Shown in pieces: positions 1 through 64,000 of a DNA stretch of 64,000 nt. The notes under the pieces are model-generated. The model was given only the letters and a program-made list of their open reading frames with translations, had not been told where the DNA came from and searched no databases. The translations under genes were made by a program, and so were the position numbers. The stretch is from the NCBI GenBank assembly GCA_021014945.1, contig MU266406.1, positions 1 to 64,000 of the forward strand, read 5' to 3'. Each line of letters begins with the position of its first letter. Positions within the stretch are counted from its first letter, which is position 1. Origin of the DNA: Leucogyrophana mollusca. Its lineage: Eukaryota; Basidiomycota; Agaricomycetes; Boletales.

Positions 1-1326
1 CCAGTATATGTGTCCGCCCAACCGGATCGGACCTCGCTACAGACGACCCACCCTCGCCCGCACGTAGGATCGGACATTTTTCGGATTTTCGGCCTTTTGG
101 TCCGTATTTGGATAGGACCTACCCGGAATTTTGGAGGGGTTTCCGTCAGCCCACCGGATACACCCTCCAAGGGTATATGCAGGGGTCCTGACCCTCCGCT
201 TTTGGCAGTATATTGAACCCGAGACGCTTCGACAACTGACTGGGGTATGACCGGGAGCAATCTCATCAGGTCAACCCATCCACAATTATCAGGCTGTGCC
301 AGTATTGACTGCGTTGGAACTGATTGGTCTATACCGAGATTTGAATGTGCGCGGTGAGCCTCCGAGTCTCATGCTGTCTGATGACCACTTATAGCCCTAG
401 CTTTAGTATCGATGATCAATCGCATTTTCTCGCAAGACGTGGTAATGCTCGAAGCTGCCAGCTCGTATAAGTATTCTGTTGCGTTCACCGCAAAACAGCT
501 CGACTGACAGTCCATATAGGTACATGGAAGGTCTGCAAGGGAGACCGATGCCCTATTGGCTTAAGTATCGCCAACCAAGCCCTGGCCAGCGTTCCCGGAA
601 ACGGCGCAACATCGATATATTTCAAATTCGGCGATACATTGCGACTTCTCTCCAGTCCCGGTTTTCAGCTAAACATATCTCTTCCTGCTTCGTCTATAAA
701 CGGACCGTCCAGCCACTTACTTCGAGAAGTCTGGCGTCCCACCGGTCTCTCAATACTATGACCGTCAGATGCGGTGTGCTGTTCGAGATTGGTATCATTC
801 TGATAGCTATCTTTAACAGTTGGTCATAAAGGCTTCAAGAATACGGTGAATAAGGTGTTTTATAACATCTCTTTGATCCACAAGCTTTACTCCAAGTCTC
901 TCATGAGCTTTGGTGATGCAAGGGGCATGACCTCGCAGGGTGAAGGCTGAATTCAGGTCTGATCGGTAAATCGCTTATGCGAGGTGTGGGCGCTTCTAGA
1001 CCTCCTAATCTTGGGCTTCGGTAAGCCGACAACAGGTCTAGCTACCATCAACGGACGACGATAGCAAAATTGCAACATCTGCTTAATGCAGTCTTTGATC
1101 GATTGGTGGCGCTCTTATGATTGAAAGTCCATATGTACTCAGACCTAATTTGAGCTCGTCGGCGAGTTGGTCGTGCGAATATGGGGTCAACGTTTCAACT
1201 TTTAAGCCTCAGGTTCGTCGCAGTCTCACGCCCGATCTTGCGCCCATAAAGCTAAGTCTCTGCGCAGAAGCAAGTATCTATACATTTATACAACCTAGAG
1301 AGTTTATCGAATCAGCATTCCAGACA
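1..1326. other. Upstream region without a recognised gene
   Basis: No reading frame here matches a family I recognise. The short open frames (for example 10-216 and 479-829) have no domain motifs and no convincing exon partners. The segment probably holds the 5' flank and promoter of the GMC oxidoreductase that starts at 1327, plus unannotated intergenic DNA. Confidence 0.5.
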
Positions 1327-4242
<2,916 letters not shown>

Positions 4243-4799
4243 TTCGCTGTCTCCGACCTCACCTCCGAGTCAGCACTGCGCGAGCGATGCGTGGACCGCC
4301 ATCTCCCGCCTCATCCCGCATCCGAGTCCGCTGGAAACAGGCGGTACGCACGGTCTCCTGTTGCCATCTATATGTACTCAGACCCGTAAGCTCTATGTAT
4401 TCACATATTACGAGTGAATCAGCCTTCGCGAGTGCTTCACATAGCTCCAGAGAAAAAGTTTGGCGTTCCAATGTTTTAATAGTCGTGGACGACCGGCAGA
4501 TGGACGGGGAGGACACTTGCTGTGAGGCTCGCTTGAGGAACGCAACGGGTATGTTGTACCTTCGCCCTGATCCCGTACAGCTCTTTGAGATCGGGCCTGG
4601 TCTGCAAATTGGAATCCAGACTGGGCTGCTGTAGGACGTGCGCATGGTTGCTGGCGGACTGATGTCACCACCCGGTAACGCCCCTATTGTTGATATTAGG
4701 TCCTTAATCTCAAATACGACCTGATAATCCCTATAATTTATGGTCCACAAACAAGTTTACCTGCCGCACTCCCAAAGACAATCTCCTTCCACATCTACA
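4243..4799. other. Intergenic, GMC oxidoreductase to caleosin
   Basis: Open frames run on both strands (for example 4259-4750 minus) but contain no recognisable domain. I read this as the 3' flank of the oxidoreductase and the promoter of the caleosin gene. Confidence 0.45.
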
Positions 4800-5745
4800 A
4801 TGTCCTTACCTGCTCAGGCCTCTAATATCGGCCCAATTGATGGCTCCAGCGTTAAAAAAGACCATGGATCACCTTCCTCAAAGCCTCACGCGAGGGCGCC
4901 TCAAAATGTTGCCGCAGCTCCGCGCCCTACCGCCGACCCGCCCAGCCAAGGCCGTCATGCGTACCTCCCCGAAGGTTCACCTGGGTACTCGGAGAAGCAC
5001 AAAGAATATGTGAGTGGTTCCATGACTCCAGCCATGTGTCTCTTGTTTTAATCGCATATTCGACCTTAGTCGGTTATGCAACAGCATGTCCTGTACTGGG
5101 ATAGGAACGGCAAGGGGCAAATCTGGCCTTTAGACACCTGGGTCGGGTTCCGTGGACTAGGATTTAACGTCCTCTTTTGCTTCTGGGCGACGATCGTGGT
5201 CCACTTCGCAATGTCCCTTCCTACCAGGTACGTGTCTGCAGCCGTCGTGTAGCCCCTTTCCGGTCCTAAGATAATCGTTCAGGATCGGCTACTCCTACCT
5301 TCCGGACCCGTTCTTCCGAATCTACGTTCCTACCATCCATAAAGATAAACATGGATCTGACTCGGGCGTTTACGACATTCAAGGTCGCTTCATGCCATCA
5401 CGCTTTGAAGACATGTGGGCCAAGTTCACGTCTGACGAACCCAATGGCACCTCTTCTCCGCGCGACACCATGACACTCGGAGAGCTGTTCCGATTCATTC
5501 GGGGAAACAGGTTAGCGATGGACCCCTTTGGGTGGACCGCATCCATTCTCGAGTGGGGAACAACCTGGTTGTTGGTCCAAAAGGATGGCTGTATCCAAAA
5601 GGAAGACGTTAGGAAGATGTACGATGGCTCGTTGTTCTACGAGATCAGGGAGCAGAGAAAGACGAAGGAGGGATGGAACAAAGGATGGGGCATCGGGGGC
5701 GATGGTTTCTTCGGTGGGAAAAAGAAGCTGTCGTTCAGCTTGTGA
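4800..5745 (+). CDS. Caleosin family protein (putative heme peroxygenase)
   Basis: Caleosins are calcium- and heme-binding proteins of lipid droplets and membranes; plant and fungal members have peroxygenase activity on fatty-acid hydroperoxides. Three exons (4800-5009, 5070-5227, 5283-5745) join in phase to 276 aa. The first about 70 residues are proline-rich and low in complexity. Exon 2 opens with QQHVLYWDRNGKGQIWP, the EF-hand-like segment with its invariant His, then a hydrophobic stretch (FNVLFCFWATIVVHFAMSL) suited to the membrane or proline-knot region. Exon 3 has the family pattern GRFMPSRFEDMW, TLGELF, DPFGWTASILEW and KEDVRKMYDGSLFYEI. The start at 4800 is preferred over an in-frame ATG at 4740 because it has the more ordinary context. 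Both introns use GT...AG. No lesion is visible. Confidence 0.88.
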
Positions 5746-6551
5746 ATAAGGAGGCTTTTGCAGATGCATCCTGAGTTAGGAACACGTTATTCCTTTCACC
5801 TCTCCGTCGGGCCAGTGCCAGTGGAATGAGATCTTTCCTTGATGTATAATTGTCTTGTGAATCTTATCTTGAGCGCCAGAGAACCTCGTGTTCCGAGTCT
5901 GTTGTACTACATAGTATTGTACATTGTCGGAACTGGCCGGGTTTTGCCGACCAAACTTCAGGAACTTAGTTTCACTGGCAGCAGTGACCAGTCTGCTTCG
6001 GACTGGAGCGCACGTCGGTCAGAACTGCGGCTGGATGTCGAGACTCTCTATTATTAATATCTGGCTATTCATGCAAGATCTGAGCGTAATACGCGCCGAG
6101 TTCAGTTGAGGGTTTCCGAACCTTTTGCAGCTCATCTGGTGCGAATTCGGTTGCCTCGTTTTCAGCGCTCTCTAGCCAGGTGAGTCTTCGGTTGGCCCGT
6201 TGACCCATATCCGCTTGACACTGGTTAATGCAGTCGTGTGTCTTTAGGAAGCGTTGGCGAGACTTCGCTTGGGACATCCATTGTATTAGTGGGAACCAAA
6301 TATGGCGCTTGGGAGTATCTACTATCCCTGCCGTCTGATGGAGAACAAGTCGCAATCGCCTTTCGACTTGGGGTCACTTATATTTAATTACTTGGGCGCT
6401 CAGAGATAACGCGAAGGCTGCCTTCACGTCACAAGGTCGCCGCTCTCGATGCACACTGACAGGGCCCTCGCTTGTGGATAGCTCTTATCTGAGTCTCTAG
6501 CAATAAAAGGGGTCCGTACACGTCAAAGCTGGACTCATAACTGCTTCAAGA
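5746..6551. other. Intergenic, caleosin to permease 1
   Basis: No recognisable gene. The minus-strand frame 6065-6355 has no domain signature. The last about 100 bp before 6552 presumably hold the permease promoter. Confidence 0.45.
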
Positions 6552-8954
6552 ATGGGCAAAAACAGGATCGAAACAAAACAGGCAGATGAGGCGCTGCTTG
6601 CCAGTCTGGGCTACAAACAAGAGCTTCGCCGGGCGTTCACTCCATTCGAGGTATGTATATCGACGTAGATCGGTTTCTGCATATTAACATGCCCCAAGGT
6701 ATTCGGTGTAGCATTTAGTGTCATTGGGCTTGTGCCTGCTATGACGTGCGTCCTTGTAGTGGATTATGAGGCGGACATCACTAACGCTCGGCTCGGACAT
6801 CACAGTTCTGTACTTTTCAACGCTGTTCCCAATGGAGGGGCAGTGTCTATAGTGTGGGGGGTGGGTCGAGATGTTTTCCGTCTCGTAAGTTGATTGACAA
6901 TATCCATTAACTTACGTATCTGCAGTGGGCTCTTGCCTGTCTGCCCATCCTATGCATTGGCATGGCTATGGCAGAGCTCGCTTCGGCAGCACCGACTTCT
7001 GGCGGCGTGGGTGCTTCCCTCCCCTTCCCCCTTCCTCGGATTCTGACAGCGATGGAAACAGCTGTACTACTGGACCTATACGTTTTCGTCCCCACGGTGT
7101 CGCAACCTTCTGTCTTGGATCGTTGGATGTGCGTCTCCTACTTTTGTGAGCATGTTCCCTCTGCTCATAAGCACATGAAGACATCAACACAATTGGATCC
7201 ATTACCGCAGTGGGTGAGATACGCTCCAGCTCTCGACGTACTAGACGAAAGACCACTGACGAGGAGGCTCTCAGCCTCTGTCGACTGGGCATGTGCAGTC
7301 CAGATCGCAGCTGGAGCCACTATCGGTTCAAACCAAGCCTACGTGACAACCAATGCGCAGCTCTAGTATGTTGAGCCACCGTTCTCCTACCCTCCAAAGC
7401 GATTTACGTTGTTCTAGTGGTATCTATCTCGCGATTGTACTTTCCCACGGAGTCCTCGTTAGCCTTGGGACGACCATCCTTGCGAGGCTGCAGACGGTTT
7501 ACATAATCCTAAATATCTGGTGAGATCTCCCCCTTTCGCCAGAGATCGTAAAGCTTGACAAGAGACGAAGTTTATGTCTGGCTATAATTGTCGCTCTTCC
7601 CGTGGCCACACCCCCTGAGTTCAAGAACAGTGCGAGCTATGCGCTCGGGAATTTCACCAACAGTCAGTTTTTTCATACTTAATGTGTCCCCGGCATGCCC
7701 ATGCCAGGTTCCCTACAGCAAGCGGATGGCCCTCTGGGTTCGCGTTTATTGTGGGCCTTCTATACCCATTGTGGGCAATAGGTATGGGCTCACGATTTTA
7801 GCAGCAGGGGCTATTCTTTACCAATAACACATTTCTAGGTGGTTATGATGCCAGTATACACATGAGCGAAGAGGCCTCAAATGCAGCCGTCGCCATTCCA
7901 TGGGCTATAGTGCGTAGGAACTCATGTCATAACTCGTGCAACTGCCAATTAGTCGAATCTTCTACCCTAGGTTGGTTCGATCGCCGTGACAGGCGTCCTT
8001 GGTTGGGGTAAAGTGTCCACAAGTTCTGCTGGGAGCTGATAGGAAGCTTACGCGGGGTGGACCTAGTCATGAATATTTCCCTTGTATTTTGTATGGGTAC
8101 CGATTTGGCGAACCTGACAGGTAGCCCGGTTGGTCAACCCATGGCGCAAATTCTCTACAACTCCTTGGGCAAGCAGGGCGCACTTGTTCTTTGGGCTATG
8201 ATAGTGCTCGTACAGTGCGTTCGCCTTTTGATTTTTGGGCACGTTAACAGCTCGGCAACACATTTATATAGATACATGATGGGTTCTAGCGCCCTCTTGG
8301 CCGCCTCACGCCAAACTTTCGCCTTCGCGCGCGATGGAGCGCTCCCGTTCTCGCGTTTGTTTCATCGTATTAACAGCTACACCAAAACCCCAGTGAATAC
8401 TGTGTGGTTCGTCGTAGTCATGTCGGTACTCTTGGGATTATTGGCCTTTGCAGGTACACAGGCGATCAACGCTGTCTTTACGATCGTGGTGACGTCGCAA
8501 TACATCTCGTACATGCTACCCATCTTTGCGCGTTTTGCGTTCAAGAACAACTTTGAGCCAGGGCCGTTCAATCTCGGATGCCTGGTGAGTCTGATTGTTC
8601 TGCTGCAGGATGCTCGGTTTATCTCGTTGCGCTCAGGGTTTCCCTGTGGCCGCGATCGCCGTCTCGTTCATGTTTTTCATGGTTATCGTATTCCTCTTCC
8701 CAGCAACACCACAGACAAGCGTGGCAGAAATGAACTACACCATCGTCGTACTCGGAGGCGTCATGTTTTTTGCCCTCGTGTGGTACTACTTTCCAGTCTA
8801 TGGCGGCGTGCATTGGTTCAAAGGACCCGTGGAGAATATTGGCTCACAGGGGAGGAAAGATTCCATGTCCCAGAATTGGGATCAGGAGTCAGTACCGAGA
8901 GTGGAGAAGGGCAGCGCTGTTGAAGAGGTAGTTATCATAGTCAAAGACCAGTAG
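6552..8954 (+). CDS. APC-superfamily amino acid/GABA-choline permease, copy 1
   Basis: Membrane transporter of the amino acid/choline transporter (ACT) branch, which includes yeast UGA4 and HNM1; expected to import amines such as GABA, choline or amino acids by proton symport. It starts MGKNRIETKQADEALL, followed by the family lead-in LGYKQELRRAFTPFE and then about 12 hydrophobic helices. Landmarks are MAELASAAPTSGGLYYWTY, WIVGYINTIGSITAV, GGYDASIHMSEEASNA (helix 6 to loop, about 7847-7890), SRQTFAFARDGALP (about 8308) and YTKTPVNTVW. It ends in a charged cytosolic tail at 8954. About a dozen exons join in phase, so the gene looks intact. Intron positions match those of the paralogue at 12237-14632, which shows that the two arose by duplication. 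Substrate cannot be told from sequence. Confidence 0.85.
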
Positions 8955-9182
8955 TGAGAAATGGCGGTTTCGTGGCTATCGATACATATGGCCAGAGCCT
9001 GTACTTAAAGAAAAACAGACTTCAGGAACGGGATAAGTTGCATGGGGGCGAGCCAAGTTTCTGGGCACTAAGCAGTATCAGATGTTTCAAGGATGCGTGT
9101 TTTCAAACATATATGCCTCGAACTATCTGCAAATCAAGAGCAGTCCAAGTATCCCGTCGTACCTCCAAGCAACAAATCGCGA

Positions 9183-10861
9183 TCAGGGTAGAGTAACCAG
9201 AGATATAAGCGCCGTGTCCGATTCTGATCCGGGAGAGAGGGCCCTCCTGAGGCTGATTACAAGCCGGCAGCCCACCACAATAGCCGTGGCAAACCCGTAG
9301 CCCTGAGTCATGTCCACGTAAGAGTCCTAATTGCAAAACGACAAGGTCAACGAGATGAATGCGACGTGCCGGGTAGAACGCACCCCAACGGTTGCCCACA
9401 CCACCACATTGAGGGTGCATGGTATTAGCAAACTAGCTCTCGGCGATCAGTCATCACAACAAGAGCAGTAGAAGAGTTACTCTCACCACAGGAAGTAAAA
9501 CACGTTGCCTTTCACCAGGGCATCAACCGCCCGACCCCCACGAAAACCTTCCAATTTTGATCGCAAAACGAGTTGCTTGACTCCTGCCCACAACGCAAAC
9601 ATGCATAGCAGCCCTTCGAAAATGATAATAGGCATCCACAGGCTAAATAAAAAATTAGGAAGATTGTCCACTGCACATATCTTGACATCAGGAAGGGGGT
9701 CATTGACAACTGTGGTGAACAATAGACGCCATTAGCCTTGGGTTGGATGCAAAGATTGGGCTGACGTACCGATGGTCCGAGAATTTGCCAGCGCAAGTAT
9801 CGTCGACATTGCTATCACCTCGCCAAGGAATGTCAGAGTCATGAAAATAAGTACTCGGCGAGAACGGTTGTACAGAGCGTATATGCGCATCTGGAGAGTA
9901 ACTGTGATCATGTCAATCAACCCCAGCCAACCTCCGAGGTAGAGAAAATTACTTTGCATGATCCAGACTAGAACGGTTTCAGGCCAGCCCTCCAGAATGA
10001 GGAACACTTGACCTGATACCAAGGATAAATGGAAATTCACTGAACATACGGAAGGCTTACAACTAGAGAACGGACACGATCAGACGATGCGACCAAGCGT
10101 GAATAATAACGCAAACTACGGAAGAACGTCACTTACAACTGCAGCGTAATGTGTGTCCAAGTCAGCTATTCGTGCTCTTGTCGGCTCAATGACGTGAAAT
10201 CCTAAATACCTGTTGTGACGGCGATTCGCTTAAAAACGCTGTGTGATTATGAACGAGAGAAGACATTAAATGAATGACCAGGGCAACAAACCTATGACAC
10301 TAAGGCTGTTTGAGAATCGCGGTTATTCCTAATCGATCCACAGATCATGTTCCAGAACTCACATTGCGAGACCATCTCCAACATAGCGTAGCTGCAATCG
10401 TGGTTAGGGCCCCACAATTTGGTCAGAGGATACATCACTTACAATGAGAAACAAAATAGCGGGGATTGACCATTTTGTGCTCTACATAACAATCAATTAT
10501 AGGGGACAGAGAAATCGGGTCCGAGATAGTGCGTACCCAGATATACTCCACCTGTATAGATTCGTATTCACTAAGGTTAGCAGCCAGATACTATGTATGA
10601 CTTGGTAAATACCTCTTGATCTAAAGTAATTACTGCGGGATTTATGGCAGAACTCTATGACATCAAAAAGCGTGGTCAACCCAAGGGGATTACTCACGGT
10701 GGTCATAAAATAGCATCATACACCAGATGACTGGAGAGCATCTGATGTGAGGATTCAAACTTGCAGAAAACGAAAAGGAACGCACGTTGACTGATGCGAG
10801 TGTTCCAGATGATATTTACATTCTCGATATACCTGGTTACATCGTCAGGGGTGGTGGACAT
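9183..10861 (-). CDS. DUF6533-type seven-helix membrane protein, copy A
   Basis: Basidiomycete-specific membrane protein of the DUF6533 type; function unknown, topology receptor-like. The likely start at 10861 gives MSTTPDDVTRYIENVN, joined to LIWCMMLFYDH, then VEYIWSTKWSIPAILFLILRYVGDGLA near 10530-10350. Further exons supply LEGWPETVLVWIMQITLQMRIYALYNRSRR (about 9990-9850), LPNFLFSLWMPIIIFEGLLC (about 9680), RAVDALVKGNVFYFLW (about 9530-9490), NVVVWATVGVRSTRHVAFISL (about 9410-9340) and the usual C-terminal segment CRLVISLRRALSPGSES before the stop at 9183-9185. The exon joining YDH to VEYIW near 10570-10690 does not fit cleanly, so a small exon is missed there or a one-base lesion exists. 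The gene lies between the two permease copies on the opposite strand. Confidence 0.68.
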
Positions 10862-12236
10862 GGCTTGGTGCACCTATTCTTGTGGAAGGATAAGCCGGTG
10901 TGCAGGATAGCGGTGTGGGGAGTAGTGGACGCACTGAGGACTCCCTTCACCAAGCTTTATAGTCCTCTGTGAGATTTCACTGGAATAAAGCATCTCCAGC
11001 TGAATAGCATTAGTCTGGATTGATGTCCGGCACTACTAATTATAACAGATCAACATGAGATAGAGTGAAGCAGAGGAGGGTCCCACGGAGTGCAAAATAT
11101 AGCAAAGGTGCCGCGCTAGAGTTCTGACCCCCATCAATTGTGGTCGAATCCAGTGTATCGATGCCATGGTATCGATCACCGGTATATGACACTCGACCGT
11201 AACTGGCCGGCAGACACAGACTCGGACTGACCATCTAGAATGCGTGGCAATGGACAGCCTCTTCAGAAAGCAAGATAAGAAACTGCCGTGTGTAAAAAAA
11301 TATCGTCTTGTAAGGTCTACGCACAACTGACCAAAGCTGGGGCCACTGTGTAAAGCTGGGAGAGCTTCGAGAGCGAGTGATTTGGAGTTGGGCCCTTGTA
11401 ACTTGCGGAGACCATACATGATGGGCAGCAGGTCTATCACTGGTGACATTGGGAAGGGCAATTTCTAATGAGACAACTTTTAACGGGAGTTAGGTCTCAC
11501 TCAGGTGGCCGCCATCGGGAACCTCCTCGCATCAGCTTGGAAGTTGTGATCGGAGGACGAAACTCTGCCAAAGGTCATAACTCAGTGTGACCGGTATGTG
11601 ACTGGTCATTACAAGGCTGGCGTGACCATGACTTTCATCCTTTTGCTCGATAGGCTCCCAAACTCTCCCAAAGTCCACTTTGACTCGATGGCCCAGCTGT
11701 CACTGACAATCCTCTGGACAAATTGTGATGTGGCCTTTGAATGTAACGCATCTGAAATGGTGCGAGCAGGTGTATGAGGGTGCTTTCGATCACCGTGCGG
11801 TCGGAGGCCAGCCAAGAGTTTAGTGTCACGCTAAACCAACGCTAAACCATCAACCATCAATCTATCGCAATGCATCCACCAGTACTGGGCCTCAAGCTTC
11901 AAGCTCCACTCATAATACATATACACCACCCTCCAGTACTTCCCGACAGGAGGAAAGACTTGTGAGTACTGATGATGCCCCACGCCCATTTCTAAACTGA
12001 CCGGAACTGACATATGATATGCTATTATTGGTATTGCGTCCTCGTTCGACGATAAAGCGCAGGGGATTCACTTATCTTGAACTTATCTATTCAAACCTTG
12101 TTGTCAACAGATAAAGCGAAGCCTTCAGTCGATGGGACTCCACTTGTACTATTGACAGTTGACACCGTTCACTACTCGGTTCAGAGACTGGGAGCCGACA
12201 GAGATCCCCGCTCCTGATTTGAATTCGCTCGAAATA
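10862..12236. other. Intergenic, DUF6533 copy A to permease 2
   Basis: Minus-strand frames at 11036-11461 and 11609-12013 show no domain I can name, and no exon chain could be built. Both neighbours are transcribed away from here (minus at 10861, plus at 12237), so both promoters should lie in this segment. Confidence 0.45.
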
Positions 12237-14632
12237 ATGGATCCACGCAAAGACGAAGTAAAACTGGCAGATGAGGCCCTTCTAGCGAACCTGGGATATA
12301 AACAAGAACTTCGACGAGCTTTTACGCCGCTCGAGGTGAGTATGATCGCAAATGCCAGCTGTCTCGTGCAGTCTGAACGATGGCTTATGATGACCCAAGA
12401 TTTTCGGTGTGGCGTTCAGCATCATTGGACTGGTTCCCTCTATGACGTGAGCACCAGATACTTGCACATACTCTGATTTCTCAATGGGATTGTCCACAGG
12501 TCTGTACTTTTCAATGCCATTCCCAATGGTGGTGCACTATCTATTGTGTGGGGGGTAAGTTATGCGGGTTATCATAATATGCATCCCGTGACAGCTCCTA
12601 TTTTTACAGTGGGCCGTCGCCAGTCTACTCATTCTTTGCATTGCCATGGCTATGGCTGAGCTCGCATCCGCAGCTCCCACTTCTGGTGGAGTGCGTAGCC
12701 CGCCGACCATCTCAGACATGCCATTCCTGACGTTAATCCGAAAAGATGTATTATTGGACGTATTCTTTATCATCTCCTCGTTGTCGTACTTTCCTGTGCT
12801 GGATTGTTGGATGTACGTTTCTGTATGCTGTTCACCCTGGCCCCCCGCGCTTATAAGGCCCAAAAGACGCAAACACTATCGGCTCTATCACAGCCTTAGG
12901 TGGGGCCGGTGCAATTGCTACATACTCCAAACACCTATTGATAACGCGTCCATCAGCGTCCATCGATTGGTCATGTGCTATTCAAATCACCGCTGCAGTC
13001 AGTATCGGCTCGAACCAAGTGTACGCAACAAATAATGCGCAACTCTAGTATGCTACCCGTTCATTGTTGACATTCTATTTCATGCTTATGACGTCCTAGC
13101 GGCATATATGCCGCGCTGGTACTCGCGCATGCAATCATTGTCAGTCTAGGAACCAATGTCCTTGCCAAGCTACAAACGCTTTACACATTCCTCAACGTTT
13201 GGTATGGTTGTCCCTCTTTCATGCCCACGGCGGAAGTTGACAGCGGGTAAAGCTTATGTCTCGCCCTTATCATTGCCCTTCCTATAGCAACTCCTCCGGA
13301 GTTTAGAAACACCGCAAGCTATGCTCTAGGAAGTTTTACAAATTGTAATCCTATCATGTGTCTTCCATTTGCTGCGCTAATGTGAATACCCCTCACAGTG
13401 GATGGCTGGCCATCAGGCTTTGCATTCATTATGGGCCTTTTGTACCCTATGTGGACAATAGGTACGCTCTTGTAATATGGGTAAAGCCACCACTATTGAT
13501 CGCCGCGTTTTACAGGAGGTTATGATTCGAGTGTACACATGAGCGAGGAGGCGTCAAATGCAGCTACCGCCGTCCCGTGGGCAATAGTACGACTTGCATA
13601 GGTTCTTTCTGCTGAATCTGACTCCGCCATTCTCAGGTCAGTTCTGTTTCTGTGGCAGGCATACTTGGCTGGGGTGAGCTTCCACCACCAATTGACTGTG
13701 CTGCCTTGTAAACACCTCGTCGCCAGCTATCAGTATATCCCTCGCGTTTTGTATGGGTACCGACTTGGAGAGCTTGATTGATAGCCCAATCGGCCAACCC
13801 ATGGCGCAGATTTTCTTCAACTCCCTGGGTCAAAAGGGTGCCCTTGTTCTGTGGGCGATGATAGTCCTTGTGCAGTGCGTACTTAGGTTGCTTTTACCTG
13901 CGCATATGCCCACGTGTATGCGTCGCCGCAGATTCATGATGGGCACCAGCTGTCTCCTCGTTGCCTCCCGCCAAACATTCGCTTTCTCTCGCGACGGCGC
14001 CCTCCCCCTGTCGCGCTATCTCTATCGCATAAACAACTACACTAAGACCCCTGTGAACACGGTGTGGTTCTCCGCCATAATGGTGCTGCTCCTTGGTTTG
14101 TTGGCTTTTGCGGGGACAGAGGCGATCAACGCAATCTTTACGATCGTGGTGACGTCGCAGTACATCTCGTACATGATCCCCATCTTTGCGAGGTTCGCCT
14201 TTAAAAATAACTTTAAACCCGGCCCCTTCCATCTCGGATTTATGGTGAGCACCGCGGCGACCGTCCCGTTACCATTTTGAGTGTGGGGGGACTTTCTGAT
14301 GCGACTGGCGTGGTACACAGAGTTTCCCTGTCTCGGCCATCGCTGTGTCATTCATGTTCTTCATGGACATTGTATTCTTCTTCCCCACGACACCACAAAC
14401 AACGGTTGACGAAATGAACTACACGGTAGTTGTACTCGGGGGCGTCATGTTCCTGGCCGTCGGGTGGTACTACTTACCCGTGTACGGTGGGGTACATTGG
14501 TTTAAAGGACCAGTGGCGAATATAGGTTCAGCTACAGGTGACGAGGTAAGAGCTTGGGACCGCGATTCAGTGGATGTGGATAGGGCGAAGAGCGAGGCAG
14601 AGGAAGCAGTGAGTTCAGTGAAGGACGAATGA
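12237..14632 (+). CDS. APC-superfamily amino acid/GABA-choline permease, copy 2
   Basis: Paralogue of the permease at 6552-8954, with the same helices, motifs and intron positions. It starts MDPRKDEVKLADEALL at 12237; an in-frame ATG at 12159 would add 26 residues that the paralogue lacks. Landmarks are LGYKQELRRAFTPLE, SAAPTSGGMYYWTY, WIVGYANTIGSITAL, GWPSGFAFIMGLLYPMW, GGYDSSVHMSEEASNA (about 13516-13560), SRQTFAFSRDGALP (about 13966) and YTKTPVNTVW. The C-terminal tail is acidic (DRDSVDVDRAKSEAEE) and quite different from that of copy 1, which suggests separate control of sorting or turnover. All exons join in phase; no lesion is visible. Confidence 0.87.
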
Positions 14633-14820
14633 AGGGTTCTGAAAATTTTGTATGCTATCACATTTGTGCTAGAAACGGCCATCGTCAGAACTACAGGGTA
14701 AAAAGCACAGGAAGGGCGTCGTATCATGGGGCGAGGACTTATGGTATCGAAATACAGGAATATGGAGCCACCGCCTCTCATCGTGGAAAGCGTCATGTCA
14801 TCAGTCATCTGGATAGTCCC

Positions 14821-15643
14821 TCATGCATGCTCCTCCACGTTCTTCTCGGACTCGGTACCCACAGTGCTAGGGGCCCCACCGTATGCGGAGGCACCAGCCC
14901 GACCAGCAGCCGCATGAAGAACACCAGCAGCGGTCGCGGCGAAGAGAGACGCGAACCATGGAAGAATAGCGACCAGTCTCACTATAACGGCATGAGTACG
15001 CAATGTCTGGCTCGATGATGCAAACCATACGTACAGTAGCTAATTTTCTTATACTGGGGGGTAACGCCAACCAAGGCTTCGATTTGCTGGATCAATGATG
15101 CAGGCACAGCCACCCCATCTAGCGTAGCGCTGATTCCAGCCGAACGAGTTGCGAAGAAGATGTCGAATGGGATGAGAGTAGCAAAGATCAGGACAGAGCA
15201 GAATAGGAGGGATGCCGACTGCAGACGCAGTGTCGAAGCCTTCCCACCAAAAGGTAAGAAGGTGAGGACCATGTAGACCAATGAGAGCACTGTAGCGAGT
15301 GCACAGGCAGCTGTGATTACACCACCAGCGGAGAAGACGTCTATCGCGTAGGGGCTCAGAAAGCCTGCAGTGCGGTGGGACAACAGCCTAGCAACGTACC
15401 GTGGTCATCAACATTTAAACTCACAGAAGATCCAGGGGGCAAGTAGGTTTGAGCAAGCTTCAAAATGTTGGACTTCTCTTGATTGGATCTGCACCCATAC
15501 ACGTATTCGTTTTAGCATCCAAGATCTTATTCCAAGAATGCTCACTTGATCAGCGCATTCAGGCCGACCGCTAGGCCAACGACCGAGAAGACAAACGCGA
15601 GAAAGAGGGATGTTAGGCGGGCAATTCTTAGTGGGGCAGACAT
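14821..15643 (-). CDS. Small four-helix membrane protein (SUR7/PalI-like layout)
   Basis: Four exons (15643-15546, 15488-15400, 15364-15035, 14981-14821) join in phase to 225 aa. The protein has an N-terminal helix (LTSLFLAFVFSVVGLAVGL), a hydrophilic loop of about 45 residues, then three more hydrophobic segments (ITAACALATVLSLVYMVL, SASLLFCSVLIFATLIPF, LVAILPWFASLFAATAAGV) and a short polar tail ending EKNVEEHA. This one-loop-three pattern resembles fungal SUR7/PalI and claudin-like cortical membrane proteins, but I see no diagnostic motif, so that is only a topology argument. It starts MSAPLRIARL at 15643. Function unknown. Confidence 0.75.
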
Positions 15644-16008
15644 GATGGTGGTTGCGGCGAAGAAATGAAAGCCACTTTCTGAAGGGTTTCCTAAAGTCTT
15701 TTATGGGGAGAGGGATTAGTGAGACGTGGGGCTAAGTTCCGAGGCTAAACCTCATCTGTGCAAATGTCGTGAAGAGACAGGATCGAAGCTGATGGAACAA
15801 GGGCGGGAGACTTGTGGACCTGATGTTCTGGAGTCAAAATGCATATGGCAACTATACGGCACCTCAAATGGAATCGTGCCATTGGCCCATCGGCTACCGT
15901 TGCAGCATGCTCTCAACTACTAGACTTGCCTATTGCGAACAGCTCCATAGCTTGGTAGAATACAGACAGCAAGAGAATAGTCGCACTACAACAACCAAAA
16001 GGTATACA

Positions 16009-19000
16009 CTAACTGACCGAAACCCCTAAATGCCCAGCGTGACCTAGTATATGTCTCTCCAGGTCCTGGAGAAACGAGGGGTGAGCATGGGCCGAAGAAA
16101 GTAGTGGCTGGGCGTACCTCAACACAATCAAATGTATATCCACACTGGTCCGGTCCATCTGGCCGCCACTTGCACGGAAACCACGCATAGTCGTCGTCTT
16201 CATCTTCATCGTCATCGTCGAGATCACCGACCTCGATGCCATCCACATCGCTGATGCCACTGGCGTCCGATTCCGATGACGCCCCATTCATTGCGTGGAC
16301 ATCGTCTATGATGCCATTGGCATCCTGAAGACTCGCATTCTCCAGCTTCGACCTGAGCGCGTTCCTCTCCGTCTGTAGCTTTAGTACCTTCTTCTCAAGC
16401 TTGTTGCGCTCTGTCACCAGTTTAAGCTGTGTATTGCCCATTTGCCTGAAGTCGGCTTCCAGGGAGTTGAAATTGTCGACAAGCCAGTGGCACCGCTCTC
16501 TCAGCTCTGGCTCTTCAGCTGCACGCCGACGGATATCGTCTCCGGTCAGTCGGTCCTTCTCCTGCATGAGCTCGGCGATGCCTTTCCATCTCGCAACGTC
16601 GTTTTTCAGCATTTTGACTTGGCTCTGGAAACGAAACCAGTCCATGGTTGCCCCACCTTCATGGACAAGCGGGACGTACCTCGAACATCCCCTTCACCAT
16701 CGCTACACCATCCTTCGCCTGGCTCTCAGCGATATTCGCACGCTCTTCCAGCTCGATGTTCTCCCGTCTCACTGTCATCGCATACTCAGAGGCCTCTGCG
16801 TATTTCTCGCGGAATAGTTCTCGGTCCTTTTCAGCGGAGAGTTTACCCCGAGTAAGAAGGTCAACGGATGAAGTCAGTGTTGCAAGCGAGGTCGTAGCAG
16901 TCTCGAGCTGCTCCACCAGCTTCGCGCGATCGGCGTCCCACTGAGTGTGTTCGACCTCTCGGGAGGCAGATTCTGCACCCCATTGTGCACGATCTCCCTC
17001 CAAAGCGGCGACCTTAGACTGTAGAAGCCCCCTCTCCGTTACCCAATCAGCGCGTTCCTTGTCGACGGCTGCACGTTCGTTCTCCCAAGCTGCCAATTGA
17101 GCCTTCCAAGCTGCCTGTTCCTCGCGCTCCTGAAGCCACGTCGCACGCTCGACATCCCAAATAAGGCGCTCGGCCTCCCGCTGATTCCGCTCCTTGTCCC
17201 ACGCGACTTCGTCCCTGCGCAAATGTGAAGCCTGCTCGTTGAGTTTCTCGCACTCTTCAGCGCGGACCTCCAGCTGCTGCGCTATCGATGCACGTTCCGT
17301 CTGAATTTTCGCGAGTTGGAGAGGCCAACGAGCTCGTTCAGCATCCCAGACGTCACGCTCAGCTTCAAACATTTCACGCTCCCGTTGGGCTGCAACTTCG
17401 GCATCCTTCCTTTTGGCCTCCAAAAGCCTGCGTTCGCGTGCCCATGATGCCCGTTCTGCGTCTCGGTCGGCGCGCTCCGTGGCGCGTTCTGCATTCCACT
17501 CGGTGCTCTCTGTGTGCCATGCCGCCTTCTTCGCTTCCAATTGAGCCCGCGTCTTAGCCAACTCGGTAGTGTCGGGGTGCACGTGGTTCCCGGTCTGGGC
17601 TGATGCGCTTGTGCTGTCTACAACTGCCTTGAGCGTGGCAGTCGCTAGCTCCTGCTCGAGCTTCGCTCGCTTCTCCTGCTCCTCGGCTAACTCGCGTCCG
17701 AGTCGCTGGATCTCCTCTGATTTGAGATTCAGCAGGCTGAGTGCATCGCTAAGACGGCGGGTACGAGCGCCGGGCTGGACGTACAGTATGACACGTATCA
17801 GTGGGGCAGCAATGGATTGGAGAGGAGATAACATAACGCACGTTTGAGCGAGGTGGTGAACTTGGGGGCGTGACAAACGCCTGCTGGGCTTCGATCACAT
17901 CTTCTGCGTGCTGACCTTGACCTTGACTGGGATGTACGATGATACTGGCAAGCTGTAATTCACCATCTTGGTCTGCATGCGTCGAGGGGTGGTCGATGGT
18001 GTCTTCGTTGGCAGAGAATACTGGCTGGATAGAGAATGAGTTTGGTGGACGGGAGTGTACAAAAGTCAACAGAACGAACCAGCTCCTGGGGATCTCCCAT
18101 CACAACTTCCTCTCCCGCAGCTATTGCCTGATCTCGGGATTCCGCACCTGAGAGCAATTTCTGCTCGAGGAGTAGGTCCTGCGTGCTTTCCTCTTCTTCC
18201 TCCCGGAGTTCTAATACCCTCTTCAGCTTATCCTCGACTATCCCATCAGCACTCCCGGTTGTGTCAATAGTCGCACTGTTTCCGCCCCCGCAAAAATCGA
18301 CATACGTGTCGTCCATCTCTTTAGCCGCGACCACGACACCCTCCCTTTCCTTACCTTTCCCAGATTTGTCCTTGTCGGCTTGTGCTTTTCGACTGGGGAG
18401 TAAATCGGCCAACGGTTTCTTTGTTGGTTTCTCTTTACCTTTCCCCTTCTCTTTTGATCGCAAAGCTTGGTCGTACAACGCCGTGCCACGTTTGCGGATA
18501 GCCGAGTCAGTGACACCAATTTTCTTCGAGTGGTCTCCGTCAGAAGATCCAGACCCCGGCTCATCGTCTTCCACATCTTCCACCCTTCTCTTGCCCTTGT
18601 TCTTACGCAGAGACGGTGACGGAAAGCTCTCGATTGAGCTCATCGGCGCATCATCTTCGAACTCCATTGCCTTAGCGACTCGCCGGACCTGCAATGGTGC
18701 GACTTTCGCGCGGAAAGTGGCGGGCGAGATTTGAGGGATGGGTTTTTGTGGCTTTGATAGCATTCGATCGAAATAAGAGGAAGAGTCTGGGCTTGGTTTT
18801 GAGGGGCTTGGGTGTTTGGCAGTGGAGGTAGTTTGCTTCACACCTCCCCCAACGGAAGGGGAAGATGAGGCGGTGATGGCTATCCCAGGCACAACTGGGG
18901 AATGAGAGCGGCGACGTGATTCTGAGGGTTGGACCAAGGGGTGGGACGGCTGGGACTGTGACTGGGACTGATCCGTGTTGTTGTTCGAGGAGTCTGTCTC

Positions 19001-20524
19001 AGGGACTATACCAGGATCATGGGACGCTGTCACGGCGGCGCGAACGGCAGGTAAAGGCCGTGTTAAACGGGAGGATGGGGACAAGAGCGTTGGGGGTGAT
19101 TTACGCGCAACGAATTTGGCAGTGTCAGGTTCGGGTATGGGTTCCGGCTCAGGCTCATTTCCAAAGTCATAGTTCATGTCGTCTCCAGCCTGGTTGAATT
19201 CGTAGTGGTCAACAGCGCCTGCTGATTCCTGTGGTGGAAGCTGCAACTGACTAGCGCGTGAAGGGTCTCGCGAGTCCTCTTCAGCCATCATGCGATCGAA
19301 GAGCTCGAGGCGTGCTTTCGCTCTTGGGGAAAGAATTGGGCTGCGGCGACCTGGGAGTGGGACCGGAGAGTGCTGCCGTGGTTGGTGCGTGGGCGTGGGC
19401 GTAGAGTCGATAGAAATGATGGAAGGTGAGCGCCGGACGGGTTGGGCTCTCGCTTTGGACTTTGATGGGGGGTTATTGGCCGACTTGGGCCCGTTCAGTA
19501 CAGGTGGCTTCTCCTTTGACCGCTGTAGTTTCTCAGCTGTAAGTGAGTCGGTTTTAAGTAATGCATCGCTCGAACCGGCTTTGAGTTTGGTGCCACTGCG
19601 GGAGCTGGTGATTTTGGCTGCGTTAGAATGAGGAGACGTGGGCGTAGGTCGTGATGATGTGGATGGGCGGTCAGCTTTCGACGCTATGGACTCGCGACTT
19701 TGTTTGGAATCTCGAGAATTCCGCTTCACCCCTCGCGGAGGACCTACTTTCGTTATTGGTACTGGGGGGAGGGTCGGTTCTGCCTCCGCCTCCTCGTCTT
19801 CGTCTTGTTCGCGAGGCGGGGTCATGTCAAGCTTTGTCGACTTTGCTGGAAGGATCGGTTCTCCATCCGAGTCTGAAGAGAGAGGGGGAACGAGAACGTC
19901 GACCAGTTTGCGCTTTTTCTTAAGGCGTCCTTCTTGAAGCTCTGGTGAGTCGGCATTGTCGGAAGACGCATTATGGGAGGGTTCAACAGAGATACGCTTG
20001 CGTTTTGTAGACGGCGGCTTTCTGGAGGACGGGCCAGTGTGAGGTACCTCATCAGCGTCAGATTCTGATTTCGGAGGTTCAGCGCCTGTGACAGACTGCG
20101 TCCTCCGAGAGGTCGAAGGGGTAGATACTTTAGAAGTAGAGACGCGAGACTTCAAGCTTGCTCGACCACCTTCAGGACCGAGAGGACACCGAGCCACCCA
20201 AACCTGTCAGCTGCAGCTCACGCGCTCATGTGCGATTTACTTGCGCTCACCTCGTCTTTTCGTGGCAGGCTTTTTCTTGTTCGCTTTCTTTTCCTTCCAC
20301 CCTTTTACCAAGTCCGGCGTACAGTCACTTTTAGGCACCCAGTCGAGTGGCCACGGCTTCCCAGTAGCCGGGTCCTTGCCTGCCCATCTTACTCGGTATT
20401 TGTTACCTCGTTCCGCAGTGATCTCGAGGACTTCGTAGAGCTCTTCCTCGTCGTTGGACTTTGGGACAAACTGGCTCTCGAATTCGGAGGCGTCGACCTG
20501 GGACGCTTCCTCGTCTGAAGGCAT
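16009..20524 (-). CDS. Chromodomain, coiled-coil and C2H2-finger chromatin protein
   Basis: Six exons (20524-20251, 20169-18080, 18024-17842, 17774-16680, 16624-16118, 16065-16009) join in phase to 1401 aa. Residues about 28-75 form a chromodomain (ELYEVLEITAERGNKYRVRW, then WPLDWVP), a fold that binds methylated histone tails. About 700 disordered residues follow, rich in Ser, Pro and Lys and with many basic nuclear-localisation-like clusters. Next come about 340 residues of coiled coil (heptads full of E, A, R and W, such as AERASWARERRLLEAKRKDA), a second coiled segment, an acidic tract (DDDDEDEDDD) and a terminal zinc-finger-like motif (CKWRPDGPDQC ... RHILGH) that spans the last intron. 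It is probably nuclear and chromatin-associated. The intron 1 acceptor (GAAG at 20170) is the weakest splice; every other junction is canonical. I do not recognise a named orthologue. Confidence 0.8.
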
Positions 20525-21264
20525 TCCGCCTGATAAACTGACGACTCAGAGGCAAGAGAGGACGATCAATATGATGATGACTAAGCAAAGGACAATGTTG
20601 AATCGCAGTTCAGCGGCTATGAACTTGGCGGGACCACCCAAGACCCCCCGAATCACTGTCAAGCAGAGCTCACCCTCACAAAAACGGCTCAGCTATCATC
20701 CGTCTGTAATGTCCACCAAGGAGACTACGGCTCGCCCGTGTAATGATGTACGCGTGTCACAGCAGCATGATGTGAACCGATAAGTATCACCGGTGGGCGA
20801 GTTGCATCTAGTGTCGCGTTGAAGGTTGCTACTAGTTATGTACGCCCGGACAACAGACAGGTTTGGCAGACGAAACTATGCCCGGTTGTGATAGTCTATG
20901 GGCTGCGAGAGGCAACAACGAGTACAGCTGTTCAAGACTCGATCGGCCAACTAGGAGGATACGAATTGAGGACATGGAAAAACTCCAGGGGCGAATTATT
21001 TATCTCAATACTAAACTTGGCTGGCGAGAGGAAACCCAGGCTCTGAGGTAATTATGGCTATGGGCTTTCGAGCATGGTGGGGAGTTGGAAGGATAACAAG
21101 GAGGCGAGTTCTGATCCTCCTTTGGCAGTCAATAGATTGATCTGGAATTTTATTCCAAGTGGTGCCATGGAGGGTAGCTATCTTACAAAACTGCAGCACA
21201 ATCATCAACCTCCCCACCGGCTCCAACCGTCTCTCGTATCTTCCACCTACAGTAATTCGACCAA
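20525..21264. other. Intergenic, chromodomain gene to HD hydrolase
   Basis: No recognised gene. It contains the promoter of the chromodomain gene and the 3' flank of the HD-domain gene. Short plus-strand frames (20454-20783, 20819-21046) lack any domain. Confidence 0.5.
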
Positions 21265-22011
21265 CTATTCGTCCTCCTCGTATTGCTTACACCTCTCCAA
21301 GCCCCCGTTTACCATATCAATCTGCCGGTGCTTCTCCCACTGCTCTCGGTAACCATCCACGAGTTTCAGCCCATACTCTCCAACGAAGTTGTCATACGTG
21401 GTTTCCGGCTTGTCCACGCACAGTCCGCACATGATCCTTGGAAACTCCTCCCTAAATCCTACTCGGGGAAACGCTTTGACCACCTCTATGAACTCGTCGA
21501 CTGTAATAAGCCCACTGGGGTGATTTGGACCGAAAAAGTCTCCTCCTATGCCAGAAGATGTAAGTGCAACTTCCGCTTGCTTGTAGTTCGCGATACTGGG
21601 AGTTGTATGCAAGGCTACGGCATCCCAGATCAACTGAAGACGGTGCTCGTCGAATTTCTCCTTTTTCTCTGCATCTGCCTGTGCAATCTTGGCGTTGAGG
21701 AAGTCACGTGCGAGATTTGCGCCGTCGACCTCGAATCGCTTGTCCTTGGAAAGTAGTGACTTAGTTGTCGCCCACCCCATGTCGTGCAAGATGGTGGAGA
21801 GAGCTACGGTTTCTGGGTCAACAGAGGAGAACGCAGGGTCCTTGCGGGCGAGGATGAGGGCGAATGCTGTAGAACGGAGACAGTGGTTGACTGTGGCAGG
21901 GCTTGTATGGGTTTTGGAATATTCAAGGGCAGCGAGGACGAGTGGTGTCGCTGGGATGGTTATGCCACACGTTGGCAGGGACGGGAAAGGGGTTTGACCC
22001 TCAGAAGCCAT
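21265..22011 (-). CDS. HD-domain hydrolase, cyanamide hydratase type
   Basis: Single-exon protein of 248 aa. It matches fungal HD-domain proteins of the urea hydro-lyase/cyanamide hydratase class, which convert cyanamide to urea; many fungal members have unknown substrates. Metal-binding residues are visible: His43 in VNHCLRSTAF, and His76-Asp77 in LSTILHDMGW. Downstream are DGANLARDFL and AVALHTTPSI, which supply the remaining conserved acidic and His positions. Length fits the family (about 225-250 aa). It is the only intronless gene I could assign here. It is divergent from the F-box gene at 22285, with 273 bp between the two starts. Confidence 0.85.
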   Translation of the reverse strand: MASEGQTPFPSLPTCGITIPATPLVLAALEYSKTHTSPATVNHCLRSTAFALILARKDPAFSSVDPETVALSTILHDMGWATTKSLLSKDKRFEVDGANLARDFLNAKIAQADAEKKEKFDEHRLQLIWDAVALHTTPSIANYKQAEVALTSSGIGGDFFGPNHPSGLITVDEFIEVVKAFPRVGFREEFPRIMCGLCVDKPETTYDNFVGEYGLKLVDGYREQWEKHRQIDMVNGGLERCKQYEEDE

Positions 22012-22284
22012 GGATAAGGGGTGCTGAAAGTTGGTGGGTGTAGGGCTTGCGTAGAAGATGAGAGATGAATCTGAAGCGACGAGAAACTTGCAGGCTGCTT
22101 AAATGCGAGGGTCCATCTAACCCGGACTTGCGTTCTGTTGCGGCATGGGCAGGAAGGTCACTCAGCTGTGGCGCTTTAGTCATCTGCCTCCTATCAGATC
22201 GCTACAAACAATTCCAATTAGCTTGCAAGTACATACGCCCTTTGTTTTAGCCTTCAAAACCCCACCGTCTCATCCCCATCCTCC
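22012..22284. promoter_or_regulatory. Short divergent intergenic region (shared promoter)
   Basis: The HD-domain gene starts at 22011 on minus and the F-box gene at 22285 on plus, leaving 273 bp for both promoters. No individual site could be assigned with confidence. Confidence 0.5.
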
Positions 22285-23481
22285 ATGTCCACAGCCACGA
22301 CCACTGGTTCGATGTCTCCGATCGGGTTACTGGACTTACCTAACGAGACCTTGTTGGGCATTTTGGCTCAGCAAAACGCTCACACCATCAAGGATCTATC
22401 CTTGGTGTGCAAGCGCCTTAATACCATCTGCGGTCATTGGACATTTCAAACCTATTACCTCTGTCTCCGCATGGATATGGACTGGAGTAATCGGGACCGC
22501 AGGGACAAGAGGCTTACGCCACTTGATACGTCCGAGACAATGGAGAAGTGGGACCGTGAAGCAGTCCTAGCTCGCCTAACACACTTGTCCGAGAAAGCGA
22601 CATATGTTCGCGAATTGGTCATCTATAATGTGTCCCAAAAGGACATGGATCTCTTCCCCGAAGACACCATGCCCGAACTCGAGCGAGTTTTGAAGCTCTG
22701 CACCCAAGTTACGACTGTGACCTTGAAGATCTCCAGTGATGGGACTATGCCCCTTTTTATGTGGGAGTGGTTCACAACACTCCCATTGCGGGTCCTCAAC
22801 GTCGGTCGCCTCGCGCCTCCGGAAGGACAGCTGCAGCCACTGACCAAGGTCACACACTTCGAAGGCTTCTTCTACGATAAAACGCGGCCATTCCTCTATG
22901 TGCGTCTCCTGCGAGCAAATCTCGACAAAGTTTCGCGCTCACCGTAAAATAGCTCGTCAAGCCGCAGTACATCGTACTCAATTACTGGCAGATCTACGAT
23001 AGAACCCCGGCGACCTCCTTTTTCAAACCGACGAGGGAACAATTCCCGGACCTAAAGAGTATCAGGATCAAATTGTTTTTTTCGTGCAGCTACAACGATG
23101 CCCTGTTTGATTTTTCGGAGGTCCCACAAGCAAAGATCAACATAAACTTCGAGCTGAGCGCCCCGTACAAAGTCATGTATCCGGTAAGAGGAATGTCTCC
23201 GATCCCGAACCTGTTCCAATTAACCTGAAGAGCACCAGGCAGCGTGGAAGCGCTTTAAGAAGACTCTTCCCAAAGTCTTCGTCGAGGATCTGACGGGATT
23301 TGATGTTAATCGTAGGGATGACAAATACATCAACGTTTCACGCCCACCTCAAGATGTCATCGATAAGGGATGGACTCCTCAGCACGCAGATCATTTGCAA
23401 GGAGTAGAGCAAGAGGAATTGGAGCAAGCCGCGGTGACTGCGTACGCCCGTTACCGCCTTACAAGAGAATTAGAATTTTGA
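22285..23481 (+). CDS. F-box protein
   Basis: Three exons (22285-22899, 22953-23183, 23239-23481) join in phase to 362 aa. Residues about 13-48 form an F-box (LLDLPNETLLGILAQQNA, then DLSLVCKRLNTIC), the segment that binds Skp1 in SCF ubiquitin ligases. The rest has the leucine-spaced, repeat-poor layout of the large Agaricomycete F-box families, whose C-terminal part selects the target. Introns are 53 and 55 nt with GT...AG. Target unknown. Confidence 0.82.
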
Positions 23482-24670
23482 TAGGTGAGCCCTCCGAGTC
23501 CCGAAGTGGTCGAGTCATGCAGCTGACCGAGTGCCGGAATTAAATAATCAGGACCGCCAGGGGTCACAGTGTAAGATATTTTTGTGTGTTGGCGACTGTT
23601 GGCGAGTGGATGCGGCCGGCGACCAGAAAGACGACCTGGTGAGAGTGGACATCGATGGACGTCACCAACAGGGTAAATCATATAAGGAGATGTATCACAT
23701 TTTGTAACATCAAAGCGCTGTTCAGCGCCTGGCACCCGAAGGGTGTGTCAAACAACACAATCAGTATCATGTGGTGAACATGCATGGGTCGCACTGAGCG
23801 GAGTGCTCATTCTTTCGAAAGAATGAGCACTCGCCATTGCCACGGAACCCTGACACGCGAATAACCGAGGGCCCCATTAACGCTGACAAGACGACCGTTG
23901 GAGCTGGAGCTAATTGTGGATGACCCATGCGCAGTCGAAGAGCTGTTGCACACACCAAGGTTAGTTCGAAAGCAACCATTTAAAAATTATAGCAAGCACG
24001 ACTGCGGACGCCCGGGCGCGGTGTGGGTCCGAGAACTGTGGTTGTCGATTACTCAAGTGCTTGTCAGGCTCTGTCAAGGTATCAGCTGGTATCAGAGACT
24101 ACCGATAGATCGACTGTCATCTGTCAGTAAGCCTGGGCAAAGGTCTAGGAGGCTATCAAGGAACGAACATGATCATAGCGTATCCTGGCATATTTACTTG
24201 GCGTCCGCCCTACCTTGTGGGCGGGATGGAGCTGAAACGCTAGAATCCCGGACCCCAATTCGCACCCACCTGGCGTTTGAGTCCAACAGGAGATTTCAAC
24301 AAAGCTCGACCAAACTGCATTGGCAGAAAACTGCGCCCAATTGGATGCTACAGCGTAGTTAGTTGGCAGTAGGCATAATATAATAAATATGGTAGCTACA
24401 TAGGGAAAATGTTGGAGGCGATGAGCTTGCTTACAGCGAAGCCGTGGGTGGCGGGGGGCCCAGCTTGATGTGAACTGAGGCGCGCTAGCAATTATACACT
24501 GCACTACACGACACAGCTATTGCTGCGAACCCGTGCCTCCCTTTCATTCTCCATCCAAGCTGTTTTGCACCTTGCATCCTCGTTCTTTTTCTCATTTTGG
24601 TCCTTTCCGTGCTGGTCTTCGGTATCAAGGGCTCGTCCGAAACACCCTAATCCCTTAATTCGATACCTCC
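23482..24670. other. Intergenic, F-box gene to flippase
   Basis: About 1.2 kb with no recognisable gene; the frame 23898-24362 has no domain. It holds a perfect 32-bp palindrome at 23801-23832 and, at its right end, the flippase promoter with pyrimidine-rich stretches (about 24540-24640). Confidence 0.5.
23801..23832. repeat. Perfect 32-bp palindrome
   Basis: The 16-base arm GAGTGCTCATTCTTTC is followed at once by its exact reverse complement, with no spacer. The bases just outside (g at 23800, g at 23833) are not complementary, so the palindrome is exactly 32 bp. It lies in non-coding DNA between the F-box and flippase genes. Confidence 0.95.
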
Positions 24671-27600
24671 ATGTCTTTCCTCAAGCGACACCCTCAGCCC
24701 GATGATTTCATAGAAGAAGAGAACGACACGATTGACCAGGAATTGCGCCTCCGTACTGTGCGTACCGCTGCATCTACTATCGCCGAATCAATTCGGGCGG
24801 AACAGCGAGCAGAGAGGAGACGGTCTGTGCGCAAGAAGAGGTCTCGCTTTTTCCGCAGAAACGCGGATAAGAAGAGACCGAAAACAGCAGACTCGACAGT
24901 TTCGACGGCTACATCCATTGGTCCCCAAATAACTGGGCCACGGAGAAATGTATACGTCAACCACACCCTGTCCGCCATGGAAGTCGATCAACACGGGGAA
25001 CCTCTGGCTCGGTACGCGCGGAACAAAGTGCGGACTAGCAGTAAGTGATTGTCTATCCTTTTCACATGTTTGGATTTCAACAGCACGCCAGGGTACACGC
25101 TTATCACCTTTCTACCAAAGAATTTATGGGAGCAGTTTCACCGGTATGTGTTACGTTTCAAATACTTGACAAAGTCTGGAAGGTGTGCATAGGATCGCGA
25201 ACATATATTTCCTTGCCCTTGTGATATTTCAAAGTAAGCGGAGGTCGTATTGGGACCATAAGGCTACTAAAACCCAGTCTAGTTTTCCCTGAATTTGGCG
25301 CAGCCTCTCCTCAAACAGCCGCTCTGCCACTCTTATTCATCCTGACTGTCACTGCAATCAAGGATGGCGTTGAGGATTATCGTCGTGCGAAATTAGACGA
25401 AGAAGTGAACACTTCTGCTGTGACAAGACTCGGTCAGTGGCGTAATGTCAACTTGGCTGCCGACCCTCGCCCGTGGTATCAGCGTATGTTGCGCATTAAC
25501 GCTCCTGGAAAGGTCACACGAGGCGTCCAGAAACTCCGGGAGAAAGAGGCCGGGGAGGGAAACAGGATAATGCTCAGTAAAGGCGCCGATGGTGATCGCA
25601 TTAGCGAGAGCACAGCCGACCTGAACGACAGTAGTCTCAGCCTCGGACGACCTATGGGTGCGGGTGGGAGGCACTTGGAGGACATTGAGAGTATCGACTC
25701 TCACAGCTATCCACCAGGCTTGCCTGCCGATGAAATGGGTACCTGGGGACAGCACAATCCCTCGCTTTCGGGCTATCAGCAGTCTATACCTTCGCGGTCA
25801 TCTTTTGGTGTGATAGATTGGAAGAAGAGGGCGAGTGGGACAGCTAGGTGGGAACGGACGCTGTGGAAGAAGTTGGAGGTAGGCGATATCGTCCTGTTGA
25901 GGGATAACGAGCAGGTTCCCGCAGACATCGTCGTGCTTTCGACATCCGACCCAGACGGAATGTGCTACCTAGAGACCAAGAACTTGGACGGCGAAACAAA
26001 TCTCAAGGCTCGTAAAGCTTTACAGGCGACTACGACACTCACTTCCGAGGAGGACATCGAGAAATCATCGTTTGTTCTAGATTCCGAACCGCCTCACCAG
26101 AACCTCTACATTTACAACGGCGTTCTGCGGTTTACGGACCCTGTTACCTCGGAGGAACGGAAGGAAGGAGTTACGATCAATGAGCTTCTTCTTCGTGGCT
26201 GTACGATGCGCAACACCGCATGGGTGATTGGCTTGGTGGTATTCACTGGCGCTGATACAAGAATCTATCTCAACGGCGGCCAAACACCCTCAAAGCGATC
26301 CAAAATCGAGAAGGAGACGAATTTCAACGTCGTGGTGAACTTCATCATACTGATTGTGATGTGTTCATTGTCCGCGACTATCAATGGTGTCCTGGATAAC
26401 CAGCAACAAACGAGCACCAAGATATACGAACAAGGAGTCGACCCAACGAGCTCGTCTGTTCTGAACGCGTTGGTTACCTTTGTGTAAGTCGGCTCTCGTT
26501 CCATAAGGTTTTGCGTGTAATCTGACTTCACATACGAAGGTCGTGCCTAATCGCGTTCCAGACTATCGTCCCCGTCTCGCTTTTCATCTCCATCGAGATC
26601 GTAAAGACAATCCAAGCCTACTTCATCGCGCAGGATATTGATATGTACTACAAGCCCTTCGACACGGCCTGTGTTCCAAAGAACTGGGGGATTTCCGACG
26701 ACCTTGGCCAGATCGAGTATGTCTTCTCCGACAAGACTGGTACTCTCACACAGAACGTGATGGAGTTCCAGAAGTGCTCCGTTCACGGGGTTGTGTATGG
26801 TGAGGGTGTAACGGAGGCTCAACGGGGAGCGGCAACGAGGGAGGGCAGAGCGGATGCCATGGATCCCGAAGACCTAGCTCGCAAACTAGACGGTCTTAAG
26901 GAGACCATGGTAGCAACGATGACTCGACAATTCAAGAATCGCTGGGCACAGCTCGACAAGCTCACCCTTGTATCACCCAAACTCGCTGAAGATTTAACAG
27001 ACCGGTCATCAGAACAGTTCGCCCACCTTTGCGCTTTCTTCCGCGCGCTGGCAGTGTGCCACAGTGTCCTGGCCGATAAGCCTGAACCCACTGAACGTCC
27101 CTATCAGTTGGAGTATAAGGCAGAGTCGCCAGATGAGGCTGCTCTGGTAGCCGCAGCGCGCGACGTCGGGTTCCCCTTTGTTGGCAAGTCAAAAGACGTC
27201 ATCGACATCGAAGTGCTCGGACAGCCGGAACGTTACTACCATCTCAAGACGCTCGAGTTCAACAGCTCACGGAAGAGAATGAGCGTCATTGTGCGTGCGC
27301 CAGATGGGAAGATCATCTTATACTGCAAAGGCGCGGACAGTGTCATCTACGAACGTCTTTCTCCAGACCAAGATCGTGAGGTGAAAGAGAAGACGAGCAA
27401 GGATATGGACCTCTTCGCGAACAGCGGTCTTCGGACACTCTGCATTGCATACCGGGTTTTATCGGAGGAAGAATTTTTGCTCTGGTCACGGACTTATGAC
27501 GCGGCAGCATCTGCTGTCGACAATCGCGATGAGGAGATTGATAAAGCGACTGCTCAGATCGAGCATTCGCTGCTCTTACTTGGCGCCACCGCGCTGGAAG

Positions 27601-30144
27601 ACAAGCTGCAGGAAGGCGTCCCAGAGGCTATCGAGACTCTTCATCAGGCAGGGATTAAATTATGGATTTTGACAGGTAAGTAATCCCCCTGTCGTGTCGC
27701 CCCTTACTTACCCATGACCGGGTAGGCGACAAGCTGCAAACGGCAATTGAAATCGGTAGGCATTGTCTGGCCCTGAGTCTAACAATGACACGCTGACTGG
27801 CATACAGGTTTCAGCTGTAATCTGTTGAAACACGACATGGAGATTATGATCCTGTCTTCTGATACTCCAGAGGGGACTCGAGCACAAATTGAAGCTGGAC
27901 TCAACAAGATTGCGTCTGTTCTTGGTCCTCCGTCGTGGGATCAGCGGAAACGCGGCTTCGTTCCTGGCGCTCAGGCGGCTTTTGCTGTGGTTATCGATGG
28001 CGATACGCTCCGGCATGCCCTCCTCCCGGAGCTTAAGACTCTATTCCTTAATCTCGGGACGCAATGTGAGACGGTAGTGTGCTGTCGTGTGTCGCCAGCG
28101 CAGAAGGCGTTGACTGTCAAGCTCGTAAATACACCTACAAATTCTTCTGTAGGCAACTGATAACACTCTTCGTAGGTCAAGGAGGGCCGTAATGCGATGA
28201 CGCTATCTATTGGAGACGGTGCTAATGATGTGGCTATGATTCAAGAGGCCAATGTTGGGTGCGGGCTACTTGGTCACGAGGGTTCACAGGCCGCCATGTC
28301 TGCGGACTATGCATTCGGACAATTCAGATTCTTGACAAAATTACTTATCGTCCACGGACGGTGGTCCTACCAAAGGATCGCAGACATGCACAGCAACTTT
28401 TTCTACAAGGTGAGTCCATCGAGATCAATTGTATTTGCATCCCTATCTCATGTGTATGTAGAATGTTATCTGGACATTTGCGATGTTTTGGTTCCTGCCA
28501 TTTTGCTAGTAAGCCATGGTTCACCTCTTGCACGATCAGTTTCTGATTAAATACTCGTCGCATAGCTTCGACGCAACCTATCTATATGACTATAGCTTCA
28601 TCTTGCTCTTTAATCTTCTGTTCACCTCGCTCCCCGTCATTGCCCTGGGAGGTACGCGTCGCCAGTCCTGACCCTATATGCATCTCATCCCTCCTCCAGC
28701 GTTTGATCAGGATATCAACGCCAAAGCAGCGCTGGCGTTCCCCCAACTCTATGTTCGTGGCATACGGGGTCTGGAGTATACCCGCTCGAAATTCTGGCTT
28801 TACATGCTGGACGGTCTTTATCAGTCACTTGTCGTATTCTTCATCCCCTACTTCGTTTGGTCCCTCGGGATAGTATGCTCGTGGAACGGAAAGGGGATCG
28901 ATTCCCTCGCGGACTTAGGAACAACTGTTGCCGTCGCTGCTATCATCGCTGCAAACAGTTACGTCGGCATCAGCACTAATTAGTAGGTTTTCATCCTGAT
29001 CATCTTGTGATGCGCGGTGTTCATATGTTAATCCAGTTGGACCTACATCACTTGGATTATCGTGATTGCATCCTCCCTGGTTATGATCCTCTGGGTCGTC
29101 ATCTACTCCTACTTGCCACCGGGCAATTTCTTCTCGTCAACCGCGTCCTTCGTTGACGAAGTCGAGGTGCTGTTCAGTAATGTCGTGTTCTGGGCAACTG
29201 TTATATTATCAGTCCTTGTTGCACTGGGTGAGTTTCATCCCTGTCGGATTCTAGCTAAAGCTCACCTGTGCCTAGGCCCACGCTTCTTCATCAAATTCCT
29301 CTCCGCCTCGTACTATCCGCTCGACAAAGAAATTGTGCGGGAGATGTGGGTGACCGGAGATCTGAAAGACCGCCTCGGAATCAGACACAGGAAAGCATCC
29401 AAGAACAGAGGTGGGGATCTAGAGACTGCACCGATGTTCCGCGAGCCACATGCTCGATCTGCATCGGAGTTGGCCCTTCAACACGTCTACCAACCAACCC
29501 TTACAGCAAGTCCCAATGATTCAGAAATCATCGTGAAACAAGGTGCCAGCTTCACCCCCGACATTCCTCTTGCGCAAGGCGGACACTCCTCTGAGGGTAT
29601 TCTTCCCTCTGGCCTGCCAGACCGTCGCGACCCGGCATGGCACAGTGACTCACCAGTCGCAGCTTCTCCTAACCCATCCTATTACTCCGTTTCGGACATT
29701 CCGGCTCCCTCACCTATTCCGCCCTCCCTGTATCGATATCCCACTGGGGAGATCAGCAGCCAGCCACCTCCCAGCCGTCCATCATCCCGTCCGTCTTCCC
29801 GCCCATCGTCGCCATCAAGAGACTCGCCGCCAGATGTTCCACCATTGCCCAACATGCTTCACAATCGTCCGAACCAGATTCGCCCGACCGCTGCTGAGTC
29901 GTACGAGATGCATGTGCGAGGGCAGCCGGCCTACCAAGATTGGTCACGGGGTTACAACCAACCCCCAAATTTGAATTTAGCACCTCATCATGTCGACACG
30001 GAACCATCTCTTGCCACCGCTCGGCCGGGGGATTACTACGGATACAATGCTGGCGAGGGGCGATACCGACCAGAGGAGATTCAGGGTGACACAGAATTCC
30101 GACCAGACAGTGCGATGTCCTGGAATGGAGGTCAGGCACTCTGA
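24671..30144 (+). CDS. P4-type ATPase, phospholipid flippase (Dnf class)
   Basis: Thirteen exons join in phase to 1618 aa: 24671-25040, 25092-25143, 25193-25233, 25283-26483, 26540-27675, 27726-27755, 27808-28124, 28176-28409, 28462-28508, 28566-28651, 28700-28982, 29037-29227, 29276-30144. P4-ATPases flip phospholipids from the outer to the cytosolic leaflet, usually with a Cdc50-type partner. Landmarks are [17 protein letters not shown] before helix 1, the actuator motif DGET (390-393), the phosphorylated Asp619 in [20 protein letters not shown] in the nucleotide domain, and [13 protein letters not shown] (from 1062). About ten hydrophobic helices are present. Insertions around the actuator domain ([12 protein letters not shown] region) and the extra segment after DKTG point to the Dnf1/Dnf2 class rather than Drs2. 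After the last helix is a tail of about 290 residues rich in Pro and Ser with RPSS repeats, a likely site for phosphorylation. No lesion. Confidence 0.95.
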
Positions 30145-31244
30145 TATCGCTTCCCTGATTCGCTCTTTCCATAAAGGTGTATTTTTGGGGAGATAACCTC
30201 GCTCGTTGTTGTATCATTTCTACTTTTTTCTTGCTTTTCTTTAACTCACTGCACCCGGGATGGATTCCATAGTACCGCTGACTTTCCCAGTATCATTCAT
30301 AGCACATGGACCCCACCTTTACATAGCTATATCTTGCAGCCGCAATAGGATGGCTGTCGGTTATAATATATCCGTGTTCAGACGCATCTCAAGGCCGCTA
30401 TGAAACCTGAATCCTACCATTCATTGGCAAGATACCTCACCATTGAATATTGACCATTGAATATTGAATCTTGAACCGCCGACTCGTCAGTACTTCAGTG
30501 ACGGCAGCCGCAGGGCAGCCATCACTCGGGAACGTTGTAACCCGGGCCTGCCCAGCGTTCACACTCACTGACGTCCTTCAGAGGACACGGAAGCCACCAC
30601 TCCTTCATCCAATACCGCGACCACGGCAGCTCTGAGCTAAGAATGCTTGGATTTCGTGAACGCGACATGCTGATTCGTCGGCGGAGTAAATCGCGTGGTG
30701 GAATGCTTTCTCTTCTGAATGCAACCGCCTCCCCATGTTCCCCACACTGACCGTGAGCCGACATCTTTATTCTTCCTCTTGTTGATTCAGGCTTAACCGT
30801 TTTCCAGAGTCTATGTTTCCACACATCCTCATTATGATACGAGTCTAGAGGCTCAGTGTTGGAGCGTCCACGCTCCCATGGTCGACACATCACATTGGAT
30901 AATTGCACGCCCTGCTGCAACTTTGTCCGATACATGAGGCTGAAACCTCCGCAACTTCGCCAACACCAAGCTAACTTTACGTTCGCCGAGTCCCCCGGCT
31001 GTTCAGCGGAACCTATTAGCTCGGACTTATCATTTCCCGGTGCGCAAATCGAAAGCTTGTTAACGTTCTTTCTTCTCAGTTCGCGTGGCCTATTGACACT
31101 TCAGAAGTGTTACTTCGAAGAGTCTCGCGGCTTCATGGCTCGGGAGTTTTCACTCCTGCCTGAAGTATAAAATGTCCCACATCGCTGCCCTTTTCGTGAG
31201 GCTGAACTGCGGATGATTCTTGTTGTGCTTTCACATTTGCCTTC
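30145..31244. other. Intergenic, flippase to seven-helix protein
   Basis: 3' flank of the flippase followed by promoter sequence. The minus frame 30522-30935 has no domain. A short direct repeat (CCATTGAATATTGA twice) lies at about 30440-30470. Confidence 0.5.
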
Positions 31245-32600
31245 ATGGTTCACAGCATTGCTTTGGACACCGCAGCAGTAGTCTCGACAGTGCTCGAGGG
31301 CATACTCTATGGTAAGCTTCGTGTCTTGTCCCCCTCTTGCCTCGAAGCTTACAATTCCTGGTTCATCTGTAGGGTTCTCTTTGCTTATGTTCCTAGGGAC
31401 GCTATGGGCATTGTTCGATAGACGCTCCAGCAATCGCGTCAACCGAAAGATGCTCACAGTGGCTTGTTTGTTGTTGCTGTTCAGCACAGCGGTGAGCCGT
31501 TGGTCGTTGAGCATGATAAATTCCATCTGATCCCACCCTGGGCTAGCATATCATAATTGATATCATAAGAGCGGTAGATGGATTGGTTAAATTCCGCGAT
31601 TCATTTCCCGGCGGCCCGCTGGCTTTCTTCTCGGACGTCTCCCAATGGAGTTTTGTGTATAAGAATGCTATTTACACACTCCAGACGCTCTTAGGAGATG
31701 GTGTCGTTGTGAGTAGCAATCCGGCAGTTCATTTAACGTTTGGATATTCACAAATGGAAACCTTGCTAGATATATCGCTGTTATGTTATCCGCCAATCAA
31801 TACCCGTTATAATCCTGCCTGTCTTACTGTGGTGTAGTGTTGCAGGTGTGCTGCGTTTTCTTTCCCCTTGGCTGCCCACTGAGGTTATTCTTTAGTAACT
31901 GGCGTAGGATGTCCATACATTGCATCAACGTACAACACGGGCGATGTTTTTGCGGGGTCCATCGGAAAGTGGATAACCTCATTCTACGCCCTAACACTCG
32001 CAACCAATCTTCTCAGCACAGGTATGATCTCACGTATGGTATACAGCCCTACACATTACTAATGGACGGCGACCGACGTAGCCCTCCTCGCGCACCGCAT
32101 ATGGCAAGTCGACCGTAGTGCGTCACATGCGCTTGGAAGAAGAAAATCCCACCTACGTCCAATTCTGCACGTTATCCTCGATGCCGGTGTCGTCTACTCC
32201 CTAACGCTCCTTGCCGCTCTCCTTTGCTTTGTCACTAAATCGAACGGGCAGTTCGTCGTATTGGATATGGTGAGCTAGCTGTCACTGACATGCGAGACAG
32301 CCGACCAACCGTCCCCTGTAGGTCATGCCGATTATATCCATCACGTTCTACATGGTCATTATCCGGGTTGGAATATCCAAAACGGAGAACACCACCTACG
32401 CTCTCGGATACACATCGCACAGCCGCGCGACAAGCCGCCACCCTCTCGGCATGAATCGAATGGAGGTCCACATCACGACTTTGACGGAGTGCAAAGCAGA
32501 TACCCCCCGCAGTTTCGCGGAAGATAGCGTGGTTGTAGAAAGCATCGTAGAAAGCATAACGGAAGGCGCGGAGGTCGATGCGTGCATCGAGGAGGTATAA
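31245..32600 (+). CDS. Basidiomycete seven-helix membrane protein
   Basis: Seven exons (31245-31311, 31373-31491, 31547-31708, 31770-31845, 31896-32021, 32082-32269, 32322-32600) join in phase to 338 aa. Seven hydrophobic segments are visible, with the conserved pattern VVSTVLEGILYGFSLLMFL, HIIIDIIRAVDG, TLQTLLGDGVVIYRCYVI, WITSFYALTLATNLLSTAL, HRIWQVDRSA, ILDAGVVYSLTLLAALL and VVLDMVMPIISITFYMVI. This is a large unnamed family in Agaricomycetes with receptor-like topology; no function has been shown for it to my knowledge. The hydrophilic C-terminus is acidic. All introns are GT...AG. Confidence 0.82.
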
Positions 32601-33639
32601 AGCGCAGTCATCTCTTCCATGTCTATGAAAACTACAACCTTCCAAATCGTCTGCCTGAACGTACTAATTGTTTGCCAATTGAAGCCGCTTTCCGAACTTA
32701 TTGGTTAGATACTCAACTCGAGAGTTGCAATGCCCGCGAGTCAACCCAAGGAGCACTGAATACTTGAGATCTCTATGACGAGCCCAAGTTATTTTGCATA
32801 CGTGGGTCGTCCCTCGACCTCTCGCCCATAACCCGGTCAGGAGGACCTGGAGAAGAGGGCTGCCATGGCGCTGGAGGCTCATTTTGACAAGAGTTTGAGC
32901 CTGCCTTTCGGATTGCAAAAACAAGAACTTCTGCATGGACATGTCAATTAGTGTCCAGATGTACGGTCGTTCTGAGCGGCTTTGAACAGTCAAGTGTGTG
33001 TATGAGTTTACTTTTTAATAGCCCACTGCAGTTGACATCAGTGATCAGTTGAAGACATACAGTCCAAAGCCATCACCTCGTCGGTCCTCGGCTCCGCTGC
33101 ATTCAGTTGGGCGCTAAGTTCAGCTTTGGCATCAGCCTATACACGCGTTCAACACACCAAGGTCTGAACTGTAATCCATGCTGTTCGCATAGCATCCCCC
33201 CCCGTCGATTTTGTTGTACTAGAGACACCGTTGGCCGCGGCGCCACGTTAGCACCGCCTCCATTAGTTCCCTCGTCCTTTCCGATCATGATCGACTGAAC
33301 CTCAAGCTGTGTGATGGAAACATAGAATTTGTCGTCTAGTTTATGCTGCGATTGCATCATTTGGTGAAGCCGTCTGCCCCCAATAAGCCTCTATCCTGAT
33401 CACGACCTTCAACCAGAAAATGAACTCGAACAATACAGCATCGAGGCTTCAACGCCGTAAATCAAAGCCTCCGAGTCAGCAACTTGGGTAAGAGTCTAAC
33501 TTGCGACGGCAACTGTGATCTTTCTATCCGACTCGAGCCTATTCGGAAGCACGTCGGGCGCTGTATCAATCAAACCCCATCCAGCTTAAATACTAGGCGG
33601 CTGTGGTCAGCAGTGTTCTCGTGGCTTTTCTCTTTCACG
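32601..33639. other. Intergenic, seven-helix protein to DUF6533 copy B
   Basis: No gene recognised. Frames on both strands lack motifs. It contains the 3' flank of the upstream gene and the promoter of the next. Confidence 0.45.
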
Positions 33640-35258
33640 ATGTCCGTCGTCTCAGAGCTCATACAAGTCGGCTATGACATGCAGCTAACGAAGGTAGCTG
33701 TCTCTGCCTTTGAGTGGTATTGATGAGCTAACGTGACGAATGGCGCCCCGCAGTACCTGGGAGGTTTGTCACGTTCATATATGTCAAACATAAGCTGACC
33801 ATTACTCACTTGACCTAATCCTGCAGCTGTCTCCGTGGCAATTCTGGTGAGTGGAATAAAATACATCCAGACCATCACCAGTCTGAAAAGACATAGATAT
33901 ACGACTATCTATTAACATTCGAGCGCGAGCTCAAGTATGTCTGGCACTTCCCTTGGAGTACAGTCAAAGTCTTGTTCTTTTACACAAGATATATGCCATT
34001 TATAGACACGATTGTCATGATTCTTTACCGTAAGTGCTCGTCGCATCGTTAAGCACGCTGCTGCTGATGGGTTTACAGGTGACCTCCTGTGGGGGTCCAG
34101 TGATAGTACCTGCCATATTGCGCTAGGAGCTGTCAGTTGGATGTATGTCGTTGGTATGACTGGTGCAGAATGTGGGCATCTCAACCACATCCGCCTTCTC
34201 TTATTGATATATTATGTTTTTACAGGTCTTCTGCTGATTAGAACATGGGCGGGTGAGTTGAGGCTTCTGATGACTGGGGATTGAACTAACTGGTTCTGGG
34301 AACAGTATGGGAAAGAAGGACTAAGGTCGCGATTGCGCTAGGCGTACATGCGATTGGGACCTTGGCTGCAATCTGTTATTCTACGACAATATACGTGGAG
34401 TCGTTTGTGTGTAAGTGAATCTTATCTCCTCTTAGCACAGATGTTCTCTAAGTGTCGTGTAGTCACTTCTATGCCTCTGTTTAGTGGTTGTTTTGCGACG
34501 CAGGCGAGCAATATATCCTACGTCAATTGGTCCCTGTTTATGGTGGCGGAGTCAGGTAGGGGTTTTCAATGTGTTATTACTATTGGTGCTTTGTGTCTGA
34601 CTGTCACGATGCCAGTATATCTGGGCTTCATGTTGGCGAAAGCGTACCCACTCTGTAAGCATCGCAGTTCACGCCATACGAAGATTTTAACCCGCTCCGA
34701 TAGACAGACAAGGGCGCGACCTCACGGAACTGTATAAGATCCTGTTGAAAGACGGTACGAGGCGGATGGACTGGCTCATCGGCTGCATTTCTGACTTGCT
34801 ATTTGTCAGGCATTGCGTTCTACGTGGTCTTGTTCAGTATGATCCGTGCCTTTGTCGGATGGGTATCGTGCTGACCAAATTGAACAGTTCTGTCGGCCGT
34901 CAACCTCGTCGTTGTCCTAACGCAACCGGTGAGACAGTTTCTAATCCGGGATCCCATTACGGTTTTGATTTGACCACCGAGTGACCAGGGAGTCTTATCT
35001 ACAATACTTTCAACGTGAGTGGCGAGTTCTTGTTACTATCGTTCGCTAACGTCTTCAGGTCTCAGCCCAATACGAGTGATTCACGCCCTTCTCGCTTGTC
35101 GCATCGTATTCCACATCCGGGAGACAGCTGAACGGGGGGCGCGTGGTGGGGATGCCCTTACGATGAACACGATGCGCTCCATGAGATTCGTACCCGGTCA
35201 TTACCAGAGTCAGAGCGTCGCATCAGCGTCACGGGTCGATGGGATGGGAGATGTTTGA
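33640..35258 (+). CDS. DUF6533-type seven-helix membrane protein, copy B
   Basis: Begins [36 protein letters not shown], the DUF6533 opening, followed by [20 protein letters not shown], then [32 protein letters not shown], an extracellular CFATQ segment, [56 protein letters not shown] and [18 protein letters not shown] before a polar tail ending at 35258. It has about a dozen very short exons, and all the junctions I tested join in phase. The family is expanded in Agaricomycetes and has no proven role. A paralogue is at 9183-10861. Confidence 0.8.
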
Positions 35259-35516
35259 GTTTAAGAACTATGCTTGGCGTGGAACTTAACGTTTGATGGG
35301 AGGGGATGGATTGTCGTTGGGTGACCTCTGAAGTCCATACATCCAGCCTGCGTAATAATGCTTGGCCTTCTTTGGCTGCGTGATGTCGACCAGCTGGTTT
35401 ACTTGCCTCGCTATGTCCTCTATATTTATGTGGTTCCATGACAATGAAGCAGCAATTAATAGTATGGAATAGTCTTTCACTACATGTATCATCCGATGGA
35501 AAGCTGTTCCTGACGT

Positions 35517-37521
<2,005 letters not shown>

Positions 37522-38081
37522 CGTCAATGATGGACGTTGGTGAAAGCCTTGCTCTTGCGAATAAATTCTGCTCTCGGACGGAGTCGGTGAGGATGTAAGC
37601 GTGTGACTTCCGGTCACGCAGGGACCAGTCACCCGTCACGCTGCTTGTCACGTTACGCTAAACTGACATGGGCCCCGCGTTGTGCGAAGGATTCGTGGTT
37701 TTGCTTACTGATGACTGGGATTTTTCGGCCGTACCATCGCAGTGATATACTCTTGTGGAAACGCAGCTTTCCCTTCTGCTAAGGGCCTTTCGCATTGCCC
37801 AGGAGGGAAAAACTCATGGAAGATAGCATGGTGACCTAGGTCGTTCCTGGCCGTTCACTCGTTGATCACACCAATTCGCGGACTCTAGGCCCGAGAAGAG
37901 GATGTCTATACCAGTATCGAGTGTCTAGGCTGCAGGCGTCTCATCAAGTCACGAACGGACAGAACAATACATCACAATGCTAGGGATACAAAGCCAACAT
38001 GGTGTTTTAACAAATTATGTATCCGATATCTGATGCATGTCAGATCCGAGTCCTGCGAGGTCCGCCGAACATACACAAGGA
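37522..38081. other. Intergenic, upstream of dihydrolipoyl dehydrogenase
   Basis: No gene seen. It should hold the promoter of the dihydrolipoyl dehydrogenase gene and the 3' flank of the secreted protein gene at 38082. Confidence 0.5.
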
Positions 38082-38816
38082 TCACAGAGCCATAGTGATT
38101 CCGATCAGAGCCGGCCAGAGGATAAACACCAACCGGAACTTGACTTTCTCGATATCGATGTGGCGACCTGCGTTTTTGCTCTGTTGACTCCCAGGCTGGA
38201 ATCCGACATCACCGGGTCGGAGAGGAGGCGCGGTGTAAGCCGGTGGTGAGGACTTGCTGCTCGACGACGTGGAGGAACCAGACAAACTCGGCGACGTGGA
38301 TTGGGATGACTCCGAGCTGTCTGTCTGATTGCTACCTGTTGTGACGGTGAAGTCGGCGGTGTAGATGGTAAGGTTGTAGGGTGTGTCGGTTAAAAATCGA
38401 ATGGAGCTTGAAGGCACAGTTCAGAAGGAAGTTAAACGACAGATTTGATCGAGCTCACAAATCCGAGCCGTCGTACGCAAGGTCCGATGGTATCGTGATT
38501 TGTTGGGACATCGCTCGGGGATTCACATTTTCCACAAGTGTTGTAATAAACGTCTAGGAGAATCCGCCCCTCAGTCAAACACAGTTGAGGGAGATGACAG
38601 TGGAACGAGACGTACGTCGGTATCACAGAATAATTGGATCTCAAGGGGGCCCAGATTATTGATATTGGGATATGTTCCGTCATCGATCCAGGTGGTTGAA
38701 ACCGGTTCCCCCGCCGCGTATACGGTATCTTGGATAGGTTGCGTGGGATACAACCCGCAGAGGGCAAGCGGTAAGCCAGCGGCCCAGAGAACGAACAGGG
38801 GGATGATATGGAACAT
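38082..38816 (-). CDS. Secreted Ser/Thr-rich, probably GPI-anchored protein
   Basis: Three exons (38816-38616, 38553-38459, 38406-38082) join in phase to 206 aa. The start at 38816 gives a clear signal peptide (MFHIIPLFVLWAAGLPLALCG). The mature part follows the pattern of the fungal Ser-Thr-rich GPI-anchored (Kre9/Knh1-like) family: YPTQPIQDTVYAAGEPVSTTWIDD, QLFCDTDTFITTLVENVNP, QQITIPSDLAYDGSDFSIRF and LTIYTADFTVTTGS. A Ser-rich linker follows, then a C-terminal hydrophobic run (FRLVFILWPALIGITMAL) right at the end, as expected for GPI attachment. It is likely a cell-wall or surface protein; no enzymatic motif. Confidence 0.82.
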
Positions 38817-39237
38817 GATTTTGTAACAGAAATTCGACTTGTGGAAAAGGATGCGCGCACAATTAACGTAGTGATACAAGTCTACAGACCTGCTGTGTTC
38901 CTATGAAAGGTGACTGTCAATATCTATCGTGAAAGAGAATTTGGGAATGGGTGAACGGTGCGGTTGCCAAAGATCAATTTGGGACCATTTGAACGCGTCG
39001 GTCACGTGCATTGATTTCTGGTATTGGTCTTTTCCTTGGGCTTGGGCTTTGCGTTTGAGTAGGTCTCATAAGGCACGGTAACGTCTAGGATGGTCATTAA
39101 GGTGAACTATCGGGCTCGGCAATACAAACAAAGTGATAAATTTACATGATTACTCCTAAGCTGTCTATAATGTCAAAAAAAGAAGTCCCTTTAAAACAGG
39201 GCTGAATGGCACCATCACCGAAGATGTAGGCACAGCT
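38817..39237. other. Intergenic, 5' of the secreted protein gene
   Basis: Short non-coding stretch with no recognisable features, between two minus-strand genes. Confidence 0.5.
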
Positions 39238-42200
39238 CTACACCACCCTTTCCTTCTCGCTGACCGGACGAATCCAGATCTCTCCGGGCCGACTACAAAA
39301 GGAACATATCAGAATAATGATTCCGCGGCATCGCTCAGGTGCATACCTCTTTTCTCGAAGAATCCTGAATACTCTCTTGTTCGTCTTCTCCTTCTCGCCA
39401 CGGATCTTGCTACTAAGAGCTTCAGCGCGGGGAGGGAATGCACCAGGTCCACAACGTTCCTGAAGGTCTGCGAGGCCCTCGTTCGTACCTTCCGCCTCGA
39501 CGATGATGGTACCGTACCACCCCGGGTCGATGAAGAAACCCTCGACGTTCGGGATCGGAAGACGCAGAGCGTGTAAGCGAGTGTGAATATGAGAATGAGG
39601 GAGCTGCGAGGGAGGTCGAATAGTAAACGATGTCCGGTGAACCCAGCGCACGACGTTATGAAGAGCGCCGTGTGCACTAGCAGATAATAAACAGTGTCAG
39701 TCGCGACAATAACAGGGCATAAAGCAAGGGCACTGACGTTTCTGTCCGTGCCCGATCTTGCAAAAGTTGCAAATTTGCAGCAAGTTCTTCGCCCCAGGGG
39801 CTCAGATCAACATAAACGATCGGATTGCCGCCGCCGCTCCCAGAAACGCCTGTTCGGAGAACGCGGTGGAAGTAAGATGGCGAGAAAGCCAGGTTGTGGA
39901 AGTATGGAGGCAGTTCGCCCATTCGGGAGAACTTGTAGTCCAGGTCCTACATTAAAAGCACCATTAAGCTCTCGACACGACGAAAGGCAAAGGGAGATCA
40001 CGACTCACCACCAAGTAACTCCCGTCCCAAATCATTCTGCCTGCGTTTCCCTCATCTCCCACGGCGATATCCCACACCACATCTCCGACCCGCAGCAGTT
40101 TCATCACCCCGGCGCGTTTCAGCTCTGTTTCACACTCCATTACACTCTGATCTGACAGCCACTCGCCCTCTGGGGAGGGAACGAAGACTCTCAGGAGTGG
40201 AGCACGATGGAGCCGGACTAGCGGCGAGCGGAAGGTGACCATCTCAGACGGTGAAACCTGGCGTCGGACGCCATGGGAGCCCGCACCATGCGAATAGGAG
40301 TGAGAATAGGAAGACGCTGGGGAGGGAGCTCGACTGGAAGCGCGCGACCGAACGGGTTGTCTGTGGCTATTCCTCGTGGCCGGGCGGGATGGACTAGTTT
40401 CTGCTGCGGCAAGACGAGCCATGTATCTAGCCTCAGACTCCACCTGAGCACGCAGACGAAGAACAACACGCGTGTAAGCACGAGTGGTGAGTGCGAGGAT
40501 GTTGATGTCGGGTGCTGCAGAAGGTTCGTCTTGATCGACGATCCTGGGCTGCAGGTATGACTCTGCAAAGCGGGCATATTGGTGAGTGGGCATAGATACA
40601 CCTCGCATGTAATCGTTGAGATCCTAGGTATATATGAGCACCAAAGAGACACCACGAGGCATCAAGAATATATCCTACCTTCAACGACAGCGCAATGGGC
40701 TCTGCCCATTCATATGTCCACGGCACATAGCCCACCGTACTGAGGTAACGTTCGAGAACGCGCTCTCGCAGTATTCTGCTCTCGAATAACGCCCGTATCT
40801 CTTTGTTTGCGCTGTAGAGCGAGCACCACTCCGGAAAGGATAGACAAGCCAGGAGGGGGGGCAGCAACGTGGCGTCCGAGAGGTATGATACGATCGGGAA
40901 GTATGTAGGAGGCTTGGGTGGCGAGGGAGGGCGGGGTGGGATTTCCTCTTCCTCCTGTGCCACTTCGTCCTTGTTATACTCCTGCTTTGCAATCACATCC
41001 GCCACGAGAGGAGGTAAAGACTTCTCCAGCCACTGACCACGACGTTGCCTTCGCGCGGTTTTGTAATCGTCATCTGGAGAGACTGGAGTTGGCGGGGACC
41101 TCGGGTGACCAGGAGCCCCAGACGCATCGTTACCCGGGGTGCTTTCTTCGGGGTCCTGTCTGCCGGGCAGACTTCCAGACGAAGATGACATCTTCATAAC
41201 ACCTTCATCTCTTGATGACGACCTACTACTCGACATCGCGACTGACTTGACCATTTGAACACCCTCTGCCTTGGCGAAGGGGTCGGCATCAAGCAGGAGA
41301 GAGTCCCCTTGTAAGGGGTCTTGCTCCACCAGCAACTTCTCGGACGTCGTTTGAGGTGAAGACGGAGTGACTGGACGCGCTTTGGTCAACACCCGGTGTG
41401 GTTTGGGGCTCTCAGAGCCCACAATATTCTTTACATTTGACGCTGCGGACCGCGGAGAGTGATCAGGTGGAGCACGAGCCCCCGAGCTAGTTTTGCTCAG
41501 TTTGCGAACACGGGTCGGAGGAAGAGGCTCAAATGGCACGACTGGGGGACTCGGTGGCTGTGCACCCTTCTCGAATGGGCTCGGGGACAGCCCCGACGTC
41601 TGAGCACGTGCATCAGGCCCAGACGTTGAAGGATTTTGATGGTGGCGCTCCGAATTTTTTTGGTCCAGAGAAATTACTTCCGCAGGTGGGGAGGGATACG
41701 CATGAGGAACGGATGCAGCATCAATCACTACGGGACGTGATGAAGATGCTGGCACCGACTTGGGGGTGATGGTCACTGAGTCGTTAGGCTGGCTGATGGA
41801 CGCCATGGCTGCAAAGATGAGGGGCCCTTTCCGGGGCGGAACGACGCCCCCCTCCATAGGCTGCGACGGTCGTGGTGCATGAGTGTAAAGAGGATCGGAA
41901 CGCCCTGGTGTCCGCGCAAGAACTTCCATCGGAGATGTTGAGCGTGCAGGAGTGTGACTGTTGATAGTGTTGTGTCGCACCGGCGAGGCCCGAGAACTCT
42001 CTGCAAAACTAGTGGGAGGAGCGAGTGGCGCGTAGGATAAAGGGCGTTGGCCTCGCGCGGTCACTATGGTCGCGCTGAGACTGCGATTCAGGCTGGGTTC
42101 GATCGCTGGAGCTGGCACAGCTAGACTGGCGCGTTGGGCACTGGAAGAGAGAGGACGACCGACGGTAACGTTCGAAGAAACGTTGGCTGAAATCTAAGTA

Positions 42201-43835
42201 ATTTTTATTGTGAGCTATTTTTGGGGAGCGAGACAGCTCCACGCTATACGCACTGAACGGGGAGTGCTAGAAGGAGGATGGGAGTGCGCCGGACGTGTAG
42301 CCGAAGATGGTCGGGCTTGTCCATCAAGATTGATGACGTCAATTTGCTATGAAATTGGCGTTAGCGACTGATCAACGGCATCTAGAAGCGGAGATGTGAC
42401 AATCCGACAATCCAGAAGGCGAAGAAGAACAGATACAAATGGGTCAAAGATAAGTCAAACAACACGCATTGTGGTCGTGCGACGTATTCGAGGTGGCGCT
42501 GTGAGTCAATAGCAGCCCGCAGGAAACCCGATGTATGTAGAGTTCATGAGAAACTCTACAACCTATGATGCGGACTGATAGGGAGCGCCACCGCCAAGAT
42601 GGCGTTACCAGCCACAACATGTACGGGGCATCAGGAGAAGAAACACTGTCTACCAAGAATGATACAAGATGGATGGCGTTACCTTTGTTGCTGGGATTGA
42701 ACTCGCAGAGTGTGCTGTAACGAAGGTAGAAGTCCTGCGTGTCGCATCAGTATAGGTACTATTGGTATGGGTCGTACTCGATCCAAGGCTGGAATAGGTC
42801 CCCGGTTGAACCTGACGCGTGATATTCTGAGCTGGGGACGCGCCGTGATTCTTTTCAGGGGAGCGGGGAGTGTGTGTATGTGCCAGGTCCTGAGAAGTCG
42901 GTGGGGAAGGAAGCTGATGGCGCGTGGCCGCAGATGAAAACGAAGGTACATGACTTGCAGTTAAAGTGGAAGTTGAAAAGGTTGATCCAGGCGATTCAGG
43001 TACAGTTGCAGCTGCTTTAGGGAGCCGTGCAGCTGGATTTGAAGGAAGAGAGCGATATACAGGCACAGAAGGCTTTGCTGATGGAACAACAGGTTGAACA
43101 GTGCGAGAACTAAGGGTTTTCGAAGGGACTATGGGGTGCGAGGGCGATTCTTCACGGGCCTGCCGCGAGGAGACTTCCAACACGGGAGACCGTGAGGATA
43201 CAACACTCGGGCGAACGGACGTGCTATGCGGGGGCTTCGAGGACACATCTATTCTCAAAAACAACCGCCTTCGATTAACAAAACAAACCACTGGGATGCG
43301 GTAAAGGCAACGAACCAGTTGAGGGTGCAAGGGTCGACCCAGGACCTGTGTGTGTTGGCTTCTCCTGAAATGAATGAAGAGGGTGATTGGACGGGGCCGG
43401 TGCAGGAATAGCGGGCTTCTGTCGGGGATGAGGTGCAGTTGTCCCAGTTGAATAATTACTGAGGCCCGCGGTGCCATGACTGCGGGGCTCCACAGGGGTC
43501 TGGTCCGGCACTACCATTCCGTTGAACGTATTTTGGGCAGAGTAAACCCTCCACTCGTTCCAACCGTCGCTGGTCTGATCCGCAGAAGTCAATGAAAGAT
43601 CGGGTTCCTGGGATAGCTTGCCCAACGACGTTGGCAAAGATATCTTGGAGGACCATGGATCAAACGGCGACCCGGGTTCTAAGGTATTTTTCGTTGCGAA
43701 ACGCGCAAAGAGAGGCGGGAGAGAAGGAGGGAGTTCCGCGACCTTTGGCGGAGGCGGCTGGGGTTGTGCTTGCTTAGCACCGACGCCTGCGTTTTTCTTG
43801 TCTATGGTAGCCTTCTTGCGCAAGAAACCGGCCAT
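39238..43835 (-). CDS. Large conserved fungal protein of unknown function
   Basis: Eight exons (43835-43316, 43248-42683, 42346-42254, 42193-40679, 40623-40009, 39946-39738, 39676-39347, 39292-39238) join in phase to 1300 aa. The first about 800 residues are disordered, rich in Pro and Ser, and poor in motifs (for example SPRSAASNVKNIVG). The conserved part begins about FPIVSYLSDATLLPPLLACL, then FPEWCSLYSANKEIRALFES, which resembles the spacing of an F-box but is not a convincing one. It continues through DLNDYMRGVSMPTHQYARFAE, RVFVPSPEGEWLS, GDVVWDIAVGDEGNAGRMIWDG, and a C-terminal domain with PPYFHNLAFSPSYFHRVLR and VEGFFIDPGWYGTIIVEAEG. I cannot name it. Confidence 0.75.
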
Positions 43836-45859
43836 TGCGAGCTACTTTGGACTCCCAGACACCAGATGTGGGGTTCTAATGTACAGTCGAGTACACAGGT
43901 TGAAGGGACAAAATGAGGGGAATTAGAACAACGTTAACAACGTGCTTTTGAGCATCGTTGTTCCTTTGCAGGGGTCGCCGTTGCGAAACCTTTTGCGTTT
44001 AATCTTGGTCCGCGGCCCTGGATATGATGATGATCACGCGGCCACATTAATTATTTTGTTTCTCGGTCACATAATTAGCGCAGTCACATCCATGTCACAG
44101 TCGGTTCAGTGTCACGTCTCCAAAAAAATCTCAACAACTCCTCATCAAAGACACAACACATATTCGCCAGGAGGAGTACTCTAACCAGCCCGACAGACGA
44201 GCAACCAGGCGGTAATTTCGCCTAGAAAATCCTCCTGGGGCTTGCGGTTATAGAGTTCAAAACGTGTTCCAAGCACCTACTCCAGATTAGGTTCCCATCG
44301 CTCTACCGCCCTACTCGGTCGCAAGTTCGATTACGGCCGCTCTTTCTCGGGGAAGAGGGTGTGGAAAACTCGCGCCCGAGGACAGCGGTGCATCCACTAA
44401 CATCACATCACGTAGTCACACCCTTTGCGGGTGTAGCCTAAACGTTCAGTCGAGGTCGAAGGCGGCATGCGCGGCGCCACAACGGTGTATAGAACGCTGT
44501 ATTTTTGTCTGACCGACCTCATGGTTTGGGTCGACACCGGAATTTTCGGCCTCCAAATCACCGGGCGCGTCACAGGTGCGTGTATTGCAATTATCTTGGT
44601 GTTGATAAATGGCATGACCTGGATTCAGATGTTGGCGAAGCCTCATTGCAAGCGCGCGAAGGCAGGGTTGAGTTCTCCGTTCAACCTTACGTTGTCCATT
44701 GTGCCCTAAACCGTCCGGCTGGAAGGAAAGAAAGACCGACTTATCTCCCTCTTTTGACACGGTTTTTGGGGCTTGCTCCCTCAGACTTACCAACAATTGG
44801 TGCTTACCAACAACTGGTGCCTACTGATCTTTGAACTTGATGGCGTGCCGCAGTCTAGATTGGGCCGGTCTGATAAAGATGACCCGTCTCGGAGGCCGGA
44901 GTGTTGACCCCGGTCATAGTAGTGGGTGGGTGGACTCCTCAGTGTGTGCTTTGCCCTCAGGAAGTTGATACTCTTACGTCGCATATTCGTTCATAGTTAC
45001 TTCGAAATGACATCTTGAAGTACTCTGGACTCCAACAAATGCCGAAACATCCATTACGCACGGGGGCCAAGATATCTGAGCACGTCCCGCCCAATATGGT
45101 TTGGGCGGCAGCATACGCTGCTGATCGAACGCCAGAAGACTCAATTACTCGGAAGCATGCGAGGTGTGAGTATCGTCTCTCGGAAGTAGAACTCCGTCTC
45201 GCAGTTAACGTCTCGTCGGAAGGTGGGGCGGTTGCATCATAAGGTTCGTCATGTCGCAATCGTCCGAACACAAGCTGATAACAATCAGCTCGAAGTTAGG
45301 CATGATATAGGGAAGAGCGGTCCCTTATCGTTTTATGAGCATCAGGCAATTTACTTTCCCGACCAGGTTCTTCTCGTTGGAAGTTAACCAGGAACAGCAT
45401 CAGGCTCACTTCATACAAGGAGAAGGCCCGCATATAAGCTTTTCAACCCGGCTGATCATCAAACTGGCATGGCTTGATTCCCTCAACTTAAGGCTCCTTG
45501 TTCGAAGTTAACTAGGAACAGTATCAAAATCACCTCGTACTCGTAGAGAAGAGCCAATATTCTGACTTTTCAATCCGACTGATCATCAAACCGGTGTGTG
45601 GCAGCGCCGGTAAGCAGGAGCTTTGCATGCGACGTGACATTTTTCAGCTGCAGGATTACACACAGGATTGGAGAGGAGCTTTACGCCGAATACGTATTGG
45701 ACCTGGCCCTTAGAAGGATCTCGAGGGCGGCGATGAGGGGTTATTAATGTACCTGAATCGTGAGGGGAAACGACCAAGAGTTGGCATATTCCTTTCAAAT
45801 GATGCTGAGCGCCCCTTTGTCGCCTGTTTGAACTCAGTACGCGCAACCCTAGGAAACCC
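43836..45859. other. Intergenic left of the SDR array
   Basis: About 2 kb without a recognisable gene. Frames at 44403-44834 and 44957-45271 have no domain. It contains a diverged direct repeat pair (45370-45472 and 45494-45598) just beyond the end of the array. Confidence 0.45.
45370..45598. repeat. Two diverged direct repeats of about 105 bp
   Basis: Unit 1 (about 45370-45472) and unit 2 (about 45494-45598) share, in order, GAAGTTAAC-AGGAACAG-ATCA, then TCAC-TC-TAC, GAGAAG and CTTTTCAA-CCG-CTGATCATCAAAC-GG, with scattered substitutions and a small indel. The spacer is about 20 bp. Origin unknown; it could be a relic of a mobile element or a local duplication. Confidence 0.8.
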
Positions 45860-47128
45860 TCAAGACAAGTGAACACCGCCATCCACGGATATCTATAAAA
45901 TGTCAAACTGTGTCAGCTCTATCCTCTTCTGTTGGTAAAACAGACTCACGCTTTGACCTGTAATGGCGATTCGATCGGACGACCTTATCAAACGTGCGCA
46001 AGGCGATGATACCAAACTGCAAATGCTCACCGGTAATGAAGTGTGCCTCTTTGGAGACGAGATATGACACGATGCTCGCGACATCGTCAGTTTTACCCAG
46101 GTAACCAACAGTGCTGCGGTCGGCCATCTTTCATAGATGGTCCACTTAGGTGAGCTTGATGATTCGAAAACCAGACCCACCCGCTTATAGTAATCTCCAT
46201 CATAGAATCTGTCTGAAGCTCCACTGTTGTCGTTCGCAACTTTTATGCCTTCCACTGCAAAAAACGAGTACAGTCAGCCCTGCACACTGGGTGAGCGAGT
46301 AACCTACACATGGGAGTTGCAATTGCTCCGGGAGCGTAGCAATTGACCGTGATGCCATAACGACCAAGTTCGAGCGCTACAGGGGCACAAATCAACCATC
46401 GAAACTAGAGATGGTGTCATTGAGCACTTGCCTGCACATTGAGTCAGACCCCGCACTGCGAACTTCGCAGAGCAGTACGCAATCTGATTTGGGTGTCCTA
46501 TTCATTCGCCGGTGGTAAGTGCAGTCATCGCTATTTGAAGTCGATGCAACTTACCCTGTTTCCCAGCGACAGAAGATGCCCCTATCAATCTCCCTCCCCG
46601 GCCCTGGGCAATCATCTGCTGCGCGGCGTACTTGTAGCAAAGAAACGTGCCCCGGACGCTAACCGCGAAATTGGCCTCGAAGTCTGCAGTGGTTGCTAGC
46701 CAACAACGGGAAGTGTTTGAAATCAGATAATGCGAATAGCCCGTTGAGCGTACTTTGCAACAGAGTGCCAACTCTTATGATACCGGCGTTCGCGATCATC
46801 TATCGTGGGCAGAGGTCAACGATGAGTGTGATACTTTCAACAACCAAGTTGAAATGGAGTTAACAATGTCGACTCCTCCAAGCTGCTTCACAACGCTATC
46901 AACCATCTCCTTGACTTCGTCCTCATTGGTAACATCTGCCAGGAGAGCGGATGAACGCCGACCCTTTGCTGCGATTTCGAGAGCCAGAGCCTCCAAATTC
47001 TCCTTGTTAGAGATTATATCATTCACTGCGACATCGTAACCATCCTCAGCAAGCCGGAGGCTTATAGCTCGTCCTATACCCTGTGCTGCGCCTGTTACGA
47101 TGGCAGTCCCTTTAGAAGCGGAAGTCAT
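45860..47128 (-). CDS. SDR array copy A: acetoin reductase-like dehydrogenase
   Basis: Classical SDR of the acetoin/diacetyl reductase (butanediol dehydrogenase) type, predicted to reduce a carbonyl or oxidise an alcohol with NAD(P)H. Nine exons give about 265 aa. Cofactor loop TGAAQGIG (about residues 12-19), MIANAG at the start of exon 2, catalytic Ser in LIGASS, catalytic Tyr and Lys as YCSAK, then TVNCYAPGAIATPM and the terminal SVDGG. The lid exon (46181-46254, 74 nt) begins LEGIKVANDN and is the longest in the array. The intron after GLTQCA begins GCAAGT (46431-46430) instead of GT. The start at 47128 aligns with the other copies. TTATAAG lies about 65 bp upstream. No lesion. Confidence 0.85.
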
Positions 47129-47190
47129 CGAGGTATTTGATAAAGGAGATGAAGTGAGAGTTGTCCGAGGTCAGTGATTGGAGACGCATT

Positions 47191-47198
47191 CTTATAAA
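47191..47198 (-). promoter_or_regulatory. TATA-like element of SDR copy A
   Basis: TTTTATAAG on the minus strand, about 65 bp before the ATG at 47128. The same motif sits at a similar distance before copies D, G and H. Confidence 0.5.
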
Positions 47199-47689
47199 AC
47201 TCTCGAGATGAACAGCTGACCATTACGAGAGAAGGCCAACTGACCTTCACAGTACACTACCATTTGAAGAACTGCGTGATAAGTCGGGCCGCGAGAGTAT
47301 AGGTCATGGGGTGCGTTTGTACTGGCCTGGTGATACCTACCGGTATAGAAGAGTCTACACTCAGCGATCTAGTAATGACTAGCCGTGTTTAGTTCGAGTG
47401 ACGCCCCTGAGATCTTCTGCAGTCCCTGAACCGACAGTCGGACAGCGAGCTTTCGAGTTTCGAAGTTCACGACAACAGCCTCTGACAATAAGTACAGCTT
47501 GATTGATCACCGCAGAAATGCATCCCAGTCATTATTCTGTTGTTGTAGATATGTAGAAACAAACCATATCGTCAGATCACCTGCGAAGCTGATCGACTTC
47601 AAGGGCTGAGGCTGATACTGTCCTGAAGACGCCACAATGCAACAGTTAAATGGTTAATTGTGGGCGTTTCCCTTGATATGTTACCATCC

Positions 47690-48740
47690 ACCAGTAACAA
47701 AATGCGCCTCCTTTGGCGCAAGATAAGGTGCAAAGCTTGCTATGTCTTCTGGTTGTCCGTCAGTCACATCCTAGAGGTAAAAGGGGTCAATCACAAATGC
47801 GAGCGAGGGGAAGATTGGGAGGGCATTGATAAGAGACAGGACGCACGGCCTTAACACATCGCTTTTAATAGTACATAGTACTATCTTGTGTAAGGAGCCT
47901 CTGGGCGCGAAAATCTCGCACCGGCGCAGGCACATCGAATACGGGGTGTTAACTCGAACGGGGCAATAACTTTCATCTGGGTCTCAATGGGGTCCAGGAG
48001 CATAGTTGACTGTGACGTGGTGGGGGCCTAGCACCAGTGCAGGAAAACAAAGGCAAATCAGACCATGCAAGGCGTTACGAAATAAACCCCACAGGTTCCC
48101 TGCAGCTTGCGTCAACCCTCGCACAGCAAACTCGCTTCACTATACGTTAAACAATCTAGGATCCTGACCCAAACAAAGCGTAAGTGGATACTGGTAGGCC
48201 AGATGGCGATAGTACACACCCCTTTTACCGGCCACTGAGGACACGCCAATGATCCTACCACCCCGGCCCTGAGAAGCCATCTGCATCGCAGCATGTTTGT
48301 AACAAAGGATGTTCCTCGCGCATTGACCGTGAGGATGAATTCGAAGTCCTCGATTGAGGCTAGAAAACCAGATCGGAATGCACCATGTGAGGACAACAAA
48401 CCCAGCAAACTGGTCGAAATCGAGCCCGCCCTTTTGATCCCCGCATTCGCCCCCACATATGACGCAACTGCCATGAAGAAAAGCTGGGGTGAGCTCTTGC
48501 GACACCCAAAATATCAAAGCCTCCCAACGTTTCAACGACACGATCCACCATCTTCTGGATTTCTGCTTCAACGCTGATATCCGCAAGTAATCTGCACCTC
48601 CGATGGCGCCTGGCGATATACCCGCTGAGACTGTCAACCAGATCTTGCATCCATGGGGTAACACAGACCAACATTGAAACCATCGTCGGTGAGACGCAAT
48701 GCGATGGCTCGGTCATGTACGGGAGATATCCTAAACCTGT
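47690..48740 (-). pseudogene. SDR array copy B: decayed dehydrogenase
   Basis: Pieces of the same SDR can be followed in order but in changing frames: RAIALRLTDDGFNV, then LLADISVEAEIQKMVDRVVETLGGFDI, GANAGIKRAGS, FILTVNARG, a frame change to LCYKHAAMQMASQGRGGR with VSSVAGKRG, then GLTQAAG, ALVLGPHHVTVNYAPG and GQPEDIASF with APKEAHFVTG. The N-terminal TGAAQGIG loop is destroyed, the Tyr of YxxxK is followed by an altered stretch (YSEASLL), and stops interrupt several segments. It is a non-functional duplicate between copies A and C. Confidence 0.85.
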
Positions 48741-49274
48741 CGAAAAAAAACGAGCGATCTAAGTCAGTAGCAAGCTCACGATGCTTCCCCATTATTCGAT
48801 CTACCACCTCGAGGTGGGCAGGCGAATGTGTCGAACTGAGGTAATAGGGGATGAGTAATCAAGACTTAGGTCTCGGTGACGGCTTCATAGCCTTGTACTG
48901 AATAAGTTGTGTGATCAATTGCTCATTCAGGTGAATGGAGCAAGTCGGACTCACGGCCATCACTGAAAGAGTTCTAGTGTTTTAGCCTTACAGGTCATAG
49001 GTCGCCAATGGTGATGATCGTCGTCGCCAGCTCTCGTCATCGCCTGGAGCGCACGAGGACTGTCGCTCAAATTCCTCCAGGGGTCGCTGGCGTCACTGGT
49101 CGCTACAAAGTCGCACCTCAGTATGTTCATATTTGATCACAGTTCACAGGATCCTTCATCTGCGGAATACATTTCCATTTCTCTGCACATCGCTGGGGGT
49201 ATACTTCTTGCTTTAGCCTTCACCATCCCGATAAATCCACTGTCCTACATCAGATGGGACAGACAGGAAAGCAC
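48741..49274. other. Intergenic, SDR copies B to C
   Basis: Former promoter of pseudogene B and 3' flank of copy C. No further coding relic recognised. Confidence 0.45.
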
Positions 49275-50539
49275 TTAAGACAACATTAAGCCTCCATCCA
49301 CAGACAACTGCACAAAAATCGTTTTTATGTTAGAATCCAAAGCTCTAGTATGGAGCAAAGTCACTTACGCTCTGGCCTGCGAGATCAATAATAGATACCG
49401 CGGAAGCGAGGGTTGGAACATCATTAATAAATGCGCTCTGTGTGATTGCATTCTAGGCTTACCGGAGATGAAGCGACCATCTTTCGACACAAGGAAAGAG
49501 ACAAGGCTCGCAACCTCTTCGGGCTGGCCAAGACCTCCGATGGCGGAGCTGTTCATCGTCTTCGCACGAAGAAAAGGGTATACGTTTGCATCATGGGCAA
49601 CACAGTTCCATGGAATAAACCCACCTGCTGGACTTCGGTGTCGAGATTAGGGGCAGCAGCATGGATGCCCCGCACTAGTCGGTGGACGTTGTTAGGTTGT
49701 GTGCTAGAGCTGGTTAAGATAAAGTCTTACCCATCGGGGTATCTATCGTGCCAGGAGCGTAGCAGTTAACTGTAATACCGTGACGGCCAAGCTCCAGCGC
49801 TGAAGGGACCGCCAAGAAAGGTTAGGCGATAGCTGGAAAGGCAGAGTTTTCAAGACGTACCTGTGGCCTGAGTGAGTCCCCTGACAGCAAATTTGGAGGC
49901 ACTGTAAGCTGCTACGAATGGAGCGCCTGCGAATTGGCTATAAGAACGAAGACATCGCGGGTTTCAGGAGATTATTCGCCTTTTTTACCGGCAGCCGAAG
50001 ACGCTCCAATTATCCTTCCACCACGGCCTTGTGCTATCATCTGCTTCGCCGCGTACTTGTAGCAGAGGTATATCCCACGTGCATTGACCGAGAAAAGCGC
50101 ATCCCAATCTTCGGTCTTGGCTAAAGACCTTATTAGCAGGGTAAGGAAGTGATCGTCAGAATACATACAATCGGTTATGGTGCCCATCCTGAGGATCCCA
50201 GCGTTTGCGATCATCTGTGCCAGGTTATAGGTGAGTGTCGCGTTTTCATGCCGGCTCCGGGATACTTACGACGTCGAGCCCCCCAAACTCTTTCACCACG
50301 GTCTCGATCATACTTTTCACCTCGTCCTCGACACTCACGTCCGAGAGTATTGATAAAGTTCGGCGGTTCTTAGCGGTGATCTCTTGAGAAACACCGTCAA
50401 GTTCAGCCTTCTTAGAGGGGACATCGTTCACAGCGACGTCGTAACCGTCGTCGGCGAGGCGAAGAGCGATGGCCCGACCGATACCCTGGGCTGCTCCCGT
50501 GACTAGGGCAGTCCCTTTCGACTCTGAGGATGCGGACAT
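49275..50539 (-). CDS. SDR array copy C: acetoin reductase-like dehydrogenase
   Basis: Complete SDR with the shared nine-exon plan. MSASSESKGTALVTG opens the protein; TGAAQGIGRAIALRL is the cofactor loop. Exon 2 begins MIANAGILRMG; catalytic segments are IIGASSAAGKKG and AAYSASKFAVRGLTQ, then TVNCYAPGTIDTPM and the C-terminus SLSVDGGLMLS. The lid exon (49626-49675, 50 nt) begins VRGIHAAAPN. To keep phase, the intron after GKKG must start GCGAAT (49979-49978), an unusual GC donor, and end at the CGCAG before GAPFVAAYS; this is the weakest junction. ATG 50539 is preferred over one eight codons upstream because it aligns with the other copies. A G-rich tract at 50562-50584 lies just before the start. 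Confidence 0.8.
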
Positions 50540-50561
50540 GAGAATCTGATTCTTGTGCAAT

Positions 50562-50584
50562 GGGGGTGGGGTGGGGTGGGGGGG
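50562..50584 (+). promoter_or_regulatory. G-run tract with G-quadruplex pattern upstream of SDR C
   Basis: Four runs of 5, 4, 4 and 7 G, each separated by one T, lie 23-45 bp before the ATG of copy C, with the G-rich strand as template. Single-base loops and runs of at least four match the strongest canonical quadruplex pattern. On the coding strand it is a C-rich tract; pyrimidine tracts are also common near fungal transcription starts, so a structural role is only inferred. Confidence 0.6.
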
Positions 50585-51599
50585 ATAACTGGACGACTAT
50601 GTCCCGTTGCGATTGCTGGTCTTTATCTGTTTAGAAACGTACCATTGCTGAATATTCGGAACGACTTCCACTGTACGTGATAGAAGCTATCAACGCGTCA
50701 CGTCGCGGAGCAGGGTTGAGTGACAGCTATCAATCCGGCGCACCCACCATCCCCCCGAGACATCAAAACAGATATGATCATCTTGTCAATGATGCATGAT
50801 TCGCGATCTATGGGACAAAAAGTTGGGAAACTCGGAGGCGTTTGTCAGGAACTTGCTACTTTCGAAGATGCAGCACAGGAGAGGCTGAGAAACGGTAACT
50901 CACTGAACCTTGGCCAGGCAGGCGCAGCCGGAGAAATGGGTGTCGCTCGGCCTCGTGACTTTCGACAATCTCATCGTTGTGCATAATTGAAGACCCCAAA
51001 AAGTTGGCAAGAAAAGAGTTCGCGTCCTTGAAATATGGAAGAGACAGCTGGTAGCTGACTAATGTGCAGGTGGGTCACGCCTGCCCACACGTTCTGATGT
51101 AAATTCGGAGCTAGTAGTGGGTCGGGTGAGTTCTCAGTCATATCCATAAATCTTTGACTTCTGCTCAAGCGCATCCAACACCAGCCAACACCCAATTGGG
51201 GTCGGCATAGCGCACGTAGAAATACTTATCCTCGGATGTGCACTGAACAGAAGTCCTGACCGAAGTCCTGACCGAAATCAATCGGACCAGGGTGGGGGCA
51301 CTAGAATTCCTGTCGCTCATCTACTCGTAAAGATGAGTCAGTCATGGGCCATTGTGATTCGTTAGGATTGGTCCAGTCAACTGACGATCAGACAGGTGTC
51401 GGATGTCTCCCCTCCAGATCACCTTGTGTCTAGAGGGCTATTTCACGGTTTCAAGTCGTACAAGATGATCGATGAATCGACGAAGCTGGGCGACGATGGA
51501 ACCCCCGCTCTGGCCCTCACATAGCCTCACATGCACACTTGATTATACATCACATGATGATACCTACCACAGTAAGTCCGTGCCACTGCCGGGGCGCCC
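50585..51599. other. Intergenic, SDR copies C to D
   Basis: About 1 kb between copy C and copy D, the longest gap between neighbouring complete copies that contains no SDR relic I could recognise. A short tandem repeat (GAAGTCCTGACC twice) occurs near 51250-51275. Confidence 0.45.
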
Positions 51600-52844
51600 T
51601 CAGGACAGGACCATTCCTCCATCCACAGAAATCTGTTGAGAGCCTCAGTTCGGGTACTTTTGAGGCTATCACTGGATTGAAAATAACACACGCTTTGGCC
51701 TGCGGTTAGAAGCAATGCATCCCAGATGAAATTCAATTGGCACAATGACTCGGAGCGAATCCTCGTGCTCACCGGTCACAAAATGAGCTTCCCCGCTCGC
51801 AAGATAGGACACAATGCTTGCAATATCTTCGGGCTGACCTATGTATCCAGCAGCCGTGGCAGATATCGCCTGCCGGGGCGAACACGTGAAACCGGTTTGT
51901 ACCATGCAGGCTTTGAGCATTCCGATAGGCAACCAGGACAACTAGTACTGACCTGCTTGGATAAGTCACCTCCATTTTTCAGCAACAGCGCATCCACTGA
52001 TGGTCACAAATGCAGATGAGCCATGGTCGTAGACTGAGGTTGCAGGACTTACGCATGGGAGTATCTATGATTCCGGGGGCATACGAATTGACTGTAATTT
52101 TATGCTGGCCCAGTTCCAGTGCTAGACAACTGGCTATCAAAAATATGGAACGCATAATAGAATAGCGAATCACCTGCAGATTGGGTGAGTCCCCGAATAG
52201 CAAATTTGGAAGCACAGTATTCAGCGTTAACAGGCCACCCTGTCAGTTCAAAAACATGATAAGTGGTTCCCAGGTGCGATAACCAAGCCTCTACCTCTTT
52301 TGCCCGCCGCTGATGACGCCCCGATTATTCTGCCGCCACGTCCTTGTGCGATCATCTGACGCGCCGCGTGTTTGTAACAAAGGAATACACCTCGTGTGTT
52401 GATCGCGAACGCGGTATCCCAGCCCTCGACTGTAGCTGAAATAGTGTCGATGAGGTAGGACAGCGATGGAGTCCTTGTGTAGTGAGAACGTACCGTCGAC
52501 TACGTGACGGAACTTGCCAGAAATACCGGCATTTGCGACCATCTGCGAACATTATCAACAGTGCGGTATTACAGCACGTCTGAACTCACGACGTCGAGAC
52601 CTCCAAGCGCTTTAACTACTTCATCGATCATGCCCTTCACTTCCGCCTCCACGCTCACATCTGTGCACACCGAGAAGGCCCGGCGTCCTGTTGCGTTGAC
52701 CTCTCGGGCAACAGCATCCACCAGGTCTTTCTTTGCAACAAGGTCATTCAAAGCAACATCGAATCCGTCGCTGGCGAGTCGAAGGGCGATGGCGCGACCA
52801 ATACCTTGGGCAGCCCCTGTCACAAGCGCGATACCTTTAGACAT
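51600..52844 (-). CDS. SDR array copy D: acetoin reductase-like dehydrogenase
   Basis: Complete SDR, start MSKGIALVTGAAQGIGRAIA at 52844 (an upstream in-frame ATG is not shared with other copies). Exon 2 begins MVANAGISG; then WDTAFAINTRGVFLCYKHAA, IIGASSAAGKRG, catalytic YCASK, ALELGQHKITVNSYAPGI and IDTPM. The lid exon (51953-51996, 44 nt) is the shortest and begins LDALLLKNGG; it is followed by GYIGQPEDIASIVSYLASGE and the C-terminus ISVDGGMVLS. Its first exon is nearly the same as that of copy E (IALRLASDGFDVALND in both), so D and E are close relatives. A TATA-like TTATAAGG is about 60 bp upstream. No lesion found. Confidence 0.87.
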
Positions 52845-52901
52845 GATAGTACGCAATAGGTATAAAGATGGGAGATCTACTGAGGGGGGATTTCCTAGAC
52901 T

Positions 52902-52910
52902 CCTTATAAG
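52902..52910 (-). promoter_or_regulatory. TATA-like element of SDR copy D
   Basis: CTTATAAGG on the minus strand about 60 bp before the ATG at 52844, matching the position in copies A, G and H. Confidence 0.5.
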
Positions 52911-53468
52911 CAAATGGCACACGCCAAGACTGTTGTTCTACCACCGGCAAGCAGACATACTTAATGGTGGGCGATGTAGTGATGCGCTGTAGCTCCGTTA
53001 TTCTCAAACTATAACTAGATTCCATTTTGCAGTGACGTCGCGCCACAAGTTTATCGAAGAATGCTTGCATCGGATTGGACCTACAATCTATTCCAGCTCG
53101 ACATGAGCTAATATGATAGCCCCCGAAGCGCTTCGGGCTTTCGGTGCTGCACTGTGTGGGTGGCACTGCTATGCGTTCGTTTGCCGGCCGAATGCTCACG
53201 TGTCGCATACATACATATCATCGTCTTTGGAGCACACAGGACAAAAAGGTGCTCAGAGCACCTCTATGGTCCGAACATGATAGGGGGCACGCAGACAAAC
53301 TGTAGCCTATGTCCGCTGACTCGGAAGCATGACAGCTGAGGCGGTTGCGGGCACCACTCGGGAGGGACATTACTCATTTTTCGTGAAGGCGCCATAACTA
53401 TGGTGGCGTTCATGCGACCGATTAGATTCCTCAAGCGTCGACACCCCTGAGTAGGTACCAAGAAGCGT
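52911..53468. other. Intergenic, SDR copies D to E
   Basis: No gene relic recognised. It holds the upstream region of copy D and the 3' flank of copy E. Confidence 0.45.
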
Positions 53469-54727
53469 TAAGACAACGTGGCACCTCCATCTACAGAGAG
53501 CTGTGGTGGAGCGGCGGCGTTAGTCTTGGTCCATATAGCTTCATACTAAGATGACATACGCATTGGCCTGCGATTGACGAACAATTTGGAGTGCAGCAAT
53601 GCAAGTAACCATGATTGGTCTCAGCTGGCACAGTGAAAACATTGGTTAATGAACACTCACCAGTCACGAAGTGAGCTTCCTTCGATGCGAGGAATGACAC
53701 AATGGCCGCGACGTCCTCTGGCTGGCCCATATAACCGAGTGCAGTCGTTGCGACAACCTATCATGTTTGAGGAGTGCATTATCGTTCAGACTACATAATT
53801 CGAACGCAAAGCTGTGACTGACTTTTTTGGCGTAGGCGTTCTCTTTCTCCCCGGGAGCTTTCTGTGCCTGCACTATTTGTAGAGTGGAATGTCACCCAAA
53901 GCTGTTGGAAACTGAGTGTAAACGCCTTACTCATTGGGGTATCTATAGGCCCAGGTGCGAATGAGTTAACAGTGATATGATGTTGACCCAATTCGAGTGC
54001 TATAAAGAGTCAGCTGGTGGGACGAGGTCAATTGTAATTAGTTACCGGCGGATTGAGTCAGCCCTCGAACTGCAAACTTCGAAGCACTGTAATCTGCAGC
54101 ATGGGCCCAGCCTACGCGCATCCAAACACAATCAGGTGCTTTAAGTCGCGCGATGGTGCGATTGTCACCTTTTTTACCCCACGAAGATGATGCCCCGAGA
54201 ATCCTGCCGCCACGTCCCTGTGCAATCATCTGAAGTGCTGCATACTTGTAGCATAAGAACATTCCGCGTGTGTTTACCGCAAAGACAGCATCCCAATCTT
54301 CGGCTGTAGCTAGAAAGAACGGCCGTGAATGAAGTGCTGTGATTGCTTGGGCAGGGGCGTACTGGTGAGCACACTGCCATCTGGGCATGCTATGCCCGCA
54401 TTTGCGACCATCTATGAGGTCTGTTGAGTAGAAGGTAAACCATATGACTTTGATTCCGCTTACAACATCGAGTCCTCCTAACTCATTGACTACCTCAGCA
54501 ACCATTCCTTTGACTTCTGCTTCCACCCTCACATCTGCGTATACGGAGATCGCCCTATGTCCCGTGGCGTCGATTTCTCGCGCGACGTCTGCAAGCTGAT
54601 CCTTCTTCCTCGGAATATCATTCAAAGCGACGTCAAACCCGTCACTAGCAAGTCGAAGAGCTATAGCGCGGCCAATGCCTTGAGCTGCTCCTGTCACGAG
54701 TGCGATACCTTTAAACTGGGATGGCAT
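53469..54727 (-). CDS. SDR array copy E: acetoin reductase-like dehydrogenase
   Basis: Complete SDR with start MPSQFKGIALVTGAAQGIG at 54727. Exon 2 begins MVANAGIACPDG; then TAEDWDAVFAVNTRGMFLCY and ILGASSSWGKKG, in which the usual VAG/AAG is replaced by SWG. Catalytic YSASK follows, then ALELGQHHITVNSFAPGP and IDTPM. The lid exon (53823-53872, 50 nt) begins MQAQKAPGEK. After it come GYMGQPEDVAAIVSFLASKE and the C-terminus LSVDGGATLS. All introns are GT...AG here, including the one that uses GC in copies A and G. The substitution beside the catalytic Ser and the Phe for Tyr in NSFAPG are worth noting, but nothing suggests loss of function. Confidence 0.86.
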
Positions 54728-55419
54728 GATGGCTGTTGATTTATGGGACAAAAATCATGCTGATGAGGGAGCGTTTGGTATTCACGTTATGCTCTGCATG
54801 GGGAGCGGCCTGGCTCCAAACCGGCACAGTAGCTCCACTTCTTGTCCACCGGTCTGGAGTAGATGGTACCTCGATCAGCAGTAAAAATAGTCGTCATCAA
54901 TGAAGATCTAACTCATCTTTGACGTTTTCAGTTGGAGACAATCTGAGATAGGTCGCAGATAAGTAACTGATCCTGCGTAGATGAGAGACATGATAGCCTT
55001 TTATGTTGACAAGGTGCCAGTGTAACCCAGGCGGCCGTACTTTCGACGCGATACAAGGGACGTTTACTAGTAACAGTCCTTTGTCATTCTTGGGAGGACG
55101 GTGTCTATGGCTTCTATGTCTCTTCACTGTGGAAATATGCAGGATAAAGGGCGAGTAGATAATTAGTGATGGCGGCGCTTCCTACCACAGTCACCACAAT
55201 ATGTACTGCTGGGCAAAAGGCCAATCAAACCTTGAATTGAACACCACGATGCGATGGACAAGGATTAAATCAAGAATAACCAGAGATTTGAACGTTGTGC
55301 AGCGTTAGCGAAGGAAATCGCATTATTAACTCGCTTGCGCTTTACCCCGCAGGATGACGTCGAAATGGATGGTAACGGTGTTCGTGAGTGGAATTAGTAT
55401 CGGAGCACTCCCACTGCAG
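54728..55419. other. Intergenic, SDR copy E to pseudogene F
   Basis: No coding relic recognised in the part next to copy E; the end of pseudogene F fades out near 55420. Confidence 0.4.
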
Positions 55420-56350
55420 GATGTTACACTCACTAGTAACAATCTGTACCCCCTTCGACACAAGATAGGATACAAGGTTGGCGACATCTTCCGGCTGGCC
55501 CCCCAACAGCAGATTTTTGATGCACTGATTCAGAGACGTTGAATAGTACCATGTACTGAGGTCGCCAGAATACGGACCTGATTCATTGCTTCCAAGAGGG
55601 CCTTGTAGTCGGGGACGACGGTCTGTTCCACTGACTCAGATAATATCGGTGGTGGGTTCGAGGACATCAGCAGGAACGTGACAGTTCTTACATATCCGTG
55701 TGTTTATGACTCCAGGTGCGTAAGAGTTAACCGCGATACGATGCTGGCCGGGGTCCGGGGCTGGATTACGAAGTTAGTGAGATCCAGTTTTGAACGTATG
55801 AAATCAACTCCTACCCGCACTGTATGTTCCTAAGCCGAGAAATCCTACATTGTCCGAACTCTCAGATGACTTGGATATATATTGTTCGCGATATGAAACT
55901 AACTTTCGCCAGACGCAGAGCATCCTACCACTACGTCCTTGGGTGATCATATGAAATGTTGCATACCTGTGACAGGGGTATGTTCTACGCGCATTCACCC
56001 GGCAAACAGCGTCCCGATCTTGAGTAGAACCTGGGAGCCACAAGAGGTGTAATAAGGGAGATGGCATCAGTAAGGTCACGGGTTACTAAATCTATGGCCT
56101 ACGATGGCCAATCTGCCAAGGTTGTGACTGCACCATACACTATATCCTTCACCTGCTCTTCTTCCCCAACGTCAGCGCAGATTGAGAAAGCTCTTCCATG
56201 CTTGTTACCCACAGCCTGCACGATGTCGCCCAACGGTGCCTGATGTAGTTCAGTGCGATGTGGAAGCCATCTTTCACGAGTCGAAAGGCGAAGGTAAGTC
56301 TGATCCCGTGGGTTGCTCAGGTCACGAACGCAATGTCTTTACACACTGAA
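55420..56350 (-). pseudogene. SDR array copy F: decayed duplicate of copy G
   Basis: Reads in order on the minus strand: KDIAFVT, a stop, ATHGI, KDGFHIALN, then (after a frame change) GRAFSICADVGEEEQVKDIVYG, DAVCRVNARRTYPCHRYA, MITQGRSGRM, LGTYSAGRS (the catalytic Lys of YxxxK is lost), RIAVNSYAPGVINTRI and GQPEDVANLVSYLVSKG. DGFHIALN and CADVGEEEQVK are otherwise found only in copy G, so F is a dead duplicate of G rather than an independent lineage. Frame changes and the missing Lys rule out a working SDR. Confidence 0.85.
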
Positions 56351-56689
56351 GCTATGGTCCTATGCCGAGGGGCAGAGGGCTAGAGTTGTTGATAGCTTGC
56401 TGGCGATGGAGGCGTTTTTTGTAACCTTCTGAGTACAGTTTCAAGAGCACTCATTCCGAGGTGCGAGCAAGCGTACCTACATGGCTTCCGCACGAACCAA
56501 GTACCCGACTGAATTTGGCACCCATATGCGTCCTCGGGTGGTCCGCTTACAAACTGCCTTGATAGACTAGCATAAAGAAGGAGCGCTTCTCTTGAAGTTG
56601 ATGCCAGTGATCCAACTGATCTGTCAGCAAAACGATCCAAAGGATGTCAGCATCATGATGTTTGGGCTCCATAGAACATTACCCCCGTT

Positions 56690-56860
56690 TAATCGCAGTA
56701 CTTACCTCCACCTCCGCTGATCTGCGTATCGGATACCACGACCGCTCGATGTCCCGTGACGCCGATCCCTTGTGCGACATTGCCAAAGTGGTATGTCTTC
56801 TTAAAATATCGAGTAAAGCGGCTTCATCAAGGTCGTTAGCGAGAAGTTTCAGGACAAGCG
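56690..56860 (-). pseudogene. SDR relic F2, fragment of exon 1
   Basis: A short minus-strand stretch reads VAQGIGVTGHRAVVVSDTQIS, which parallels VAREIDATGHRAISVYADVR of copy E, with a nearby LANDLDEAALLDI piece that parallels ALNDIPSKKALLDDI of copy G in another frame. Nothing downstream belongs to it. I read it as the last remnant of a further array member; the match is short, so confidence is moderate. Confidence 0.55.
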
Positions 56861-56952
56861 TGCATGCTATGAGCAAAGAGTGCCCCAGACTTAAATACTG
56901 GACGTGCGATAAGTCACCACAAATATGAATTGAACCCCAGAACAAGCAAAGT

Positions 56953-58191
56953 TTAAGTCAAAAAAATCCCGCCGTCTGCTGAGAACTGGGAATTGCGCAT
57001 GGTCAAAGAAGGAATCACCGATGGAAGAGTTTACTCACGCATTGACCTGCGTTTACGTGATGTTAGTGCCCAGCTCTTCCACTTATTAATGAGAAAATCA
57101 CCAGTAACATATCGTGCCTCCTTCGACGCAAGATAAGACACAAGGCTGGCGATATCTTCCGGCTCGCCGACATGTCCAACGGCGGTGTCCCCAACATACT
57201 GTTAAGGAGACACATAAGTTTGATGCACTGATATTACCACTAGGATATATACCTTATTCTTTTCCTCTTCGAAGGATGTATAGTCAGAGGGAACGAAGGT
57301 ACTCTCCCCTGGTTACGAGAACAACAGTGAGCTCGAGCATATTGCTACGAACGAAACGAAGGACCTCACAGATCGGCGTGTTTATAATTCCGGGTGCGTA
57401 CGAGTTAACCGTTATGCCATGCTTCCCAAGTTCCAAAGCTAAATGCCAAGTCAGCGATATATGGCTTGGGATGTGACAAACCACCACCTGCCTGCGGTAT
57501 GAGTCAGACCGCGGACCGCGAATTTGCTGGCACTATATGCTCCTAAGCCAATGTAACCTACGTTCGCCAAAAAGATCAGCTTATTCCAACCGTGTTCATC
57601 ATAGGATGACAACTTACCCCTTTTGCCGGCTACCGACGACGCGCCTATGATCCTCCCGCCACGGCCTTGCGCAATCATTTGTAAGGCCGCGAACCTGTAA
57701 CAGAGGTAAACTCCGCGCGCGTTGACCCGAAGCACTTTGTCCCAGACATCTGCAGGAGCTGACGATTGCGGCGTGGTTAGTACTGTAAGCAAATTGGCAT
57801 TCACATAATTGACGCACTGCCTGTAAGAGAATTCACCCTGGCGATGCCCGCATTTGCAACCATCTACATCACGGGATTAGTGCATGTGTTAGGTGGAAGT
57901 CATAGCTTGCGCGACTCTATGACTTACGACGTCTAATCCGCCTAACGTTTTGACTGTGCCATGCACCATCTCCTTCACCTGCTCTTCTTCCCCAACGTCA
58001 GCGCATATCGCGAAAGCTCTCCCACCCTTATCACCAACAGTCTGCGCAATATCATCCAACAGTGCCTTTTTAGAGGGGATGTCGTTCAGCGCGATGTGGA
58101 AGCCATCATTAGCGAGTCGAAGAGCGATGGCACGTCCGATCCCGTGGGCCGCTCCGGTGACGAGGGCAATACCCTTGAATACTGATGCCAT
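56953..58191 (-). CDS. SDR array copy G: acetoin reductase-like dehydrogenase
   Basis: Complete SDR, start MASVFKGIALVTGAAHGIG at 58191 (His replaces Gln in the cofactor loop). Exon 1 carries CADVGEEEQVKEMVHG. Exon 2 begins MVANAGIARVNS; then DVWDKVLRVNARGVYLCYRF, IIGASSVAGKRG, catalytic YSASK and ALELGKHGITVNSYAPGI with INTPI in place of IDTPM. The lid exon (57253-57308, 56 nt) begins WESTFVPSDY and is rich in acidic residues. Then VGHVGEPEDIASLVSYLASK and the C-terminus FSADGGIFLT. The intron after GLTHTA must begin GCAGGT (57491-57490) to keep phase, at the same place as the GC intron in copy A. TTATAAG is about 60 bp upstream. Confidence 0.84.
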
Positions 58192-58248
58192 GGGTCTGCG
58201 CTGATGTGTGGATGAAAATCGCTGACTTTACCCGATGTTGTTGACCAT

Positions 58249-58256
58249 TCTTATAA
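58249..58256 (-). promoter_or_regulatory. TATA-like element of SDR copy G
   Basis: CTTATAAG on the minus strand about 60 bp before the ATG at 58191. Confidence 0.5.
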
Positions 58257-58583
58257 GCATCGAGCTGCCGTTCCCAGCATACCAGTTCTGATTAGCAAAG
58301 GCGAGCCCCAACCGTGAATAGCTTGCTTCTGCCAACAATGCACCCAGCTGTATCTGTCACCCAGGACAGCCCCAGGTGACTTGATTACGAGGGGCGATGG
58401 GATCAGCTTGGAAGACACCTAACAAAAGAAGTCATTTCTGGTGAGATTATGATGAGCGCCCGCAAAAGTTGAGTAATGTAGTTTCGGTCCGGACTACACT
58501 GTATGTGAGAAGTAAGGCCAGAAGGATGTCCACATGGCCTATTCTCGAACATCTGAACTATGGCAGGTGGTCAAGAAACAGCC

Positions 58584-59843
58584 TTAGCTTAACACAATCC
58601 CTCCGTCAACGGAAACCTATTAAACAGGATCAGAAATTGTCGAAATTGGCTGGCATAAGCCCCTTACGCTCTGGCCTACAACGTTCCATTTGATACGCTT
58701 GGTCAGGAGCCGATTTTAACTCCGTCTGGATTAACGCTTACCAGTTATGAAATGCGCTTCCTTAGAAGCCAGATAAGACACAAGACTAGCAACATCGTCC
58801 GGCTGACCGGGGTATCCGACAGCAGAATTATCTATTACCTTCAAAGCCGGTGGACCATCATCAGCCCTGACTGGAAGCAGTGCAATACAACGAAGAGAAC
58901 GTACTCGCTGAACTCGGTCCTTGCCCGAATCGTCGCGCCCACGCTGAATTCGGATGCTATCCACTTATTGATTAGGTCAATCAGTTACAATAATCAGTGA
59001 TTGCCAGCAATCTGTGAAAGCGGATTTACTCATTGGGGTATCAATGATTCCTGGGGCGTAAGAGTTGACTGTTATGCCGTGACTACCCAATTCCAAAGCT
59101 GAGGGCGCCAGGTTAGGAGGGATGGGGAAAGATCGATCAACTTGTGGGCTGTACCTGCCGCCTGTGTCAACCCTCGGACGGCGAATTTGGTTGCACTATA
59201 GGCTACCCCGGCAAGAAGGCCTGCAAATTTCACATGCGCAGCGGCATTGACGCACTGAGCGATAAATGATGAACTATTGAGGCATAACTGACCTCTTTTG
59301 CCGGCCATTGAAGACGCGCCCATTATTCTCCCGCCACGGCCCTGGGTGATCATCTGGATTGCGGCATACTTGTAGCACAGAAATACTCCTTTGGCGTTTA
59401 CCTCGAAAATGGAGTCCCAGTTTTCGCCAGTAGCTAAGAGCAGTCAGCTGGGCAGCGGAAGGTGTAAGAGCTCAAAGCAGCCGGCCTACATTCCAGTAAC
59501 GAGCCCACTTGAGCAATTCCAGCGTTTGCGACCATCTTTAGCCAATTGTGAATATTTTGCGAGAGTAGTCTGTTAGAGCGCCACTCACCACGTCTAATCC
59601 CCCCAGCTCTTCCGTCACTCTTTGGACCATCCTCTTTACCTCGGATTCTATACTCACATCAGCAGATACGACGCAGCTTCGGCAACCATTTGCGCTGATT
59701 TTCAATGCGAGAGCTTGTAGCTGTTCTTCTTTGGCACGAAGGTCGTTCACCGCGACATCGAAACCATCGTGCGCAAGTCGAAGAGCGACAGCATGGCCGA
59801 TGCCTTGCGCTGCCCCCGTTACGATGGCAATACCTTTGGACAT
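58584..59843 (-). CDS. SDR array copy H: acetoin reductase-like dehydrogenase
   Basis: First gene of the array in the direction of transcription. Start MSKGIAIVTGAAQGIGHAVA at 59843. Exon 2 begins MVANAGIAQVGSLLE; then WDSIFEVNAKGVFLCYKYAA, IMGASSMAGKRG, catalytic YSATK and ALELGSHGITVNSYAPGI with IDTPM. The lid exon (58905-58963, 59 nt) begins MDSIRIQRGR and is strongly basic, unlike the acidic lid of copy G. It is followed by GYPGQPDDVASLVSYLASKE and the C-terminus VSVDGGIVLS. All introns are GT...AG. TATATAAGG lies about 53 bp upstream. No lesion; only 392 bp separate its stop from the start of copy G. Confidence 0.87.
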
Positions 59844-59892
59844 GACAGTACGAAGGATGATTCCCCAATAACGAAGGGTTGAACACTCGACC

Positions 59893-59902
59893 CCTTATAT
59901 AC
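59893..59902 (-). promoter_or_regulatory. TATA box of SDR copy H
   Basis: TATATAAGGG on the minus strand about 53 bp before the ATG at 59843, the best TATA match in the array. Confidence 0.55.
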
Positions 59903-61016
59903 TCCCCATTTCTTTTTGGATCTGTTCGCTTCCGATAAACATTCAGTTGAAGCCGGATGGTGCGGGCGATCTCCACTCCCGAAGATGCATGCCCAGTGCA
60001 GTCTCAATGAGACATGTCGTAACTGGCCAAGCAACGGACGAGCTCGGTGATATGTACAAAATGGGCGACCTGATAAAAAGTGACACTGGTTACCGGGCGA
60101 AGTAGCGTCGAGGAGAGCACATCTGCCGGGTCGTTCAACTGTTCATTTGCAAGACCCTGCAAGACCACAGACGCGGCCATGTATCCCTGTGGGTTAGTGA
60201 CGCTGATCCGATGGAGGAGCAGCGGAGACTGACAAGGCGCTCAACAAGAAATGTGACCAAGAACTTGAAGAAGTTAGAACTGGCATGCAGCACAGCCACT
60301 CATGGTCGCCCGCGCGTGGCAAGGGCGTGGCAATTGCCCAGCGGCATGGCCGCTGGACTCCGATTCGCCGCCAGACCTTCACGCTTTGATGTGGTCTTCG
60401 CTGATCTTACTTTCTGCTGGTGAGCTTAGACATTCCGCTACCTTGACCTGAAGCTGGCATCTCGAGATCTGCATGAGGTAGAGAGCTTCTGAAGTTGCGT
60501 CGCTCGGCACTCTACATGAACTGCAAGCAAATGTTCTCGAACTGTTCTGTCTTCGAGAATGAAATAGGGTGCTTTTCTGACGTTTCCAAAATATTGTCGT
60601 GTGTACGACGGCGATGAGAGGTGTAGGTGGCTATCATCTAGCTGGCTAACATCTAGTTCATTTGTATACTCACTTATCAGCACTCCAACAGTGCATATGG
60701 CGGTGTCTTCTGGAACTATCCAGAGAAAATAGTAGCGGATCGAGCATCAAAGACCTCTTCCGCCTCTCGTACACGGACCGTTTACTGCGGTCGCCCGTAA
60801 TCGTGGTCTTCGAACGCCCAAAATGGTCTCACGCTGATCCTCCTCATTCTTTTTGCCGCCCTATACTCAATCAGTGTGGGTCCTCGGCGCTTGACCACTG
60901 AGCGCCAATCGCTTGCTGTTGGCCATGAGGATCCTTGGGGCATCGAAACTGCTGTGCGGAACCATATTTGATCCCCCATAAACTCCCATCTTTCTCCTCA
61001 ACACGCTCGTCGTACG
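59903..61016. other. Intergenic, SDR array to helicase
   Basis: Divergent region: copy H is transcribed leftward and the helicase rightward. The frames 60211-60423 and 60438-60683 have no recognisable domain and no SDR relic is seen, so the array ends at copy H. Confidence 0.45.
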
Positions 61017-64000
61017 ATGGACCGAACACGCAGGCTCGACAGGCTTTTCATCGAAGTAATAACTGGCAAAGTCACCGTTGCAAAGCATAACGCCCAGCTA
61101 TTCCTGGAAGCAGTCTGCGCTCAGCAGGATTCTGCCGTATGCATCAGCAAGATAGTGGGGAACAAAGCTGGAGTACCGTCAGTGCAGGCTGCGATGCGCT
61201 TCAACACCTCCTTGGTTTTTTTGAATGGTCCTGGAACTGACGTCGTCGCCTATCTACTTCTCGTAAAAGACGTTGGCGGGGGCGACGCCCTTAACCAAAT
61301 CTTGAACAATATCGTTGACCCACCGATCTTTTGGTCTGCTTTTAGTCAAGCGTTTCGCGCTGGGCTGCTCGGTGACAAAGCACAGCTTGCTTTTGCTGGA
61401 CTTCTCCTCCATCTCATTTCATTTAGCGGAGATGACGCCACCCAGTATCGTGACGTCGCGGCAGAAATAGTTAAACAAGACAGTTTTGACGCTTCACCAC
61501 TGGCCGACTTGAGGGCAATCGGTCATCGTATCAAGCATATACTCTCCGCGTACGGCTCCAACGCACTCACGGACGCTGAAAATGGTCCTGGCGGGCGTCA
61601 CGACAACGATTTTGCTGACTTTCGCCACATCGCCATTCTCCCTACGGCGGACGAGATCCTTTCCGCTGAAGCACCTTTCCTTCGCCCAAGCGCGGCCCTT
61701 GAAGACCCTGAGACTGAGTCCACTCGGCTCGCCGATTACCTCGATAACACATACCGATTGTTGAGGGAGGATATGATTTATGAGATGCGGGAGGAGTTAC
61801 AAATTGCTCTCGGGAAGAAGAAGGGGAAACACAGAGGTTTAGTTGTGGAGGGGCTGACGTTGATTGATATCCATTGCGGAACGCCTGATAGGAGATCTCG
61901 CTGGGCAATCGTTCTCCAATGCCACGGAGATCTATGGCAATTCAAGAAGGTCCCGGAGAAGGATCGTCGTTCCTTCCTCACACACGATTATCACGGCTCC
62001 AAAATCCTTAAACATCAATCTCTCGCGTGCATTATCGTCGACGGAGAGGTTGCCGCTTTTGCCACTGTCAATCGTGTTGAAGACCTCCTAGCAAAGAAAC
62101 CCCCGGTCATCGTGCTTCATCTGGAGGGAGAGGCCACCACAACTAGGGCTCTCCTCAAGCTCAAGGTCGCGCGGCATATTAAACTTATACAAATTGATAC
62201 TGCCATCTTTGCATATGAGCCGGTGTTAAAGGCCATCCAGCACACTCAGGAAGTGCCACTTTCCCAGGAGATTCTTTTCTGGAAAGAAGGCGATCTTCTG
62301 GAGAGCCCCTCTACCATGCCCGCAAGGATCATCCAGTCCGTTGCTCAGAATCCCTCCCAAGATTTGCAATCCCTCCTGGGAACACCCAAGTCGATAAAGC
62401 TTGATGAATCGCAAACCGCATCTCTGCTGTCGGCACTGACACAGAAGGTTTCACTGATACAAGGCCCTCCTGGTACGTCTCTTACATTTGGCTTTCTGCC
62501 AGTTAGCTGACCACCGCGTTTTACGATACACAGGGACCGGGAAATCGTTTATCGGCGCTCTTCTTGCCAAAACTCTTCATGACTGTACCATACAAACCAT
62601 TTTGGTTGTCTGCTACACCAATCATGCCCTGGACCAGTTTCTGGAGGACCTCATTAACATCGGTATCCCTTCAGACAGCATGGTGCGGCTTGGAGCGAAA
62701 GCGAAAGCAGAAGTGGACCACTTGAGCTTATTCAACCAGAAGAAGAGCAACCATGCGCTTTCCAAGGCAGACTGGAGCATCATCGACCACTTGAAAGCCG
62801 ATTCGGAAGATCTGTGCGAGCGCCTCGAGAAAGTATTTGACCAGTACAAAGCAGCAACGATACAAGCTGCCGACATTCTACGACACCTAGAGTTCAACGA
62901 CTCTGCCTATTTCGATGCGTTTCGTGTTCCCGAGTCGGACGACGGAATGACTCAAGTTGATCGGCATGGTCGCGCAATTGACTTCCGTTTCTTGTTCAAC
63001 CATTGGTCGAAAGGCTGGGATGCTGGTATGTTCAGAGATCATCCGCAAATACGGGATGCGTCCGAGATCTGGGGCATGCCTAAGCCTCAGCGCCTCAAGT
63101 TGATCGAGAAATGGTCGACAGACATTCGCAAGGAACTGGTTGCCGAAATGTGCGCCATCGGGAAGAATTACAACGGCCGACAAGCTCACCTCGCACGCAA
63201 GTTCAGCGAGAATGTTACTGCGACGTTGAAGATGAAGAGGATCATAGGGTGCACGACGACTGGTGCTGCCAAGTACAGCGAAGATATCCGTGCAGCTGCA
63301 CCCGACGTCCTTCTTGTCGAGGAAGCGGGCGAGATTTTAGAAAGCCACGTCCTCACGGCATTGGGAGAAAAAACAAAGCAGCTGATTTTGATTGGTGATC
63401 ACAAGTGAGCGTCTTAGTCTGCTTGTGGCCAAATCAAATTTGACTTGTTTGCGTCTAGGCAACTTCGTCCAAAAGTCAATCACTACCTGCTCACGGTGGA
63501 GAAGGGGGAGGGCTATAATCTCAACATGTCGCTGTTTGAGCGCCTCGTTTTGAAAGGATTTCCTCACAAGACTCTCACTGCACAACATCGCATGAGGCCC
63601 GAGATATCGACGCTCATCCGACGCCTTACCTATCCGGATCTCACCGATGCCCCGGGAACGAAAGGCCGCGATAACATTCGCGGCGTTCGCGACAATATTA
63701 TATTCATCAACCATGATTATCCGGAAGACGATATGCTTCAGGCCGCAGATCGGGGAGACGCAGGATCGCCCTCTTCAAAGCAGAATACCTATGAGGTGCA
63801 AATGGTCCTGAAGATGGTTCGATACCTTGCACAGCAGGGATACGGGACCGATAAGATTGTCATCCTAACTCCTTACCTGGGGCAGCTCTACAACCTCCGA
63901 GAAGCGTTGAAGACTGACAATGACCCAGTACTCAACGACCTGGATTCATTTGATCTCGTTCGTGCTGGCCTGCTATCCGCGGCGGCAGCAAATGTGTCTA
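61017..64000 (+). CDS. SF1 helicase, ZNFX1/Hrr1-like (NFX1-type), 5' part
   Basis: UPF1-like superfamily 1 helicase. Family members (human ZNFX1, fission yeast Hrr1) act in RNA interference and RNA surveillance with Argonaute or RNA-dependent RNA polymerase. Exons seen are 61017-62472, 62534-63404 and 63459 to the window end, all in phase. The N-terminal about 460 residues are helical and lack enz­ymatic motifs. Walker A is LIQGPPGTGKS, split by intron 1. It is followed by VVCYTNHALDQFLEDL (motif Ia), LLVEEAGEILESHVL (motif II, EEAG in place of DEAD), LILIGDHKQLRP (motif III), TAQHRMRPEIS (motif IV) and VILTPYLGQL (start of motif V). The gene runs off the end at 64000, so the C-terminus and any NFX1 zinc fingers are not visible. 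Confidence 0.88.

Follow-up and report, generated by a model that had tools for sequence, protein, structure and literature searches.

A tandem array of intact and decayed classical SDR genes in Leucogyrophana mollusca

We have analysed a stretch of 64,000 nucleotides of DNA from the wood-rot fungus Leucogyrophana mollusca, a relative of the boletes in the Boletales (the window), and confirm that it contains a real tandem array of SDR genes with intact and dead copies. Nine copies lie head-to-tail between positions 45860 and 59843, all on the minus strand. We think it likely that this is a long-lived array of genes for classical SDRs, probably NAD(H)-dependent, of which each would have a different substrate. 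The sequences show one gene plan, with three decayed copies and six intact copies that have long been under purifying selection, and they place intact copies in separate lineages, each of which has relatives of its own in a second bolete, firmly so for A, D and G and less firmly for E. Each intact copy would be a carbonyl reductase or alcohol dehydrogenase having the common Rossmann core and a substrate of its own, and the lid encoded by exon 6 would account for most of the difference in substrate. Tandem duplication would add copies to the array (F from the G lineage), and decay would remove them (B, F and F2).

Organization of the array

Six of the nine copies can be spliced in frame into complete nine-exon genes. 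On the minus strand these are A (45860..47128, 265 aa), C (49275..50539, 259 aa), D (51600..52844, 253 aa), E (53468..54727, 258 aa), G (56953..58191, 259 aa) and H (58584..59843, 257 aa). Exons 3, 4, 5, 7, 8 and 9 are constant in length among the six copies (141, 66, 69, 97, 8 and 33 nt respectively), and length varies only in exons 1, 2 and 6. The 48 introns are 46-93 nt in length; 45 are GT-AG and three are GC-AG, one of the latter being required in each of A, C and G. In A the donor of intron 1 (GTTAAC) is poor. The TGxxxGxG cofactor motif of classical SDRs, the catalytic Ser and YxxxK are present in all six intact copies.

The earlier note on this DNA had described a minus-strand, head-to-tail array of one SDR family, with six full frames carrying intact TGxxxGIG, NAG, Ser and YxxxK motifs. 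All of this is borne out, and the six copies agree at these motifs in the alignment. It had also given every member a common nine-exon plan. The relics retain only part of the exons, so the plan is demonstrated for six copies and not for nine.

Deposited L. mollusca proteins match all six intact copies with 93-100% identity. That for D (P0009) is identical to our model, and E and H correspond to P0014 and P0001. The deposited model of A (P0124) starts at exon 2 and thus has no exon 1, and those of C (P0034) and G (P0177) are built differently at intron 3 and exon 4 respectively, in each case at the required GC-AG intron.

Decayed copies

Relics were sought in the array using HMMs for exons 1-5 and 7, with the intact copies masked. 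In the controls the best match was 9.4 bits in positions 1-44800 of the window, and 7.4 bits in 30 dinucleotide shuffles. Copy B (47692..48713, minus strand) matched exons 1, 2, 3, 4, 5 and 7 with 64.3, 12.1, 92.4, 25.1, 20.8 and 42.1 bits, of which the exon 2 score barely exceeds the controls. The start of its exon 1, including the TGxxxGIG stretch, was not found; the frame is broken, and there are stop codons at the region of the catalytic Tyr. Copy F (55435..56353, minus strand) matched exons 1, 3, 5 and 7 with 118.7, 59.8, 38.5 and 48.6 bits, and gave no exon-HMM match above noise for exon 4. It has a stop in TGxxxGIG and a frame break in exon 1, and has lost YxxxK. F2 (56702..56844, minus strand) is a relic of exon 1 alone (24.7 bits), with E as its best DNA match (92 of 135 sites). 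The exon matches, together with the stops and frame breaks in B and F, uphold the previous assignment of B and F as pseudogenes and F2 as a relic. The proposed grouping of F with G also stands, at 77% DNA identity, F itself lying outside the trees described below. Third codon positions differ by 35% between F and G, compared with 54-67% for pairs of intact copies, and among the copies only F looks fairly young.

No tenth copy passed the exon-HMM search of the masked array. A further relic suspected by eye between B and A (~47540-47350) had a best match of 1.8 bits, i.e. noise.

Exon 6 and the substrate lid

In the nine-exon models the lid exon is located on the minus strand at 46181..46254 in A (74 nt), 49625..49674 in C, 51953..51996 in D, 53823..53872 in E, 57253..57308 in G and 58905..58963 in H. 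Its mean identity among the six intact copies is 14%, compared with 55-82% for the other exons. The lid helices in the predicted structure of P0022, the A orthologue of Hygrophoropsis aurantiaca, sit where exon 6 maps by homology. Lid loops change fast in many SDRs, so that the divergence of exon 6 may reflect relaxed constraint rather than adaptation.

Lid identity was compared using two segmentations, in neither of which are the pairs independent. A pattern-based segmentation picked up 75 of 211 rows, with one listed D pair lacking a segment; by this method six pairs of A orthologues have lid identities of 0.42-0.69, compared with 0.12-0.26 for five pairs of D, E or G with their H. aurantiaca relatives. 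Segmentation by alignment columns kept 205 of the 211 rows, after dropping six duplicates of window genes, and clipped the end of the A lid. At core identities of 0.68-0.80 it gave 0.54 for 17 A-clade pairs and a mean of 0.22 for the 291 other pairs; its values for E with P0054 and D with P0076 are 0.07 and 0.27. The poor retention of the D, E and G lids in the H. aurantiaca relatives weakens the case for fixed, separate substrates for these three copies.

These low values, and the family-wide mean of 0.22, would be expected if the exon 6 loop tolerated almost any sequence and the copies were kept for dosage. By contrast, the lid of the A orthogroup is better kept, and PMC3662788 describes the lid of a related SDR as participating in the binding of both cofactor and substrate. 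We therefore regard a neutral lid as rather unlikely, and prefer a lid that would contribute to a substrate differing by copy.

Copy A and the tetrad Asn

The position in helix α-4 that we take, by SDR numbering, to be the tetrad Asn aligns with Asn in the acetoin reductase 3wye. It is occupied by Asn in C, D, E, G and H, and by Ser in A (codon 46658..46660, minus strand, within FAVSVRG; the residue is taken from the alignment and the position was placed by eye). The motif check of the earlier note had omitted this residue. A remains an SDR, by its fold and its other motifs, with an altered tetrad. Ser is found at this position in six of the seven genes of the Boletales orthogroup of A, and in no gene outside that orthogroup among 217 aligned rows. 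P0022 matches A at 87% over 264 columns. The Serpula gene, which is the first branch of the A clade, has a similar lid and retains the Asn.

An orthogroup that is slow-changing, is present in several Boletales and combines a better-kept lid with Ser in the tetrad suggests that a single substrate has probably been maintained. It is conceivable, if doubtful, that in the Boletales A lineage the lid was fixed first and that the change of Asn to Ser followed, altering the proton relay, rate or chemistry; A would then be a conserved anchor beside fast-changing neighbours, with specificity set by one exon.

Enzyme class and cofactor

The best NCBIfam model for all six copies is TIGR02415, acetoin reductase. 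The scores are 246.2 bits for D, 240.0 for C, 235.8 for E, 224.7 for G and 266.4 for H, those of C, E, G and H being from the deposited models, and 246.9 for P0022, through which A was scored; the cut-off is 304.35. The previous suggestion of an acetoin/diacetyl reductase-like activity thus holds for the nearest family name, but all six scores (225-266 bits) are below the threshold for that family.

The copies could be true acetoin/diacetyl reductases, i.e. isozymes of 2,3-butanediol metabolism. Besides the best model, the nearest solved structures include bacterial butanediol dehydrogenases, three of which slightly exceed PDB 8xvn in Z. However, the scores fall short of the cut-off, the closest solved protein by both sequence and Foldseek is the mushroom SDR6 (8xvn), and the lids differ among the copies. 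Judged from sequence and predicted structure, this assignment seems improbable. We note that database names such as 'acetoin reductase' for mushroom members of the family refer to a putative activity.

We favor instead a set of SDRs whose substrates would differ. The Rossmann SDR fold is predicted for P0022 with a pLDDT of 96.1. Asp is present in β-2 in all 216 rows that have a letter there; by the usual SDR rule this residue points to NAD(H), and the SDRs of the array are probably NAD(H)-dependent.

Age and phylogeny of the intact copies

The intact copies have pairwise protein identities of 54-70%. For the 15 pairs pS is 0.69-0.82, i.e. synonymous sites are saturated, compared with a pN of 0.19-0.29. 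Saturation together with the low level of replacement indicates that the intact copies are old and constrained, with no recent burst. It also makes dN/dS unusable, including as a gauge of selection on the lid.

Two trees of 141 and 60 rows were calculated for the intact copies (B, F and F2 were left out), from 219 proteins found plus those of the window, each protein search listing the best 120 of 2,233-3,711 matches. Proteins longer than 300 aa were excluded, as were most metagenome rows, and the deposited models represented D, E and H. Placing the six intact copies in a single clade costs 209.5 log-likelihood units and is rejected (AU p 8e-8), as is a clade of the five without A (AU p 4e-4). 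In the tree A, D and G each group with different H. aurantiaca proteins, D joining four of them (95/91), and E groups less firmly with another (94/83, not starred). This relative of E, P0054, lacks the first cofactor-motif Gly in the alignment and so may be a poor gene model. C and H have no firm one-to-one relative in the tree, in which 7 of 57 inner branches are open. A subgroup of D and E had been proposed, and these are indeed the closest pair within the array (70% identity), but the tree puts each with H. aurantiaca proteins; the AU test does not formally reject a clade of D and E (p 0.078). All six lie in one Agaricomycete SDR family rather than in unrelated subfamilies. Live and dead copies in tandem, and the interleaving of the copies with those of other species, support the proposal of a birth-and-death family. 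By these comparisons the array is old, and is not one clade.

The head-to-tail order, the common gene plan and the fairly young F would fit a recent burst specific to L. mollusca, with copies still redundant. The AU tests and the saturated synonymous sites largely refute this, and we consider it very improbable. The deposited proteins all belong to a single contig of 111,562 bp, most likely of the same assembly, and therefore do not support the array independently, but an artefact in which split alleles or misjoined haplotypes were taken for copies is extremely improbable given intact copies that are 30-46% different in protein, far beyond alleles.

In the identities by pair and exon, A and H are 72% identical in exon 7, compared with 47-53% for A with the other four, and in the short exon 2 E-H and G-H stand out at 73%. 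Given these values, there may have been gene exchange between copies.

Genomic surroundings and literature

Pfam scans of 20 flanking ORF pieces (most shorter ORFs were left out) gave matches for 12 and none for eight. The matches were to amino-acid permeases, pieces of P-type ATPase, an HD protein, a weak F-box, caleosin, pieces of pyridine-nucleotide oxidoreductase and AAA helicase domains. A biosynthetic cluster was considered and rejected, with no P450, PKS or terpene synthase in the 20 pieces. Scans of the whole window for tRNA and with Rfam gave no match. Upstream of the copies no shared 7- to 9-mer exceeded shuffles; a TATAA box did.

Literature searches returned no paper for structure 8XVN or the camphorata SDR6, none on acetoin reductase in Agaricomycetes, and none on tandem short-chain dehydrogenase/acetoin reductase genes in basidiomycetes or tandem short-chain dehydrogenases in Boletales. 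PMC5689174 names L. mollusca, with no SDR content in the available part of its text.

Comparison with known SDRs

The array is a compact natural set of six intact enzymes with a common core and different lids, and the A orthogroup provides a natural change in the tetrad, alongside a relative in Serpula in which the Asn is retained. The array could thus be used to test both the control of SDR specificity by a single exon and the role of the tetrad Asn.

Of the solved structures, SDR6 of Antrodia camphorata (8xvn) is the nearest both by sequence (243 bits to H and 227 to D) and by Foldseek. It superimposes on the predicted P0022 model with an rmsd of 0.9 Å over 228 residues, 54% identical, and is eighth by structural Z (38.3, the best being 39.8). 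It differs in having extra residues at the site of intron 1 and a shorter lid. The bacterial acetoin reductase/2,3-butanediol dehydrogenases (3a28, 3wye and 1geg) are 37-40% identical to the P0022 model. Unlike the TIGR02415 acetoin reductases, all six array copies (A via P0022) lie below the curated cut-off.

The relatives listed from other Boletales often lie together on a contig: Hydnomerulius (4 of 5), Paxillus involutus (5 of 5), Serpula and Gyrodon (3 of 3 each), P. rubicundulus (2 of 4), P. ammoniavirescens (2 of 3) and H. aurantiaca (2 of 8). Sharing was judged by the proxy of equal contig size, typed from the listed matches, and as the contigs with at least three members span 0.4-1.1 Mb, the evidence for tandem order is weak. 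The Agaricomycete 'acetoin reductase-like' SDRs (P0022 of H. aurantiaca, P0012 of Serpula lacrymans and P0037 of Hydnomerulius pinastri) belong to the same family and have the same motifs, and the array copies show no categorical difference from them. To this known family the window adds the DNA anatomy, the dead copies and the exon lengths.

Gene anatomy

Six copies of the SDR tandem array (A, C, D, E, G and H; minus strand, 45860-59843) are clean open nine-exon genes and the other three (B, F and F2) are relics that score above controls, bearing out the anatomy given in the earlier note. The array is real, and ordinary in kind. Exons 3, 4, 5, 7, 8 and 9 each have a single length across the intact copies, and all six keep exon 8 as a micro-exon of 8 nt (45950-45957 in A). 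Exon 1 measures 255, 264 or 270 nt and exon 2 either 46 or 49 nt; exon 6 varies from 44 to 74 nt. TATAA lies approximately 55-70 bases upstream of the ATG in A (47128), D (52844), G (58191) and H (59843), and is absent there in C and E. Four of six was reached by none of 20,000 shuffles and none of 20,000 random placements, for an interval picked after the sites were seen. Just downstream of A, a stretch of about 100 bases is repeated imperfectly in the same orientation (45370-45467 and 45494-45594, 74% identical).

Deposited L. mollusca proteins are 100, 99, 98, 97 and 95% identical to D, H, C, G and E respectively, and one is 93% identical to A over 65% of the query. In the cases inspected the differences arise from gene-model choices. 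The deposited models of A, C and G depart from ours at introns with unusual donors; relative to ours, P0124 lacks exon 1 of A, P0177 lacks part of exon 4 of G, and P0034 is three residues short in C. PMC5689174 names the genome of strain KUC20120723A-06. Among the homologues, P0002, P0003, P0010 and P0178 (427-452 aa; Roridomyces, Ceratobasidium, Rhizoctonia) have a length that fits two family members per model, and annotation may have fused tandem genes there. Parts of YxxxK are missing from the alignment in P0158, P0161, P0116 and P0219 (Suillus and Rhizopogon relatives), which may reflect real changes in these enzymes or faulty gene prediction.

Age and ancestry of the copies

The intact copies are 54-70% identical in protein sequence, with pS 0.69-0.82 and pN 0.19-0.29 over the 15 pairs. 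Synonymous sites are saturated and the protein sequence has been held, so all six have long been under constraint. Compared with the account in the earlier note, the array is both older and more mixed. In a tree of 60 rows A joins Hygrophoropsis P0022 (support 100/99), inside a clade (100/100) with Serpula, Hydnomerulius, Gyrodon, Lanmaoa and one metagenome protein. G pairs with Hygrophoropsis P0058 (100/99), D groups with four Hygrophoropsis proteins (95/91) that are themselves a species-level expansion (100/98), and E pairs with P0054 (94/83, not starred). Neither C nor H has a firm position. A quick tree of 141 rows agrees for A and D. Constraining all six copies to one clade was rejected (p 8e-8), as was a five-copy clade without A (p 4e-4). 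The proposed D-with-E subgroup fares less clearly; a D+E clade alone was not rejected (p 0.078), but the two join different Hygrophoropsis proteins. Exon 7 of A (46127-46031) is 72% identical in protein to that of H (58838-58742), compared with 47-53% for A and the other four, possibly by exchange between opposite ends of the array, or by chance.

Matches to the relics exceed those in positions 1-44800 of the window (best 9.4 bits) and in 30 shuffles (best 7.4 bits), B exon 2 (12.1 bits) only just. In B the beginning of exon 1 is missing, and the copy is interrupted by stop codons and frame breaks. The cofactor motif of F contains a stop codon; this copy also has a frame break and no longer has YxxxK. 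F is 77% identical to G (378/491 sites), upholding their suggested grouping, with differences of 0.21 at first, 0.13 at second and 0.35 at third codon positions. B is about equally distant from all six intact copies (64-68%). From these values F is the sole fairly recent event of the array, and B an old dead lineage. F2 retains part of exon 1, too little sequence for it to be placed; it matches E best (92/135 sites).

The substrate lid

Mean amino acid identity among the array copies is 14% in exon 6, compared with 55-82% in the other exons. By homology exon 6 maps to approximately residues 196-221 of the predicted model of the A orthologue, spanning most of helix 194-204, a loop and the first part of helix 218-225. 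On this model the region corresponds to the SDR substrate lid, for which a role in a related SDR is reported in PMC3662788. At core identities of 0.68-0.80, mean lid identity is 0.22 family-wide (291 between-species pairs) and 0.54 in the A orthogroup (17 pairs). Of the pairs outside the orthogroup, 1% are at or above its mean and 5.5% at or above its minimum of 0.38. Named A orthologue pairs have lid identities of 0.42-0.69 (core 0.69-0.88), whereas for D, E and G paired with their relatives in Hygrophoropsis the values are 0.12-0.26 (core 0.66-0.76; five pairs). The better-kept lid of A speaks for a single gene whose specificity is fixed, beside several others that change freely, a change that may or may not be adaptive.

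Asn to Ser substitution in the A orthogroup

The alpha-4 Asn position of the catalytic tetrad holds Asn in 210 of 217 aligned rows and Ser in seven. These seven rows are six genes, copy A being counted twice (window and deposited model), and all lie in the A clade (L. mollusca, Hygrophoropsis, Hydnomerulius, Gyrodon, Lanmaoa and the metagenome protein). Asn is retained in Serpula, which branches first in the clade, so the simplest reading would be a single change after Serpula split off. Apart from this position, A keeps its motif residues. The A orthogroup is worth an assay.

Function and relation to known enzymes

Acetoin reductase is the best curated name, but all six intact copies (A via its orthologue) fall below the cut-off of that model (TIGR02415). 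In SDR enzymes an Asp at beta-2 usually indicates NAD(H). All 216 rows that have a residue at that position carry it, so NAD(H) is the predicted cofactor. The 20 flanking ORF pieces scanned with Pfam, of which 12 matched, include no biosynthetic core enzyme and do not tie the array to any one pathway. Elsewhere in the window are a caleosin-related gene piece (5275-5745, 8.6e-43) and two amino-acid permease pieces approximately 5 kb apart (8012-8923 and 13696-14280), perhaps a second small duplication.

An SDR with a different tetrad residue altered, Tyr to Leu, is described in PMC11614110. The solved structure nearest in sequence to the array SDRs is that of Antrodia camphorata SDR6 (8xvn). 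This has approximately 23 extra residues (chain residues 89-111, starting Val-Arg-Gly) at the intron-1 site of the family, which might be a translated, unspliced intron.
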